DNA from: Cymbomonas tetramitiformis
Taxonomy: Eukaryota; Chlorophyta; Pyramimonadophyceae; Pyramimonadales; Pyramimonadaceae
Length of the DNA: 64,000 bases
Assembly (NCBI GenBank): GCA_001247695.2
Contig: LGRX02003699.1
Coordinates: 1-64,000 of the forward strand
Reading direction: 5' to 3'
Every line of letters begins with the position of its first letter. Positions within the stretch are counted from its first letter, which is position 1. Positions 1-64,000 of the stretch are shown piece after piece. The notes beneath the pieces are model-generated. The model was given only the letters and a program-made list of their open reading frames with translations. It ran no database searches and was not told where the DNA came from. A program made the position numbers and the translations under genes.

Positions 1-413
1 AAGCACAAGAGCAAGAAAAACGGCTAAGTATAAAACGCAGGAGTACTCAGTACGGAGTACAGTAGGACCGATCAGAATGATGTTGATGTGAGGTGCCTAG
101 ACTGTTGTACGGAGTACTCAGTACAGTTGAGTTATGGAAAGAGTTCCTGAATGTATAAGAACTCTAAGAGTAACCCGTTTCGGGGAGATGAACTGAACTG
201 AAAAGTAAAACATAAAAGTAAAGAGCCGTAACTGCTGTATATTGTGTATTGAAAGCATGCACTGATAGCAAAAGCATAACTATTAAGATTTACGAAACCG
301 AAGTCTTGTAGTTGACCAATCGTAAGCATACCTCGTGCGGTCGTTTAATAAGTGTAGAATAGTATAAGTCCGAAACCGTAAAGAAGAGAAGAAGTCAAGT
401 GTGGACTCCTACA
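1..413 (+). repeat. 5' LTR of the gypsy element (truncated by window edge)
   Basis: Matches 13994-14406 base for base as far as I can read. It contains a TATA-like tract near 28-37 and two copies of the palindrome GTACTCAGTAC (around 43-53 and 113-123) set in partly inverted order. The 3' end is CCTACA at 408-413. Confidence 0.93.
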
Positions 414-1009
414 AAATGGTAATTAGTTCGTGTTTTCACGTTGCTTCCTTGTCTTTCTTGCGCAAATTCTGATCAACCCGCCCCGCCTTGTGCGATTAGT
501 TAGCGAGTACTTGCACTACGAAATCGAGAATGCCTGTGCTCTCGTTCTTGTTGCGCGGTGGTGTGTGGGATTGATGGTTCGAGGTTGCTTGGAGCCGCGT
601 CGGTGTGGAGAAATCTAGCTCGACGACAATCTTTTAAGGTGCGAGCGTTGCCTTAGTCCTAGCACGCATACACGCATAGCACGCATATCCGTGCTTTTGG
701 ACTCGCAGGTGCGGGAAGCCCAAATCGCCTCCGTTTTTCGGCAATTCCGACCCTTCGCGGCGGAAGCGCTGCGCAAATTTTTCAATTTTGCGTAAGCCTT
801 TGCTGAAATTCGGGGTTGGTTCGGGGTTTCCCCTACCTTTAATTTAGCCTTCTAGTCCCCCCTATTCGGGAATCTCCGCGCTTCGGCCGGTGTGCTTACT
901 TGTGCTCGCGCGCGAGTGGCGTATTCCTGGGATCGGGTGCTAGTTGCCACGTGTGTCGTGTACACTTTCGGTTTTAGCTAAATTAGATCTCACGCATAGC
1001 ACGCATACT
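414..1009 (+). promoter_or_regulatory. gypsy 5' leader with candidate primer-binding site
   Basis: Untranslated leader between the LTR and gag. A TGG-initiated stretch starts at 417 (TGGTAATTAG), the expected place for a tRNA primer-binding site, but I do not recognise the tRNA; it is not the initiator-Met 3'-end type (TGGTATCAGAGC). The motif CACGCATAGCACGCATA occurs at about 661-688 and again at about 991-1008, just before the gag start, so the leader carries a short direct repeat of unknown role. Confidence 0.5.
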
Positions 1010-4000
1010 ATGCCCATGTATTCAGATGAAGAGGAATGCCTCGGTCGGTCGGGCCGGCGTGGGGGGGGTCGGGCCGGCGCCGCCCCCGGCTCAGCCGTGG
1101 GGTCCGGTCGGTCGGGGTCTCGCGCTGCGGGCCTGTCGGTCGGCCCAGGCTCTGGGGAGTTCTGGGGCGCGGCTGGCGGGTCAGACAGCCGGGATTGGCG
1201 CTCCCGTGAGAGGGGGGAGGGAGTGCGGCGTGCGCTTGCACGCCAATACGGCGGTGAAGCCCTCGAGGTTACACCGGCGCGCACGCCCCTGAGAGCCCCT
1301 CCAGGGTTGTCTTGTGGGCCCCCCAGGGCCTCGCCACCAAAAGCCCCTTCACCAGCGAGAGTCAGTGGGGCTGAGCCAGTGTCCGAGCTCGCATTGAGCT
1401 CGGCGCTACGGCAGCCGGCGCGCCGGAAGCGTGCGTCGCCCGAGGCTCCGGCACCGCCGGCAGCAGGCGCCGGCTCCGGGTCGGACTCGGACCGCTCTGC
1501 TAAGGGGTTGAACCCCTCGGCAGCTCCCTTCTCCCCACTCCCTGCGTCCAGCAGGAGTGCGAGTAGTAGGGTCGTCCGTCAGGAACCGACGTCGGGACCG
1601 GCAGCATCCTCCCTCTCTTCCCTCGTGGGGAGCGAGCAAGGGAATCTCATCAGTGCCCCAGGGCGCTTTGAGGTTTACCGAGCCAGTGACTGGAGTCCCC
1701 CGGCAGAAGGGGAGTCTGATGATGTCCGGCGCCCAGAGCAGCTAGACGTCGTCCAGTCACGGGGGCGCGAGTCTCGCATCCGGCCCAATCCGGCTTGGCG
1801 AGGAGAGCGACGTCAGTCCATGCTCGCATTGGCCCTCCGTCAATGGAGCACCTGGGCGCTGAATTCAGCGCAACGACGTGCGAGAGTCTCCCTGCCATCT
1901 CGTCAGCGCGCAACAGCGCGGCTTGCGTGGGTCGCATGGAGGGCCAGGACGGACCAGTCAGTGCATCAGCGCGAGCTCCAGCGCCTGGCATTCCAAGCGT
2001 GGAATGACGTCACCCAACAGGTCGCCCAACTTCGAGGCCTGTTTGACAAAGGCAGTCGGCGCCGGGTCGAGTCCTCTTTCGCAGCATGGCGCCAGCATGT
2101 CGTCCAGACACAGGGTCTGTGGCGCAGAGGCAGACGTCAAGCTGGAGCTGTCTTCATGGCATGGCACCAGCAGACGATGCTCGCCAAGGAGAGGAGCACC
2201 TGGTGGGTTGGAGCCCGGAGACACCGGATGACCCAGATGGGTAGGAGGTGTCTTCGCGAGTGGCGCCGGCTCCCCAGGACGACCCCAGTCAGCTCGGACT
2301 CGTCCCAGGGAACGAGTGCCCGCCGTCCGGTAAGGAAGGCGGGAACCTCATCCGGTGTCAGCTCTTGCTCGGATTCCGACCAGGAGTCTATGTGGCAGGA
2401 CATCCGTCGAGGCCTAAAGCGCCTGGGGAAAGACCACCCGCTGTCAGGGCTAATGTGGTTCCAGCTCAAGGACTATGGGCTCTCCGAGGACGGCGCTTAT
2501 CGCCTGGAGATCCACCAGCAGTCAGTCTCCGAGTCCAGGGTGTTGATGCAGCAAAAACGCGAGGACCCTCACAACTCCCTTGAGAGGTGTAGATTCTCTG
2601 TCTTTGCCATCAACGCCGGCAGACCAGGGGAGCTGGTACGCCAAGGGGCGGACCTCCAGGAGGTAAGGAGAGCGGTCGTCGCGGCCGTCAGAATGAGCGG
2701 CCGCACCCGGAAGTCACACAGGGGTCTTAGGAAGTCAGGTGCAGCGCCTCCGAGTTCCGCAGCCCCCGGTGGGAACTGGTCGAACCGGTTTGCTCCCCTC
2801 TCGTCCTCATCGGAGGAAGAGCATCCCGCGGAACGTCCGAGGCCCAGGACTCAGGCGCCTAAGCCGAGCGGCCCCAGTCGCCCGGTGCCTCGCACCCGGA
2901 AGCCCAGTCGAGCACCATCGGTCCCGCACCCCGGTCCGACTTCCTCAGGGAACACGTCGTCGTCCCCGGAGTCCACTTCGAGCAGGAACAGTCAGGACCT
3001 GCAAGAGCTGAAGGAAGCCTGGCAGAAGGAGTCGCAAGCTCGGGAGGCAGCTGCCGAGGCTCGCCTGGAACAGCTGTCTCGGCAACTCCAAGAGAGTCAA
3101 AGAGCTGCCGAGGAGCGCAGGATCTCCGATCAGCGCGCTGCCGAGGAACGCAGGGTCTCCGAGCGACGCGCTGTCGAAGAGCGCTGGGCTGCAGACCGGC
3201 TGGCCGCAGAAGCCCGGGAGACTGCCCGGCAGTTGGCTGTCGACGAGAGCGTCGCTCAGCAGGTAGCCGCCGAGGAGCGGCGAGCGGCAGCCGAGGCCCA
3301 GCTGGAGGAAAGGCTGCAGGCGGTCATAGAGTCACAAGTCCAAAGGCTCGCCCTGGTTCAGGCCTCGCCCCCAGGGCCCGTGGAGTCAGACGCTCGGGGG
3401 CCCTCAGCGGCAGCGTCGAGTCCGGTTCAGGAGACGCCCATCTCCCGAGAGGGACATGAGCTGGTAGAGCCGGCTTCCGTCGTCACCTGTGACGTCGAGA
3501 ACCGGGACGTTCAAAGCCCTCCGGAGGAGTCGCGCGCGGACGTGACAGCGTCTCCACCGCACTCATGGGACTTTATTTCCCTTCCTATACAGGTCTGCGA
3601 CGCCCTCCGGAAGCACGTGGTCGGGTATGCCACCTCGGGGATCGATGCCCAGCGCCTGTTTTACGACGCTGCTCGTAGGTATCGCACCCTTGGTCAGGTC
3701 GCCGGGTGCTTACACCCTTCCAACCAGATCAGGCAGTGCCTGAAGACAAAGTTCTCGGACGAGGACAGGGTCCTCGGGGCCCAGGTGGTTCACAGTCTCA
3801 CGACGGCCTTGGCGTCCGTCGCAGAGAGCTGCGCTCGCTGTGGGTGCGGGCACGAGGAGAGCCCGGTGCGTATGTGGGCGTGTCGGGCGAGCGCTAAGAG
3901 AAGTGTGGTGGCGTTCATGAAAAAGGTGTACCTGCCGGTGTGTGGGTTTTGCGCCGCGGACGTGTGGCCCGGTGCTTTCGACCACTTTCCGGCTGTGATG

Positions 4001-5318
4001 CCACCTCCGATTCCTAAGGCGGCAGACACACCGGGAGACGGGGGGGGGATGGTCCCTCAACTGGAGCACTCGGAGCCAAACGAGCTTTCGGAGATGCCCG
4101 GTGCCGGCGGTCATGGTGGTCCTGGTGGCTCGGGGAGCGGTGACCCTGGAGGGCCGGGAGGCCCGGGGAGTCCGGGCGAGGACCCTGGCGGCGATGGCGA
4201 AGACGGGGATGGCGACAGCCAGTTCACCTTCTCGTCTTCCTCTCGTTACAGGGAGCCCCGGAGCCATTACAGTCGTAAGGACGAGCAGCACGCTCTCAAG
4301 GAGGCCACCAGAGCCATGGAGAAGGCGGTGGACAAATACCACACAGAGGTGGAGGGGTCGTCCCACGTCTTTGGTCGGCTCCTCCGATTTGTTCGGCAAG
4401 TCAGGGAGGTTCGGGAACTGGAGCCGGTGCGCTACGCCATGGAGATGGCGCGTCTGGGACCACTAGAGAGCGGGGGTGAGGAGAAGGTGTTGTCGGACCA
4501 CTCCCTGCTGTCAGAAGTGGCCAGACACTGCTTCGGCAAACTCAGCTCCGAGTACCGCGAGCTTTCCTCGGTGTTGACGGAGGCTCGGGAAGGTAAGAAC
4601 CTCTCCTTGGACGTCATAGTGGTTCCCTTGGCGCAACTGGTGATGCCCGACAAGGGGGAAATGGCGTCGATCGGTCCGTTCCTGCGTCGCGTGCGCCAAA
4701 GTCAGGACAGACAGACTCGCACGGTCCGCGAGTTCTGGGACGGGGGTGCACCTTGCTCACGACATCGTGAGCATGCTGGCTGCCCACGAGCTCACCTCTC
4801 CGGTGCCGGAAGAGGAGCTGCTGGAGATATTCCTTACGGGATTGATACCGGAGATAAGGAGGAAGGTCTTCCTTATAGCCGAGAGGAAAGGCGCTTCGGT
4901 CCCGACTCTGAGCCGGACGGCCAGTAAAGGCCGCCACGAACTCCTGACTTGGGCCATAGAGGCTGAGCGGGAGTTGCGGCAGAGCCAGGATAAGACGAGC
5001 CGCTCGGTCCAGCTGCTGGCCCACGTAGATGTCACGGAGGAGCTGCTAGCCATGGCGACATCCGCCGGCGCTCCGACACCCACAGGGCAACGACTCGGCT
5101 CCCCAGAGTACGAGGGCTGCCGTCTGTGCAAGAGCATGGACCATTATGCCCGCGACTGTCCGCAGGCGAGCCAGCGCCCGAAGGAGTGGGCCAAGTGCCT
5201 CCTGGAGGACACCCTGGCGTTAATAGGGGACGAGTCGGTGGAGGAAGCTTTGGCTGCCATCGGTTTGGATTTTGTCCAGGAGGACGCTCCCCAGCCCGGG
5301 GCGTCCTCCCCGCAGTAA
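1010..5318 (+). CDS. gag: giant Gag polyprotein with CCHC zinc knuckle (one frame discontinuity)
   Basis: Structural protein of the gypsy element. The frame is open from 944, but I prefer the ATG at 1010 (MPMYSDEEE), just after the leader repeat. Order of segments: Gly/Ser/Arg-rich N-terminus; helical Trp repeats (1819-2275) of the kind x-F/L-x-x-W; Arg/Ser-rich linker; long Ala/Glu/Arg coiled coil (about 3000-3350); a Cys-rich patch (about 3820-3960, CARCGCG and CGFC); a Gly/Pro-rich collagen-like stretch (about 4100-4215); then the conventional Gag core (about 4260-5050) and a CX2CX4HX4C knuckle (CRLCKSMDHYARDC, about 5118-5160). At the five-G run 4742-4746 the reading must move forward one base: the first frame degenerates and ends at 4927, whereas the second continues the Gag core, carries the knuckle and stops with TAA at 5316. 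Over 1430 residues is several times a normal Gag. Confidence 0.85.
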
Positions 5319-5383
5319 AGGGCGCGGGCCCCGTCACTGCGGGGTCAGGGGGACAAAAGGGCCCCGCGCCGGCGTCCACAGCG

Positions 5384-5815
5384 ATGCAGGTGCTGCATGA
5401 TAGGTGGAGAAGGTGTGGGAGACACCTTAGTGGCAGCGCCAGGCGCCACCTCAAGAGCCAGAGTCGAGTCGAGAGGTATGAGCAGGAAGGTTTAGACATG
5501 CTAGCCGCCACCCGCACGGAAAGCCCAGAGCCTCCTGAGCGGGAACCGGTCGAGCAGCGCGTCCAAAGAGAGCAGGCAAACTTCTGGAAGTCCGCCAGAA
5601 CCCCAGCGACCGCCTCAGTTCCGCGTCCCGAGGAGCCGTGGGAGCTGCTCTGTTGGATCACCGGTGCGGACACCCGGGGTAAAAGCCGGTCGAGCCACAC
5701 AGTTGAGCCACGGGCAGTCTACCAACAGCACCTCGCTGGAGAACCAGGGGTCGGATGTTGCGAGAGTTCGCGGGCACTGGAAGTTCAGAGCTCAGCGTTT
5801 ACCCCCCAGAGTTAG
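5384..5815 (+). CDS. possible N-terminal segment of Pol in another frame
   Basis: Starting at the ATG at 5384, 66 bp after the gag stop, this frame reads a Glu/Arg-rich, protein-like sequence down to a stop near 5815. The main Pol frame is closed by stops at about 5490-5505 and opens only after them, so the two frames overlap for some 300 bp. If Pol starts at 5384, a one-base forward shift is needed between about 5740 and 5800; a four-G run lies near 5747. Otherwise Pol simply starts inside the main frame and this is a fortuitous open frame. I cannot decide from sequence alone. Confidence 0.35.
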   Translation: MQVLHDRWRRCGRHLSGSARRHLKSQSRVERYEQEGLDMLAATRTESPEPPEREPVEQRVQREQANFWKSARTPATASVPRPEEPWELLCWITGADTRGKSRSSHTVEPRAVYQQHLAGEPGVGCCESSRALEVQSSAFTPQS

Positions 5816-8800
5816 GAAAGCCTTTCAGGCCCAGCAGCCAAGTGCTCGCCTGCGTTCCGCCATCAGGGCGCTAGAAAGGTATCTAAAGCTGGAAGAGTCA
5901 GAGGTCCGGCCGGTCAAGTCCCTTGCGCTTTGGAGGGCAGGGCAAAGGCGGATGAGCCAGAAGCTTGGACCCACGACTAGTAAGCCCCAGTTGAATCGAG
6001 AAGAGTTAGATAAGCGCTTGAAGCGGCTCGTCAGGGTGCGCGAGTTCAATCGCCGACGCAAAGCCATCTTGGATCAGGAGTTCGGACGGTTTGTTCGCGT
6101 TGCCAAACCCAAGCCTGCCGAGGGAGAAGAACTCTCACCACCAGAGAGAACTTCAAAGCCCAGTCGGCCGTGGTTGACCCGAAGCAGGGCTCGCCAGGCT
6201 TTGGGCCCGAAACGCAGACCATGGCTGACTCCTGAAGACAAGGCGCTTCGAACCTCTCGATTGCAGCGCAGGTACGAGTTGGAGGGTAGGGACCCGGCTT
6301 CTACCTCAACAGAACGCCATGCGGACTTCCACGCCTTCGTAAAGGAGGAGTTGGAAAGGGAGAATAGGGAACTTCAGCAAGACAATGAGCTGATGCACCG
6401 GGACGAGCAAGTCAGAAAGCACATAGCGGCTAAACTGGCTGCAGCGTCAGTCCAAGTCGCGGTGTCCCCCCCAGACTTCCCAGAGCGCAGCGCAGTTCAG
6501 AAAGCAGTCGCCATCGGCCTGCTAGCGGACGCGTGTACTTACTGCCTCCCGGACTGTGACTCCGACGCAGAAACGTCAGTCACCCGCCTGGACTGCATAA
6601 TGCAGGACGGCGATATCAGTCCGAGCTGGTGTGAGTCCCTGGCAGCGGTGTCCTCGATGGGAGCGCGCCCGAGGAGTTTCGACAGGCACAGTCGCACACC
6701 GACGTTGTTGCTGTTTTGGGCCTGGATTGCGGGCGTCAGAGTCAAGGTGTTAGTGGATTCGGGAGCATCCACCAATATCATCGCAAAGAGTACACTGCAG
6801 AGGCTCTCCGGCGTCAAGCCGGTGCGCCACGAGCAAGCCATGCGAGTTCGAGTGGCTGACGGCACCACATATGATGCTAATTCCTGCATCAGGCCCAAGC
6901 TCCTTGCTGAGACGTCGAAGGGGTCTTACGGCCAGCAGGTTGAGCTTCGGGTAATGCCACTCGACCTCAAGGTGGATGTCATCCTGGGGGGTCCTTGGCT
7001 GGCGAACCTTTCCCCGGTTACGCTGGATTATAAGAACTGGGGTTCGGTCCGGTTCACCAAGGGCAGGGAAGAGGTCGTCATCACCGGCTGTTCGCCGGGG
7101 TCACCGGACCCCAGTCGGTCCAAGGACACAGCAATGGCACTGGTACAGGGAGTCCTTTTGAGCCAACGTCGGGCTCGCCGGGACCTGCGGACCCTCCGAA
7201 ACAGAGAGGAGCAGGCTTTCGTCGTCTACCTCGGCCCCGATGGGACTTTTGGCGCGTTGGCCTGCAACAAGGGGGGGGGAGACTCCGACGAAGATTCCCC
7301 CAACGATGTCGTAGCAGGCCTAGCGTCAGAACCCTCCTCCGGGTCCGAGGATGGTGAAGTCAGCGTGCGTCCCAGCGCAGCGGTGCCGGACGGAGCTGAG
7401 GAGTCTGAGGGGCCGGGAGGGTTGGTCTCGGACAGTTCCGAGTCCGGCTACAGTGACGTGGAAGGAGCGTGTCATTTGCAGAGAGTAGGGGCGGTGGTCG
7501 AGGATATTAGGCCACAGGGATTTGCGAGCACGGTCGACGAGGCCGGGGATCACCCTGACCCTCTCAGCTTTTTCGCTAGCAAACAGGAGGCGAACGGAGC
7601 ATTTGCGTTGCTTCCGCCAGCGGTGCGTAGGCAGGCGATAGAGGATCACGCGGCCGGGAAGCCACCCACCTGGCACGCGCAGGCAGCCGCGGCGCTCCAG
7701 CAGGGCCGGGGTCTGGTCGCGGAGCGACGACCCCGAGCACGGCGTAAGCGAGTGCGTTGGCGTGACCAGGTCGCAGCAGTCGGTCAGCCTGGTGCTGAAA
7801 GTGGCCCCTCCACCGAGCAGCCACCGGGACCAAAAGTCCCCACTGTCCCGAGTCCTCAGAGTCAGAAGTCGCGAGCCTCGGCACCAGTCCCGCCGCCAGC
7901 TCCGCAGACCACAGACCCGCCGGTACCGGCCGCCCCGCCAGGTACTACCTCGCCGCCAGCCCCACAGACTGCTCAGGCCTCCCCGGAACCGCCGGAGGAC
8001 GAGATAGACGAGACGGTGTCGCCGGAAATCTGGCAGCAGCTTAGGGATCTGGAAAAGGAGTTCGCAGATGTCATTTGCACAGAGCTGCCGGAATCAGTCC
8101 AGTCAAGGGAATTCAAGTCCGGCGTCCGGCTCAGGCCAGATTGGAATGGGAACGCCCTGCACCGGCGAGGGTACAAGCTGTCGCAGGAGGAGTTGCGGCA
8201 ACTCCGGCAACAGCTAGATGAGCTCTTAGCCAAAGGGTACATACGACCCTCGGCCTCTCCGTGGGGCTGCCCTGTGCTGATGGTCCCCAAGCCGAGTAAT
8301 CCCAAGGAGTTGCGTCTAGTCATTGACTACAGACAGATCAATGAGATCACAGTCAAGGACAAGTACCCCCTCCCGGATGTCCAGAGTCTCCTAGATGATC
8401 TACAAGGGGCTACCGTCTTCTCTACGATGGATGCCCTTTGGGGGTTTTGGCAGGTCCCTATGAAAGCAGAGGACGTGGAGAAAACCGCAATGACTACGCA
8501 CTTTGGAGCGTACGAGTGGTTGGTCATGCCTATGGGATTGTCAAACTCCCCAAGTACCTGGCAAAGGATGATGCAACAGTACCTCGGGCACCTACCCTTT
8601 TGCAGAGTATTTGTAGATGACATCATGATTTTCTCAGCTGAGGTTCCGGGTAAGAGCGCCCATGAGGTACACCTCGACCACCTCCGCCAGGTCCTGGAGG
8701 CATGCCGAAAGAATTCAGTCTACCTCAAAAAGTCGAAAGTCAAATTGTGCAAGCGATCAGTCCGGTTCCTAGGGCATGTGGTGGATCGGGATGGATGTCG

Positions 8801-11800
8801 TCCACAGCAGGATAAGGTTGCGTCGGTACGCGATTGGCCAGACCTAGAAACTGTCACACACGTGCGACAGTTTCTGGGCATGTGTGGCTTCTACCGGAGG
8901 TACATCCAGAACTTCGCAGATATCGCGTACCCGTTGACCCGCCTCACCAAATCCGGCGTGGACTGGACCTGGGGCGAGAATGAAAAGGCAGCATTTAAAC
9001 AGCTAAAAACTGCCTTGATCTCCTCCCCAGCCTTGGCCCTACCCGATCAAAAGGGTGCAGCAGACGGTTCCAGACCCTTTTTTGTGCAGACAGATGCCAG
9101 TGGAGTAGCACTAGGGGGTGTACTCATGCAGGATCAGGGACGAGGCTTACAGCCCTTGGCCTTTGAAAGCCGGCAGTTCTCCAGCGCAGAGCAGAACTAT
9201 CACGCTGGGGAACGGGAGCTTTGTACCATCCATCATTGCACCACGGTCACCTGGAGACATTATCTGATTTTCACATCATTTAAGCTCATGGGAGACCATA
9301 AACCCCTTCAGTGGCGCTTCGCCCCAGCTAGGGAGCTCAGCCGACGTCAGGCTCGCTGGTACGAGGACTTGGTAGAGGTAGGAGTCCATCAGATGGAGCA
9401 CGTGCCAGGGCGCTGTTTGGTAGTACCAGACGCGCAGTCCCGGCGACCAGACTATCAGGAAATGTCAGCCAGAGAAGGGTTGAAGGAAAAAGGGATTGTG
9501 GATCGCGCCACGGATGGGCCCAGAGACTCCGCACCGGCAGGCAAGGGGTCCGAAGAGGACGAGGATCCTACCTCTGGCCTCGGGGCAGTGGATTGCACCA
9601 CCGATGGATCTGATGGACCCGAGTACTCTGAGCCGAAAGGCAAGAGATGCGAAGGGGACGAGGATCCCACATCTGTCTTAGGCGCCACCTTCGAGTATAG
9701 TGATTCCGAGGACGAGTCCTTCCCTCCCACCAGTCCGGCACCGGTCATTGGTGAGCTCACCCATCTGAATGGGCTCACGTGGGTAGAGTCGCCGGCCCTT
9801 TGGCTGGACGCAGCTGCCACCCTAGCAGTAGGCGAGAAGTCCTTGAGGGATGCCGAATCGCTAGCAGTCATGACCAGAGCAGACCGAGCTAGGGAACAGG
9901 CCACAGCAGAAGTCCAGAGTCACCCGAAGTTCCCCCACCCTGAGGCCCAGAGTCATCCAAAGGCGGCCGGAAAGGTACCTGAGCCCGTTAAGCCCCCAGA
10001 AAGTAGCTCCCACTACGACCAGGTCGTAGATCGCCAGGACTGGAAGCTGATCAGGGAGCGCTTTGAGGAGATAGCAGCCCAGTACGGGGTGTTTGACGTT
10101 GACGCGTGTTGCAACTCCATGGGCGTTAACCGGCAGGTTGACACCTATTGGACCGATTGCTTGAAGGAAAAGTGGCGCGGGAAACACGTTTGGTGCAACC
10201 CCCCTTACACGAAGGATTCAGACTTGATAGAAAGAATTCTTCGGCATTTCCTTGCTGAGTGGCGCGCCGATCCGGAAAACACCTCGGCGATGTTCCTTCT
10301 GCCAGACTATGGCGCCCCCTGGAGGCGGTTGATTCACCCCAAGTATGAGCTTCATCCGGTCAAAGTCTTTGACACGAAGGACGAAAAAGGTCGTCCCAAC
10401 CACCTCTTCGAGTCCCCTGATGGAGGTCGACCCCCGCTGCGCTGGCCGGTCCTTCTGGTGTGGGCCCCAGCAGCCAGCAGGGCAAAGCCCCGAGCGCCGC
10501 CTGCGCGAAAGGACAGTGAGGCAGAACCCGACGAGCCTTTAGTCACTACAGGGGTTGCAGCAAGGGCCAGGGCAGCATCAGGCCCACTGAAGGCTGATGA
10601 GTTCGTCCGCGCCTTGCAAGCGGAATACGAACGCAGCCGGTACCTCAGCTCGTTGAAGGAGGAACTGGTCGCAGCCCCACATCAGAGGACAGACACATTT
10701 CGCATGGTAGACGACATGATATGGCGAGTGGCAGAAGGGCGGTATCAGCTAGTGCTAGCTCAGGATTCCCCCCTCAGAGAGCTGGTGATGCGCGAAGCAC
10801 ACGAGTCCCCGGCAGCAGGGCACACAGGAAGGGATAAGACACTGGACAGAGTATCCCGTCGCTTTTGGTGGCCACGCATGAGCAAGGATGTCACCGACTG
10901 GTGCAAATCCTGCGTTGTGTGCCAACAGACCCGGCCACGCAACGGGTATCCAGACGGTCAGCTCAACCCCCTGCAAGTCCCAGTAAGACTGTGGCAAGTG
11001 GTTAGTATCGACTTCGTCACTGGGCTGCCCCGCACAGAGCGAGGGTACGACGCGTTTGCTACCTTCACGGACAAGTTGTCCAAGATGGTGCACGTAGTCC
11101 CCATGCTTTACGCTGACAGCTCAGCTGCACAGATCGCGCGCATGTATTTCGACCAAGTGTGGCGTTTGCACGGCGCTCCCATGAAGATCGTCCGTGATCG
11201 GGACTCCCGCTTCAGGGATGAGATGCATCTCGAGCTACATCGGTTGATGGGAGTCCAGGTTGCCTCTACCACGCCGTACCACCCACAAGGTGATGGGCAG
11301 GCAGAGCACACAAACCACACGGTCGAACGCATGTTGCGCGCGTACGTCGACGCCAACCAGCACGATTGGGATTTATGGTGTACCCCGGTCGAGTACGCCA
11401 TTAATGACTCTCGTTCCGCCGTCACGGGATTCACCCCTTTTGAACTGACGTATGGTCACGCTCCGGCCTCTCAGCTGGACTTCTTCGTGGAGGCAGCACT
11501 TGCATCACGGAGAGGCCGAGCTAAGGGGGGGAGGGGCGCAGCAGTAAAAAAGGGTACGGCCCACGAGACAGCCCGCCAGTTTGTTCGCCAGTTGCAGCTC
11601 GCTAGGGAGAAGCTGCTCTTAGCTCAGCAGCAACAGATCGCCCAGTACGACGCGCGTCACAGGTCCAGGAGTTACGCAGTAGGCGATGAGGTTTGGGTGG
11701 ATGCCACGCACCTCACTCAGCCGGGCGACCGCGGGTTGCACAAGAAGTTGCTTAAGAAGCGCCTTGGGCCCCTTCGGGTGCTGGAAGTCTTTCACAGCGA

Positions 11801-13259
11801 CAGGCAGATGGCCCTTCCCGCGAGCGATAGAGGCGCACCGTCGGCCTATAGGTTGCAGCCGCCTAAGCAGTGGAAAGTGCACGATGTGTTTACCGTGGAC
11901 CGGCTTTCGCCAGTAGAGTCGGGCAGCCGCTTCGTTGAGAGAGCTAAGGAGATTCCCCCTCCTCCGTTGGACGTCAGCGGGCGCAAGGAAACCCACGTCG
12001 AGAGGGTGGAGCGTTCGCGCACGCGCCAGCGCCAGGGCAGGAGGTGGACAGAGTACCTGGTCAAGTGGACAGGAATGCCCCGCAGTGAGAACGAGTGGAA
12101 GACCCGAGAGGATCTGGAGTGGGACGGAGCCGGCAGGCCCGGTGTTCCCAACCGAGCGTTGTTGGAGTTTGAGAGGATCGAGGCTAAGAGAGTGGAGCGA
12201 GAGAAGCTTAGGGTCCGTAAGAGACGCGACGAGTCCGCAGGAGCGGTATGGACCACGCTATCGGAGGAGCTCAAGGTAGACGGAGCAATGCCATGGGTGC
12301 CAGAGGAGAGGTTTGATGAGGAAGTAGGAACTTTCGCGAGAGTATCTGCTCAGAGCACCCTGCCGCCAGTCAACGGAGCCGCAGCACTTGAGAAGGAGCC
12401 AGTCGGCCAGTCTAAGATTCTTGTATTGTTTTGTGGGACCGGGTCAGTCGAGAGGCAGTTCACTAAGCAATTTCCCAACAGCGAAGTAGTTGCTGTAGAC
12501 ATTCAGCCCAAGTGGGGCCCCACACATTGCGAGGATATCATGCGATGGGACTACCGACAGTTCAGACCAGGACACTTCGACGTAGTCTGGGCTAGCCCAC
12601 CTTGCACAGAGTACAGCCAAGCGAAGACGGTAGGCATCCGAGATTTGCGTGCTGCGGACAGGCGAGTTCGTAGGACATTGGAGATCATCCGGTACTTGAG
12701 GCCCGAAGCATACTTCATTGAGAACCCGAGGGGAAGAGAGCCCCACGGGTTGCACACGCGTCGCTGCATGAGCAATCTACCAGCTCCGCACCTCGTCACG
12801 TACTGCAAATACGGGACCGCATACAGGAAGCCCACGCACATCTGGACCAACGTTCCGTTGCGCACACCCTTGCGAGTATGCGATTCCGATACGCCTTGCG
12901 AGTTCTTCCGGCAGCACGGTAGGCACGAGAAAGTAGCGCAAGGAGGGCGCGCGATGAGAGCCGGAGGTGTGTTCGCGAAGGGCATGGGAGCGCGAGAGAA
13001 TTTGTATGGGATTCCGTCAGCACTGTTAAAACAGCTTTTCCACAACCTGACCCTACATGAAGAGGTGCATGCGTTCCTGTCTGAACTGCTTGTCAGGGAG
13101 GATCTGAGCGAGATGAGCGTTTTAGTCCAGTCAGCTGTTGTTGAGAGTGACCCGCCCGAGTTTGAGCCGGAACCGATAGCGTTAGCGGGAGTGCGAGCGG
13201 AGGTGACGATCATACCTGAGGGCGGATGGGAATCTGACGCGAGTGGTCTTAGCGATTGA
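5664..13259 (+). CDS. pol: Pol polyprotein: PR-RT-RNaseH-Dam-IN-chromo-C5MTase
   Basis: About 2531 codons in one frame. The first in-frame start at 5664 is GTG, so the true start is unsettled. Aspartic protease: VDSGAS with Asp at 6756, later ILGGPWL near 6981. Reverse transcriptase about 8100-8900: FSTMD and the catalytic FVDD at 8610-8621 (more often YVDD). RNase H about 9085-9460: TDAS Asp at 9093, Glu at 9216, Asp at 9294, DAQS near 9435. An inserted Dam-like domain (10006-10480). Integrase about 10785-11480: His-His and CX2C zinc-binding region, then Asp 11010, Asp 11196 and Glu 11304, an exact D-x35-E. Chromodomain about 11988-12180. C-terminal C5-methyltransferase-like domain 12414-13070. 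All catalytic residues I can check are intact, so the element may be active. A long Arg/Glu-rich region of unknown role precedes the protease. Confidence 0.93.
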   Translation: MRTPGVKAGRATQLSHGQSTNSTSLENQGSDVARVRGHWKFRAQRLPPRVRKAFQAQQPSARLRSAIRALERYLKLEESEVRPVKSLALWRAGQRRMSQKLGPTTSKPQLNREELDKRLKRLVRVREFNRRRKAILDQEFGRFVRVAKPKPAEGEELSPPERTSKPSRPWLTRSRARQALGPKRRPWLTPEDKALRTSRLQRRYELEGRDPASTSTERHADFHAFVKEELERENRELQQDNELMHRDEQVRKHIAAKLAAASVQVAVSPPDFPERSAVQKAVAIGLLADACTYCLPDCDSDAETSVTRLDCIMQDGDISPSWCESLAAVSSMGARPRSFDRHSRTPTLLLFWAWIAGVRVKVLVDSGASTNIIAKSTLQRLSGVKPVRHEQAMRVRVADGTTYDANSCIRPKLLAETSKGSYGQQVELRVMPLDLKVDVILGGPWLANLSPVTLDYKNWGSVRFTKGREEVVITGCSPGSPDPSRSKDTAMALVQGVLLSQRRARRDLRTLRNREEQAFVVYLGPDGTFGALACNKGGGDSDEDSPNDVVAGLASEPSSGSEDGEVSVRPSAAVPDGAEESEGPGGLVSDSSESGYSDVEGACHLQRVGAVVEDIRPQGFASTVDEAGDHPDPLSFFASKQEANGAFALLPPAVRRQAIEDHAAGKPPTWHAQAAAALQQGRGLVAERRPRARRKRVRWRDQVAAVGQPGAESGPSTEQPPGPKVPTVPSPQSQKSRASAPVPPPAPQTTDPPVPAAPPGTTSPPAPQTAQASPEPPEDEIDETVSPEIWQQLRDLEKEFADVICTELPESVQSREFKSGVRLRPDWNGNALHRRGYKLSQEELRQLRQQLDELLAKGYIRPSASPWGCPVLMVPKPSNPKELRLVIDYRQINEITVKDKYPLPDVQSLLDDLQGATVFSTMDALWGFWQVPMKAEDVEKTAMTTHFGAYEWLVMPMGLSNSPSTWQRMMQQYLGHLPFCRVFVDDIMIFSAEVPGKSAHEVHLDHLRQVLEACRKNSVYLKKSKVKLCKRSVRFLGHVVDRDGCRPQQDKVASVRDWPDLETVTHVRQFLGMCGFYRRYIQNFADIAYPLTRLTKSGVDWTWGENEKAAFKQLKTALISSPALALPDQKGAADGSRPFFVQTDASGVALGGVLMQDQGRGLQPLAFESRQFSSAEQNYHAGERELCTIHHCTTVTWRHYLIFTSFKLMGDHKPLQWRFAPARELSRRQARWYEDLVEVGVHQMEHVPGRCLVVPDAQSRRPDYQEMSAREGLKEKGIVDRATDGPRDSAPAGKGSEEDEDPTSGLGAVDCTTDGSDGPEYSEPKGKRCEGDEDPTSVLGATFEYSDSEDESFPPTSPAPVIGELTHLNGLTWVESPALWLDAAATLAVGEKSLRDAESLAVMTRADRAREQATAEVQSHPKFPHPEAQSHPKAAGKVPEPVKPPESSSHYDQVVDRQDWKLIRERFEEIAAQYGVFDVDACCNSMGVNRQVDTYWTDCLKEKWRGKHVWCNPPYTKDSDLIERILRHFLAEWRADPENTSAMFLLPDYGAPWRRLIHPKYELHPVKVFDTKDEKGRPNHLFESPDGGRPPLRWPVLLVWAPAASRAKPRAPPARKDSEAEPDEPLVTTGVAARARAASGPLKADEFVRALQAEYERSRYLSSLKEELVAAPHQRTDTFRMVDDMIWRVAEGRYQLVLAQDSPLRELVMREAHESPAAGHTGRDKTLDRVSRRFWWPRMSKDVTDWCKSCVVCQQTRPRNGYPDGQLNPLQVPVRLWQVVSIDFVTGLPRTERGYDAFATFTDKLSKMVHVVPMLYADSSAAQIARMYFDQVWRLHGAPMKIVRDRDSRFRDEMHLELHRLMGVQVASTTPYHPQGDGQAEHTNHTVERMLRAYVDANQHDWDLWCTPVEYAINDSRSAVTGFTPFELTYGHAPASQLDFFVEAALASRRGRAKGGRGAAVKKGTAHETARQFVRQLQLAREKLLLAQQQQIAQYDARHRSRSYAVGDEVWVDATHLTQPGDRGLHKKLLKKRLGPLRVLEVFHSDRQMALPASDRGAPSAYRLQPPKQWKVHDVFTVDRLSPVESGSRFVERAKEIPPPPLDVSGRKETHVERVERSRTRQRQGRRWTEYLVKWTGMPRSENEWKTREDLEWDGAGRPGVPNRALLEFERIEAKRVEREKLRVRKRRDESAGAVWTTLSEELKVDGAMPWVPEERFDEEVGTFARVSAQSTLPPVNGAAALEKEPVGQSKILVLFCGTGSVERQFTKQFPNSEVVAVDIQPKWGPTHCEDIMRWDYRQFRPGHFDVVWASPPCTEYSQAKTVGIRDLRAADRRVRRTLEIIRYLRPEAYFIENPRGREPHGLHTRRCMSNLPAPHLVTYCKYGTAYRKPTHIWTNVPLRTPLRVCDSDTPCEFFRQHGRHEKVAQGGRAMRAGGVFAKGMGARENLYGIPSALLKQLFHNLTLHEEVHAFLSELLVREDLSEMSVLVQSAVVESDPPEFEPEPIALAGVRAEVTIIPEGGWESDASGLSD
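10006..10480 (+). other. Dam-like N6-adenine DNA methyltransferase domain inside Pol
   Basis: Domain between RNase H and integrase in the Pol frame. It reads D-W-K near the start, then FDVDAC, an YWTDCL segment, and HVWCNPPY with NPPY at 10197-10208, followed by a helix and a terminal LLVWAP strand. An NPPY motif IV after an F-D-x-D-A motif is the layout of the phage-type DNA N-6-adenine-methyltransferase (Dam, PF05869-like) family, which methylates N6 of adenine with S-adenosylmethionine. Related domains are established in DIRS-type retrotransposons. A copy embedded in a Ty3/gypsy Pol is unusual. Activity and sequence specificity are not predictable from this sequence. Confidence 0.82.
11988..12180 (+). 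other. chromodomain in Pol, downstream of integrase
   Basis: The segment reads V-E-R-V plus a basic insert, then YLVKWTG, then ENEWKTREDL, the core pattern of a chromodomain (beta strand, Y-x-V-K-W, x-N-x-W, short helix). Chromodomains at the C-terminus of integrase define chromoviruses and are known to steer integration by binding methylated histone H3. One aromatic-cage position appears to be retained in YLVKW. Here it is unusually followed by another 360 residues instead of ending the protein. Confidence 0.85.
12414..13070 (+). other. C5-cytosine-methyltransferase-like domain at Pol C-terminus
   Basis: Rossmann-type methyltransferase with motifs in the canonical C5 order: VLFCGTGS (motif I, SAM binding), VVAVDIQ (motif II), SPPCTEYS with Pro-Pro-Cys at 12597-12605 (motif IV, catalytic Cys at 12603), FIENP near 12714-12728 (motif VI; usual form ENV), then YG-x-x-YRKPTHIWTN (motif VIII-like) and NLYGIPSALLKQLF (motif X-like) near 13000-13040. 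The SPPC and ENP variants resemble those I associate with viral and phage cytosine-methyltransferase-like proteins rather than with DNMT1/DNMT3. Cytosine methyltransferases recruited into retrotransposons have been described in some algae and dinoflagellates. Cytosine-C5 activity is inferred, not shown. Confidence 0.8.
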
Positions 13260-13282
13260 GAGCGTTGGGGAGCGTCGGGAAG

Positions 13283-13592
13283 AGCGGTGGCTCCGGCCTT
13301 GGCGAGACCAGGCGGCAGGTGAGAACCTGGGTAATCCATCCGAGAGAGCAGTGGCTCTAGCCTCGGCACAGCCAGGCAACAGGTGGAAATCTGTATAATC
13401 CATTTGAGCAGTGGCTCTAAGCCTTGGTATGACCAAGCGGCAGGTGAGAACCTGGGTAATCTATCCAAGTGAGCAGTGGCTCTAGCCTCGGTGCGACCAG
13501 GCAACAGGTGGAAATCTGTATAATCCATTTCACGAGAGCATTGGCTCCGGACCTGGCACGACCGGGCAGCAGTTGGAGATCTGGGTAAAAGC
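13283..13592 (+). repeat. 60-65-bp tandem repeat in gypsy 3' untranslated region
   Basis: Five units begin AGCGGTGGCT or AGCAGTGGCT at about 13283, 13347, 13407, 13472 and 13537. They alternate in type: units 1 and 3 contain GGCAGGTGAGAACCTGGGTAAT and units 2 and 4 contain ACAGGTGGAAATCTGTATAAT, so the higher-order period is about 125 bp. A further decayed unit lies near 13860-13920. Units of the first type contain a small palindrome (CAGGT/ACCTG). Function unknown; it lies between the pol stop and the polypurine tract. Confidence 0.8.
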
Positions 13593-13963
13593 TCTAGCAC
13601 TCCGAGGAGGCGGTGAAGGTTTAAAACCTTTCCTCCGGGCCGGCATCCCGAGAACTGTCAGGTAATTGGCAAACCTATTGTCATCCCCTGTAAGTGTACC
13701 GTGTTGGGAGGTTTAAAACCTTGAGCGTGGTAATGGATGTGAAACCTTGAGCCTTGGGGGAGCCTGGTAGTGCAGATGGCAGACCGGTGAGAGGCCGACC
13801 CTTGTGCTTAAGAGGTCGATCTCCTTATTGCGGTGTGTCTTGGGAAGTGTAATGTCATCCCAGACAACAGGCGGCTGAGACCTGTATAATCATCCTGAGC
13901 AACAGTAGAAGATCTGTATAAAAACTTTACTGGTCCGACGTGGTCAGCGTGGACGTGACCTTC

Positions 13964-13980
13964 CCTAAGGGGGGGGGAGT
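13964..13980 (+). promoter_or_regulatory. polypurine tract of gypsy element
   Basis: The run CTAAGGGGGGGGGAGT directly abuts the TG of the 3' LTR at 13981, the required position for plus-strand priming. Confidence 0.8.
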
Positions 13981-14406
13981 TGTGCTAGGAGGCAAGCACA
14001 AGAGCAAGAAAAACGGCTAAGTATAAAACGCAGGAGTACTCAGTACGGAGTACAGTAGGACCGATCAGAATGATGTTGATGTGAGGTGCCTAGACTGTTG
14101 TACGGAGTACTCAGTACAGTTGAGTTATGGAAAGAGTTCCTGAATGTATAAGAACTCTAAGAGTAACCCGTTTCGGGGAGATGAACTGAACTGAAAAGTA
14201 AAACATAAAAGTAAAGAGCCGTAACTGCTGTATATTGTGTATTGAAAGCATGCACTGATAGCAAAAGCATAACTATTAAGATTTACGAAACCGAAGTCTT
14301 GTAGTTGACCAATCGTAAGCATACCTCGTGCGGTCGTTTAATAAGTGTAGAATAGTATAAGTCCGAAACCGTAAAGAAGAGAAGAAGTCAAGTGTGGACT
14401 CCTACA
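13981..14406 (+). repeat. 3' LTR of the gypsy element
   Basis: Complete 426-bp LTR, TGTGCTAGG...CCTACA. The sequence from 13994 on matches the start of the window base for base as far as I can read. Confidence 0.95.
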
Positions 14407-16839
14407 AAGCCTCGCTCCACTTTCACCTCCTCTACTGCTTCTCCGCCGGCACGACCTTTTTAGCGCTCTGCGTAGTTTTGCCCTGCCGCGGTTTCCTAGG
14501 TTGATCTGACCTAGATGAGCCCTTCGGGGCGCGCTATGAGGATGATTTCAGCTCCCTCTGTTCTACAGTTGCCTGCTTGCAGGATTACCGCGGACTCATG
14601 ATATTATCATTATTCCCAGGGTAGCCTCTCTTATTTGTCGTAAGGTCTTGTAATTTGTCGTGTCGCAAAAAGATTTGTTTATATTAACGACGCTTCGTAG
14701 CTTTTTTTTTTCCCAAAAAGCTGTTTTTCATTTCGTTTCCCTTATAGGAGCGAAACAGGTTTTCTGGGGAAAAGTGACATCGGGACATGCCACACTGCCA
14801 GGGCGGACCATCAAAATTTATCGCGTTGAAATTTTCGAAAACATTTTACTGACGTCACAGTCCTACGTCATATTTTTTTGACCGTTCGCGCGTAGCCGCC
14901 AATCAGTGACGCGTTCAACAACTGATTTATACCTCGAATATAGGCGGAATATCTAATTTCGATTTCGCCCCAAAAGTAGGCAAACGTTCTCATTTATATG
15001 ACGATCTCAGCACGGTCCTACGTCAGATTCTTATGGACCGTTCGCGCGTAACCTCCAATCAATGACGCGTTCAACATCTGATTCGTATACCTCGAATATA
15101 GGTGGAATATCCAATTTGAATTTGGATTTCGTCCCAAAAGTTCTCAGTGTGACGATCTCAACAGTCCTACGCCGGATTCAGTGACGCCTTCAACATCTGA
15201 TTTATACCTCGAATATAGGCAGAATATCCATTTTGGTTTGCGTCCCAAAAGTTCTCAGCAGTCCTACGTCAGATTTTTTGGCCGTTCGCGCGTTACCGCC
15301 AATCAGTGACTCGTTCAACATCTGATTTATACCGGGCGCTTTTAAAAGGGCCCACTCGCCAGTGTCACTCGACTGGCCAGTGCTGTCGTGTGACATGACA
15401 CTTCGCCTGGGTTGAGCCGATTCATACCTCGAATAGGCGAAATATGCAAATATCAAATTTGGTTTTCATTATTTGTCGTAGGGTCTTTCAAATTGTCGTG
15501 TCGCAAAAAGATTCGTCCCAAAAGTTCTCAGTGTGACGATCTCAACAGTCCTACGTCGGATTTTTAATCGACCGTCCGCGCGTTACCGCCATCTCCAATC
15601 GCGGAACTCGAGCACGTCGGATTTTATCGACAGTCCGCGGCCGCGGCCGTCATCGTCACGAAACTCTGACGAACACACATTTTAAATTGATAATATCCAG
15701 ATTTCCAGAGTGTCCATCATTCTAGAAAATTTCATGTTGCGGCGCCTTGCTCAGTTTGTGCTTTTCGTAGCCTTTTGTATTTCTACGTGCATGACTAACG
15801 CTTGTTACAGTTCGTCATTTATCTGGAGTCCGTTATCTGGTGCGCGCGTGAAGCCTGGCAGGGGGGCATCGTGCGATGTTCTCACACGCACTACGTATGT
15901 AGTCGCATCCCGCGAGCACGACAGACGAATATGGTGGTTATATCGCGTTCTACGCAGGGATGCTCGGAGACCGGCGGGCTTCTTCACAGCCCGTCGGATT
16001 GGGTTCAATTCCCAACATCTTACCTGAGCGGCGTTCCGTTTTTTTGCAGGTGGCTCTTTTTACGCACAGCGGTCAGATGCTGCCGCCAGCAGCGTTGCTG
16101 GCAGCATCTTTGCCATACGTACTACTTACTGCCTGTTTCGCAAGCACGTTTTCATTTCCCCTTCAGAATTTTTCACTATCCTGACTTGTCATTTTGTCAA
16201 TCTTTTTTATATGGCGGGGTCTTTGTTGTACATGCACGCCCGACTCGGGCGAAAATCGACAGGCGAAACGAATTTGCCGGTCCTGCGTTACATTCCCAAC
16301 TCCCAGACTGACTTTTCTGTGTTTCTTGTGCTTCAGGAATTTGGCCATCGCATTACAAAGCTCACCCCGTGCTGGCTTCCGAAACTGATCCCTGCTGGCA
16401 TTTTATTTTATGCAGCGCATGTTTAATAGCTTAGTGTTCACCAAACTCAAGTAACGAGGTTACGAGGTAACGAGGACCCGAGTTTGTCGTTTTCGGACAT
16501 ACTTTTAATGAGAGGAATTTTATGAACTCCACTTTGAAGGTTGCGTCATTACGGTTGTCCTTTTGGGATGCACAAATGCCTTAATTCGACTGCTGGCTTT
16601 CATGAGTTTCAGGATGACGCGTGCAACCATGAAAAGGCAACCGATTTTTTTCCCCATCGTTGCTAATTCTTCCCGAGGCCTGCACCAAGACTCTTGATGC
16701 GGGGCGGTCGGTGGCTAGTACAATTACAGATTACATCATGTTCGTTGTTCCAACACACCCTGCTGGCCCATTCCATGGAAGAGTGATATTCTAGCACCTT
16801 TGAAATATGGTGGCTTACGTGCCCATTTTTTGGTTCCTG
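14407..16839. other. non-coding flank with diverged repeats
   Basis: No convincing gene. At about 14640-14670 and 15470-15505 the phrase TTTGTCGT...TTGTCGTGTCGCAAAAAGATT recurs. Short open frames at 15710-16426 show no recognisable motif. Short repeats of TAACGAGG occur near 16453-16475. Confidence 0.6.
14880..15570. repeat. imperfect tandem repeat, about 110-150 bp units
   Basis: Units share GACCGTTCGCGCGTA, CAATCAGTGACGCGTTCAAC, TGATTTATACCTCGAATATAGG and CGTCCCAAAAGTTCTCAGTG in the same order. At least four units are visible, with internal deletions; spacing is irregular. Confidence 0.75.
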
Positions 16840-16849
16840 TGAAATATGA

Positions 16850-17690
16850 TGTTTTAAGTGAGCTTTTGTAGCACGTGTGAAGTCTGGTGGCGGTGTGGGG
16901 TTTTTTTCATGTGTGAAATATGGTGTTTCATGTGATTTTCTTGCATGTGTGAAATAGGGCGGTTTACGTGCAGATTTTTGGGCACGTGTGAAATATTGTG
17001 TTTTGTGTGTACATATGGTGGCTGCAGTGTTTTGTGTCGATCTTTTAATGTGTTTTTTTTGTTTCGATTTTTTGTAGGTGTGGAGTATGGTGTTTTGTGC
17101 ACGTGTTTATTAGTGTGAAATAATGTTGAGTAAAGAACTTGTTATTAAAAACAAAGTAGTCTCAAACCAGAATACGATGATAATAAAATTACGGATAAAA
17201 AACTTGAAGCTGTTATGAATCTAAGAAAAAATATTTAAAAAAGGTGTGTGGGGTTTTTGTTTCGAGTTTTTGCATGTGGGGTTTTTGTTTCGAATTTTTG
17301 TAGGTGGGGAGTATGGTGTTTTGTGCACGTTTTTAATAGTGTGAAATAATGGGGAGTAAAAAACTTGTTATTAAAAACATAGTAATCTAAAGCCAAAATA
17401 ATGATAATAATAATAAAATGAATAAAAAAGTTTAAGCTGTTACGCAACTGAGAAAAAAATAAAAATTTGTGTGTGGGATTTTTGTTTCGTTTTTTTTTAT
17501 GTGGTTTTTTGTTATTGGCTTTTTTTGTATGTGTGGAGAATGGTGTTTCGTGCACGCGTTTATTAGTGTGAAATAATGGGGAGTAAAAAACTTGTTATTA
17601 AAAACATAGTAATCTGAAGCCAAAATAATAATAATAATAAAATGAATAAAAAAGTTGAAGCTGTTATGAAGCTGAAATGAAGTTGCTCCC
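16850..17690. repeat. AT-rich repeat family, three long units
   Basis: Short GTGTGAAATATGGTG units (about 16860-17000) lead into three longer units beginning TTTTTGTAGGTGTGGAG or close variants (about 17070, 17290 and 17525). Each contains GTGCACG, TTATTAGTGTGAAATAATG, AAAACTTGTTATTAAAAAC and an ATAATAATAAAATGAATAAAAAAG tail. Spacing is about 220-235 bp. Open frames here are only low-complexity translations. Confidence 0.8.
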
Positions 17691-17719
17691 ATTTATGTGG
17701 CAGCTATCACTATATTTAG

Positions 17720-18930
17720 CAAGCCTGAAACGTTCTAACGGAGATGGAGCTCTCTTCAAAGATTTTTAAAGCTAGCTTTGGACTTTTCGGCGTCGCAAAG
17801 TTTGCTTCGGCTTTTATGGATTAGATGTAGCTTGCGTTAAGATCTTGAAAGATCTGTGAAGCATGAAGATCTTTGAAGCAAGCATTCTAAAATAGATGAG
17901 CTTGCTTGCTTCAAAGATTTCTAAAGCTCTTTGGCCTTTCCGGCGTCGCAAAGTTTGCTTCAGCTTTTAAGGACTTGTTGAAGCTTGCGCAAAGGCCTTC
18001 AAAGATCTTTGCGCGAAGAGCTTTGAAGCAAACATTCTAAAATAGATGAGCTCGCTTGCTTCAAAGATCTTTAAAGCTCTTTGGACTTTCCGGCGTCACA
18101 AAGTTTGCTTCAGCTTTTAAGGACTGGTTGAAGCTTGCGCAAACGCCTTCAAACATCTTTGCGCAAAGAGCTTTGAAGCAAACATTCTAAAATAGATGAA
18201 CTCGCTTGCTTCAAAGATCTTTAAAGCTCTTTGGCCTTTCCGGCGTCGCAAAGTTTGCTTCAGCTTTTAAGGACTGGTTGACGCTTGAAGCGCAAAGGCC
18301 TTCAAAGATCTTTGCGCAAAGAGCTTTGAAACAAACATTCTAAAATAGATGAGCTTGCTTGCTTCAAAGATCTTTAAAGCTCTTTGGCCTTTCCGGCGTC
18401 GCAAAGCTTGCTTCAGCTTTTAAGGACTGGTTGACGCTTGAAGCGCAAAGGCCTTCAAAGATCTTTGCGCAAAGAGCTTTGAAACAAACATTCTAAAATA
18501 GATGAGCTTGCTTGCTTCAAAGATCTTTAAAGCTCTTTGGACTTTCCGGCGTCACAAAGCTTGCTTCAGCTTTTAAGGACTGGTTGAAGCTTGCGCAAAG
18601 GCCTTCAATGATCTTTGCGCAAAGAGCTTTGAAGCAAACATTCTAAAATAGATGAGCTCGCTTGCTTCAAAGATCTTTAAAGCTCTTTGGACTTTCCGGC
18701 GTCACAAAGTTTGCTTCAGCTTTTAAGGACTGGTTGAAGCTTGCGCAAAGATTCTCAACGGTCTTTGCGCAAAGAGCTTTGAAGCAAACATTCTAAAATA
18801 GATGGAGCTTGCTTACTTGAAAGGTTTTTGAAGCTCTTTGGACTTTCTAGCGTCGCAAAGTTTACTTCAGCGTTTAAGGAATGAGTGAAGCTTGCGCAAA
18901 GATTCTCAACGGTCTTAATTGTTACGGTTT
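17720..18930. repeat. 150-bp satellite array
   Basis: About eight head-to-tail units. The landmark AAAATAGATGAGCT recurs near 17895, 18045, 18195, 18348, 18501, 18651 and 18801, giving periods of 150, 150, 153, 153, 150 and 150. Units contain TTCCGGCGTCGCAAAG and GATCTTTGCGCAAAGAGC, with a GCGCAAAG...CTTTGCGC inverted motif. Inner units are nearly identical and the edge units more diverged, typical of array homogenisation. Confidence 0.92.
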
Positions 18931-18939
18931 CCTCATTAA

Positions 18940-19790
18940 TGTTACGGTTTTAACATTAATGAAGAAACTGTTTGTTTCCTTCGGTGTTGCTGTTGATTCT
19001 TACTATTTCTCGCAGTTTTAACATTAATGCGGAAAGTGACTGTTTTCTTGAGTTTCGCTGGACATTTCGCCTTTTTCAAGCATAAAGCACATTAATGCGA
19101 AACTTGCTGTTTTACTTGTGTTTTGCTGTTGATTCTTACTATTTCTCGCAGTTTTAACATTAATGCGGAAAGTGACTGTTTTTTTTAGTTTCGCTGGACA
19201 TTTCGCTTTTTTTAAGCATAAAGCACATTAATGCGAAACTTGCTGTTTTACTTGTGTTTTGCTGTTGATTCTTACTATTTCTCGCAGTTTTAACATTAAT
19301 GCGGAAAGTGACTGTTTTCTTTAGTTTCGCTGGACATTTCGCCTTTTTCAAGCATAAAGCACATTTAATGCGAAACTTGCTGTTTTACTTGTGTTTTGCT
19401 GTTGATTCTTACTATTTCTCGCCTCAGTTATAACATTATTAATGCGGAAAGTGACTGTTTTCTTTAGTTTTGCCGGACATTTCGCCTAAGTTTTTAAGCA
19501 TAAAGCACATTAATGCGAAACTTGCTGTTTTATTTGTGTTTTGCCGTTGATTCTTACTATTTATCGCAGTTTTAACATTAATGCGGAAAGTGTCTGGTTT
19601 CTTTAGTTTTGCTGGACATTTCGCCTTTTTTTAAGCATAAAGCACATTAATGCGAAACTTGCTGTTTTACTTGTGTTTTGCTGTTGATTCTTACTATTTC
19701 TCGCAGTTTTAACATTAATGCGGAAAGTGAATGTTTTCTTTAGTTTTGCTGGACATTTCGCCTTTTTTAAGCGTAAAGCACATTAATGCG
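18940..19790. repeat. 136-bp satellite array
   Basis: Units start GCAGTTTTAACATTAATGCG near 19012, 19148, 19284, 19421, 19565 and 19703, a period of 136-144 bp. Each unit carries CATTAATGCG twice. It is unrelated in sequence to the 150-bp array immediately before it. Confidence 0.9.
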
Positions 19791-20130
19791 GAAACAGGCA
19801 CTTCTGGACAGTTTTGCTTTACATTCTAGCCTTTTCTTCCAGAAAGCACATTAATGCGGAAACAGGCACTTCTGGACAGTTTTGCTTTACATTCTAGCCT
19901 TTTCTTCTAGAAAGCACATTAATGCGGAAACAGGCCCTTCAGGGCGGTCTCGCTCTACATTTCGGTTTTTTCTTACAAAAAGCACATTAACCCGAAAACA
20001 TGGAGCTTTTGGCAGTTTTGCTTCACAGTTTGGCATCTTCTTTCAGAAAGCACGTCAATGTGAAAACATGAAGCTTTTGACAATTTTGCTTTACATTTTG
20101 GCTTTTTTCCCTTTGAGAGCACATTAATGC
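19784..20130. repeat. about 65-bp repeat derived from the 136-bp unit
   Basis: Units begin AGCACATTAATGCGGAAAC and continue with CTTCTGGACAGTTTTGCTTTACATT. The first three are nearly identical and later ones decay. The shared AGCACATTAATGCG block suggests the array arose from half a unit of the preceding satellite. Confidence 0.8.
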
Positions 20131-20324
20131 AAAAACCGTGGCACTTTGCTTTTGTTTGTAAAGGTTTGAATACTTTTGGTTTGATGTAGAAACTTTACCA
20201 AAAGAGCAAACACTTTGATCTTGAAACGTAAAATTCTGACCGTTAGCGCGCGCTGTTCGAGACTTCGAAAGCCTAGTCGTGCTGAAGTGTTTTTTTGGCG
20301 CCGGTGAAGTGTAGCATTTTGCGT

Positions 20325-20480
20325 GTGGGATTTTTGTGTCGATTTTTTGTATGTGTTTTTTGTTCTTATTTTTTGTAGGTGTGGAGAATGGTGTTTTATG
20401 CACGTGTTTATTAGTATGAAATAATGGGGAGTAAAAAACTTGTCATTAAAAACATAGTAGTCTCAAACCATAATATTAAT
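20325..20480. repeat. fourth, detached copy of the 17.1-17.7 kb repeat
   Basis: TTTTTTGTAGGTGTGGAG, TTATTAGTATGAAATAATGG and AAAACATAGTAGTCTCAAACC recur here in the same order as at 17070-17690. The satellites at 17.7-20.1 kb are therefore bracketed by copies of one repeat. Confidence 0.8.
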
Positions 20481-20522
20481 TCACTCATTCCTTAAACGCT
20501 GAAGTAAACGAGGCGACGGTAC

Positions 20523-22418
20523 GTGCGGGACAGTGGTGGAGGTGGCTGGGCAGGAATCCGGTTACACTACAACAAGCACCTGCCACTCGACCAACGCCGG
20601 AAGACCCGCGTGACCAATGAGGAGGGCGAGTGCATCGAAGAGGATTGCGACTTGCACGTGGTGAAGGCAGTGGGTAATCACTGCAAATGGCTGGAGGACG
20701 ACTTCGAGGAGGACGAGTACAATCGATTGACCAACAATTGGCTTGAAGCCCTTTCACCCTTGACGATCATGGAAAGTCGGAAGTCTTTGTTCATTTTCAT
20801 CGAGCAGCAAACCAGGAAGGACGTGGAGTACAACCTGATGCAGCTTGTGTCATTCTACGAGCGAGAGGCAATGCGCTGCTTGCATTTCTTCTCTGACAAG
20901 GGTGCCAACTTGACGGAGCCTTTGATCGGACGCGAGAAGAAAGTGTTCGGCGGACTCGTCACCATGGCGGAGTGCTTCCATGTGACGGCGGTCAGTTTCA
21001 TCCAGCAGTCGAACAAGTTGCAATTCATCTTGGCGGGGGGACATGAACAACGAGAGCATGGCCGCACGGGAACTCTTTACCAAGAAAGACGCGAACTGGA
21101 ATAGGCTTCACGTCGAGGTCGTCACTTCGCACGTGACACGCTGAATGAGTTACAGGAGGCGTACCTGAAAACAACCCCTTCCCATCTGGATTCCCGCAAC
21201 CATCGCCCGGACACGCAACGCCATTTCCCAAAGAAAAGGCGCGTGGAAGTCGACTTGACTGATGCGGCACCCGCGATCATTGCTGCCAAGCGAAACGAAG
21301 ACGGCACTGCTTGGGAATGGTTGGTGGACTCGGACCGGAACAGTACCGCGGCGGACAAGGAGTGGTTCACTTCGGCGCGTGTGAAGAAGGAGCTCGTTGT
21401 CGAGTTCCTCGGTGATGTGCACTACCATTCTACGGAGCGACTTGGCGCGAGGTTGAGTGTTGGGACTCAATTGGAGGTCATGTACCAACTGACCACACCG
21501 CCATGGCATGTCAAGATGCTTGCCAGCCTGTTTCTCCGGGAGACAAAGTGCACCGTGTTACAAGTGAAACACCCTAAAACCCTGGAAACCCTAGAACGAC
21601 CACTCTTTGTTTTTGGAACGTGTTCTCCTAATTTCATAGTAAAGTAACATTTTGCAGGTGGGCGCCCCGACTCCGAGGCTCTCAAGGCGAAATGTTGTCA
21701 ACGGCATTCTTGATCGCAGTTTCACCGTGGCCGTTGATGGGAAGAAAGAAGTTGCACATCAAGTTGTGTTCGGCTACATCGACGCGTCTACGGAGGTATT
21801 CTTCGGAGAACGTAACGAGCAACAAGTGGCAAGACAACGCATCTCTTGTAGCTGCAAGACTTGGCAAACGTTGATGACATTTGCATTGGTGCGTGCACAT
21901 GTGTTGCGTCTTGCGTGTTGAAGGAAGCCAAGTTCACACCTGGAAACTGGGTTTACCTGCAGTCGGGTTTCACTGTGAACGAAGTCCAGTACCTTTTGAA
22001 GGAAATGGCGGCGGTCCAGATTACCCCGACACCCACGGTTCAGGCAAATGGCAACGGACTGAAACAAGGTCAGTGGATGGTACTCCCTGGTTCTGGACGC
22101 CAGGCAACTTGTGCGGCAAAGTTTTGTCAACAAGGATGTGCCACTCAAAAAACTTTGGCGCGGAAGACCGGGAAGAAAGTGGAACAGCCTGTTTTGGGGG
22201 CACGTGCGCCACGCGTTGCGGTAATGGGCAAACGCCTGGTGAATGAAGTTTGGGTTGAGACAAAGTTTCAATTCTGCTTGAAGTTTGCCTGCTGCACTCG
22301 CGTGCCAGCGAAATTCATGAAGATCGCGGGCAAGCCTACCGACCTTCCCTTGCACCCGGACGTGACCTTGACGAATGAAGAGAAGATCCTCTCGGGGGCA
22401 TTGACTTTCCGAGAATGA
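20523..22418 (+). pseudogene. unidentified forward gene with several frame breaks
   Basis: I do not recognise the product. A protein-like frame runs 20523-21040, rich in Glu, Asp and Arg. Around 21040-21118 the best reading moves to another frame and back again. It then continues through PKKRRVEVD near 21225, which resembles a basic nuclear-localisation signal, to about 21563. A 94-bp GT-AG intron (21564-21657) joins phase 0 to phase 0. The frame goes on to about 21850, shifts again, and a Cys-rich segment (C-x-G-A-C-T-C) leads to a 3' part that ends at 22418. The compensating shifts suggest either decay or local indel errors in the assembly. It could be a host gene or the gene of an unrecognised transposon; it stands immediately after the satellite block. 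Confidence 0.45.
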
Positions 22419-23394
22419 TGAAGAAGACCGCATGGCAACGAGTTAGTACGCACAGATAGCTCACAGGTTAGGTTCATGGTTAAGGTGGGAACGTGTAAGC
22501 GGGAAGGTCCCAAAGGATGAAGAGCTAGGTTTCTAGTTTTTGCCGCAGCATTAGTAGTTGCTTCCATGAAATGGGCCAGCCGAGTGTGTTGGAACACCGT
22601 AAACTATGAGGGTATTAGATAAATTTCTGAAATGAAAATTCTTGATATTTACCACTTTAGTGAAATCCTGCTTAAAAATAAAATTGTGATTACGAACCCA
22701 GTTTTGCCTTGCTGAAGTCTCCCAAAGTACCCCACGAAAACGAGTCACATTTTGCAAAATTGCTTCACGAACTGGCCAAAAACTCATATTCAACCCTCAG
22801 AACCTCGTTAGATGTGTAAAATGCTTAGTGTTTATGTTCGTGTTTTCTTACATTTAAAGCTAGAAGCTTAGTATAGAAGGTAACGATAACCTATATTTGA
22901 TATTCTTGTGCTTTGCTTTTTAAATTTGTATTATTTGTCACGCTAGGAATTTGGATTACGGTTCGAAATGCTTCCACGTGTTGCGGGCATGTTGTAGTTA
23001 ACATCAGTTCAAAGCTAGTAGCTTAGCTTCCTGCAAGTAGCTGTCTATCCTGTTTGTATTCTATGTCATACGCGCGGTACTTGTTGTCTAATAATTTTGT
23101 CGAATTCACGTCACTTCCGCGGTACTTTTCGTATGTGTACTTCCGTGTCGAAAATTTTCTGTAAAATTTTGCGACAAACATGGTTCTGAAAATCATGGTT
23201 GTCGCAGCTGCGACTATGGTGACATTCACAATAATTTTTGTCGCAGCCAAAAATATAATTATTGTCGCAAATTGCGACAAAAAACAACACCTTGCGACAA
23301 ACTTGAATGTCTACCTTATTCTCAGCGTAAATGTTATATTATTATGATCGATAAGCAATTCTGCAACCAATACGACAATGCCCTGACTTTAAGC
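22419..23394. other. non-coding, with an inverted-repeat cluster
   Basis: No gene seen. At about 23160-23305 the motif TTGTCGCAA and its complement TTGCGACAA occur several times in opposing orientation, including TTTGTCGCAGCC and TTGTCGCAAATTGCGACAA, a near-perfect palindrome. The rest is AT-rich and featureless. Confidence 0.6.
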
Positions 23395-23399
23395 AGGAG

Positions 23400-23635
23400 T
23401 GATGTGAGATGAGACTTTCAGCCCCCCCCCCCATAAGGTGGGGGGCAGTCACACTCTCTCTGATCACCCCTTGACCCGAGGTGCCACGTCAGCTTGCTTC
23501 CTCTTCATCGTTCCGCGATAATAAAACCCCAAAGTTATTTTATTATCTCATCTTAGTCTGCAGTGAATTACGGTGTCACTCCCTGCAAGTGCTTCCGCCA
23601 GCCTAATATATAATATATATTAACCTTTTCTGTCA
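23400..23635 (+). repeat. 5' LTR of the short Copia-type element
   Basis: 236 bp, with a C-rich/G-rich hairpin (CAGCCCCCCCCC...GGTGGGGGGC), AATAAAACCCC and a TATATAATATATATTA tract. It differs from the 3' copy by a few substitutions and small indels. Confidence 0.9.
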
Positions 23636-23700
23636 GGTTATCGGTCTACCATCTTTGGTGTGGCATCCTTTTCTCGGCTACTTTGCAAGGCCCGGTATCA

Positions 23701-23895
23701 CGTTTATTCAGGGGTATTGATAACATTTTGATAACTAATTCGATGATATCGATATGATACTAATATCTAATTCAGGATATTGATATGATACTAATAATTA
23801 ATTGGGTGCTATTGATATGATAATAATAACTAATTGGGTGCTATTGATATGATATGATATCTGTGGCAGGAATCGGAATATCACAATAACTATTG
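23701..23895. repeat. left subterminal repeats of the hAT element
   Basis: Several copies of GATATGATACTAATAA-like and TAATTGGGTGCTATTGATATG motifs. The same motifs recur at 27285-27480. Subterminal repeats are the usual transposase-binding sites in hAT elements. Confidence 0.75.
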
Positions 23896-23948
23896 ATACA
23901 TATTAGTACACAATACCCACCCCCCTTACTAACTATCCAGCTAGTTAT

Positions 23949-26900
23949 CTACTTTGTGTTCAGTGCAGCCATTAGGCTATGCTGCAGAGTGCCTTCTTTT
24001 GTGGATTTGCGCAGATCAGAATGCATTTGCCCGCAGGCACTAAATATGCGCTCAACTCCAACAGTGCTAGCTGGGGTTGCTAGAAACTGCCTCACCATTT
24101 TTATCAAGTAAGGGAAGTCATTCTTACGGTCCTTCCACCACTTCAAGACATCACAATCTGCTTTTTCTACAGGCAGGGCTAGGTACTTTGTAAACTCCTC
24201 TATCTCTGCTCTAGTTGTAGGTGCAGGCGCAACTGCCGGCGCAAATGCTGTTGCCAGCTCAACTGTTGTTGCCGTTTCAGTGGCTGTCGCTCGTCGTTCC
24301 ACCGCCACCGAATGTTCACTGACAAAAGGGTCAGGGTCACTTTCATCATCACTGTCACCCATGAAGTCAAGCAGGGTTACAACGCCAGCTTTCTTCTTGG
24401 GTTTGGGAACTTCCACCTGAACCATAGGCTTCTCACTTGCGCCTTGGGTTTCCAATCTTGCTCCCAGGCACTTCGTGCCCACGAGTGTGCGCAGGCAGAT
24501 GTCATCTTGCCTGGCACCAACCAAGTATATCCCCCACAGTCACCCTTGCATGTGATAAAAAAGCTTTCCTCGGTTAAACACACATAGTACACAACCAGTT
24601 ACACTCAAATACACAAAGTATCCTAGCAAAGTGGACAATAAATCACCTCGATCCCAAGCCGTGCTATTCCGGAAGTTGAATGACTTGTACCGTGGGTCGA
24701 GTACCGTGGCCACCGCAAAGTCCTCTAGCTTGCACAACATGAGGTCATTCATAAATCTTTGCTTCACTGCGTTGTACAAGTTCTTACGGGCGTGCTTAAC
24801 CACGTCGGACCGGATAGGGACAATTTCACCTCCCACTTCACCGCAGTGTCTACGTTCAAACTGTGCAGAAGCCGGCCGATCACTGGCAATTCGAGGCAAA
24901 TCGTGGCGTGGTGCGTGGCCTGCAACAACATCACGGCCGCGTGGGGGGCATGCAAGATGTATGCACTTTCTTTTACCGCTTGCCACTCGATGCACGACAA
25001 CTTGCTTATGGTCCCCATATTTGCTGCCGTCCGGGTTGTCCATCGCGTTGCCGGCCTTCACGGTGTGTTCCACGTCGTACATCTGGATTGCTTGCTGAAA
25101 GGCACATTCCAAGACACACATCGATGTTAAACAACGAAGTATTCCGTCGTTGCAACGAAGTATGAGCACAAAAAACAAGTACAGGATTGTTCGTACCTGG
25201 TTGTCTACGTACCACTTCGCCTGCTTAAAGGCACCCCCCAACCAGTTCACGTATCGTTGTCTTGGGATGGAGTGCTGTTGTTGAGCTTGTACAAGTTTTG
25301 GCACTCGTGCAAAAACTTTTGCCCACGATCACCGAGTGATTGAAATGCGTGGTCATACCACGCAGCTTGCGAAACACCTCCTTCACACCAGGGGTATCCA
25401 GATAAGCGTGTACACACAAAGCGAGCAGATGATCGTTGCATTCGTGGCCGTCAAAAGTGTTCCAACCGTTCACGATGTTGGATGCACTGTCGGACACAGT
25501 ACAGTGCACGCTATCCTTCACGGTATCCTCAACACAGTCCTTTGTGCTATCCGTATACACACCAACTCCCATGTCAGCACAACACACCTTCGTCGCCTCG
25601 CCGATTTCGTAACCAGTGTGACGCACGTCGGAGAAAGGGATCGCCCCCAATAGCTTTTCGTGAAGGTTCATCTCGCAATCCACCCAATAGACCAAGATGC
25701 CAAGTAGGGCAATGCCCCCCTCTGACCAAATATCACCTGCTATCACCACAGTGACCGCCAAACCGACGAATGTCAAGAATTCTAGCTTGCAAAAAAACTG
25801 GTCGAAGATTCGGACAACGAAGCGAGCATCAAGCAGACTCACGCACGCACCAGCAATGCTCGGGAGTATCCCTTCAGCAAGTAGCTCACGGAGCTGTTGT
25901 CGCACGTTCTGTCGACCTTCATCGGAAAGTTTCAAAATGTTCTGAACCACGAGCTTGTACGTAGGGGGTGCGTAACCGCCATGGAATATCAAGTCGAAGA
26001 AGGCCTTCAACTCGCTGTCACTTTCGCCGATGCTGAGCGGTCTATTGTTACGCACGATCCATAGAGAGAACTACTAGGAAGCACAACGAACAGAATGTCA
26101 GTATGTCAGTACAGCGTGCGTCGTACGTATGATACATACGAAGGAAGACTATGTAAGTAAAACCGCAAACGAAATAGAGTGCCACTGCGTAAGTACACTT
26201 ACCGTTTTGTGCAACTCGTCCCGTTTCTCAGCAGATACAGGTGGTAGCAAGGCCTCAATGGTGCGTGTCTTGCTCTCTGATGGCGACCCCCCTTGGCTCG
26301 GCGCGTCTTCCTTCTCGGCGCGTGCAACCTGACAAAAGGCCTCCTTGTGAGCGCTATCACCATGGGCAAGATGGCTGCGGAGGTTGGAGGTGTTTCCAGG
26401 ATATGCTGGTGGCTCAATCGTATCTGGGCAGTGCTTGCATCTCGTCCGAACCACTTTTCCATTGTCCAGCTTGACTTGAAAGTGCTCCCATACCGCCGAC
26501 TTCCTTTTTCCAGACTTGCCCTTCACCCACTTGGGAGCATCTTCGGAGTCTGGTAACGAACGCGGATCTCAGCCAACGCCAGAGCAAACATCGATGCATG
26601 GTGTTCCCGACAGAGTGCGTGGCAACTGATAGCCAACAACGAATGAATGTACACGCATCGATGAAGGGATGTGGATACGTAGATAAGCGCTCAAAAAATA
26701 CGCCAGACAAAGAACGCACCTATAACTTGAACTTCTTGGTCTTCCTTTATTTTCTTGGCGACGTGGAGATCGTTCGCCTCTTTTTGTTGGTTGCGAAAGG
26801 CTGCAACGTCTTGTTCATGGCCTGCAAGATTTTCTATCGGTTCCCAAGTATTTGCTTTCTCGGTAAGTCCTGCCCAAGAAATCAACCACTGGGGCTTTCC

Positions 26901-27071
26901 CCCTTTTGTCGTTCTCTCTGCTAAAATTTCAGCTACTTCATATGTGATATCGTCACTGCCGTCGCAGTCGTAGGGATGGAGCTGTGTGCGTTTCACTGCG
27001 CCTCTCCCTTGAGCGACAAGGGTAACGCCGGACGGGGCCTTGCGTTTCTTGGCAGGTCGTCCTGGGGGCAT
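23949..27071 (-). CDS. hAT transposase with N-terminal chromodomain and BED finger (frame-damaged)
   Basis: Exons in order on the minus strand: 27071-26720, 26549-26203, 26070-25197, 25094-24647, and a last exon ending at 23949 whose acceptor I could not fix. The GT-AG junctions I could place are phase-consistent. Exon 1 encodes a basic N-terminus and a chromodomain (YEVAEIL, then WLISWAG, then NTWEPIENL). Exon 2 encodes a BED zinc finger (W-x2-F, CKHC, then H-x7-H). Exons 3-4 carry the catalytic region, including DPRYKSFNF. The final exon carries the hAT dimerisation block (WWKDRKNDFP, then ATPASTVGVERIFSACG). Exon 3 contains one uncompensated shift near 25330 (874 nt between two phase-0 junctions), and exon 4 a compensating pair between about 25017 and 24840. 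Ends are intact but the gene may be dead, or the assembly has indels. Confidence 0.85.
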
Positions 27072-27284
27072 GGTCAAAGTTATGAGTGAAAATTTCTTGG
27101 TCGTCGTGGGTCTTGAATTCTATGTCGAAGTCTTGTTCGATCCGCCCATAAAGCTGAAGCCTTCACGATGATATTGGCCACGACAGGGGCACAGTGGGGG
27201 GCTCGGGGGACTGGTGGAGGTATCGATCCCAGGACCTTAGTTTCTACCAAAATTCATTGGCCGGATCACTGGTATATCATGATA

Positions 27285-27485
27285 TTTGTCCGCAATTATC
27301 AATATATTGATAATTAATTAGCTGTAAAGCGTATCGATATGATACTGATAATTAATTATCGGTATTGATATGATACTAATAACTAATTACCCCTAATCGA
27401 TATGATACTAATATCCTTGATAATTAAATAAAATGTATCGATATGATATGATATTTGTGATATATTGATATATCAAGGTATCAGA
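27285..27485. repeat. right subterminal repeats of the hAT element
   Basis: Repeated ATATTGATA, CGATATGATACT and AATTAATTA motifs matching the left end. Confidence 0.75.
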
Positions 27486-27513
27486 GTTATTGATACCGGG
27501 CCTTGCTACTTTG

Positions 27514-27600
27514 ATCACGCACGTAACCCGCACGTAACCCGCACGTAACAGCACGTAACCCGCACGTACTCAGCACGTAATCCGCACGTACCTTTCGTCT
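27514..27600 (+). repeat. short tandem CGCACGTAAC repeat
   Basis: About eight copies of (C/A)GCACGTAA(C/T)C and variants directly after the hAT target duplication, inside the Copia-type element. The pattern is similar to the CACGCATAG repeats in the gypsy leader, though not identical. Confidence 0.75.
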
Positions 27601-28592
27601 TAGCACGACCTTAGCGTTTTCGTCTTTCTTTTATATTGCGCGTACCTACAAGCTCATCAACTTTGACAACTTCGCTTTGGACTCTGGCCAGCAGCGCCTT
27701 CGCTGCAGGAAAACCCGCTTTTCGCACGAGTATTTTGACCTCGCCACCGTTTTCCTCGTCAAATTCTACCCAGGATTGTCGTTTTCATCGGCTGGGTTGG
27801 TTAATTTTACCGAATTTTACGTTTTCCACCCATACCCAAACTCCTTGGGTTACAGATTTCTGCAGCTCGCGGGTCATGGCTTCGGCGCGTCGGAGTGCGC
27901 GCATGGCCGCAGTTCAAACGGCGCTTGAACTACTTCAACAACGACAATTTACCACTGGCTACGGTCTGGTGCGTGCTTGGTGGTGCTTATGCACCAATCA
28001 CGAACATCAACACCGGCATTTCCAACGACATCGACAGCGAGAACTTTGACTTGGCCGTTCTCACCACTCCTCGCATTTTGCGACCTCGGCCATCTTGCCC
28101 TCCCTGCGCCGTGGCATTTTCTCTGGTGGTGCTAGGCTACTTTCTAGAGTGGCCTCGCACAGGGGTGGGATGACGTATCCCATTTTGACTGGTGTTGTAC
28201 CTTAGCATCATCGAGGACGCCGCCGCCAGTCAACCAGTTAAGCCTGCTTGCTTAGTAATTTTGCCAGCCTACCCCGTGGGAGTAGTGATCCCCACGGCAC
28301 ATGCATGGGCGTATGCCCCTAGCCCATCTGGTTGCCACCTTTCATGGGATCACGGCCTCTCGCCAATGACGCAATCGACCCGCCACCAGACGCATCACGG
28401 TCTGGTGGTGTGCAACACTAAGTTAGACAGACACTTGCAATGAACGGCTCTAGCTATGTAGTGCAGTAGTTTCGAACTGCAAGAGGTCCCATTGGGCCTG
28501 TAACTGCTGCCTATTTTTGCCTAGGGTTTAGGTTTGGGATGCAGGCTTGCCTGCCTTGTTGTGGCACCTCACGCCTTCGGGGTGAGGTGGTG
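27601..28592 (+). other. internal region of the short Copia-type element
   Basis: Overlapping open frames in different phases (27636-28049, 27677-27928 and 27895-28173) look partly protein-like, for example an aromatic-rich segment with FLVKFYPG near 27755, but no Gag, protease or RT motif is visible. It may be a decayed gag-like ORF or non-coding. The region ends with a CACCTCA/TGAGGTG hairpin (about 28565-28590) and a polypurine tract. Confidence 0.45.
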
Positions 28593-28825
28593 TGATGTGA
28601 GATGAGACTTTCAGCCCCCCCCATAAGGTGGGGGGCAGTCACACTCTCTCTGATCACCCCTTGACCCGAGGTGCCACGTCAACTTGCTTCCGCCAGTTCG
28701 TTCCGCGATAATAAAACCCCAAAGTTATTTTATTATCTCATCTTAGTTTGCAGTGAATTACGGTGTCACTCCCTGCAAGTGCTTCCGCCAGCCTAATATA
28801 TAATATATATTAGCCTTTTCTGTCA
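28593..28825 (+). repeat. 3' LTR of the short Copia-type element
   Basis: 233 bp, highly similar to 23400-23635. A local replacement around 28685 (CCGCCAGTTCG for CCTCTTCATCG) separates the two copies. Confidence 0.9.
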
Positions 28826-28830
28826 AGGAG

Positions 28831-30587
28831 CTAGCATGAGGGACCCTCATTGAGGGTCCTTCGCAGGCCCCCATGAGGGGTGACTGTTGCTAGCCTCTAC
28901 CAAAACAGTTAGTACTGCACAGGTGCGATGCCGCAACCTACTCTCTACTGAGCCTAACAAAGATCCGCCTGCCCTTCTGCGGGCCAAAAACAATCCTCCA
29001 TAAAGCTGCTGCTAGTGCACTCTGATCACCGTTGGTGCGCCACGGTGCAACCTGCAGCGTCCGTGTACCACTCCATTCCGCACACTGAAATAGATAAAAA
29101 TTCTCAACTACGCTACGCAATCAACGAACAAATTCTCACTACTGTACGGAACGCGCAACGAGACACTTCCACACAGTTAATCAGACCCAGCCTTCTCCGT
29201 CACTGAGACGGCTCTTATCGATGGCCTCCGACCGATTAGAAAACCTCGGTTTTCAGATCGGTTCCCGGTGACTGTCATACTTCCAGTCACCTGTCACAGA
29301 TCAGAAAACTCTCAGTTTTCGAGTAACTCAACCCTGCATCGCACGGCTCTCCCTAAGTGCGTCTTGTAGTCGCCGCGGCAAACACTGGGCGTGGCATCCC
29401 CTTAGTTTATACCCCTTGAATAAAGGGGGTCACGTCATCGTCAGCTGCTTAGCGATTTTTTAGCAAGCGAAGCAGGCGAGGGTTCCGGGTGAAAATTTGA
29501 AACTGACTTGAAGCAAGAGTTGCAAGACCCGACTTGGGTACTCGAGTACAGATTTCACCGAAGAGCCGACTGAGCAAGATCGGAACACATGTGCTGTTAA
29601 TGAGTTGGTGTGGACATACACACTCAGCGGTGTATGAGTGACTTGAGAATCCCGGCAGTACTGTGACAATATGAAGAGGAGTACTGCTAGACACGATAGA
29701 GTACGGAGACACTCTTTCCGGCCTGGTTTTGGTTCTTTCCTCGCTCTTATTGTTGTATTTGGCGTCGGCACGTTCTTCATAAGCAACCGGTATGTTGCGC
29801 TATGTCGACGCCCTTAGAGACCCCCACGCGCTCGACCCTGCGCCAGGTGGTATTCGGCATTTGTGCGCCCTCTTTATTTTGGGATATGCTTAGCGAGTCA
29901 ATTTGCAGGGAATCGGTCTTTTCACCGCCTTTTTCGGGATCTCAGGATAAGCGAGGCACCTGCACCACTTGATGAGCCACTGCATCCAGACGCGGAGTGG
30001 GAAGCAACTTGGGGACCATCAAGCGCCTTCTGCGAACGGGTTTGTTTCTTCCAGGCCTCAAAATGCAGGAAGTAAGACTCGCATCGTACTCAAATTAATC
30101 CTTTGAATATATATATATGTAAAATGTAATAGAGTTCGCGACAGCGTTTGCGTTCACCGGAACGAATCTTTCCGGGCCTGGACGCATTTCCCTCCGCCAC
30201 AGGCTGACGGTGGGCAAGGTGTGGTTAAGGGCCTATGGAAATATTCAAAGCAACCACTGAAACCTGCGTTTTTTTCGTTTTGTGTGCACCTTTTGAAGTT
30301 CCTAGTGATACAATGCCGTCGCATATTTGAAAGCATCGATTTGTTCCCCGTCGAGTCTTAGTTTTTCGCGCGCGTGACCCCGCGCTCTCGCGTTTGTATA
30401 CAATCTGCTTGAATTCTGCTGTACAACCTGCTTGCATTCTGCATACATACTCGAACTGCAGTGCATTTGTTGACACTCAAATTACTATTTACTTTTCAAG
30501 AGATATGTTTGTTCGTATGTATGTCACGTTGAGATGTAACAAGATTTTCCACGCCGACTGAGAGATGTGAAACAAACCCGCCAGGCA
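28831..30587. other. non-coding interval with hairpins
   Basis: No recognisable gene. A strong hairpin AGGGACCCTCATTGAGGGTCCT lies at about 28839-28860. A second cluster at 29235-29325 has GAAAACCTCGGTTTTC, GTGACTGTC...CAGTCAC and GAAAACTCTCAGTTTTC in succession. The open frames at 29449-29786 show no motif. Confidence 0.55.
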
Positions 30588-31760
30588 ATGCCCCCGCTCG
30601 TCTGTGCTCATGGAGGGGACATTAACGTGGCCGCCCCCAATACGATCGGAGCTATAAGAGGAGTTCCGTATACCGGAGCTAAGTGTGTAGAGGTAGGTTT
30701 TAAACTCGAGTGCGTGTTCTGCCGCCTCTGAAGAGAGTCTGTGGCACAGAGAACAGCTTGATGCCTCTTTATATCCTTCGATGCTTCGCAGAGTGGTCCT
30801 TTACAACCTCGTGCCCTCTTTCTGCGCTCGTCGCGCTGTGCTACTGGCTCCCTTGATCTCTTCACCTATCTAACCCAGGGTCCCTTGACAATCCATACCA
30901 TGCAGTTCACCGGTTGCACGCAGCGTCGTGTCACCTGCATCCGCATCTGTGTGCACGAGTATGTATAAATAAATGTCTCGGTATCATAAGCAGCACCCTC
31001 AACAACGCTACTCACACGTTCAAAACAACTCGACCTCGGGGATATTCGCAGGATAAGGAGAAACCCGGTTTCTCATGCATCATTCCTTTTGCGCAACATA
31101 TCGCGATCTCTGTAATTCGCTTGTACGTCACAACTGTTAAGCTCCACCCCCTCCCTGTGGTTCGAAGAAGCACGTCGGCGAAAGGGGATAACGAGCCAAA
31201 GGTTCCCCGCCTTACAGATAGATGCATCTCGAACCAAAGACGGTCAACTAGTCACCATCCATAACCGCGAGCTGGCAGAACTGTTGGATATCAGGTCGGC
31301 CAACGTGGGCGACTTCACGCTGGATGAGGTGCGTGCTTTGAAGACGGTTCACAGGGACTCCGTTTGGTCGTCCCCTCTAGCTGTCAACTTCCAATGGAGT
31401 TGGAGTTCCCCAATCACAGCGTCATTGCTCGACGCTCGTAATCCTACTTGCGACACGGAACGTTTCTTTACGGAAACGGAAAAGGTAAACTTCACGGACA
31501 GCGAGAACGTGAGATGTTCCCTGTCTTCTTTCTCTGCTTTGCAGCCGACCTTCAGGGGACTCCCGTGAACTTCATCGCAAGTGCCACGAGGCTGTGCTGT
31601 AGGGTTCGATGAGAAGTCAATGGCAGCTTTCAGACAACCGTTGGTGAAAGATGCTGGTTGTGTTCAGCTGGTGGGGCTTGATCCGCGGGGAAGCGAGAAG
31701 ATCCCGACACTCTACGAGGCGCTGCGCATGGCACTGTCGCTTGAGTTTGCAATGATCACT
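30588..31760 (+). CDS. glycerophosphodiester phosphodiesterase (GDPD)-like, partial
   Basis: GDPD enzymes hydrolyse glycerophosphodiesters to glycerol-3-phosphate and an alcohol, using metal-binding residues on a TIM barrel. Three phase-0 exons give a coherent N-terminal half. Exon 30588-30692 reads VCAHGGD then APNTIGAI and CVE. Exon 31218-31328 reads IDASRTKDGQLVTIHN then GDFTLDE. Exon 31668-31760 reads LVGLDPRG then KIPTLYEAL. These match the family blocks HRG/PENT, E-x-D-x-x-x-TKDG-x-x-V-x-x-H, and IPTLEEAL in order. Deviations: the usual H-R-G is H-G-G and the catalytic Glu of PENT is replaced (APNT). I could not find the C-terminal half; a possible further exon is near 31881-31970. The true start may lie upstream of the ATG at 30588. 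Confidence 0.72.
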
Positions 31761-33308
31761 GTGCGGAGCCTCCCTTCCACTGCCTGGCACCAAGCCTCAC
31801 ATTTACACCCCACTGTCTTGCCTTGTGTTTTTTTTTCTCGGACGCATGTATTGCTTAAATCACTTGTCAAACTGTGGCCAGGCAACTATCGAGACGTGGT
31901 CGCGGTGCGTGAGCAGTTGCGCGCTAGGGTGGAGCTGTGTAGTGAAGTGAAGAGGGAATCTTGGGGATAAACTGGCGCCCAGAGTTCACTATTCCAGGGG
32001 ATCCTAAGCATATTTGCACGCTTTATTGGCATGGAGTAGCGAGTAGCTGTTTGCAAGGTTAAGTGCTGTTCCTCGACAGAACCAGGCACAGGGTGTGTCC
32101 TGCACGACCAATGCGTGACTTTTAGCTACACTTTTCTTGGTGGGCCAGCACGTGTCACACCGAGAGGGACTGCAGACAATCATAATTTGACGTGTAAAGA
32201 AGGCTGATTTGTTTTCCAGGTGGACACGAAGCCAGGCCCCCCAAGGCATGACGTGCGTTCACCTTTTTGCTGTGTGCAGCACCCTGGCGCAGTTTCCTGT
32301 TGCCATGTGTCTCAAAATTCTATCACAAGTCCTGGTGTCGATGTTTGAGTATCCAGATTTCTTCTCAATGGCTCGGAATCTGTGACCATGCTCCCTATCT
32401 GTGATTCACCAGTTGGAAGCCGGCCTCTTTCACTTACATGGGACCTGTCTCTCACCGTGCACTAGTCTGGTCGTTCTGTGCACCCTCAGGATTTGTTTGC
32501 GGCGGATGTGCTGGCGGTGCTAGAGCATGCGAACTGCTCTACCACGTGTCAGGTACTCGCTGTGCTTGTTATTCTCAGCAGATGATCTCGAATGCCAGTG
32601 TATCTCATGTTTCTCTCTACACGCCATCCACAGTGCTTGACCCTCCGCCATCCACAGTGCTTGACCCTCCGCCATCCACAGATTATCACTTCTTGCCACA
32701 CATCCTTCCTTCGTGTGTGGCCTCCGTCCTGCCTCTTCTGGCGAATAGGAGCTGCCGTGTGTTGCATGTGGGTGCGGGCACGAAGTGTGGTATGCTTAGT
32801 TGGCGGGAAATGAGCGGACGTGATTCAATGGATTGTACAGGTGTGGGCGAAATCGGACAAAATTGTGCAAGATACTGCTTCATTGTCGCCATCCACACAA
32901 GCCGGGTGAGCTCTCTACTCCATTGAGTGGCTGTCCATGGATCGAGACACGGCCCACCAGGCGCGCACTTCTAGGCGGGACGCATGGGCTCAGGCCGGCT
33001 CACTGACGATTCCTTTCCATACTGGCCATCTCGTAGCCTCGAGGCCGCCTACCTGGACCACCCGATCATGACTGCTGAAACACAGCGCACAGCACAACGC
33101 TTGGATGTCTTCGGTGAGCGGGGGCCGAGGAAGAGGGTACGCGGTGGAGTGCAGATATGTGGTGATGAATCAGACGGAGCAAGCGCGGCTTGAGGGGGCA
33201 GACAAAGTGGCAAGACTGCGTGAAGCATCACCACGTATGCTGCACACCTTGAACCCTCTTCATCCACATATCCCCACCCCAGATGCTTCCCCCAGGCTCC
33301 ATGCTCTC
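31761..33308. other. interval downstream of the GDPD exons
   Basis: No assignable gene. A short open frame near 31881-31970 could be another GDPD exon. A 24-bp direct repeat CCGCCATCCACAGTGCTTGA(CCCT) occurs 2-3 times at about 32622-32690. Confidence 0.45.
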
Positions 33309-33725
33309 AAGGGCAATGTGTGAGCAGCTGTCGGTGAACCTGGGGAGGTTGTGACGTGGCGCGCAGGGGCAACGCGATGTGTGAGTAGCTGTCGGTGAAC
33401 CTGGGGAGGTTGCGTGGCGCGCAGTGGCAACGCGATGCGTGAGCAGCTGTCGGCGAACCTGGGGAGGTTGTGACGTGGCGCAGGGGCAACGCATGTGTGA
33501 GCAGCTGTCGGTGAACCTGGGGAGGTTGTGACGTGCGCGCAGGGGCAACGCGATGTGTGCAGCTGTCGGCGAACCTGGGAGGTTGTGACGTGGCGCGCAG
33601 GGGCAACGCGATGTGTGAGCAGCTGTCGGTGAACCTGGGGAGGTTGTGACGTGGCGCGCAGGGGCAACGCGATGTGTGAGCAGCTGTCGGTGAACCTGGG
33701 GAGGTTGTGACGTGGCGCGCAGGTG
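33309..33725. repeat. minisatellite, about 60-bp unit, 7 copies
   Basis: Units contain GCAACGCGATGTGTGAGCAG, CTGTCGGTGAACCTGGGGAG and GTTGTGACGTGGCGCGCAGG. Copies differ by small indels, which breaks any reading frame; the long minus-strand open frames here are translations of the repeat. Confidence 0.93.
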
Positions 33726-36700
33726 TGGCGGCCACTTACTATGGGATGGTGGACCAAGGTTCTATTTGTAGCCAATGGACGATCCCCGTTTCTGTCTTTT
33801 CAGGAATTAGTTATTCGTGCCACTACTGGAATCATTGCAAGAGCACGGGGGTGCAATAGCAGCAGAAGTAGTCGAGGGACTGGACCATGAAACTTGATTT
33901 GAAGTGCTGACCTGAGCGGCCGAAGCCTTGAAATATGAAATAGCTTGGCGCTCATTGGTGTTGTGGGGAGGGCCAGCCTTGGTTGCGGAAGCACATAGCT
34001 TGGAGCGTGAGGTGAGTGTAGTGTTCATTTTGTCTTGCATGCTTGGTGTGTCATATTGTTTGACATATACCAACATACTCTAGCCAGCAATAATTCAGTG
34101 CTCCAAGTTGAGCGCTCACAATTAATAGATGGGGAATAGCTGTTGGAGACCATGTGGGGATGAGCCACCATGCCATATCGCAAGAGGGTATAAATCAATA
34201 CCGCCCCTCAAGGTTTCACATCGATGCCATGCCTTGAGAGGGGCTGAGAATACAATGCCTACTTGGAATTATGGGGTTGGGAGCGTGGAGGGATAGGTGC
34301 ATGCTTGGACAGTGAACGATCCAGTTGCCATGCGCCAAGTGTTGAATGCAGGAGTGGTACGCGTGTTGTGCTTCTTGCCTGATCTATCATGCTTCAAACT
34401 GATGTTTCCGGTGTTTGGTGATAAAGTTGCACCTGAGCCGCTCCTTTGCATTGATAGCTGTGCAATACATTTTTAAAGTTAGCTTCATGCATGACCCTCC
34501 ACTCGGATGCCCTGCACTTTGCAGTGGGTGCCCCGCGTGTCCCAAGCATCCTGAATTCCGTAATGCGCCACATCACGTTGAAGAGTGGCACACTGTGATG
34601 TGCAGGATGCAATTGTGACCAACTTCCCCACCCAAATACAAGCGGCGGTAACCACGCTACAGGCGAAGTGTCGTGCTGAGACGGATGGGCCAGTCGACCT
34701 TCGGGCCGCATAGATGGGCAGGTATTGATGCTTGGGTCTAACTCCAACACACATATATTTGGTGTTCTTCCAAGGTTGTGACCAAACTAAGAACAATGCT
34801 TGTTCTTTTGGATTTGGGTAGGATTATTTCACTAGGTAGGGTTTTAGAGCATAAGCGTGCCCCGATGCATTGCAATGCAATCCAAATAGAGTGATGCCAA
34901 CATGATGAACATGATATTAGGATATGGGATATGATAGTATGATAGCTCACGCAAACTGTAACATCAACACTGTATAGCTGCCCCGAGAATGTGATTTTGT
35001 AGCTACGGAAAAAACTGCGATGGGAAGGGCATAGCTATAGCTGGAAAAGTATTTTAGAATGTGGTTTGCTGTAAATACCAAATAGCAATCCGTAAACGTT
35101 GGTGTATAGCCAGAGTGTAATTAAATTGATTTATAGGTATCACGAGATATAACCCCTCTAATAAAACCATTGTTGCAAGATAGGAAAGGGTCTGGTGCAT
35201 GATCGACATATGCCGGCATATGAAAGGATAAAAGGTGCCTAGAACCTATGGTTGGGTTTCAGAATGCCCCACTCCAGTAACATGCTTCATCACCCGAAGT
35301 CAGTGTAGAAACTAATTGGAGCCGGTTTTGGAAGCTTCAGAGTGCGTAAATGTGTTGTCGAACGAAGTAAACTAGATTTGAGTCTTTAGCGTATACGAGG
35401 GATCCTGTAAAAGGTATCGACGAGTCCGATGAGATGTTGTATTTCGGAATGAATAACTCGAATCTTATGCTTGATCGATAACGGAATAATACCACTTGCA
35501 GAAACCTCCGAGATCGGTTTCGATCAGTTTTGATACCGATGTTGGGTTGCGAGATAGGGTTACGGAAGTTGGACCTTCCGAAAGCCAACCACAGGTCCCG
35601 AGTGATCGAAACTAGCAATGCTAGCTAGTGTGTGGTGGACGCACTACATGCTTTTGAATGGTACGCGAAAGTAGTAGAAGCAAGTAGTCCCGGCACGAGC
35701 ACCCCCCACACACATCAACACACATACACACACACATCACCAAACACGCACCCACCGCACATCACACATGCGTACGTCTACACCTCGCACGAGCTTTGCC
35801 CGAGTCGGGGCTGGTGCCTGATAAAGTGCACATGCTAATGATGCATCTTGCACGCTTCCCATATCTGACGAAAGAGGAGTTACGCAGGGTGAGAAAGAGA
35901 CGACGCGTAATGAACACGAATTATTGTTACGACAAGGAAACGTGCACGTCGTGTGCAACGCTATATTGCGTAAACGCGTGTGGGCCGTACCTTCGAAAGG
36001 CAGGACTTATACTTTGTATAAGCCCCACATATCGTCACTAAAACGCACATCGTGAATTAGTAACGGCAATCAGCGTCACGAAAACATAAGAAGGCTTCAC
36101 AGCGGCAAAATGCAAGGGACGCGATCACGAAAATTCGGAGGCATCTATGCGTACTTGATCAAGGTACGATTTCGCCAGAAATCGCCGGCGAAACGAAAGC
36201 GACGACGCTTGCGTCACGCCTTGACGATGTGACGTCGCGATTTCGGGTCACGATGCCACGACCTGGTCATGACATCCTTCCCACCCAGTGTTCAATAGGC
36301 TTTATCTATTATGGGCCATAATAGGGAGTTCGGAGTTTCAAATTCCGATGCAATCATTACATTTACATGCATGTTCTTCGATATTCCCAACCTAATTCGA
36401 TGTTGAGAAATGCAATGGTAATCTCAGTTTTGCACGATTCTCGATATTTAGGGCGTCGCATCACAACACAGGTCGCCCATGAAGCCCGATCGTATATAGG
36501 GTCATATGTGTATGCCTGTGTGTGGCACATACATACATGTTGTATATATATTCAGAACTGCCCATATGTGATAGTTAAACTCATTTAAACGTTCTTTGAG
36601 GAACTATGGTGCTTTGTATTGCTAACGAAACCATCTGTGACATTGGGATGAGTCATAAATTTGCCATATTATCATGGCTCAGAGCGCGCTGTATTGGACG

Positions 36701-37130
36701 CTGATACGCAAAATAGCTATCGCACTTGTTTTTACAAAAAACACGTTTAGTCATATAGAAGAGGTTCTATTCACTTTTAATACTATCATACATACCTACA
36801 CACTATTATATTCGTTCGATTGCGGCCGTGCTACAATGCTTCGTCGCGCGTTTCGATCAAGCTGCGCTGTGTTGTGAGAGTGCATGCTGTGTGTGTCCTC
36901 TACAATTTCAAACAGACCCGTGTATTTTGAACACATAACTGTGGGACAAAGTATTATGTGTAGCATAGGAAATACAGGTGCGACACTGCCTTGAAGTTGA
37001 AGGGATGCAAATGCCTTTACACGAATGCGTGTGCAGTGCTCAGGGTTTTAGGGTTACGAAAATGCGGAGAGTCAGAAACAGAAGGAGCTACACGATACTA
37101 CAGCTCCTTCGGGCAGCTTGCTCGAGTCCT
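33726..37130. other. gene-poor AT-rich interval
   Basis: No gene identified. A stem GCCCCTCAAGG/CCTTGAGAGGGGC flanks about 20 bp at 34200-34250. A CA-rich microsatellite lies at 35700-35770. Open frames such as 35337-35618 (minus) and 36674-36877 (plus) show no known motif. Confidence 0.5.
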
Positions 37131-37131
37131 T

Positions 37132-37545
37132 TGAGTCAAAGGACTCGAGAAAGCCGGGCGTGATTGGGGTTAAGCCCAAGCTGGGGTGGCACTTGCCAAA
37201 CCTCCAGACTACCACACCAAATGTGTTGATCACACCTCAACCGTACGGTCAGTGCAGTTCTGTCGGGTAGCTTTCCCGATCCCCTCACCACACATGGCGA
37301 GGGACTCGACGGAAAGCTAGGCGTGATTGGGTTTGATCCCAAGCTGGAGTGGCATTCGCCAACCTTCCAGACTGTCACACCAAAGAGGCTCACGGCACAC
37401 CCGAACATTCTGGTCAGTGCGGTGGGACAGCTTTATTGTTTGCCATGACACAGGTGGCGAGTTACTCAGTAAAGCTAGAGTTGTTGGGAGTTGATCCCAT
37501 GATGAAGTGGCATTTGTGAACTTTCGTACTGTCACATCGACGCAC
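37132..37545. repeat. about 170-bp tandem repeat, 2.5 copies
   Basis: Units contain CGTGATTGGG(G/T)TT, AAGCTGG(G/A)GTGGCA, CCTCCAGACT or CTTCCAGACT followed by CACACCAAA, and GGTCAGTGC. Copies start near 37132, 37308 and 37466, with divergence increasing to the right. Confidence 0.8.
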
Positions 37546-39130
37546 AGAAACGTTGGAATGTGCTCGTTTCTAATGTGACCGGCGAAGGCAAAATGCCCCT
37601 GCAAAACCCAAGTTGTACGATGCAGAAAATAAGAATTAAGCGCATATAAACTCCCAACCAAGCCAAAATATTCGCTCCTCAGATAAGGATAGAGATTGTG
37701 AAAATGTACCCACCTCGAAAAGAGACGAAATCCTTTCGTAGGAGGCACACATCGCCACCAGACCCGACAATCGGAGAATTCGACTGTCCGGTCGAAAAGC
37801 GTCTTCGTAGTACTACGGATATGCCTGCGACAAAAATAAAAGTGTTCCAACATAATATTTTCACAAGATTCTGGGCGCATCGGAGGTTTAGGAGTGCTTA
37901 GCCACGGTAAACGCTTGAAACCCGAAATCGGGTCAATCAGCGATAATTCGACTGCTGAGGAAAAAAGACTTTCGGTGTCTTACATTTTGCCGCAAGGGAG
38001 AAATCTGAAAACATACGATCCTCAAAAAACTCGCAAACAAACGTCTAAAAAGACTTCGAACCGTTCTAAGCCCTTCAAAACAAAATGGTACGTTTTCTCG
38101 CGAAAGTGAAAATTAGCCAGCGCTCGGAAAACTAGCAAACCAACGGCATACTCCCGCGGTTATCTCGACCTCAACGCCATCCCATACCTCGCAACTTCTC
38201 AGAGCGATAAATATGCATGTTTTACAAAAAATATTGATGCGGCATCCCTTCTCCTTTTTTTGCAGCGATATACTCTGTATTTTTCGGTGAGGTGTGCAAC
38301 GCTCTGAAAACTCCGAGAACTAACAACGAAAATAGCGGATCGGTAAACGAATTATCGTGCAGGCGTCATAGTGCGTCATCGATGATGTGAAGCCACTGAA
38401 TTAATTGCTGTATTTGAATTGAATGTTGAATATTGCATGCTGATAAACCATTTGCATCCATACAATGATATTCATATCCGTTAAAACTTTGACTAACAAC
38501 AAAAACATACTTATTACTTAGCCGTCAGTAGCGAAATAAGGGTTGTTTTACAATTCGCACTTTTAATACAATGATCATATCACAGTTTCAAAGTTTTGGA
38601 TATCAAGATTCTGCCAGGAACCATGTGGTGTGCAGATATCCACCCAGCACAATACGAATCATCTACTTGACCCAAGAAGGCACGTCTGCTGAATTCACAA
38701 TACTGGGGGTATAATTCAATTCCTCGGATCCCAGAGGTCCCTGCGATTAGCGATGCAAGCCCGGCAACCAATGGGATCATCATCCGTATCCATTATTATG
38801 CCACGAGCTTGCAGCGCACTACCTTCATGAACAACGTGCCTCCGTCCAAGAAGATGGCAAAGTGTGGATCCGTGCCTTCGAAATAAATAGAGGGAAGTGC
38901 AGTCATGAAACTTCCACGCAACATAGCAAAAGGAATTCACACTAATTGTAGCACTCACAAACGTCATGGCCCAAAAACCATTGAGCCAGCAAAGGACTCC
39001 ATGAAAGCCATACATAATGTGCCAACACAGAGCCTGGTGACCAACCATACAACATGGTGACAAAAGAGCTTGAAGAAAGCACGTCATGGCATGCAACATG
39101 ACACTGCCACAAAGCCTGGACGATGGCATC
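37546..39130. other. interval downstream of HPR
   Basis: No confident gene. An open frame on the minus strand (39192-38716) overlaps the end of HPR. I considered it as an extra terminal exon and rejected it because no phase-compatible splice acceptor is present. Confidence 0.5.
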
Positions 39131-42100
39131 TTATCTCTCGTCGACGACTGATGGGATAAAGGAGAGATGGGGCAAGGTGCGCACATCCACAAACTTCAGA
39201 ACATCGCCGCCATCAGGAAGCAATGGGAATCCTTGTAATACACCGGCCACGTTGCTTGCGGCCAAGGTAGCCATCCCACCACTGATAAATTCGCACACAT
39301 TCAAACCATGAAAGTTAGCCCGCACGGCATCAGCAGAAGGAAAAGGCGATCAAAACCCGAGTGGAGGTGTGACATATGTGGCAGCAGGATGAGTGGAGGT
39401 GTGTCATATGATCACACACCGAGTGGAGGTGTGACACATGATCACACACCGAGTGGAGGTGTGACACATGATCACACACCGAGTGGAGGTGTGACACATG
39501 ATCACACACCGAGTGGAGGTGTGACACATGATCACACACCGAGTGGAGGTGTGACACATGATCACACACCGAGTGGNNNNNNNNNNNNNNNNNNNNNNNN
39601 NNNNNNNNNNNNNNNNNNNNNNNNNNNNNNNNNNNNNNNNNNNNNNNNNNNNNNNNNNNNNNNNNNNNNNNNNNNNNNNNNNNNNNNNNNNNNNNNNNNN
39701 NNNNNNNNNNNNNNNNNNNNNNNNNNNNNNNNNNNNNNNNNNNNNNNNNNNNNNNNNNNCTTCCAGCATCGGGGCTGGTCATGAGGTCACTTCCAGCATC
39801 AGGGCTGGTCATGAGGTCACTTCTAGCATCAGGGCTGGTCATGAGGTCACTTCCAGCATAAGGAAGACAAGAGCGCGCTCCGCCGCTTCGAGGGTTTGGG
39901 TGAGGGATTAACGGGGGAAGTGGTCTTGTACCGGGTCCAGAGCGAAGCAGAGGCGATGTGCGGTAGAATAACGGCGTTGGCACACTCTGCCAGCCCAGGC
40001 TTCATCAGGGGCTCGTCCTCGTACACATCCAGCCCGCAGCGAAACTCTGGATTCGCGCAGATGCGTAACCAGAGCGACCTGCCCTCCCGCCGCCCCGCCC
40101 CCCACACAGTGCCACTGAGCTCCCCAAACACACTGCTTCACGCGGTCTTAAGTGAATAAGCATTCTCAACAACTGCAGACTCACGAGAACGATTAGTCGG
40201 AATCTACGGAGCTGAAGTGATATCCAAACCCTCACAAAGTATGTTCGGCACTTGTGGCATTCCGATGCCTTATTGCCGATAGTGTAGAGTCCCGCTCCTT
40301 CTGCGCGGAATCTCAGTTTTTGTTTGCTGCATGGCACAGCTTTGACATGCCACGCACAACGGAGGAATGCATTTGTTTCGATTGTTTATGCACAACTTTG
40401 CCCCGATCTCCATTATGTCTAAATCAGAGCGCGGCAAGATTTTATTGGGCTCTGAAATATGAATCCATGGCTCTTGTCGCAGTAGAGTAGTTTGCCCCAT
40501 GTAGATCCGTGACACTGTACCGTGTACAAATGACCACGAAGCGACGCGGCCATTCAGCTCCGTGACACTGTACCGTGTACAAATGACCACGAAGCAACGC
40601 GGCCATTCAGCTCCGTGACACTGTACCGTGTACAAATGACCACGAAGCGACGCGGCCATTCAGCTCCGTGACACTGTACCGTGTACAAATGTCCACGAAG
40701 CGACGCGGCCATTCAGCTCCGTGACACTGTACCGTGTACAAATGACCACGAAGCAACGCGGCCATTCAGCTCCGCTCTACCTCTTCCACGAAGGGCGAGT
40801 GCATGGCCTCGGGGCCGGCGTTGTCCTACCTCGCCACGTCATCACCTACGGGAATGACAGTCCAAATACAGCTGAGGACGGGGAAGTGGACTTGCAGGAG
40901 GTACAGGAGAGGCTCAACGAAAATATGAACGCTACTCGCGGTGTTTACGCGATGCTGTGCAAGCAGTGGACGATGCCAGAGCTACACAGACAAGTGGACT
41001 CAGACGCTTATTTTGATCACGGAGGCGCAAGCACCCCGCAAGCAAAACTGCCTTTGGCGGAACGCCTCATCGATACGGCTGCGCACAGTGTCGTGGCAGA
41101 CAAGGTGATGCAGCAGTGATTGGATCATTTTGACAAGCCGAACAGAAAGGCGGCGGCAAGTGCGAAGAAGGCTGCAAACTCTGAATGCAAGGAGGACAGA
41201 CGCTGGGCAGAGAGGAAGGAGGAGGACGAGAGGAAGGAAGGCAAAGGTGCTAAAGGCCGGGGCAAGGGGCCGCCGTCCCGACCAGCAGAACAGCCCTCTC
41301 CGGGCGGGTGCTAAATATGAGGGACTGGCAGGAAGATTCGGCCAGAGAAGAGGCTCCAGTGCGTGCTGGACTTGCACGACATTGATTTGCACGCCAGGTG
41401 GGGCCACGAACTTTCGGGGAGCAACTCGGAAGAAGGGCGGCTGAATCAAGACGGCGCGGAAGTCCTCGTTCGATCATCACACAAATCTCGCCCAACGGTG
41501 CACGACTATGATACAATGCCGACAAACTATTCTTTCCGTGGTATGGACAATCTGGAGTTGCACCTCCTCGGAGCAGAACCTCCTATTCGCAGCGTCTTCT
41601 CGAACAAGAACATCCTCGTCAAACACGGCGCAGTCTCTCGTACGACGACACCATCAAATTGTCCAAAGTATGGGCACAATCAATGCCATCTTCGGGACGC
41701 CCTCGTCTACTCCATGCTTCGGGTGTGGCAGAGCGAAAGAGCAGCGAAAGAGCAGGAGAATCGGGGACAAAGCGGTGTTGGAGAGTGAGTTAGCGCCATT
41801 GGAGAGTGGGTTCGGGGGGGGAGTGGAGAGAAGGAAAGAGGATGCGAAAGTGGAAGGCGAGAACGGCACCCACCTCGTCAATCACTGGCCCGCGTGCAGA
41901 GTTGACAAGGACCGCATTTGACTTCATCATACCCAAGCGCTCGGCGTTCATCAGGTGCGTTGTGGACGCGTCCAGCAGGCAGTGCAGGCTCACAACCTGC
42001 ACCACTCCGAGAGCCACCAGAAATCACCCCAAAAAGATATATGGGGTCGCTTGCGCTTGCGTCCTGTTGTTGCACGGAGACCCCGTGACGATTCACCCCG

Positions 42101-45100
42101 ACATGGAAAGAGCGCTCAATGGTGGGCCTGGGCGGGGAGCTGACATCTGCCTCCCTAAGGAGATTCTCCACGGTATCAGCACGCCGAATGGTCACAGCCT
42201 CCTCGTCATGGCCCTGTAACATAACCGCCGCCAACCCTGTCATGACCAGAGCACCGCTTCGTCCTGTGGGGGCCCATTGCACCTCGCGCAGTCACCCTGC
42301 GATAGATACATCCCATTTAGCGTGTCATTCCTGTCGTTTTCGCAGGCAAAAACTGTGAGAGGTAAGTTTTCGCATAACAAATACAAATGGAGAGGATGCT
42401 GGCAAGGCACGCCCACCTCCAAGAATTTGCCGTAGTCAGTGACGTATTCCTCGAATTTGGGCTGAGGGAACATGTCGTAATAAATGCAATCCATCTTGTG
42501 ACCTTCTATCATCATCCGTGCATATGCTTGCCCTAGACCATAAACCCTCTCTCCACCCATTTACGTCATCGTTGGCAAGCGACACTAGTATGCGCTACCA
42601 ATCAGTAACTGAGTGGGCGTCACTGGCAAATGTGGTACCAACCAATGAGAGAGAGCAGCAGCCCTGTAATGCTTTTTTGACCCTGGCAGGCCATGAGAGC
42701 AGCAGCCCTGTAATGCTTTTTAACCCTGGCAGGCCACGACAGCATCAGCACTGTAGTGTCTCTTTTAACCCTGGCAGGCCATGAGGCAGCAGCCCTGTAA
42801 TGCTTTTTCACCTGGCAGGCCATGACAGCAGCAGCCCTGTAATGCCTTTTTCACCCTGGCAGGCCATGAGAGCAGCAGCCCTGTAATGCCTTTTTCACCC
42901 TGGCAGGCCATGAGCAGCCCTGTAATGCCTTTTTAACTGGCAGGCCATGAGAGCAGCAGCCCTGTAATGCCTTTTTAACCCTGGCAGGCCATAAGCAACA
43001 GCCCTGTAATCTGCCTTAACCCTGGCAGGCCATGAGGCAGCAGCCCTGTAATGCCTTTTTCACCCTGGCAGGCCATAGAGCAGCAGCCATCGTAATGCCT
43101 TTTAACCCTGGCAGGCCATAAGAGGCAGCAGCCCTGTATCTCCTTTTAACCCTGGCAGGCCATGGAGCAGCAGCCCTGTAATGCCTTTTTAACCCTGGCA
43201 GGCCATGACAGCAGCAGCCCTGTAATGTCTTTTCACCTTGGCAGGCCATGAGCTTGAGCAACCCTGTAATGCCTTTTTCACCCTGGCAGGCCATAGAGGC
43301 AGCAGCCTATGTAATGCCTTTTTAACCCTGGCAGGCCATAGAGGCAGCAGCCCTGTAATGCTTTTAACCCTGGCAGGCCATGAGCAGCAGCCTGTGTCTT
43401 TTTAACCCTGGTAGGCCATGCGAGCAGCAGCCCTGTAATCTCCTTTTAACCCTGGCAGGCCATGAGAGCAGCAGCCCTGTAATCGTAAGCGACCTGCTTC
43501 AAACCTGACTTGCAAGGAGAATGCCAACCCGGCAAAGCTGATGAACGAATCGCTCCCCCACTGCCAACGTTCAGGGCAGTCCAGCTGGTGACAGGCAGGC
43601 TGGCTCACCAATGCGGCCGGCTCCGATTATTCCGACAGTTTTTCGCTGCAGCAAATTGCCTACGAAGAGGGCGGGCAGCCAGCCGACGTATTGGCCGCTG
43701 CGCATGAACACATCTGCCTGTTTCACCGAGAGCCGGCCGCTGCCATGAGTCACCGAGTCGCCACCAGAGGCTTCAGTATCCCGCGCCCTCCTCCCCGTGT
43801 CCACACAGCATCCACGCAGCGTCCACACAGTATCCCGCACCCTCCTCCCCGTGTCCACACAGCATCCACGCAGCCCACACAGTATCCCGCGCCCTCCTCC
43901 CCGTGTCCACACAGCATCACGCAGTCCATCCACAGTATCCGCGCCCTCTCCCCGTGTCCACACAGCATCCACGCAGCGTCCACACAGTATCCCGCACCCT
44001 CCTCCCATGTCCACAGCATCACGCAGCGTCCACACACAGTATCCCGCGCCCTCCTCCCCGTGTCACACAGCATCCACGCAGTGTCCACAGTATCCGCGCC
44101 CCTCCTCCCCGTGTCCACACAGCATCCACGGAGCGTCCACACAGTATCCCTTCCTCCTCCCCGTGTCCACACAGCATCCACGCAGCGTCCACACAGTATC
44201 CCGCGCCCCTCCTCCCCGTGTCCACACAGCATCACGCAGTGTCCACACAGTATCCCGCGCCCCTCCTCCCGTGTCCACACAGCATCCTCACACAGTATCC
44301 CGCCTCCTCCCCGGTACACTTTATCCACGCAGCGTCCACACAGTATCCCGCGCCCTCCTCCCCGTGTCCACACAGCATCCACGCAGCGTCCACACAGTAT
44401 CCCGCGCCCTCCTCCCCGTGTCCACGCGGCGTCCACGCAGTGTCCACACAGTATCCTGCGCCCTCCTCCCCGTGTCCACGCGGTGTCCACGCGGCGTCCA
44501 CGCGGGGAGCGCACACCCGAAAGCCGTGAGGACTGCTGAGCAAAACACATATGCAGCGTCTCGCCCAGATTCGCCTTCTCAACATAGGAAAACTAGGTCG
44601 CCGCGACCTCGGGATTGATAAGTTAGATCACTGTGATCTCGGGATAGAAGAATTCGGTCGCTTTGATCTCTCTGATCAGCCGCTGTTTCTCATTTTAGCT
44701 GCTATTGGTCGTACAGCCAAATAGAAATCACGAATAAAGTCACTTCACAGCTGAGGTCCTCAAAAGCGGTGTTTCCTACTTGAAGGCTGCAGTGTCGGCG
44801 GCGGCGCTGGGCAAACGCTACGGGGCAAGGGCAGCACCTCTGCGACGCGGCGAGCAGCTGCGAGGGTCAATGCCGCTGCGATCTCTGTTGTGGGCATCCA
44901 GGGACCCTGGTCAATCAGCTGCGATGACAGTCCGAGAAGCAAATAAACGCTGACATGCCTCTCAAGGCATAGGAACATCGCTGACAACCGGAGATGCACT
45001 CAAGCGCCTCAGCTTATCGCTCTCGCTCCAACATTCCTCGTTGCCTTGGGCACGGAGTTAGGCGCCAACACGATTCTAGCAATATGGGCATCGCAGCCGT

Positions 45101-46939
45101 TGTTCACGTAACTCGCGGTCAGCGCATGAGCGTGGCTTATCTGACAGGTGCGAGAGCGCGCAGGTACTGCTTGCTTGATGCAGTGCTCAAACCTGCAGTA
45201 GTTTCCGTGAGCACGCCGGGGGTGTTGCCAACAGGAAGGCCATGTGCATTCGCCGCCTGATTCAGCCAAGCGCCTGTTAGAGGGTCGTCCTCCGCAACAA
45301 CCCCGCGGCAGGCGAAGGTTGCTGGCGCCGTCGCTTTACTTCCCAAGGGACAGGGGGAGATGTGCCCCACTTCTCGAAGGCGCGCCTTCTATTTTTGAAT
45401 TGGACTGGTTTTTTTGCGATGCATATGTGGTACATAACCTATATACAGAGGTACATTGATTAAAATATTCATATAGATATAATTGTAGCTGAATTATTAT
45501 GTACATAGATACAGGGGCAGAGTCGCAATCACGAAAATATAGAATCAACGTGTTGGGTATGCAGGGCCCGTTCCGCCCGCGAAGGAGATACTGACTGCTG
45601 GGTACGCGTTGAATAGCTGGGTGCTGAAAGTGCTGCACGCGGCGGGCAGTTGGCGCGCACCGCGACTTTGACATTATTGTACCTGCGAGGAGATTTACTT
45701 GTCAAGGGCTGCAAAAGAGGGGCTGGTGCAGACAGGGCGGAAACGAGGCGCGCACACGTCTCCGCGCGCTCAGCGTGGCACAGGCCTCACCCCACTGCGT
45801 AAGTGCTGAAAGCGGTGCCGCCTGCGGACTTGAGTGCTCCAAACAACTCCTCGCTCCAATCCTCTGCGCACACGTGGCGAAAAATTAGCAACATTCGCTC
45901 TTGACCGGATTCCTCTACGCTGGCCACACAAACCTGTTCCGGGGAGACTGTTATGCAGAACATTCGGGGTTGTATGCGACACCTCGCCGCAGGCGCCGAG
46001 CCAGGGAAGACAAAAGACACTTGATTCGCGTGTTATTCCTGAAGGATAAGACGAAGGAGAACGTCCTCAAACACACAGATACTTTTTTACGTTTATGAAC
46101 TTGCTTTTGGATGTCACCGGAAGGGGGTTTAATAGCACCAGTAAGCTGGCCGATAACTCCATCGCAACGAGTTGATATCAATGTTTTCACCTTCGCGACG
46201 TCCAAGATAGCGTCGGGGTGCGTGCACACCTGCTCTAGTAACACGCGCAGAGAACCGTCGGGTTGAATTGAGAAGTGCAGCCTCAAATGGTTAGACAAGT
46301 TAATCATACCAAGCGGCACTGCTTATAACATCTTCTGTGACATAAGGCGCGGAGCTGTTTAAAAAGTCGAAACGCTTGTTGACCCGGCGACTGGAACCGC
46401 GGAGACGCCTTAGTGCGGCTGACAGGACGACAACCGACTGCTTGAGTCGCAAATAATAAGGGAAAGGGTTTTCTGTAAATGTTTGAATGCTTGAGGCTTG
46501 CCATAAAAGGGGAACGCCCACCTCAACACGACAGTCGGCGTTTACCAAGACGTCAAGCCATCTCTTCCCTGGGAGATCTTTCGTAACGACGACGCGCTTC
46601 GAGCCGTTTTCATTGAATATCTTTTCGCAAAGTTCCAAACAAGGACTTTTCAGTATTCAAGTATTTTAATCCATAGTTCGTTTGTTGAACAACTTGAAAG
46701 CCAATCCGAGTTGGATAGGGCATACCTTGACGGGAATTCCGTCCACTTGACTCGATATCGAAGAAACAGCAGCTGTGAAATAACGAGGTGCTTGCGTTTG
46801 AAAAGCCTGGCAACACCGTCGAAATTCTCAGTTGAACATCGTGAAGGGGCTTTAGGAGCTGTGTTTGCGGTCTCACCTGGGGGTATGCGTTGAAGGGCGC
46901 CAATGAACAGAACAGGTTTCTACCTGCACGAGAAAACAT
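39131..46939 (-). CDS. HPR1: NADH-dependent hydroxypyruvate reductase (glycerate dehydrogenase), 13 exons
   Basis: D-2-hydroxyacid dehydrogenase that reduces hydroxypyruvate to D-glycerate in photorespiration. Exons: 46939-46877, 46620-46522, 46229-46139, 45863-45791, 45682-45661, 45256-45193, 44884-44838, 43717-43609, 42532-42417, 42213-42145, 41996-41874, 40078-39932, 39281-39131. Every junction is GT-AG, and phases agree except for the length of exon 12. The product is about 390 residues, as in plant HPR1. Landmarks: CDGVIGQLTEDW, VGNTPGVLTETTA, GIIGAGRIG (NAD binding), LVNSARGPVIDE (catalytic Arg), LDVYEDEP (Glu) and LPHIASAS (His). Exon 12 has a 1- or 2-base frame error after VALVTHLRE near 40055. 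The first exon (MFSRAGRNLF) looks like an organelle presequence and is the least certain exon. The C-terminus ends DER, without a peroxisomal SKL signal. Confidence 0.93.
39391..39576. repeat. 30-bp minisatellite in HPR intron 12, left of gap
   Basis: Six near-identical units of GAGTGGAGGTGTGACACATG followed by ATCACACACC, running into the assembly gap. Confidence 0.95.
39577..39759. other. assembly gap (183 N)
   Basis: Run of undetermined bases inside HPR intron 12. Its real length is unknown because it lies between two tandem arrays. Confidence 0.99.
39760..39862. repeat. different 30-bp minisatellite, right of gap
   Basis: Units of CTTCCAGCATCAGGGCTGGT plus CATGAGGTCA, at least 3.4 copies. 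The sequence is unrelated to the array on the other side of the gap but has the same unit length. Confidence 0.93.
40505..40775. repeat. 53-bp minisatellite in HPR intron 11
   Basis: Five units of CTCCGTGACACTGTACCGTG continuing TACAAATGACCACGAAGC and a GACGCGGCCATTCAG tail, near 40507, 40560, 40613, 40666 and 40719. Variation is limited to single bases. Confidence 0.94.
40721..41314 (+). pseudogene. forward ORF with in-frame stop inside HPR intron 11
   Basis: Opposite in strand to HPR. One frame runs from the minisatellite through 41314, broken by a single TGA at 41117-41119. The first part is ordinary mixed sequence (for example WTMPELHRQVDSDAYF); the second is Lys/Glu/Arg-rich (KEDRRWAERKEEDERKEGKG). 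I recognise no domain. The product resembles the basic tail of a Gag or ORF1-type protein, but that is only an impression. It could also be random reading of a GC-rich intron. Confidence 0.3.
42645..43490. repeat. about 45-bp minisatellite in HPR intron 8
   Basis: About 18 units of GCAGCAGCCCTGTAATGCCT plus TTTTAACCCTGGCAGGCCAT(GAGA), with frequent small deletions. Confidence 0.95.
43772..44512. repeat. about 55-bp minisatellite in HPR intron 7
   Basis: About 13 units of CAGTATCCCGCGCCCTCCTC plus CCCGTGTCCACACAGCATCC and an ACGCAGCGTCCACA joint. Very pyrimidine-rich on the plus strand. The long open frames reported on both strands across it are repeat translations. Confidence 0.95.
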
Positions 46940-48273
46940 GTTGGTCACCTGTCCTTTAGTTTATGGTATGGTTATGTTGAAAAGTGTTCACGGAAGAAGC
47001 TTGTTTGCTTGAGCTGCCAGTCGAATATTTCATATGAAAATCAATGACAAAACTCGGAAATATAGGCAACTTGCGCAAGATCTCCAAGATCTCCAGCATT
47101 CGTGAGAAATATGACACAATTGTCATAGTTTTTGGTGGAGGCTGCACGTTAGATTTTTCGCACGCATCATCTAATGGCCCCGATGAAGGGGGAACTTTGG
47201 AGATCCAGTTTTGTGCTTTTGTCACATCAAATGAAATCTCGACAGGAACTAGGAATTCCAGTCAAGTGCTGTGACACGGCATCGGCAACAGGATAAGTTC
47301 AAAGTTGCACAGGACGGTTGTGGCTGACGGACACGCGGGCCAGGAGCGCAGGAGGAGAAGAATCCCCGTCGCGTGGAATTTGATGGGAAATGTTCGACAA
47401 GCGAGTTGAACGGTTTCTAGATCAAAAGCGAGTATTAGAACAGTTTCTAGGAAGCGTGGACCCTATCAACACCCGGTTTTGGGGGGGGGTGAGATCTACT
47501 GTATGCGGCTGTATGTGGCAAATGGGCACCGGCGAATCGTAAAATATAGGAGTATGGGGTGCCGCCTAACCGCATCCCGGGTGACCGTAAACCGTTTTCT
47601 GGCTCCCTCCGCCATCGCCAGCATAAAGAGCAGGTAACGCCGTCTTGTCGGAATGGCCTCTAACTACACTCACGCCCAACAAGCTTACCGAGGTCTCGCA
47701 GGGATTGGAATGAGGCCGTAGTGTAAGTGGAAAATATGTTCAGAACACCATTTTCTTTCATAAAAATACTTCATAAACCGTCTCATGTTATGTAGTCCAG
47801 CAGATTCGTCTCGGGAAAGCTCAAGAAAGCCCATTTTTAAGACGTCCCTACTACCAACGCCGGTTTGGGTTTGGGTACGTAAGTGGATCTGGTGCTCCAC
47901 GTATACGGAGGTAAGTTTTCACAATTGACACAAGGGACTTGCCTTGCCTTGACACCACATTTCGACCTCCCGTCCTCAGTTTAAATGCTCGCAAGTGCGA
48001 GGGCGCAGATTTGCGAAGTTCCGTGCGTTGCGGCGAGATAACATTCTCAATGGGTACATACAGGGCGTGACACATTGCATACCCATAAACTCTTCCTATT
48101 GTTTGAGGGCAACGCATAAAATTACGAATTTGCCAAAATCGCGAGTTTGGTTGCAGGAATATTCTGTTACATCTCTGTGGATATCCTCTATTGTGTGGTA
48201 GAAGGAAATGTCAACATTAAGTGTGCCCGAAACACCGCCCGGTATGCGCACACCTACTTGGTCGCATTAACTT
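46940..48273. other. interval upstream of HPR
   Basis: Presumed promoter side of HPR. Minus-strand frames at 47685-47900 and 47851-48117, and 46956-47225, look protein-like in places (for example FLELSRDESAGLHNM), but I find no family and no clear splicing. Confidence 0.4.
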
Positions 48274-48768
48274 TTGCCCGTCATCTCGTCACAGGGAAGT
48301 GGCTTCGGTGCTATCAGGATCGACAAGCTGAAGTTGGACGACGTAGCAATCACCGTTATCGAGGGCCGCGGTCGCAGACCACTAGAGAAAAGCATCCCCC
48401 CATTAACGCATATATTCATGAGGAACGTTTCCACCAGCCATTCCGCCGCAAAGTTCGTCGCGGCCTGCATTCAATCGTTGTCCACGGGGAGCACTGGAGT
48501 GAGGCGTCCCCTGGTGCTCGGCACCGGCGAATATCCAAAGTGGAAAACATTGTCAAACTCGCACCTTGCCAGATGCGTCACTTCGCGGGAGACCGTTGAA
48601 ATTCCGGGGCACGACGGGTGCGCATCGGATCGCACTGCCACTGCTGAAGACCTTTGGAAAGTACTTGTGAAAAACGTTCGTACATTTCTCGTCGATCCTC
48701 CTCGCATAGCGGCTTATACAGGTAGTTCGACACGGGTTTCACTGATTTGTGTGCTTTCATCATTTTAA
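48274..48768 (+). CDS. unidentified ORF
   Basis: An open frame of 164 codons in DNA of mixed composition, divergent from HPR. It reads SGFGAIRIDKLKLDDVAITV early and DLWKVLVKNVRTFLVD late. No domain recognised. Two other frames are also open for about 70-150 codons here, so this may be chance or an exon of a larger gene. Confidence 0.25.
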   Translation: MPVISSQGSGFGAIRIDKLKLDDVAITVIEGRGRRPLEKSIPPLTHIFMRNVSTSHSAAKFVAACIQSLSTGSTGVRRPLVLGTGEYPKWKTLSNSHLARCVTSRETVEIPGHDGCASDRTATAEDLWKVLVKNVRTFLVDPPRIAAYTGSSTRVSLICVLSSF

Positions 48769-50481
48769 ATGTACACGACGTCCAAAGGGCATGCATAGAT
48801 CACGCACACGCCACGAAAAACGAAAAACGAACGTCGACCAATCAGCACAATCACAAGGGAGTACGCCGATGAAGGCGAAGCAAAGACTAAATACCTGGCA
48901 GCAAAATACATCTCGCTCCACTCCCCGCTGGTACAACGCTTCAGATATGCATCGTCCTATACAATAGTACGAGTTCCAAGGTCCAATATCAACGAGTAAT
49001 TCTGATCACCGAAGTTCGCGCACACTTCAAGGCTTGCATTCATTCGCATTCGGCAAGATCAGGTATGAACTGAGGTTGTTAATTCGTCACTAAGACGCAG
49101 ACTTAAGAGATGAATGGCATCTCCGGCAGGTTCGCTTGCAGAGGCACCAGGAGGAAAACAAATTATTCTGTGCGAGTCCTGGAGAGGTTCAAACTCGCTC
49201 GGCTGTGTCCATCCCATGTGTCCATCTGCTTGTCAAAAGGGAATATAAGCATGTTCAACGCGAATTTCAGCATCTCGATGTGAATGTATGACATTTCAGT
49301 CGTTCGATTGTAATTTTGTTTGATCGGACCAACAGTATGTGAATGAGTGTAGTAAAAAATGCGGTGGGTGTTGACAGGGCCCAGACTTCCTAGCTATAAT
49401 CGTAACTAGAGCTCTAGCTTTTACCAAATGCACGATACCTCGTCATTTGGAAATCGTCAACAGATTGGAAACGATCAACAAATAGGAAAAATCGACGGTA
49501 TCGCGCGCATGGGTTGCGATATCGACCTGGGACAAAAGCAAATTATTATAGCCACTCGATGACAGTGCGGAAACATATTTCGCTTGCCTCCAACAATCCG
49601 TTTTTTATGATGCATCACCATCAGTGTAAAAAACAGGGGGAAAAGTGGATATCTCTTCGACTAGGTACAAGCCCAAGGCGAAATTATTTAGTCGGGGGAT
49701 TCTGTGACGGTTAGTAAGTAATGAGAAGTTCTAGTGGACGAAACGTACGATAAATGCATGTATGATCATAAATGCATTTACGAATTCGTAAATGCAATTA
49801 TGATTTATTCCCTGGAATATTCCGTCGCGTGGCGGATCAACTGCTTAGGATATGCTCGTCGCGTGCAAGGATGAACTCTGGACGCGCCGGCGCGCCTAAA
49901 TCGGACCTCGAGGGTACCGCAGGCGCCGCGCCGGGTACCGCAGGCGCCGGACCTGGATACCGCAGGCGCCGCGCCGCCCGCGCGCCTGGCGCGCGGGCGA
50001 AAACAACAAGCGCCGCGCCAGCGGCAGCGCTGGCTCCCAGCGCGCCCATGCCGTGCCTCACACCCACAACCGTCGCGTTGGCGCTGCCTTCATCCGCCAA
50101 GGCGCCAACGCGTGAAACCCGAACACCCCGCTCAGCGCTCGTTACTCGCGTCGGAGGTCGGATCCCAACCGAATGCTCGAAGCGATTGACTCATGATTCG
50201 TGAGAGAGATAAAACACAAGGAGAAAGTGCACAAGTGCAGTAAGTAACGTGTCGAGCAGGGCTCATCAACATGTAACGTGCTCTAGGGCGTCACCGCAAG
50301 GCAAATCTTTTGAGATGTTGGCGCGCCGGCGGACGACGTTTTCCAGGCTAGCGCCGCGCCGGCGCCTATGCTAACTGCCCAAGCGCGCCGTCGCTCGCGA
50401 TGCCTCGCGGCGCGAGGGCGTTGACCTTATCTCTCAAGCGCCGCGCGGGCGCGAATCCCGAAATCCGAAATTTCACCCTTG
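48769..50481. other. non-coding interval with a GC-rich island
   Basis: 49755-49805 repeats GTAAATGCA/TGCATTTA(C/T) motifs, as does 53865-53912 beyond the next nest. 49870-50130 and 50310-50450 are dense in GGCGCGCC-like palindromes (for example CCGCAGGCGCCGCGCC repeated three times). The open frame 49772-50203 is Ala/Arg/Pro low complexity and is not convincing. Confidence 0.5.
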
Positions 50482-50520
50482 GTCGCTGTCACGGCACGAC
50501 TGTTATGGAACTGTAACAAT

Positions 50521-50694
50521 TGCTGGAAACAGCTCAACAGACAGTGGGGACCCGAGAGCCGACGGAACAAACGGATCACTAGACTCGTATAGAAGGACAT
50601 AAATACTGAGTCTAGGTCACTAGCTGTACACCGAGAATGACACACTGGATATGACACCTGACTGTACGAACTAGTCAGGCTGTCATTTCCAGCA
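50521..50694 (-). repeat. 3' LTR of the nested element (minus orientation)
   Basis: 174 bp, with 9-bp inverted ends TGCTGGAAA/TTTCCAGCA. Confidence 0.92.
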
Positions 50695-51172
50695 CACCAC
50701 CTCATTTGAGGTGCACAGCTTGTGACAGCACACCACCCTAGCTACTAGAGTTTACTACAAGAAATGTAAGATGTCAACTCTAGGGGCTAGCTAAGTCTCA
50801 AGATGTGGTTGAGTGCTAAAGCATAAAGTACATGCTAGGATGAGCTGTGAGCAACGAGATAAAAATAATAATACTCTCCGATCACAGATTCTTTTTCCTG
50901 CAAGTGGCTGGGTAACGTATGCAAGAAACCGCCGGTCTGCATGTTGGATTAGGCAGCTAAAATTAAGAAAACCCTGCCGGTCGATGTAGCGTTGTCGTCT
51001 CTTGCACTCTGAAAAGGGATCTCCGCCCATGGATTACGTGCCATAAAAAAAAAAACAAACGCTGCTCGCAAGTGGCTAGGATAGTAAAATAAGATGCCAA
51101 AATGAATAGGCGATCTCAACTACAGCAAGTGGCTGGCTCCCAAGTAACGCCCCGCCGGTCAACGAAAAGAAA

Positions 51173-52141
51173 TCAGTAATCATCGGAATAGTACTCGTCG
51201 TCGACATACTCGTCAAAATGCTCAGCGAACTCCTCTGACGCACCGCCATACTCGTGAAAGTCGTAAGCCCCTGCGTCCCAGGCAGCCCACTCCTCTGCGG
51301 TGTACTCATCATCTTGCTCTTCTCCTTCAGCGAAAGCCGCCTCCGGAAAATTTTCGTTCTCAAATTCTTCTCTGTCTGGCCCATGAAATGAAACTGTGCC
51401 CACAGAAAACTCGCGTTGCGGTAAAAAGTCCTCCCCAAGTGGGGGCTCCAAAACTCCGCCATAAGAATGTGGTTGGGAACCTGTGCCCAACTCGAATTCC
51501 TGTTCCAGTCGTTCGCTCGAAAAATGCGGAGCGGCCAAGTGGCCATAGTGCTCCTCCTCTACCTCACAACTGTCGTCAGAATCGTCGAAATACCCAACAG
51601 GGTACTCCGATTCATCTTCGGGCTCACTACTTTCATACTCCTCAAGCTGGCGCTGTCCAGAATGCAAATAAGAATGCGTTGAGGGAGGGGCATGAATGTA
51701 ATGTACTTCTGTGCGCACAGGAGGGGCCTGTGGCACAACGTCTCTCGCCCTAGGGATACTAGGCGAGGGTCTGGTGGTAGTGACTTGACAAGAAACAGAT
51801 TTCGAACTCAAAAGAACCACGCTGTCTCCAACACCCTTCTCACAGAAAGAAACATCGGGAATTCTGGAATCTACGGCGGTCTCAGCACCACCTACCAAAG
51901 TGCCACTGTCAGAAACAACAATCTGCAAAACAATCGGTGGAGAAACTGCCGGTGAATCTGCCAAAAATCCTGAGCTCCGAAAATGCGAAAGAGCGCGAGA
52001 CATAGAAGAAACGAGCGCCACAGTGCGCGAGCGGTTCAGAGAGTCCAGGTTATGAAGTTTGCTATCAATAGTCGCCAAAAGAGCGCGAAGCTCTTCGCTC
52101 GAAGAAATCTGAGGTGAATCCATAAAAGAAACCGAACACAA
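51173..52141 (-). CDS. acidic 322-residue protein of the nested element
   Basis: The only long ORF of the nested element, in its coding orientation, starting about 200 bp after the primer-binding site. The N-terminal third is ordinary and probably helical (SSEELRALLATIDSKL and so on). The middle is Pro/Ser-rich. The C-terminal half is extremely rich in Asp, Glu and Tyr and ends in an aromatic-acidic tail. There is no CCHC knuckle, protease or RT motif. It is not a normal Gag; it may be a highly diverged structural protein or a captured host ORF. Function unknown. Confidence 0.6.
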   Translation of the reverse strand: MCSVSFMDSPQISSSEELRALLATIDSKLHNLDSLNRSRTVALVSSMSRALSHFRSSGFLADSPAVSPPIVLQIVVSDSGTLVGGAETAVDSRIPDVSFCEKGVGDSVVLLSSKSVSCQVTTTRPSPSIPRARDVVPQAPPVRTEVHYIHAPPSTHSYLHSGQRQLEEYESSEPEDESEYPVGYFDDSDDSCEVEEEHYGHLAAPHFSSERLEQEFELGTGSQPHSYGGVLEPPLGEDFLPQREFSVGTVSFHGPDREEFENENFPEAAFAEGEEQDDEYTAEEWAAWDAGAYDFHEYGGASEEFAEHFDEYVDDEYYSDDY

Positions 52142-52329
52142 AAGATGAATTCACCCAAGAAAAATCGTAGAGCACCACTCCGTCGTAACAACCCACTGCC
52201 AAAGAGCGTTCCAAGCTCTAGCGTAATCCTGATCTAGAGTGTCTCACAAGGCGTGAGAACACTCAAACGAAAGATATAGACCAAAATAAATAAAATACTA
52301 CGCTAGAAACAAATCACGCAAGCGTGAAG

Positions 52330-52343
52330 TGAGTCCCATAACC
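52330..52343 (-). promoter_or_regulatory. primer-binding site, initiator-tRNA anticodon type
   Basis: On the minus strand the LTR is followed at once by GGTTATGGGACTCA. GGTTATGGG is complementary to CCCAUAACC, the anticodon-loop region of initiator tRNA-Met. Copia-type elements prime from an internally cleaved initiator tRNA with such a site, so this supports the Copia assignment and the minus orientation. Confidence 0.75.
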
Positions 52344-52517
52344 TGCTGGAAACAGCTCAACAGACAGTGGGGACCCGAGAGCCGACGGAACAAACGGATC
52401 ACTAGACTCGTATAGAAGGACATAAATACTGAGTCTAGGTCACTAGCTGTACACCGAGAATGACACACTGGATATGACACCTGACTGTACGAACTAGTCA
52501 GGCTGTCATTTCCAGCA
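52344..52517 (-). repeat. 5' LTR of the nested element (minus orientation)
   Basis: 174 bp, essentially identical to 50521-50694. Confidence 0.92.
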
Positions 52518-53341
52518 ACAATTGCGTGCAAGTATTTGGTGGGTGTATGAGTGCAGCAGTCTGGGGACCAGAAGTGCGTGCTTGAGCTCAATGCTCCTCA
52601 TATACTCTAGTGCTCTCACGCGTCGCACGCGTTACCACCATCGAGTTGTGAACTCGAGAGCACTAGGCGAACTTGACGCATCGGCCAGACGATATAGCCA
52701 TTGATGCTCGCATGCTGTTCAGTGCATGCTAGAAGCGAAGATGCGTCTTGACATAACAATTCAGTTCGTTCTTAAAGACTTGGCTTGCTTCGCCATCTCG
52801 ATGCCATATACTTGGCCTCTCGATGACAGATGTCACTCACCTTAGGTGGATGACAGACATACTGATTGTACATGTCATACTCAACCGTACTGACAATACT
52901 TGACGACTGTATGTCATTATGACACATGACATGATATGACATGATATGACATGTATGATATGTATGACATGTATGACACATATGTCATCGGCCATATCCG
53001 TGACAGATCTCCCCTCTTGGAAGTGTTGTGACCTCAGAATATAGGGTGCATACCAAGGAGCGGTATCGAGTTTTAAAATCAGTATCGACCAAGGATAGGT
53101 ATCGGTTGGGCCGATATTCTGATAAATCGATTTATCGGAAAATCGGTATTAATTGATAACGAAATTTGCACAATCGGAATTATTACAATCGGTTGATTAC
53201 GGCCGCAGAAATCGGTACGCCTGTATACACTATATTTGTGTACACAATATCCGCAATATACACAATACAGTATACACAACACGCTTTCGTTGCTTACACC
53301 CGAGTCTGTTCTCGTTCTCGCCTGAGCGAATCGTATACCAA

Positions 53342-53847
53342 TGCCACGGCATATTTGTTATGGAACTGTAACAGTTGCGTGCAAGTATTTGGTGGGTGTA
53401 TGAGTGCAGCAGTCTGGAGAACCAGAAGTGCGTGCTTGAGCTCAATGCTCCTCATATACTCTAGTGCTCTCACGCGTCACACGCGTTACCACCATCGAGT
53501 TGTGAACTCGAGAGCACTAGACTGTGAACTTGACGCATCGGCCAGACGATATAGATAGCCATTGATGCTCGCATGCTGTTCAGTGCATGCTAGAAGCGAA
53601 GATGCGTCTTATCAGAACAACTCACTTCGTTCTTAAAGACTTATCTTGCTTCGCCATCTCGATGCCATATACTTGGCCTCTCGATGACAGATGTCACTCA
53701 CCTTAGGTGGATGACATACATACTGATTGTACATGTCATAGTCGACCGTGCCGACAATACTTGACGACTGTATGTCATTATGGCACATGACATGATATGA
53801 CATGTATGACATGTATGACACATATGTCATCGGTCATATCCCTGACA
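53342..53847 (+). repeat. 3' LTR of family-2 element (uninterrupted)
   Basis: About 506 bp. It contains TGTTATGGAACTGTAAC and a run of ATGACATGTATGACA units near the 3' end. It preserves the empty form of the site (GTAACAGTTGCGTGC) that is occupied by the inner element in the 5' LTR. Confidence 0.87.
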
Positions 53848-53852
53848 GTCGC

Positions 53853-56800
53853 GTGGCAGACGAAATCGTAAATGCATTTATGATTTCGTAAATGCATTTA
53901 TGATTTCGTAAACACGTTTCGGGTGGGGATGTCATCCGACGCTGTCAGCAAATGCCGAATCCGAACGACTGTAAACTGCACGACACTGCATGAAACTGCA
54001 AGACACTATTCGCGTGTCGCGTGGATTTGAACTTCAAAAAATTCGACATCTCAGGTCGCTCGGGAAAATCCCTAATCGATTCGTTCACATTTCACATATG
54101 GCTGACGCTGGCTTACGGATTCATAAACACGTTTTGGCCAAAATCATAAAGACGCCCCACCCCCGTCATTCTGATTTTGGACAAAACTGCGTTATGATTG
54201 CCAAAACGCTTTTATGATGTCTCACGTGATGGGACACGTCGACGGACAGTCTGTGTTCTGTACGTAAGTAAGTAATAAGTAAGCCATTAACGGGGGTGCG
54301 CCGCGCGCGCCCTCTCGCGCTCCCCCGCGCGACCCCCGAACCGGCCGAAGCGGTTGCCTTGAATCGCTTTGAATTTCATCGGGGAGGGGGTCCGGGAGGG
54401 TCGATTTCGACGGGTCCTCGATTCGAGGAGGTGGAAGGGCATGTTATGGCATGTTTTGTCGTCGAGCACCATCCATGGATCATCGAGCATGATCGAGCGG
54501 TCATCGAATATCACTCATGGGGCATAGCCTCGAGCACGCCGCACTCATGGTCTTCGGTCGTTCGTTATAATGTGTTAAATGTGGGAGGGGGGCGAAGGGA
54601 AATGGGGGGTTTATCCCCCCAACCCTGAAGTTCCAGTTAAATTTAAATTAGTCGCTGAAAAATAATTTAAAAATTTAGCCAGGTTCCATTTTTCGCCCCG
54701 CGGCGCGTAAGGTTTGGGGCTTTGCAGCCGTTTCCGCCCCACCAAGCGATTGGTTTTTAATGGGCGATATTCACCGAAATTGGATCACATTTTTAGTCGG
54801 CGCTACGAAAGTTTTAACTGAATTTTAGTCACCCCGACCTCGGATTAATCAATTTTGTCAAATAATTTCGCCTTAGGCTTGTAGGACGAAGGACTCGGTG
54901 CGGTATCGCGGCTGTTGCGATGTCGCGATTGGGTGAGGCGTGCGGTCCCCTTCCCAGTTCGCCCCCACGTGACCCCCCGTGTCCTACTTCCCCGCCCTCG
55001 TTTCCTCATAGATATCCCGTCCTCTCATCCTCCCACCCCTCTTAGTCCCCCATTCCTCCCTTATGTTTAGATACGGATGATCGTTTCGCCGCGGCTCTTG
55101 GGTGGTCCACGACTCCGCCCCCATGGAGTCCGCTTTCGGCTCTTGGGCGGTCCGCCACGCCCCCACGCCGAGTATGCCGAGTTTGCAGTTTGAGTATCGT
55201 GTGTCGGGCTCCGCTATCATGTTGTGCCCAAGCATTTTTCATTGAGTTTAATGTGCGATGCGCGTAGGCAAATCATGCCTTATATGGTGGGATGCGCGTA
55301 GGCAAATGATTTTAATGTGGAATGCGCGTAGGCAAATGGCTTTAATGGTGGTCTGCGCGTAGGCAACAAATGATTTTAATGGTGGTCTGCGCGTATTTTA
55401 GATTAAGTTTCGTGATGTCATGTGATTTTTGGATGTCGCTTTATACGCAATATGCGTGAAATGCCAGGAGTGAAGAATCCTCGTAAAATATTTACGCGTA
55501 AACCTAAAACCCCGTAAGGGGTCAAAGATCGCCGATAGATCTCATTTTCGATTTTACCTCAGAGCCCAGAGCCCCGGACGCCCAGAGTCGAGAGTGAGAG
55601 TCGCTCGACTCCGCACATACTTGAGCTTCGCGATGGGACATGAAATCGCGATAACGGCTCAGAATCGCCGAAAATGATGATTAATGTATCACGCAATGCG
55701 TCCAAGAAATGAATGATATTGCACCACATCAACTATAAAGTTGGATGTTGGACCTTTTCAGCTTATGATCAGTAATAATCGCGAAAAGAGAATATGTAAG
55801 GGTCCCAAGCTTAACACTTAAAAGGCGATATGGGAAATACAATATGAATATCAGCTAGTGTACATGTAGTTACGGTTCGGCACATTGTGGATGCATTAGG
55901 CACTACGGTGAGGCGTATATGGTATCCCCATTGAGTATATACATATGCGAAACTATTTCTTTGACGAAAATGTCACCAAACACTCAAATATCACCGGTTG
56001 TCCAAACCGAAAAGAAGGGATTTTCTCTGCTCCACCGCAAACGTCCTCTTCCATGACGTGTGTAACCTGCGACGTTGCGCATAGTAGGGAATGATTTTAA
56101 ACCCCGGAGACGCATCCACACGTAGGTATGACACCCATCTCTTACATACTTCAAGATGGGCGTAAATGGATGAGTAACGCGAAAGATGTGTCCCTTTTAG
56201 CGAGCTCTACCCACAAGCCTGCAAATATCAGCTATACAATATGAAATATCGGTTAATGCGACGGACGCTCGCGTACTTAACACATGAGATGGAGTTTCCA
56301 ACGATTTTAGCCGTAGCAAATGTTTTAATCGGACTGCCATATTCGCATGTGCGCTGTATTTTTCTTGTCATATCAGTTGTGTTGGAAAGGCAACTACTGT
56401 ACTCGCTTCTTATTTTACAAGAAAGCGTGACACACTTTAGGACATGGTGCGTGATGCCCACCGTGCACGCGTCAGTACGTATGCGTACTTGCGCATGAGT
56501 CAGTTGTCGTAACTCTTCCCAAAAAGGGCCTATATCACTTTCTTCCCCAAAGGTTCTAAAATTCTTCCCAAAAAACCCCCGACCCACGTGCACCTACGGC
56601 ATTCCTTATTCCTTATATACAACCGGTATATCTCGGTGTGAATAAACACTTAACAGTCAGAACACGCGGTAATTCCGAGATAGATAACTTGTGATAAAGA
56701 TAATAACGAAGACAGTTTGTAAACCTAAACCTAGAAACTCGAACGGTCACGGTCACTGTACTACTACTAGTACTCGGGCCTAGACAGACTCAGATTGGAC

Positions 56801-57879
56801 TTGGGTCGGGAAGGGGGCCTGAACCGAGACTCTCGGACAGGGCTGCCCAGCCAGATCCCGGCACTTATTTAGATTTGATTTGCAAACGTGAATACGAAAT
56901 GACGTATATGACGGAGGCACACCCGAGAAGCGGACTATTATAGCCGGTTTCCACTAATGAATTATACGTATGCCGAGTGTCGGTATCCAACGAAGCCAAT
57001 ACTATAATACTAGTAATAATAATCAAACATTTATGTCGTTGGGTAAGGCAAAACCCGCCTCGGAGCGTACAAGAAGAGACTATTCCCCCAGGACGACTCA
57101 TAACAATCTGCATAAGGTAGGAAAGCATTCCTCAAATCGAAAACGCATGGTGTAGTCGTGTTACATGATGACGATACGTGACATGATATGATATCGCGAT
57201 GCGCGGTCGCTGTCGTGGATTCGCGCTCGCGCCGGGGAGGCGGGCGTGCGACAAGGGAAGTCGCGACTCGGGCTCGCGATGACGAAGCACGATGGATGGG
57301 GCCGATCAGACGGGTTTGAAAATTGACGGATGAGCGGAGCTTCAATTGTATTTTTTGGATCTGCTAAGAAGCCCTGGCGGCGAGCTCTTGCCTGCGTGAA
57401 TTGCGCAGCAAATTATATTGACAGGTGTTGCGCTGATTTATTTTTGTGTTTTAAATACTGATTGTGGGCGTGTATGTGCGTTTCGCGCTCAGCTTTGGTT
57501 TGTATGATGTGCGCTTTCGGGATTTGTGCCGCGCGCTTAGTTGCTTTCTCACAATGCATACTTTGGCGCGGTTCAAAATTGTTCGAGGCGACAACTTTCT
57601 GCCAGACATATGCTCTTGGTGGTCAGTGTTGTGGGAGCCATGGGTTGGCCCTGGCCAGGACTTTTCAAAATTTGATTCAAAATTTGGATGCGTTTTAGGC
57701 CTGATTTTTTTTTTAATTTGATCAAAATTTGGGTGCGTTCTTCAAACTAAGTCAAAATTTGATCAGAAGATGTAAAAAATAGAATAGAAATATGGGCGGG
57801 ATTGGTGAAAAATCTGGGGGAATATCGAATATGTCTCGATCGCGATGACTGCTGGCATTCCCATACTTTACACGTCGAC
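53853..57879. other. non-coding interval
   Basis: No recognisable gene. 53865-53912 holds GTAAATGCATTTATGATTTC repeats. 54290-54420 is GC-rich. Open frames at 54296-54628, 56228-56593 and 57031-57345 show no motifs. Confidence 0.5.
55245..55398. repeat. about 38-bp tandem repeat
   Basis: Five units of GCGCGTAGGCAAATGA plus TTTTAATGTGGTCT or similar. Confidence 0.85.
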
Positions 57880-58446
57880 TGTTACGGGCTGATAAGCGAG
57901 CCCACAATATATTATACAATATACAAGTAAACACTGCGTTGTTGAACGGCAACACAAGTGTAAGATAATAGCGGGTGATGAGTGCAGTCTCTGTGTGAAG
58001 ATCTGCTGAAGCACAACGCTTCCTCATCTTATACCATACGTCTCCCATCATCATAGATGGTACCGCCATTGGGTTGTGAACCCGAGACGTTGGTTGAACG
58101 ACCAGTATCGTCAGAACGAATATATATGTTCATTCCATAATACTGCGTATGCGTGTTCCGCACATACTTAAAGCAAAGATGGTTCTTGTTTGTTACTTCA
58201 AGATGTATCTTGCTTTGCCATCTTCGAGTTCGACGTACGAACTCTCGATGACAGGGTCATTCAAGTCTTTCCTTGAATAATGATAGATGATGTGACTTTA
58301 TCATCTGGCGACATGTACAGTCATAGTCGACCGTACTGACGACTGTCATTATAATATATGACATGACATGACATGGTATGACATGTCTGACAGGTATGAC
58401 ACGTATGACATGTATGACACATATGTCATCGGTCATGACCCTAACA
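57880..58446 (+). repeat. LTR of a third family-2 copy
   Basis: TGTTACGGG...CCCTAACA, about 567 bp. It shares with 53342-53847 the order TTGTGAAC(C/T)CGAGA, GCAAAGATG or GCGAAGATG, CTTGCTT(C/T)GCCATCT, CTCGATGACAG, CATAGTCGACCGT, the ATGACATG(T) run, and then GATCTCCCCTCTT after the LTR. No partner LTR is seen before the window ends. Confidence 0.75.
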
Positions 58447-59414
58447 GATCTCCCCTCTTAAAAGAGTTGTGACCTCACAATGGGCATACCTTTGTATATG
58501 TCTATGATGTCTTTGTTGTTGTTGCTTCTTGCTGGTACCAGTCTTCTTACACCGATTTGAGGCGTCCCTCATGGTGTTTTTAGGTTATTGGGGGGAACTG
58601 AGTCCACTTTAGTCCCTCACCTTACAGTTCTTAGGATGTAGCCCCCTTTGAAGTTCGTATCGTATTTCAGAGTGACGTTTCAAGGTTCAATGAATTGCGT
58701 TTCGTGATGCAGATTGACGCTGCATTACTGATTGATCCACACGTATCGTGCGTCAGAGTGACGATTCAAAGCATCCGAAGTGTACGTTACGGATTATTTG
58801 CGCTAGCCGTCGTCGCTTTGCGAACGATGATCTCACGATTTAACGATTTATACGTCGAACGATTCTCGGTCTGATATAGTGCACCCAACCCTTCCTCCCC
58901 TCCTTAAGCTACTTTGGAGGATCATAGGCGGCAACGGGGAGCCCGTGTTTGTTTCCGGAGTTATTTCACCGGGGGCTTGTTTTATTGCAAACAGAGTGGC
59001 CCTGCTTAACGGGATTGGACTTATAATCCTTACCCGGTCTGCTCACTCTTGATATGGTCCAGTACGCACGCTTTGACGAACATCTATCGCGATGAATGAG
59101 AATGGATTCGCCACGTACTAATGTGAAATTTATTTAGTTATGTTTGTCAAGCACAACTTAGGATCACAACTCCGTCTACCTCAGTCGATATCTCCGGTAG
59201 CTTCGGATGACTGGCCAAGAATCCGATGACAAACCACGGTTTTGGCAAAGGTAGCATTAGCAGTTTTTCACAGATATTGGTACCCGCATATGCGTATCTG
59301 TGTAAGGGTATGATTTATACAAGGCTCACTACACCCTAGCAAGGAAGGATCAATTCCTGCTCCTGTCATATCAATTTGATGCAGGGTAAAAAATGTTAGG
59401 GATATAACCCTGCA

Positions 59415-59520
59415 GTTCTCGGGTTGCAGCCCATTGCACCGAAGGTGCATCGCAGTCTTTGGGATGCAGCCCTGCAGTTCTTGGGATGCAGCCCTGCAGT
59501 TCTTGGGATGCAGCCCTGAT
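59415..59520. repeat. 22-bp tandem repeat with hairpin module
   Basis: Three units of GCAGT(C/T)(T/C)TTGGGATGCAGCCCT follow GGGTTGCAGCCCATTGCACC and GAAGGTGCATC, a module that can fold (TGCACC/GGTGCA). The same module recurs at 62852-62912 and partly near 60900. Confidence 0.75.
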
Positions 59521-62500
59521 ATATATGTGACCGATGGACGAAAACCTCTTGGGTACATGTTTCCACGGCCTGATTTTTATTTGGTCGGCAATTATTGGCA
59601 AAAGTCATCGGCTATCAGCTTTTGACTCAGAAGCCACAATGTTATAGAAGCTGCGACCTATTGTAACCATATGCGGCAGTTATGCCTTCAGCATACGTAG
59701 ACAATATGATTATGTGGAACTTATAATCCCACTTAAGTTGCATCATGATAAATTTATCCAGGTGTTAACAAGTGTTCAGGATTTGATAAGGGGTTGACGC
59801 CCCACAAGCCAAAGGTCACTGTCTCATAAGGCTCGCCTCAAGTGTGCGGCTTTGAGGATTAGCGTCCTGGCGAGGCACAGTCATGATGCTTCCTAGTCCA
59901 TAATGGAGCTGGAAATGAGAATGCTCAAGATATCCGAAGACAGGAAGGCTTTTGGTTGGCCAGAGTTATTGTCAAGATGCTTAACCTTGATGGAATGGCA
60001 TTCGGATACAAACTGTGCAACCATGCATGTGACTTATGCATTGGTGTATGACTTTGATGAATTGTCTCTTGTCATGAACCTGGAAGGAATGACGGGCAAA
60101 TAGCTAGAGTGGCGGATTTACTCACTCGGCTTTGCTGTTATGGAATTCGATGCCTGATGGCACAACTGGCAATCCTTTGCTCAGATGCTTTCCTTAAGAC
60201 ATTGGCAACAACTTGTGTGCCAGCTTCTCTAGATTTGGGAAGAAACCATGGATCAACAATTCATCAATCAAAACACATGTATCAAGGTTGATTCATCGAA
60301 TCCTTCAACTCTTGAATTTTGACAATCAGCATCTCAGGCTGTTGACGTCAAAGTGATGGTCGTAAGCTTACAATATAGCTTATTCACATTTGAAAAACCA
60401 TCGTTCTCCTATGTCAGTGCCCTTCATATAATATGATAAAGCCGGAGAAATATGCATCTATGATTTCTTCATAATGAACTTTATGTGTCAATAAGTCAAA
60501 TAAGACTTCATTTGATGTTTCAATCGGCATGATGTACCGTGCCATCAACTTTATGGCTGCTATACACAGATGCTGGAACTTTTGATAAGATTTTTAATCT
60601 TCCAAGCAAAATCACAATGATGTAAATCAATTTGTGGCAGCTGTATGAAAATGAATGAATCTACACTCTTCCTCCCCCTCGCAAAAAGAGATGTATAAAA
60701 CCAATCAGATGGTGATGGAGGATGTTATTCAATCATTTTGTTATGTGAAAAATGGTTTGATAGAGAATCAGACTGAGATTACTCATCGAATGCTTTAGAG
60801 GAAACAATGTCAATCTGAACATTGATTCTCTCTACGTCATATTGGCAATATGCCTGACGTTTTTGAATGTGGCAAATGCCAGATGATGTCAAATGCAGTC
60901 GTTGGGTTGCAGCCCACATACTTTGTCAGTTCAGGGTCACTATAGTGTACCCAACTTAGACAATGGTTCTGGATAATGATTGTCATGATGAACAAAGAAA
61001 TTAGTACCGAAGTTAACTTTGGTATCGAAGCTAATGGAAAGTCAATCAAGAAGTGTCCGTAATGACGACAACTTACTACGAGTTGTATTTTCGTAGTTGA
61101 TGGATGGCTGACATGTCATTTCATTATGAATAGAACATGGCATTGCCTAGTGATATGTGTATATTTTTCGGCACATGATCACTTATCTCAATGGTGCCCA
61201 TTTTATTTTTGGGCAAACACTATTCAGAGACTTGTTATGATAAAGACGTATGAATGATGAATGTGTCATTTCAATCCGATAGAATTGTGACTTGTTTTAT
61301 GACTATGAAGCATGCTTGTCTTATGTGCCAAAATGTTAGGAAATTACAAATATGGTGTCAATCTATATGTGGATGATTTATACCATTGTATGCTATTCCA
61401 CAAATAAATAGTGATGTCAGAATAAAACTTTGGACAATTGCAACTTAGTACAAACCCGAGTGCATTCAAGTCCATTTGTATGCTCAGAATCTGAATCTAA
61501 TGTGCTTTCTATATGCACAGGATAGAACATTTTTTCTATGCGATTCTGGATTCAGGAACTAGAGTCAATGTAAAAGTCTTTTCCTATTTCAGACGATGAA
61601 ACCCTTATTCCCTTAGGTGCAATACCTTATTGTAAGGAATAGTCATTTTCAATACAAGTTTCAATCGATTTTCTCAAATCTGTCACTTTTATGATGATCA
61701 GATTGGTCAACTTTACAGCATAACCACTTCCCCTCGCTGAAGGAGATGACTCCCATCATAGGGCGGTATATTAGCTGTTTTCATATGACACATGAAAACA
61801 TGAATAACTCTTGGAGAATTTCGGGATAAACATCCTGGATTGGCTGTGCTTGATTGCTCTATGCCCAAGAATGACCGAAGAGATTGCTTGCCATTTTTCA
61901 GCTATATAGCGTGGAGGCTGCTTAACAACGGTTGGGTCATAAGCTAAATAGCTATGTCAGCTATGTCGGAGGCTGAATAGCCATGATTGCACAGACTCTG
62001 TCTTTCATGATGAATAGACCTCTGAGAAATGGTGTCTGAAAAATCAATTGACAACAACTCAACCTTTGGTATGATGAAGAGCTGATGATCTTTGTTGCAC
62101 TACAATTGTTTAATGTGCACTAATGAAATGCCTCGTGATATATAATCTCACAGAATAGGCATTGCTCAATGGCGATATGATCAGATATGTAATGATCAAT
62201 GAAGACAAGATGGTTGGTATGGCTCATTCAGTAGGCATAATTACCTCAAAGAGATGCCAATACACGGATACATATCAAGACATAAGGGCAATAGGCTTAT
62301 TGTATAGCCTTCAAGGCAGCTAGCATTTATGCTGCATTGGTCAGCTCAGTGGCTTTGACCTTTCTAGGTGTTGTACTCAGGCCGTAGCCTGCATATTGCA
62401 TTGAGTAATCTTGACACCTTTAATGATCCAATCAGATGATATGTATGAAATATCAAGAATGGTTGTCCTTTTCAATGATCATCGGTGGCAGAGGCTATAG

Positions 62501-62851
62501 TGCTTGCACCGTGTCAATATACAATTCTAGTCTGGATACATGCTAGACCAGATGTATACAATGTCTAGGTCTTCAAAATCAAGCTCATATGTATGTCATG
62601 GCTGATGTATGTGTCAACTTCATGGAGTTCTGCATGGTTTGACTGTATACAGTCAGGCTTACCAAAACAAAAACAATGATGCAACTTACTTGTTTTATTA
62701 TTTGTCTTTATTATTTATTTGGTTTTTAGTTGTATTTCTAGCTTATCATCTTCCCCCCTCAAGGAAGCTAGGCGGTTGTCAAGCGCCGTTCAAATACAAC
62801 AGAGGTCCGACCTCTATGTGATGACGTGGACGCTTTCTATGAAGCTGGATA

Positions 62852-62912
62852 GCAGTTCTCGGGTTGCAGCCCATTGCACCGAAGGTGCATTGCAGTTATT
62901 GGGATGCAGCCC
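62852..62912. repeat. second copy of the GGTTGCAGCCC hairpin module
   Basis: Nearly identical to 59413-59475 (TTCTCGGGTTGCAGCCCATT then GCACCGAAGGTGCAT) with one GGGATGCAGCCC unit. Confidence 0.75.
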
Positions 62913-64000
62913 GAATCCACGTCATCAGCGTGGGTCATATAGTGCCCAAGCATGTGCTGTATATATACAACACTACCCTCCAGCGGCGAAGTGGCTTGCT
63001 ATTACCATCATCGTATGCTGTGGGATATCAATATATGATCAGAGAGCATGGATATATATATGTACCATGTTTGTCAATATCGGAGAGACTATGTCTTCTT
63101 TAAAATCCTCATGACTATATGTATAATGGTGCTATACTGATGTCAACACCTTCTCTCTGAGTGATTCATTGATTTCAGATGTGATGTCGTGGCATAAAAT
63201 ATGTCCACGTCATTGGCACGAGTCATGTTGTGTCCATGTATACACGATCTTAGCGCAGGTCACAATACAGTGCCCGAGCATACGCGATTTTAGCGTAGGT
63301 CACATTGTGCCTCTAATTATTACATCTGAGAATATATGTTACTCATCTTTGTGAGTCTAGACAGCATTGTGCTGATTGCAATGCTTTCTCTGGTGACTTA
63401 TATATCACAGATTATACCAATGTGGTGATCAGTCCAGTGCAATATTTTGTCACCGGAATGTACAGGGATTGTGAATGATTGCAATCCAGCCTGAGGAATA
63501 ATCTCAACAGCTTATTCTGTACTAATGAATTCATCGGAGTTATACTTATTTCGACGATTCAAAAACCCATGTCATTGTAGTGATGACAGCTCATATGAAT
63601 ATATAGGGTTTTTATCAGAATGCTTTTATGTGATGTCAACATATTATGAACAATTCACTTGCATCTCAGGATCAAAGGAGTTACGCTTGGAAGGTCTTGC
63701 ATGGTGGTCACCAACAGTTATCAGCTGTTATTCGGGTGCCAAATTCTGCCTTCAGCACTGGGACTATATCAACCAGTCTTACAGCGATGCACTTGTCCTT
63801 CCCACTCTTATGTACGGCTATAATGCCAAAGTGTATCAGGTGGGATATATATATATATATATACATTATATAACTATCATCTTCTGATCCAGGAAATGCA
63901 ATTAAGCATGGTATCAGGTTATATGTTATGTATATAGTTCAGCATTCCAAACTTACTCGAGAATGTAAATGCTGAGCAAGAGTCAACTTATAGTCATTGG

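What the first reader, a model, noticed from the sequence alone, without database searches (positions are those of the whole stretch)
9985..13259. One Pol with two DNA-methylation writers and one histone reader
An adenine writer, a chromodomain and a cytosine writer flank or follow integrase in a single ORF of an apparently young element. A plausible, untested idea is that the integration complex marks the new copy (or target chromatin) at once, either to hide from or to mimic host silencing. I know of no described element with this combination.
Basis: inference. Interest (0 to 1): 0.95.

Follow-up and report, generated by a model that had tools for sequence, protein, structure and literature searches.

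The report
Jumping gene carrying two DNA-methylating enzymes
A very young, high-copy retrotransposon of the green alga Cymbomonas carries, in the same protein as its copying and inserting enzymes, two phage-type enzymes that look able to methylate DNA on adenine and on cytosine; evolution has kept both, so it is a natural test of whether jumping genes chemically mark their own new copies.

Summary
Window 1-14406 is a Ty3/gypsy LTR retrotransposon of Cymbomonas tetramitiformis. Its Pol ORF (5505-13259) runs PR-RT-RNaseH-Dam-IN-chromodomain-C5 methyltransferase. Both methyltransferases are of phage type and keep their catalytic motifs. The arrangement is not a one-off: on an RT tree 44 of 44 rows of one clade carry Dam and 34 of 44 carry C5. 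Both are inherited with RT and under purifying selection, among near-identical copies (7 nonsynonymous, 12 synonymous sites, p=0.004) and between two families with saturated synonymous sites. At least 150 copies exist; some insertions are very recent.

Qualifications: the chromodomain keeps 1 of 3 methyl-lysine cage aromatics, so "histone reader" is doubtful; the Dam motif is lost in 8 of 54 domains, while the C5 cysteine is kept in 42 of 42.

That the enzymes act, and on the element's own cDNA, is inference. Single-methyltransferase retroelements are published; I found no described dual-writer element in seven searches of open papers.

The parts
1..413 (+). 5' LTR, lacking its first 13 bases because the contig begins inside it
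   Evidence: identical to 13994-14406 over all 413 bases
944..4927 (+). long upstream ORF, 1327 aa, Gag by position
   Evidence: open frame; no Pfam match, so Gag is inference from position
5115..5165 (+). CCHC zinc knuckle (nucleocapsid-like), in ORF 4644-5318
   Evidence: Pfam zf-CCHC E 1.7e-4
5505..13259 (+). Pol ORF, 2584 aa
   Evidence: other copies have open frames of up to 2760 aa around the same RT
6723..7001 (+). aspartic protease
   Evidence: PF13650 E 8.7e-7
8283..8780 (+). reverse transcriptase
   Evidence: PF00078 E 3e-30
8970..9374 (+). RNase H
   Evidence: PF17917/PF17919 E about 1e-25
9999..10481 (+). Dam-type adenine methyltransferase domain with NPPY motif
   Evidence: PF05869, motif table, AlphaFold2 model mean pLDDT 89.8
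10767..11285 (+). integrase: H2C2 zinc finger and rve core
   Evidence: PF17921 E 1.6e-23; rve weak, below cut-off
11682..11915 (+). integrase C-terminal SH3-like domain
   Evidence: PF24626, below cut-off
11994..12119 (+). chromodomain with 1 of 3 cage aromatics (T-W-M)
   Evidence: PF00385 E 1.8e-7; cage comparison
12396..13070 (+). phage-type C5 cytosine methyltransferase domain with SPPC and ENP motifs
   Evidence: PF00145, PHROG 757 in 13 of 13 aligned domains, motifs, AlphaFold2 model mean pLDDT 85.9
13967..13979 (+). polypurine tract next to the 3' LTR
   Evidence: read by eye in the sequence printed
13981..14406 (+). 3' LTR, 426 bp, TG...CA

Best explanation
This is an active or very recently active Ty3/gypsy retrotransposon of Cymbomonas. 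It belongs to a clade whose Pol has captured two phage-type DNA methyltransferases: a Dam-type adenine enzyme between RNase H and integrase, and a C5-type cytosine enzyme after the integrase chromodomain. SHOWN: architecture, motifs, copy number, youth, shared inheritance with RT, and purifying selection on both enzymes. INFERRED: because both are made as parts of Pol they are packaged with RT and integrase, and after protease cutting they methylate the element's own double-stranded cDNA in the particle or pre-integration complex. The new copy would then reach the genome already carrying host-like base marks, which would hide it from recognition as foreign, protect the cDNA, or set its chromatin state on arrival. 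The cytosine enzyme is probably the core function; the adenine enzyme is useful but replaceable in some relatives.
For: Domains and order. Catalytic cysteine in 42 of 42 C5 domains (those scoring at least 100 bits) and NPP[YFW] in 46 of 54 Dam domains (at least 60 bits). RT-tree clade: 44 of 44 rows with Dam, 34 of 44 with C5. RT-Dam r=0.87 and RT-C5 r=0.88 over 32 full members, 0 of 500 permutations as high. Within-family omega of Dam 0.25, C5 0.28, integrase 0.27, linkers and tail 0.42. Between two families of one genome: pS 0.69-0.93, pN 0.081 Dam, 0.199 C5, 0.086 RT. At least 150 copies; LTR pairs 0/413, 0/378, 2/384, 7/425 mismatches. Precedent: de Mendoza et al. 2018 (PMC5890265, passages seen) propose cDNA methylation for DIRS-borne DNMTs able to methylate CG de novo.
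Against: No activity or methylation data. No significant excess of CpG transitions in young copies (18 of 64 against 22.5% expected, p=0.18; smaller sample 10 of 32, p=0.16), so no sign that new copies are more heavily CpG-methylated. Dam motif lost in 8 of 54 domains, so the adenine step cannot be essential throughout. No C5 match in P0048/P0049. For C5 alone the within-family test is not significant (3 to 5 sites, p=0.07), and C5 evolves faster than Dam between the two Cymbomonas families (pN 0.199 against 0.081). Among solved structures the best profile matches of the C5 domain are Dnmt2-type enzymes, some named tRNA methyltransferases. The relatives were found with a query that contains Dam and C5, which favours relatives that have them.
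Confidence: 0.45

Rival explanations
1. The methyltransferases act after or at integration on the target chromatin or on older copies in trans, so that new insertions are quickly silenced or tolerated (self-restraint), with the chromodomain guiding them.
For: C5 directly follows the chromodomain; a chromodomain-like match is present in 38 of 44 rows of the clade (labels), five of the other six ending before or around that place; relatives P0026, P0027 and P0031 carry a PHD finger, in P0026 placed between Dam and integrase.
Against: The window chromodomain has only 1 of 3 cage aromatics. The family has burst to at least 150 near-identical copies, which does not look like self-restraint. No significant CpG decay in copies.
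Confidence: 0.18
2. The C5 domain, and perhaps Dam, methylates RNA: the primer tRNA, the genomic RNA or RNA-DNA hybrid, helping packaging or reverse transcription.
For: The three best solved matches of the C5 profile are Dnmt2-type chains, two of them named tRNA(C38) methyltransferases. De Mendoza et al. raise RNA methylation for LINE-borne DNMTs that did not methylate DNA de novo in yeast (PMC5890265, passage seen).
Against: The family matches are phage DNA methyltransferases (13 of 13 domains to PHROG 757; most of the matching phage records are annotated as DNA methylases). The catalytic cysteine of motif IV is also that of DNA C5 enzymes, so it does not decide.
Confidence: 0.12
3. The enzymes are a retroelement-borne defence or counter-defence against DNA viruses or other elements, as Morozov et al. 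2019 speculated for accessory methylases.
For: Phage kinship of both domains. The host genome holds a giant-virus genome and many polinton-like viruses (PMC10675990, abstract and passages seen). Morozov et al. (PMC6338049, passages seen) propose it.
Against: Besides RNase H and integrase no nuclease was matched in the ORF. The domains are fixed parts of Pol, inherited with RT, which points to a role in the element's own cycle.
Confidence: 0.08
4. The domains are structural or passenger remnants without catalytic use.
For: Dam motif degenerate in 8 of 54 domains.
Against: C5 cysteine kept in 42 of 42 domains; purifying selection on both; linkers of the same Pol diverge far more.
Confidence: 0.07

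Closest known systems
KnitGypsy-Dnmt3 of Klebsormidium nitens (de Mendoza et al. 2018, PMC5890265, passages seen)
   Same: Gypsy element with a cytosine methyltransferase in Pol under purifying selection
   Different: There a Dnmt3-related enzyme, no adenine methyltransferase mentioned in the passages seen, and repeats arranged as in DIRS; here a short phage-type C5 domain plus a Dam domain between ordinary LTRs
DIRS retrotransposons with Dam-type methyltransferase (cited in PMC5890265, passages seen)
   Same: Retroelement polyprotein with a Dam-like adenine methyltransferase
   Different: DIRS use a tyrosine recombinase; this element has an rve-type integrase, LTRs, a 5-bp duplication (one sister copy) and a second, cytosine, enzyme
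SymbioDIRS-Dnmt3 and SymbioLINE-Dnmt of Symbiodinium (PMC5890265, passages seen)
   Same: Retroelement-borne cytosine methyltransferases in many copies; for the DIRS type cDNA methylation is proposed
   Different: Other element classes, no second methyltransferase mentioned in the passages seen, eukaryotic Dnmt3 type in the DIRS case
Chromoviruses, including green-algal Chlamyvir (PMC3350952, PMC10675990, passages seen)
   Same: Ty3/gypsy Pol with chromodomain after integrase
   Different: No methyltransferases mentioned in the passages seen; this chromodomain has lost the aromatics at the positions of Y24 and Y48
Sola-type DNA transposon with ParB and DNA methyltransferase in Ectocarpus (PMC12477816, passages seen)
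   Same: Algal transposon with a prokaryote-type methyltransferase thought to mark its own DNA
   Different: DNA transposon, separate gene, one methyltransferase

Membership tests
Ty3/gypsy LTR retrotransposon | paired LTRs with TG...CA ends | tested here: met
   426-bp 3' LTR, 413 of 413 bases shared with the cut 5' LTR
Ty3/gypsy LTR retrotransposon | short target-site duplication | tested here: met
   TGCAC on both sides of one sister copy (L059/L034), the one pair with both flanks at hand; not testable on the window copy, whose left flank is missing
Ty3/gypsy LTR retrotransposon | order PR-RT-RNaseH-IN in Pol | tested here: met
Ty3/gypsy LTR retrotransposon | tRNA primer binding site | not tested
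   a TGG follows the 5' LTR by eye; no tRNA was matched
Chromovirus | chromodomain at the C-terminal side of integrase | tested here: met
   PF00385 E 1.8e-7
Chromovirus | RT groups with named chromoviruses | tested here: inconclusive
   RT tree had no reference chromovirus by name
Methyl-lysine-reading chromodomain (group I) | three aromatic cage residues Y24, W45, Y48 | tested here: not met
   T-W-M in the window; all three aromatic in 12 of 46 (window and 45 relatives), against HP1 letters recalled from memory
Dam-type adenine methyltransferase (PF05869) | family match above cut-off and NPPY motif | tested here: met
   39.3 bits against 28.1; VWCNPPYT
C5 cytosine methyltransferase (PF00145) | family match, PC motif with catalytic cysteine, ENP/ENV motif | tested here: met
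   24.2 bits against 22 for the domain alone, 19.2 when the whole Pol is scanned; SPPC and ENP
Active DNA methyltransferase | enzymatic activity and sequence specificity | not testable with these tools
   no assay or modification calls available
DIRS retrotransposon | tyrosine recombinase instead of rve integrase | tested here: not met
   integrase H2C2 and rve found, no phage-integrase family among the 11 matches in Pol at E 0.01
KnitGypsy-Dnmt3 type | Dnmt3-class cytosine methyltransferase | tested here: inconclusive
   none of the 18 solved sequences matched by the C5 profile is named DNMT3; they are mainly Dnmt2 and DNMT1 types; no direct tree with Dnmt3 was made

The most novel reading that the evidence does not exclude
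A whole, previously undescribed clade of marine-protist retrotransposons writes both adenine and cytosine methylation on its own cDNA during replication, so that every new insertion arrives with a ready-made epigenetic state: a retroelement that installs its own two-base epigenome.
Probability: 0.3. Interest if true: 0.92.

Novelty: new variant of a known kind. Interest (0 to 1): 0.74.

Why it matters
Retroelements with one DNA methyltransferase are known, but what the enzyme does for the element is open. This family offers at least 150 near-identical, perhaps still mobile copies with two writers in a green alga with a published genome (Pyramimonadales), and relatives in which the active site or the domain of one writer is lost. 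Published nanopore work shows prasinophytes (Micromonas, Ostreococcus) with high 5mC, with 6mA in its place at the start of active genes (PMC12695648, passages seen). That makes 'do transposons mark their own new copies, and with which base?' directly testable by calling modifications on long reads over dated copies.

Tried and rejected
Considered and rejected: a chance match (both domains have complete motifs and dozens of relatives); fused neighbouring genes or an assembly artefact (the same order recurs in 32 other proteins on the RT tree, and in contig L065 of a marine metagenome bin); bacterial contamination (the C5 domain of CYMTET_43851 of Cymbomonas matches 100% in the same genome, and the window family's C5 is 99% identical to CYMTET_12107).

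Led nowhere: no relative of the C5 domain in viral contigs with the single sequence; with the profile 8 distant ones, 28-34%. The plain-sequence PDB search gave no plausible kin for either domain. The A>G over T>C excess in copies was not significant (p=0.07). C>T and G>A at CpG: 18 of 64 singleton changes in the larger sample and 10 of 32 in the smaller, against 22.5% of C and G sites (p=0.18 and 0.16). Fold comparison of the two models never ran. The Dam search of the own genome did not complete. No Rfam match in the window at the curated thresholds.

Limits: copy lists are capped (150 and 101 scored). Only 20 of the 101 RT-anchored copies were read, the next rows after the window itself with one skipped because it lay too near its contig's end. 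The omega test used 19 of these 20; L044 was dropped because it leaves the element inside Dam. Parts of L036 and L042 beyond insertions were masked. A first run that included L044 and one without the L036 mask gave misleadingly high values for C5 and are superseded. Because copies were picked by RT identity, RT omega is biased low. The relatives were found with a query that spans Dam to C5, so relatives without these domains may be under-represented in the tree. The 32 rows were chosen because they have all five domains.

Literature: searches cover only openly licensed PMC papers. The 2016 review on eukaryotic adenine methylation (PMC4738411) is not held. Repbase reports were not searchable, so prior description cannot be excluded.

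Full report
WHAT IS THERE. The contig begins inside an LTR. Bases 1-413 equal 13994-14406 without a difference, and the 3' LTR is 13981-14406 (426 bp, TG...CA) behind a polypurine tract. In a sister copy the same LTR is flanked by the duplication TGCAC (L059/L034). Between the LTRs lie a 1327-aa upstream ORF (Gag by position only), a CCHC zinc knuckle and a 2584-aa Pol ORF at 5505-13259. Pfam reads Pol as protease, RT, RNase H, Dam (PF05869), integrase zinc finger and core, SH3, chromodomain and C5 methylase (the core, SH3 and C5 matches are below their cut-offs there). The C5 match is above the cut-off when the domain is scanned alone (24.2 against 22 bits). Both methyltransferase domains give AlphaFold2 models of good confidence (mean pLDDT 85.9 and 89.8); no fold search could be run.

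HOST. The genome held for the window has 851.7 Mb. A C5 domain of the Cymbomonas protein CYMTET_43851 occurs in it at 100% identity, and a C-terminal piece of the window family is annotated as CYMTET_12107 at 99%. The host is therefore Cymbomonas tetramitiformis (Chlorophyta, Pyramimonadales).

AGE AND NUMBER. For the C5 domain 150 of 150 scored places are 99-100% identical in protein over all 225 residues and have no stop; 7965 candidates were seen, so 150 is a floor. For RT 101 places were scored, and by my count 34 of these 101 lie in an open frame of 2500 aa or more. LTR pairs differ at 0/413 (window), 0/378, 2/384 and 7/425 aligned sites (six 5' pieces were fetched and three made a usable pair; two of the three pieces lack the outer LTR end, and gaps are not counted). 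Of the 20 RT-anchored copies read, 17 run through to the 3' LTR, one of them (L039) with a local duplication near its 3' end; L036, L042 and L044 are interrupted or cut by other sequence. Frame breaks: Dam 1 of 19, C5 1 of 18, integrase 9 of 19, two of the nine being large insertions.

SELECTION. Among 19 copies plus the window, Dam has 4 nonsynonymous and 7 synonymous variable sites (omega 0.25, p=0.02), C5 3 and 5 (0.28, p=0.07), both together 7 and 12 (0.26, p=0.004), integrase 10 and 17 (0.27, p=0.0006), linkers and tail 20 and 22 (0.42). The numbers are small, so the deeper comparison matters more. Against the CYMTET_43851 family of the same genome, synonymous sites are saturated or nearly so (pS 0.69-0.93). 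Nonsynonymous difference is 0.081 for Dam, 0.086 for RT with RNase H, 0.054-0.073 for integrase, 0.116 for the chromodomain, 0.199 for C5 and 0.21-0.36 for linkers and tail. Both methyltransferases have thus been kept by selection for a long time, Dam as tightly as RT, C5 less tightly.

THE CLADE. A protein search with Pol residues 1480-2584 found 150 relatives and listed 120. Domain profiles built here find Dam in 53 of the 120, C5 in 44 and both in 41. On an RT tree of 112 rows a clade of 44 rows (SH-aLRT 100) contains the window. All 44 have Dam and 34 have C5 (33 after integrase, P0042 at the N-terminus). Of the 10 without a scored C5, six end or break off before or within it and four (P0048, P0049, P0053, P0055) form one branch; of these P0048 and P0049 reach more than 200 residues past the chromodomain without a C5 match, the other two end before that place. 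The query contained Dam and C5, so this sample leans towards relatives that have them. Over 32 members chosen for having all five domains, mean pairwise identity is RT 0.56, integrase 0.55, C5 0.51, Dam 0.42, chromodomain 0.41, linkers 0.17-0.31; distances of Dam and C5 follow those of RT (r 0.87 and 0.88). The catalytic cysteine of C5 is kept in 42 of 42 domains and ENP in 40 of 42 (one truncated, one ETP). Dam NPP[YFW] is kept in 46 of 54 (not in P0015, P0016, P0024, P0025, P0038, P0044, P0054, P0059). The cytosine writer is the more constant at the active site, the adenine writer the more dispensable.

ORIGIN AND RECURRENCE. Outside Pol-like proteins C5 is close to short methylases of metagenomes, to phage families (13 of 13 aligned domains match PHROG 757) and to phage methylases at 29-35% identity (11 records). 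Dam is closest to phage N-6-adenine methyltransferases, mostly at 25-35%. In the C5 tree (38 Pol-borne rows of 158) one group of 71 rows, support 93, holds 62 short proteins and two Pol-borne domains, P0054 and P0081; the other 36 Pol-borne rows lie outside it, mixed with longer fragments and a few short proteins, and P0064 stands alone on a very long branch. This suggests further, separate captures, but long branches make it unsure. P0054 has C5 before RT and Dam after integrase; P0026, P0027 and P0031 add a PHD finger. A contig binned as a Verrucomicrobiaceae genome (L065) carries another RNase H-Dam-integrase-chromodomain-C5 Pol, most likely a stray eukaryotic contig (its C5 was matched by tblastn, not by Pfam).

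THE CHROMODOMAIN. Compared with HP1 (letters recalled from memory), the three cage positions read T-W-M in the window, and all three are aromatic in 12 of 46. A published survey describes the loss of Y24 and Y48 in Galadriel-like chromodomains (PMC3350952, passages seen). The domain may still target chromatin, but recognition of methylated lysine should not be assumed.

HOW IT MOST LIKELY WORKS. Enzymes kept inside Pol beside RT and integrase are delivered with the cDNA; that placement, not a free gene, is the main argument that the substrate is the element's own cDNA (inference). De Mendoza et al. made the same proposal for DIRS-borne DNMTs (PMC5890265, passages seen). In prasinophytes 5mC is abundant and 6mA takes its place at the start of active genes (PMC12695648, passages seen). 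A new copy with host-like marks could pass as host DNA; adenine marks could even favour expression. I looked for a mutational footprint of CpG methylation in copies: 18 of 64 C>T or G>A singleton changes lie at CpG against 22.5% expected (p=0.18), 10 of 32 in the smaller sample (p=0.16). This neither supports nor excludes marking of such young DNA. Rivals are given with their odds.

KNOWN OR NEW. Single-methyltransferase retroelements are published: Dam in DIRS, Dnmt3 in a gypsy element of Klebsormidium. [quoted passage not shown] In seven searches of the open PMC library I found no element described with both enzymes in one Pol; most listed papers were seen as listings only. The long-read Cymbomonas genome paper (PMC10675990, passages seen) reports LTR elements as 15.3% of the assembly and notes a chromodomain-bearing pol; the word methyltransferase does not occur in its main text. 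I therefore call it a new variant of a known kind.

Noticed in passing
window 13281-13588: Imperfect tandem repeats (units of 64 and 125 bp) in the non-coding stretch between the C5 domain and the 3' LTR; a copy (L039) has a duplication of this stretch.
   Followed up: partly
window 17056-20136: Neighbouring satellite-like arrays (units 227, 150 and 136/68 bp) downstream of the element.
   Followed up: no
window 33316-33723, 39357-39576, 40506-40774, 42651-43483, 43774-44501: Further tandem arrays with units of 58, 30, 53, 44 and 52-54 bp; the long ORFs at 43.6-44.6 kb overlap one of them and are probably not genes; the one scanned (43592-44539) had no Pfam match.
   Followed up: partly
window 5318-5505: In the window copy the zinc-knuckle ORF ends at a stop (5316-5318) in the same reading frame as Pol; 33 of the other 100 scored copies have open frames of 2515-2760 aa around RT, most of them longer than the window's 2584.
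   Followed up: no
P0026, P0027, P0031: Relatives of the clade carry a PHD finger (in P0026 between Dam and integrase, residues 1137-1181), a second chromatin-reader type.
   Followed up: partly
P0054: A more distant gypsy Pol with both kinds of methyltransferase in swapped places (C5 before RT, Dam after integrase) plus a weak NUDIX match.
   Followed up: partly
P0162 and P0225: C5 relatives named by their source as Prorocentrum minimum (a dinoflagellate) and, from an identifier beginning Tetstr, probably the green alga Tetraselmis; P0162 falls beside Pol-borne C5 domains, so the clade may reach dinoflagellates.
   Followed up: no
L065 (NHEN01000032.1): A retrotransposon contig binned into a Verrucomicrobiaceae metagenome-assembled genome, most likely a contaminant of that bin; it has a second long ORF (4391-7864) without Pfam match.
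   Followed up: partly
L036, L042, L044: Copies interrupted or cut by other sequence near window 11474, 11752 and 10148.
   Followed up: no
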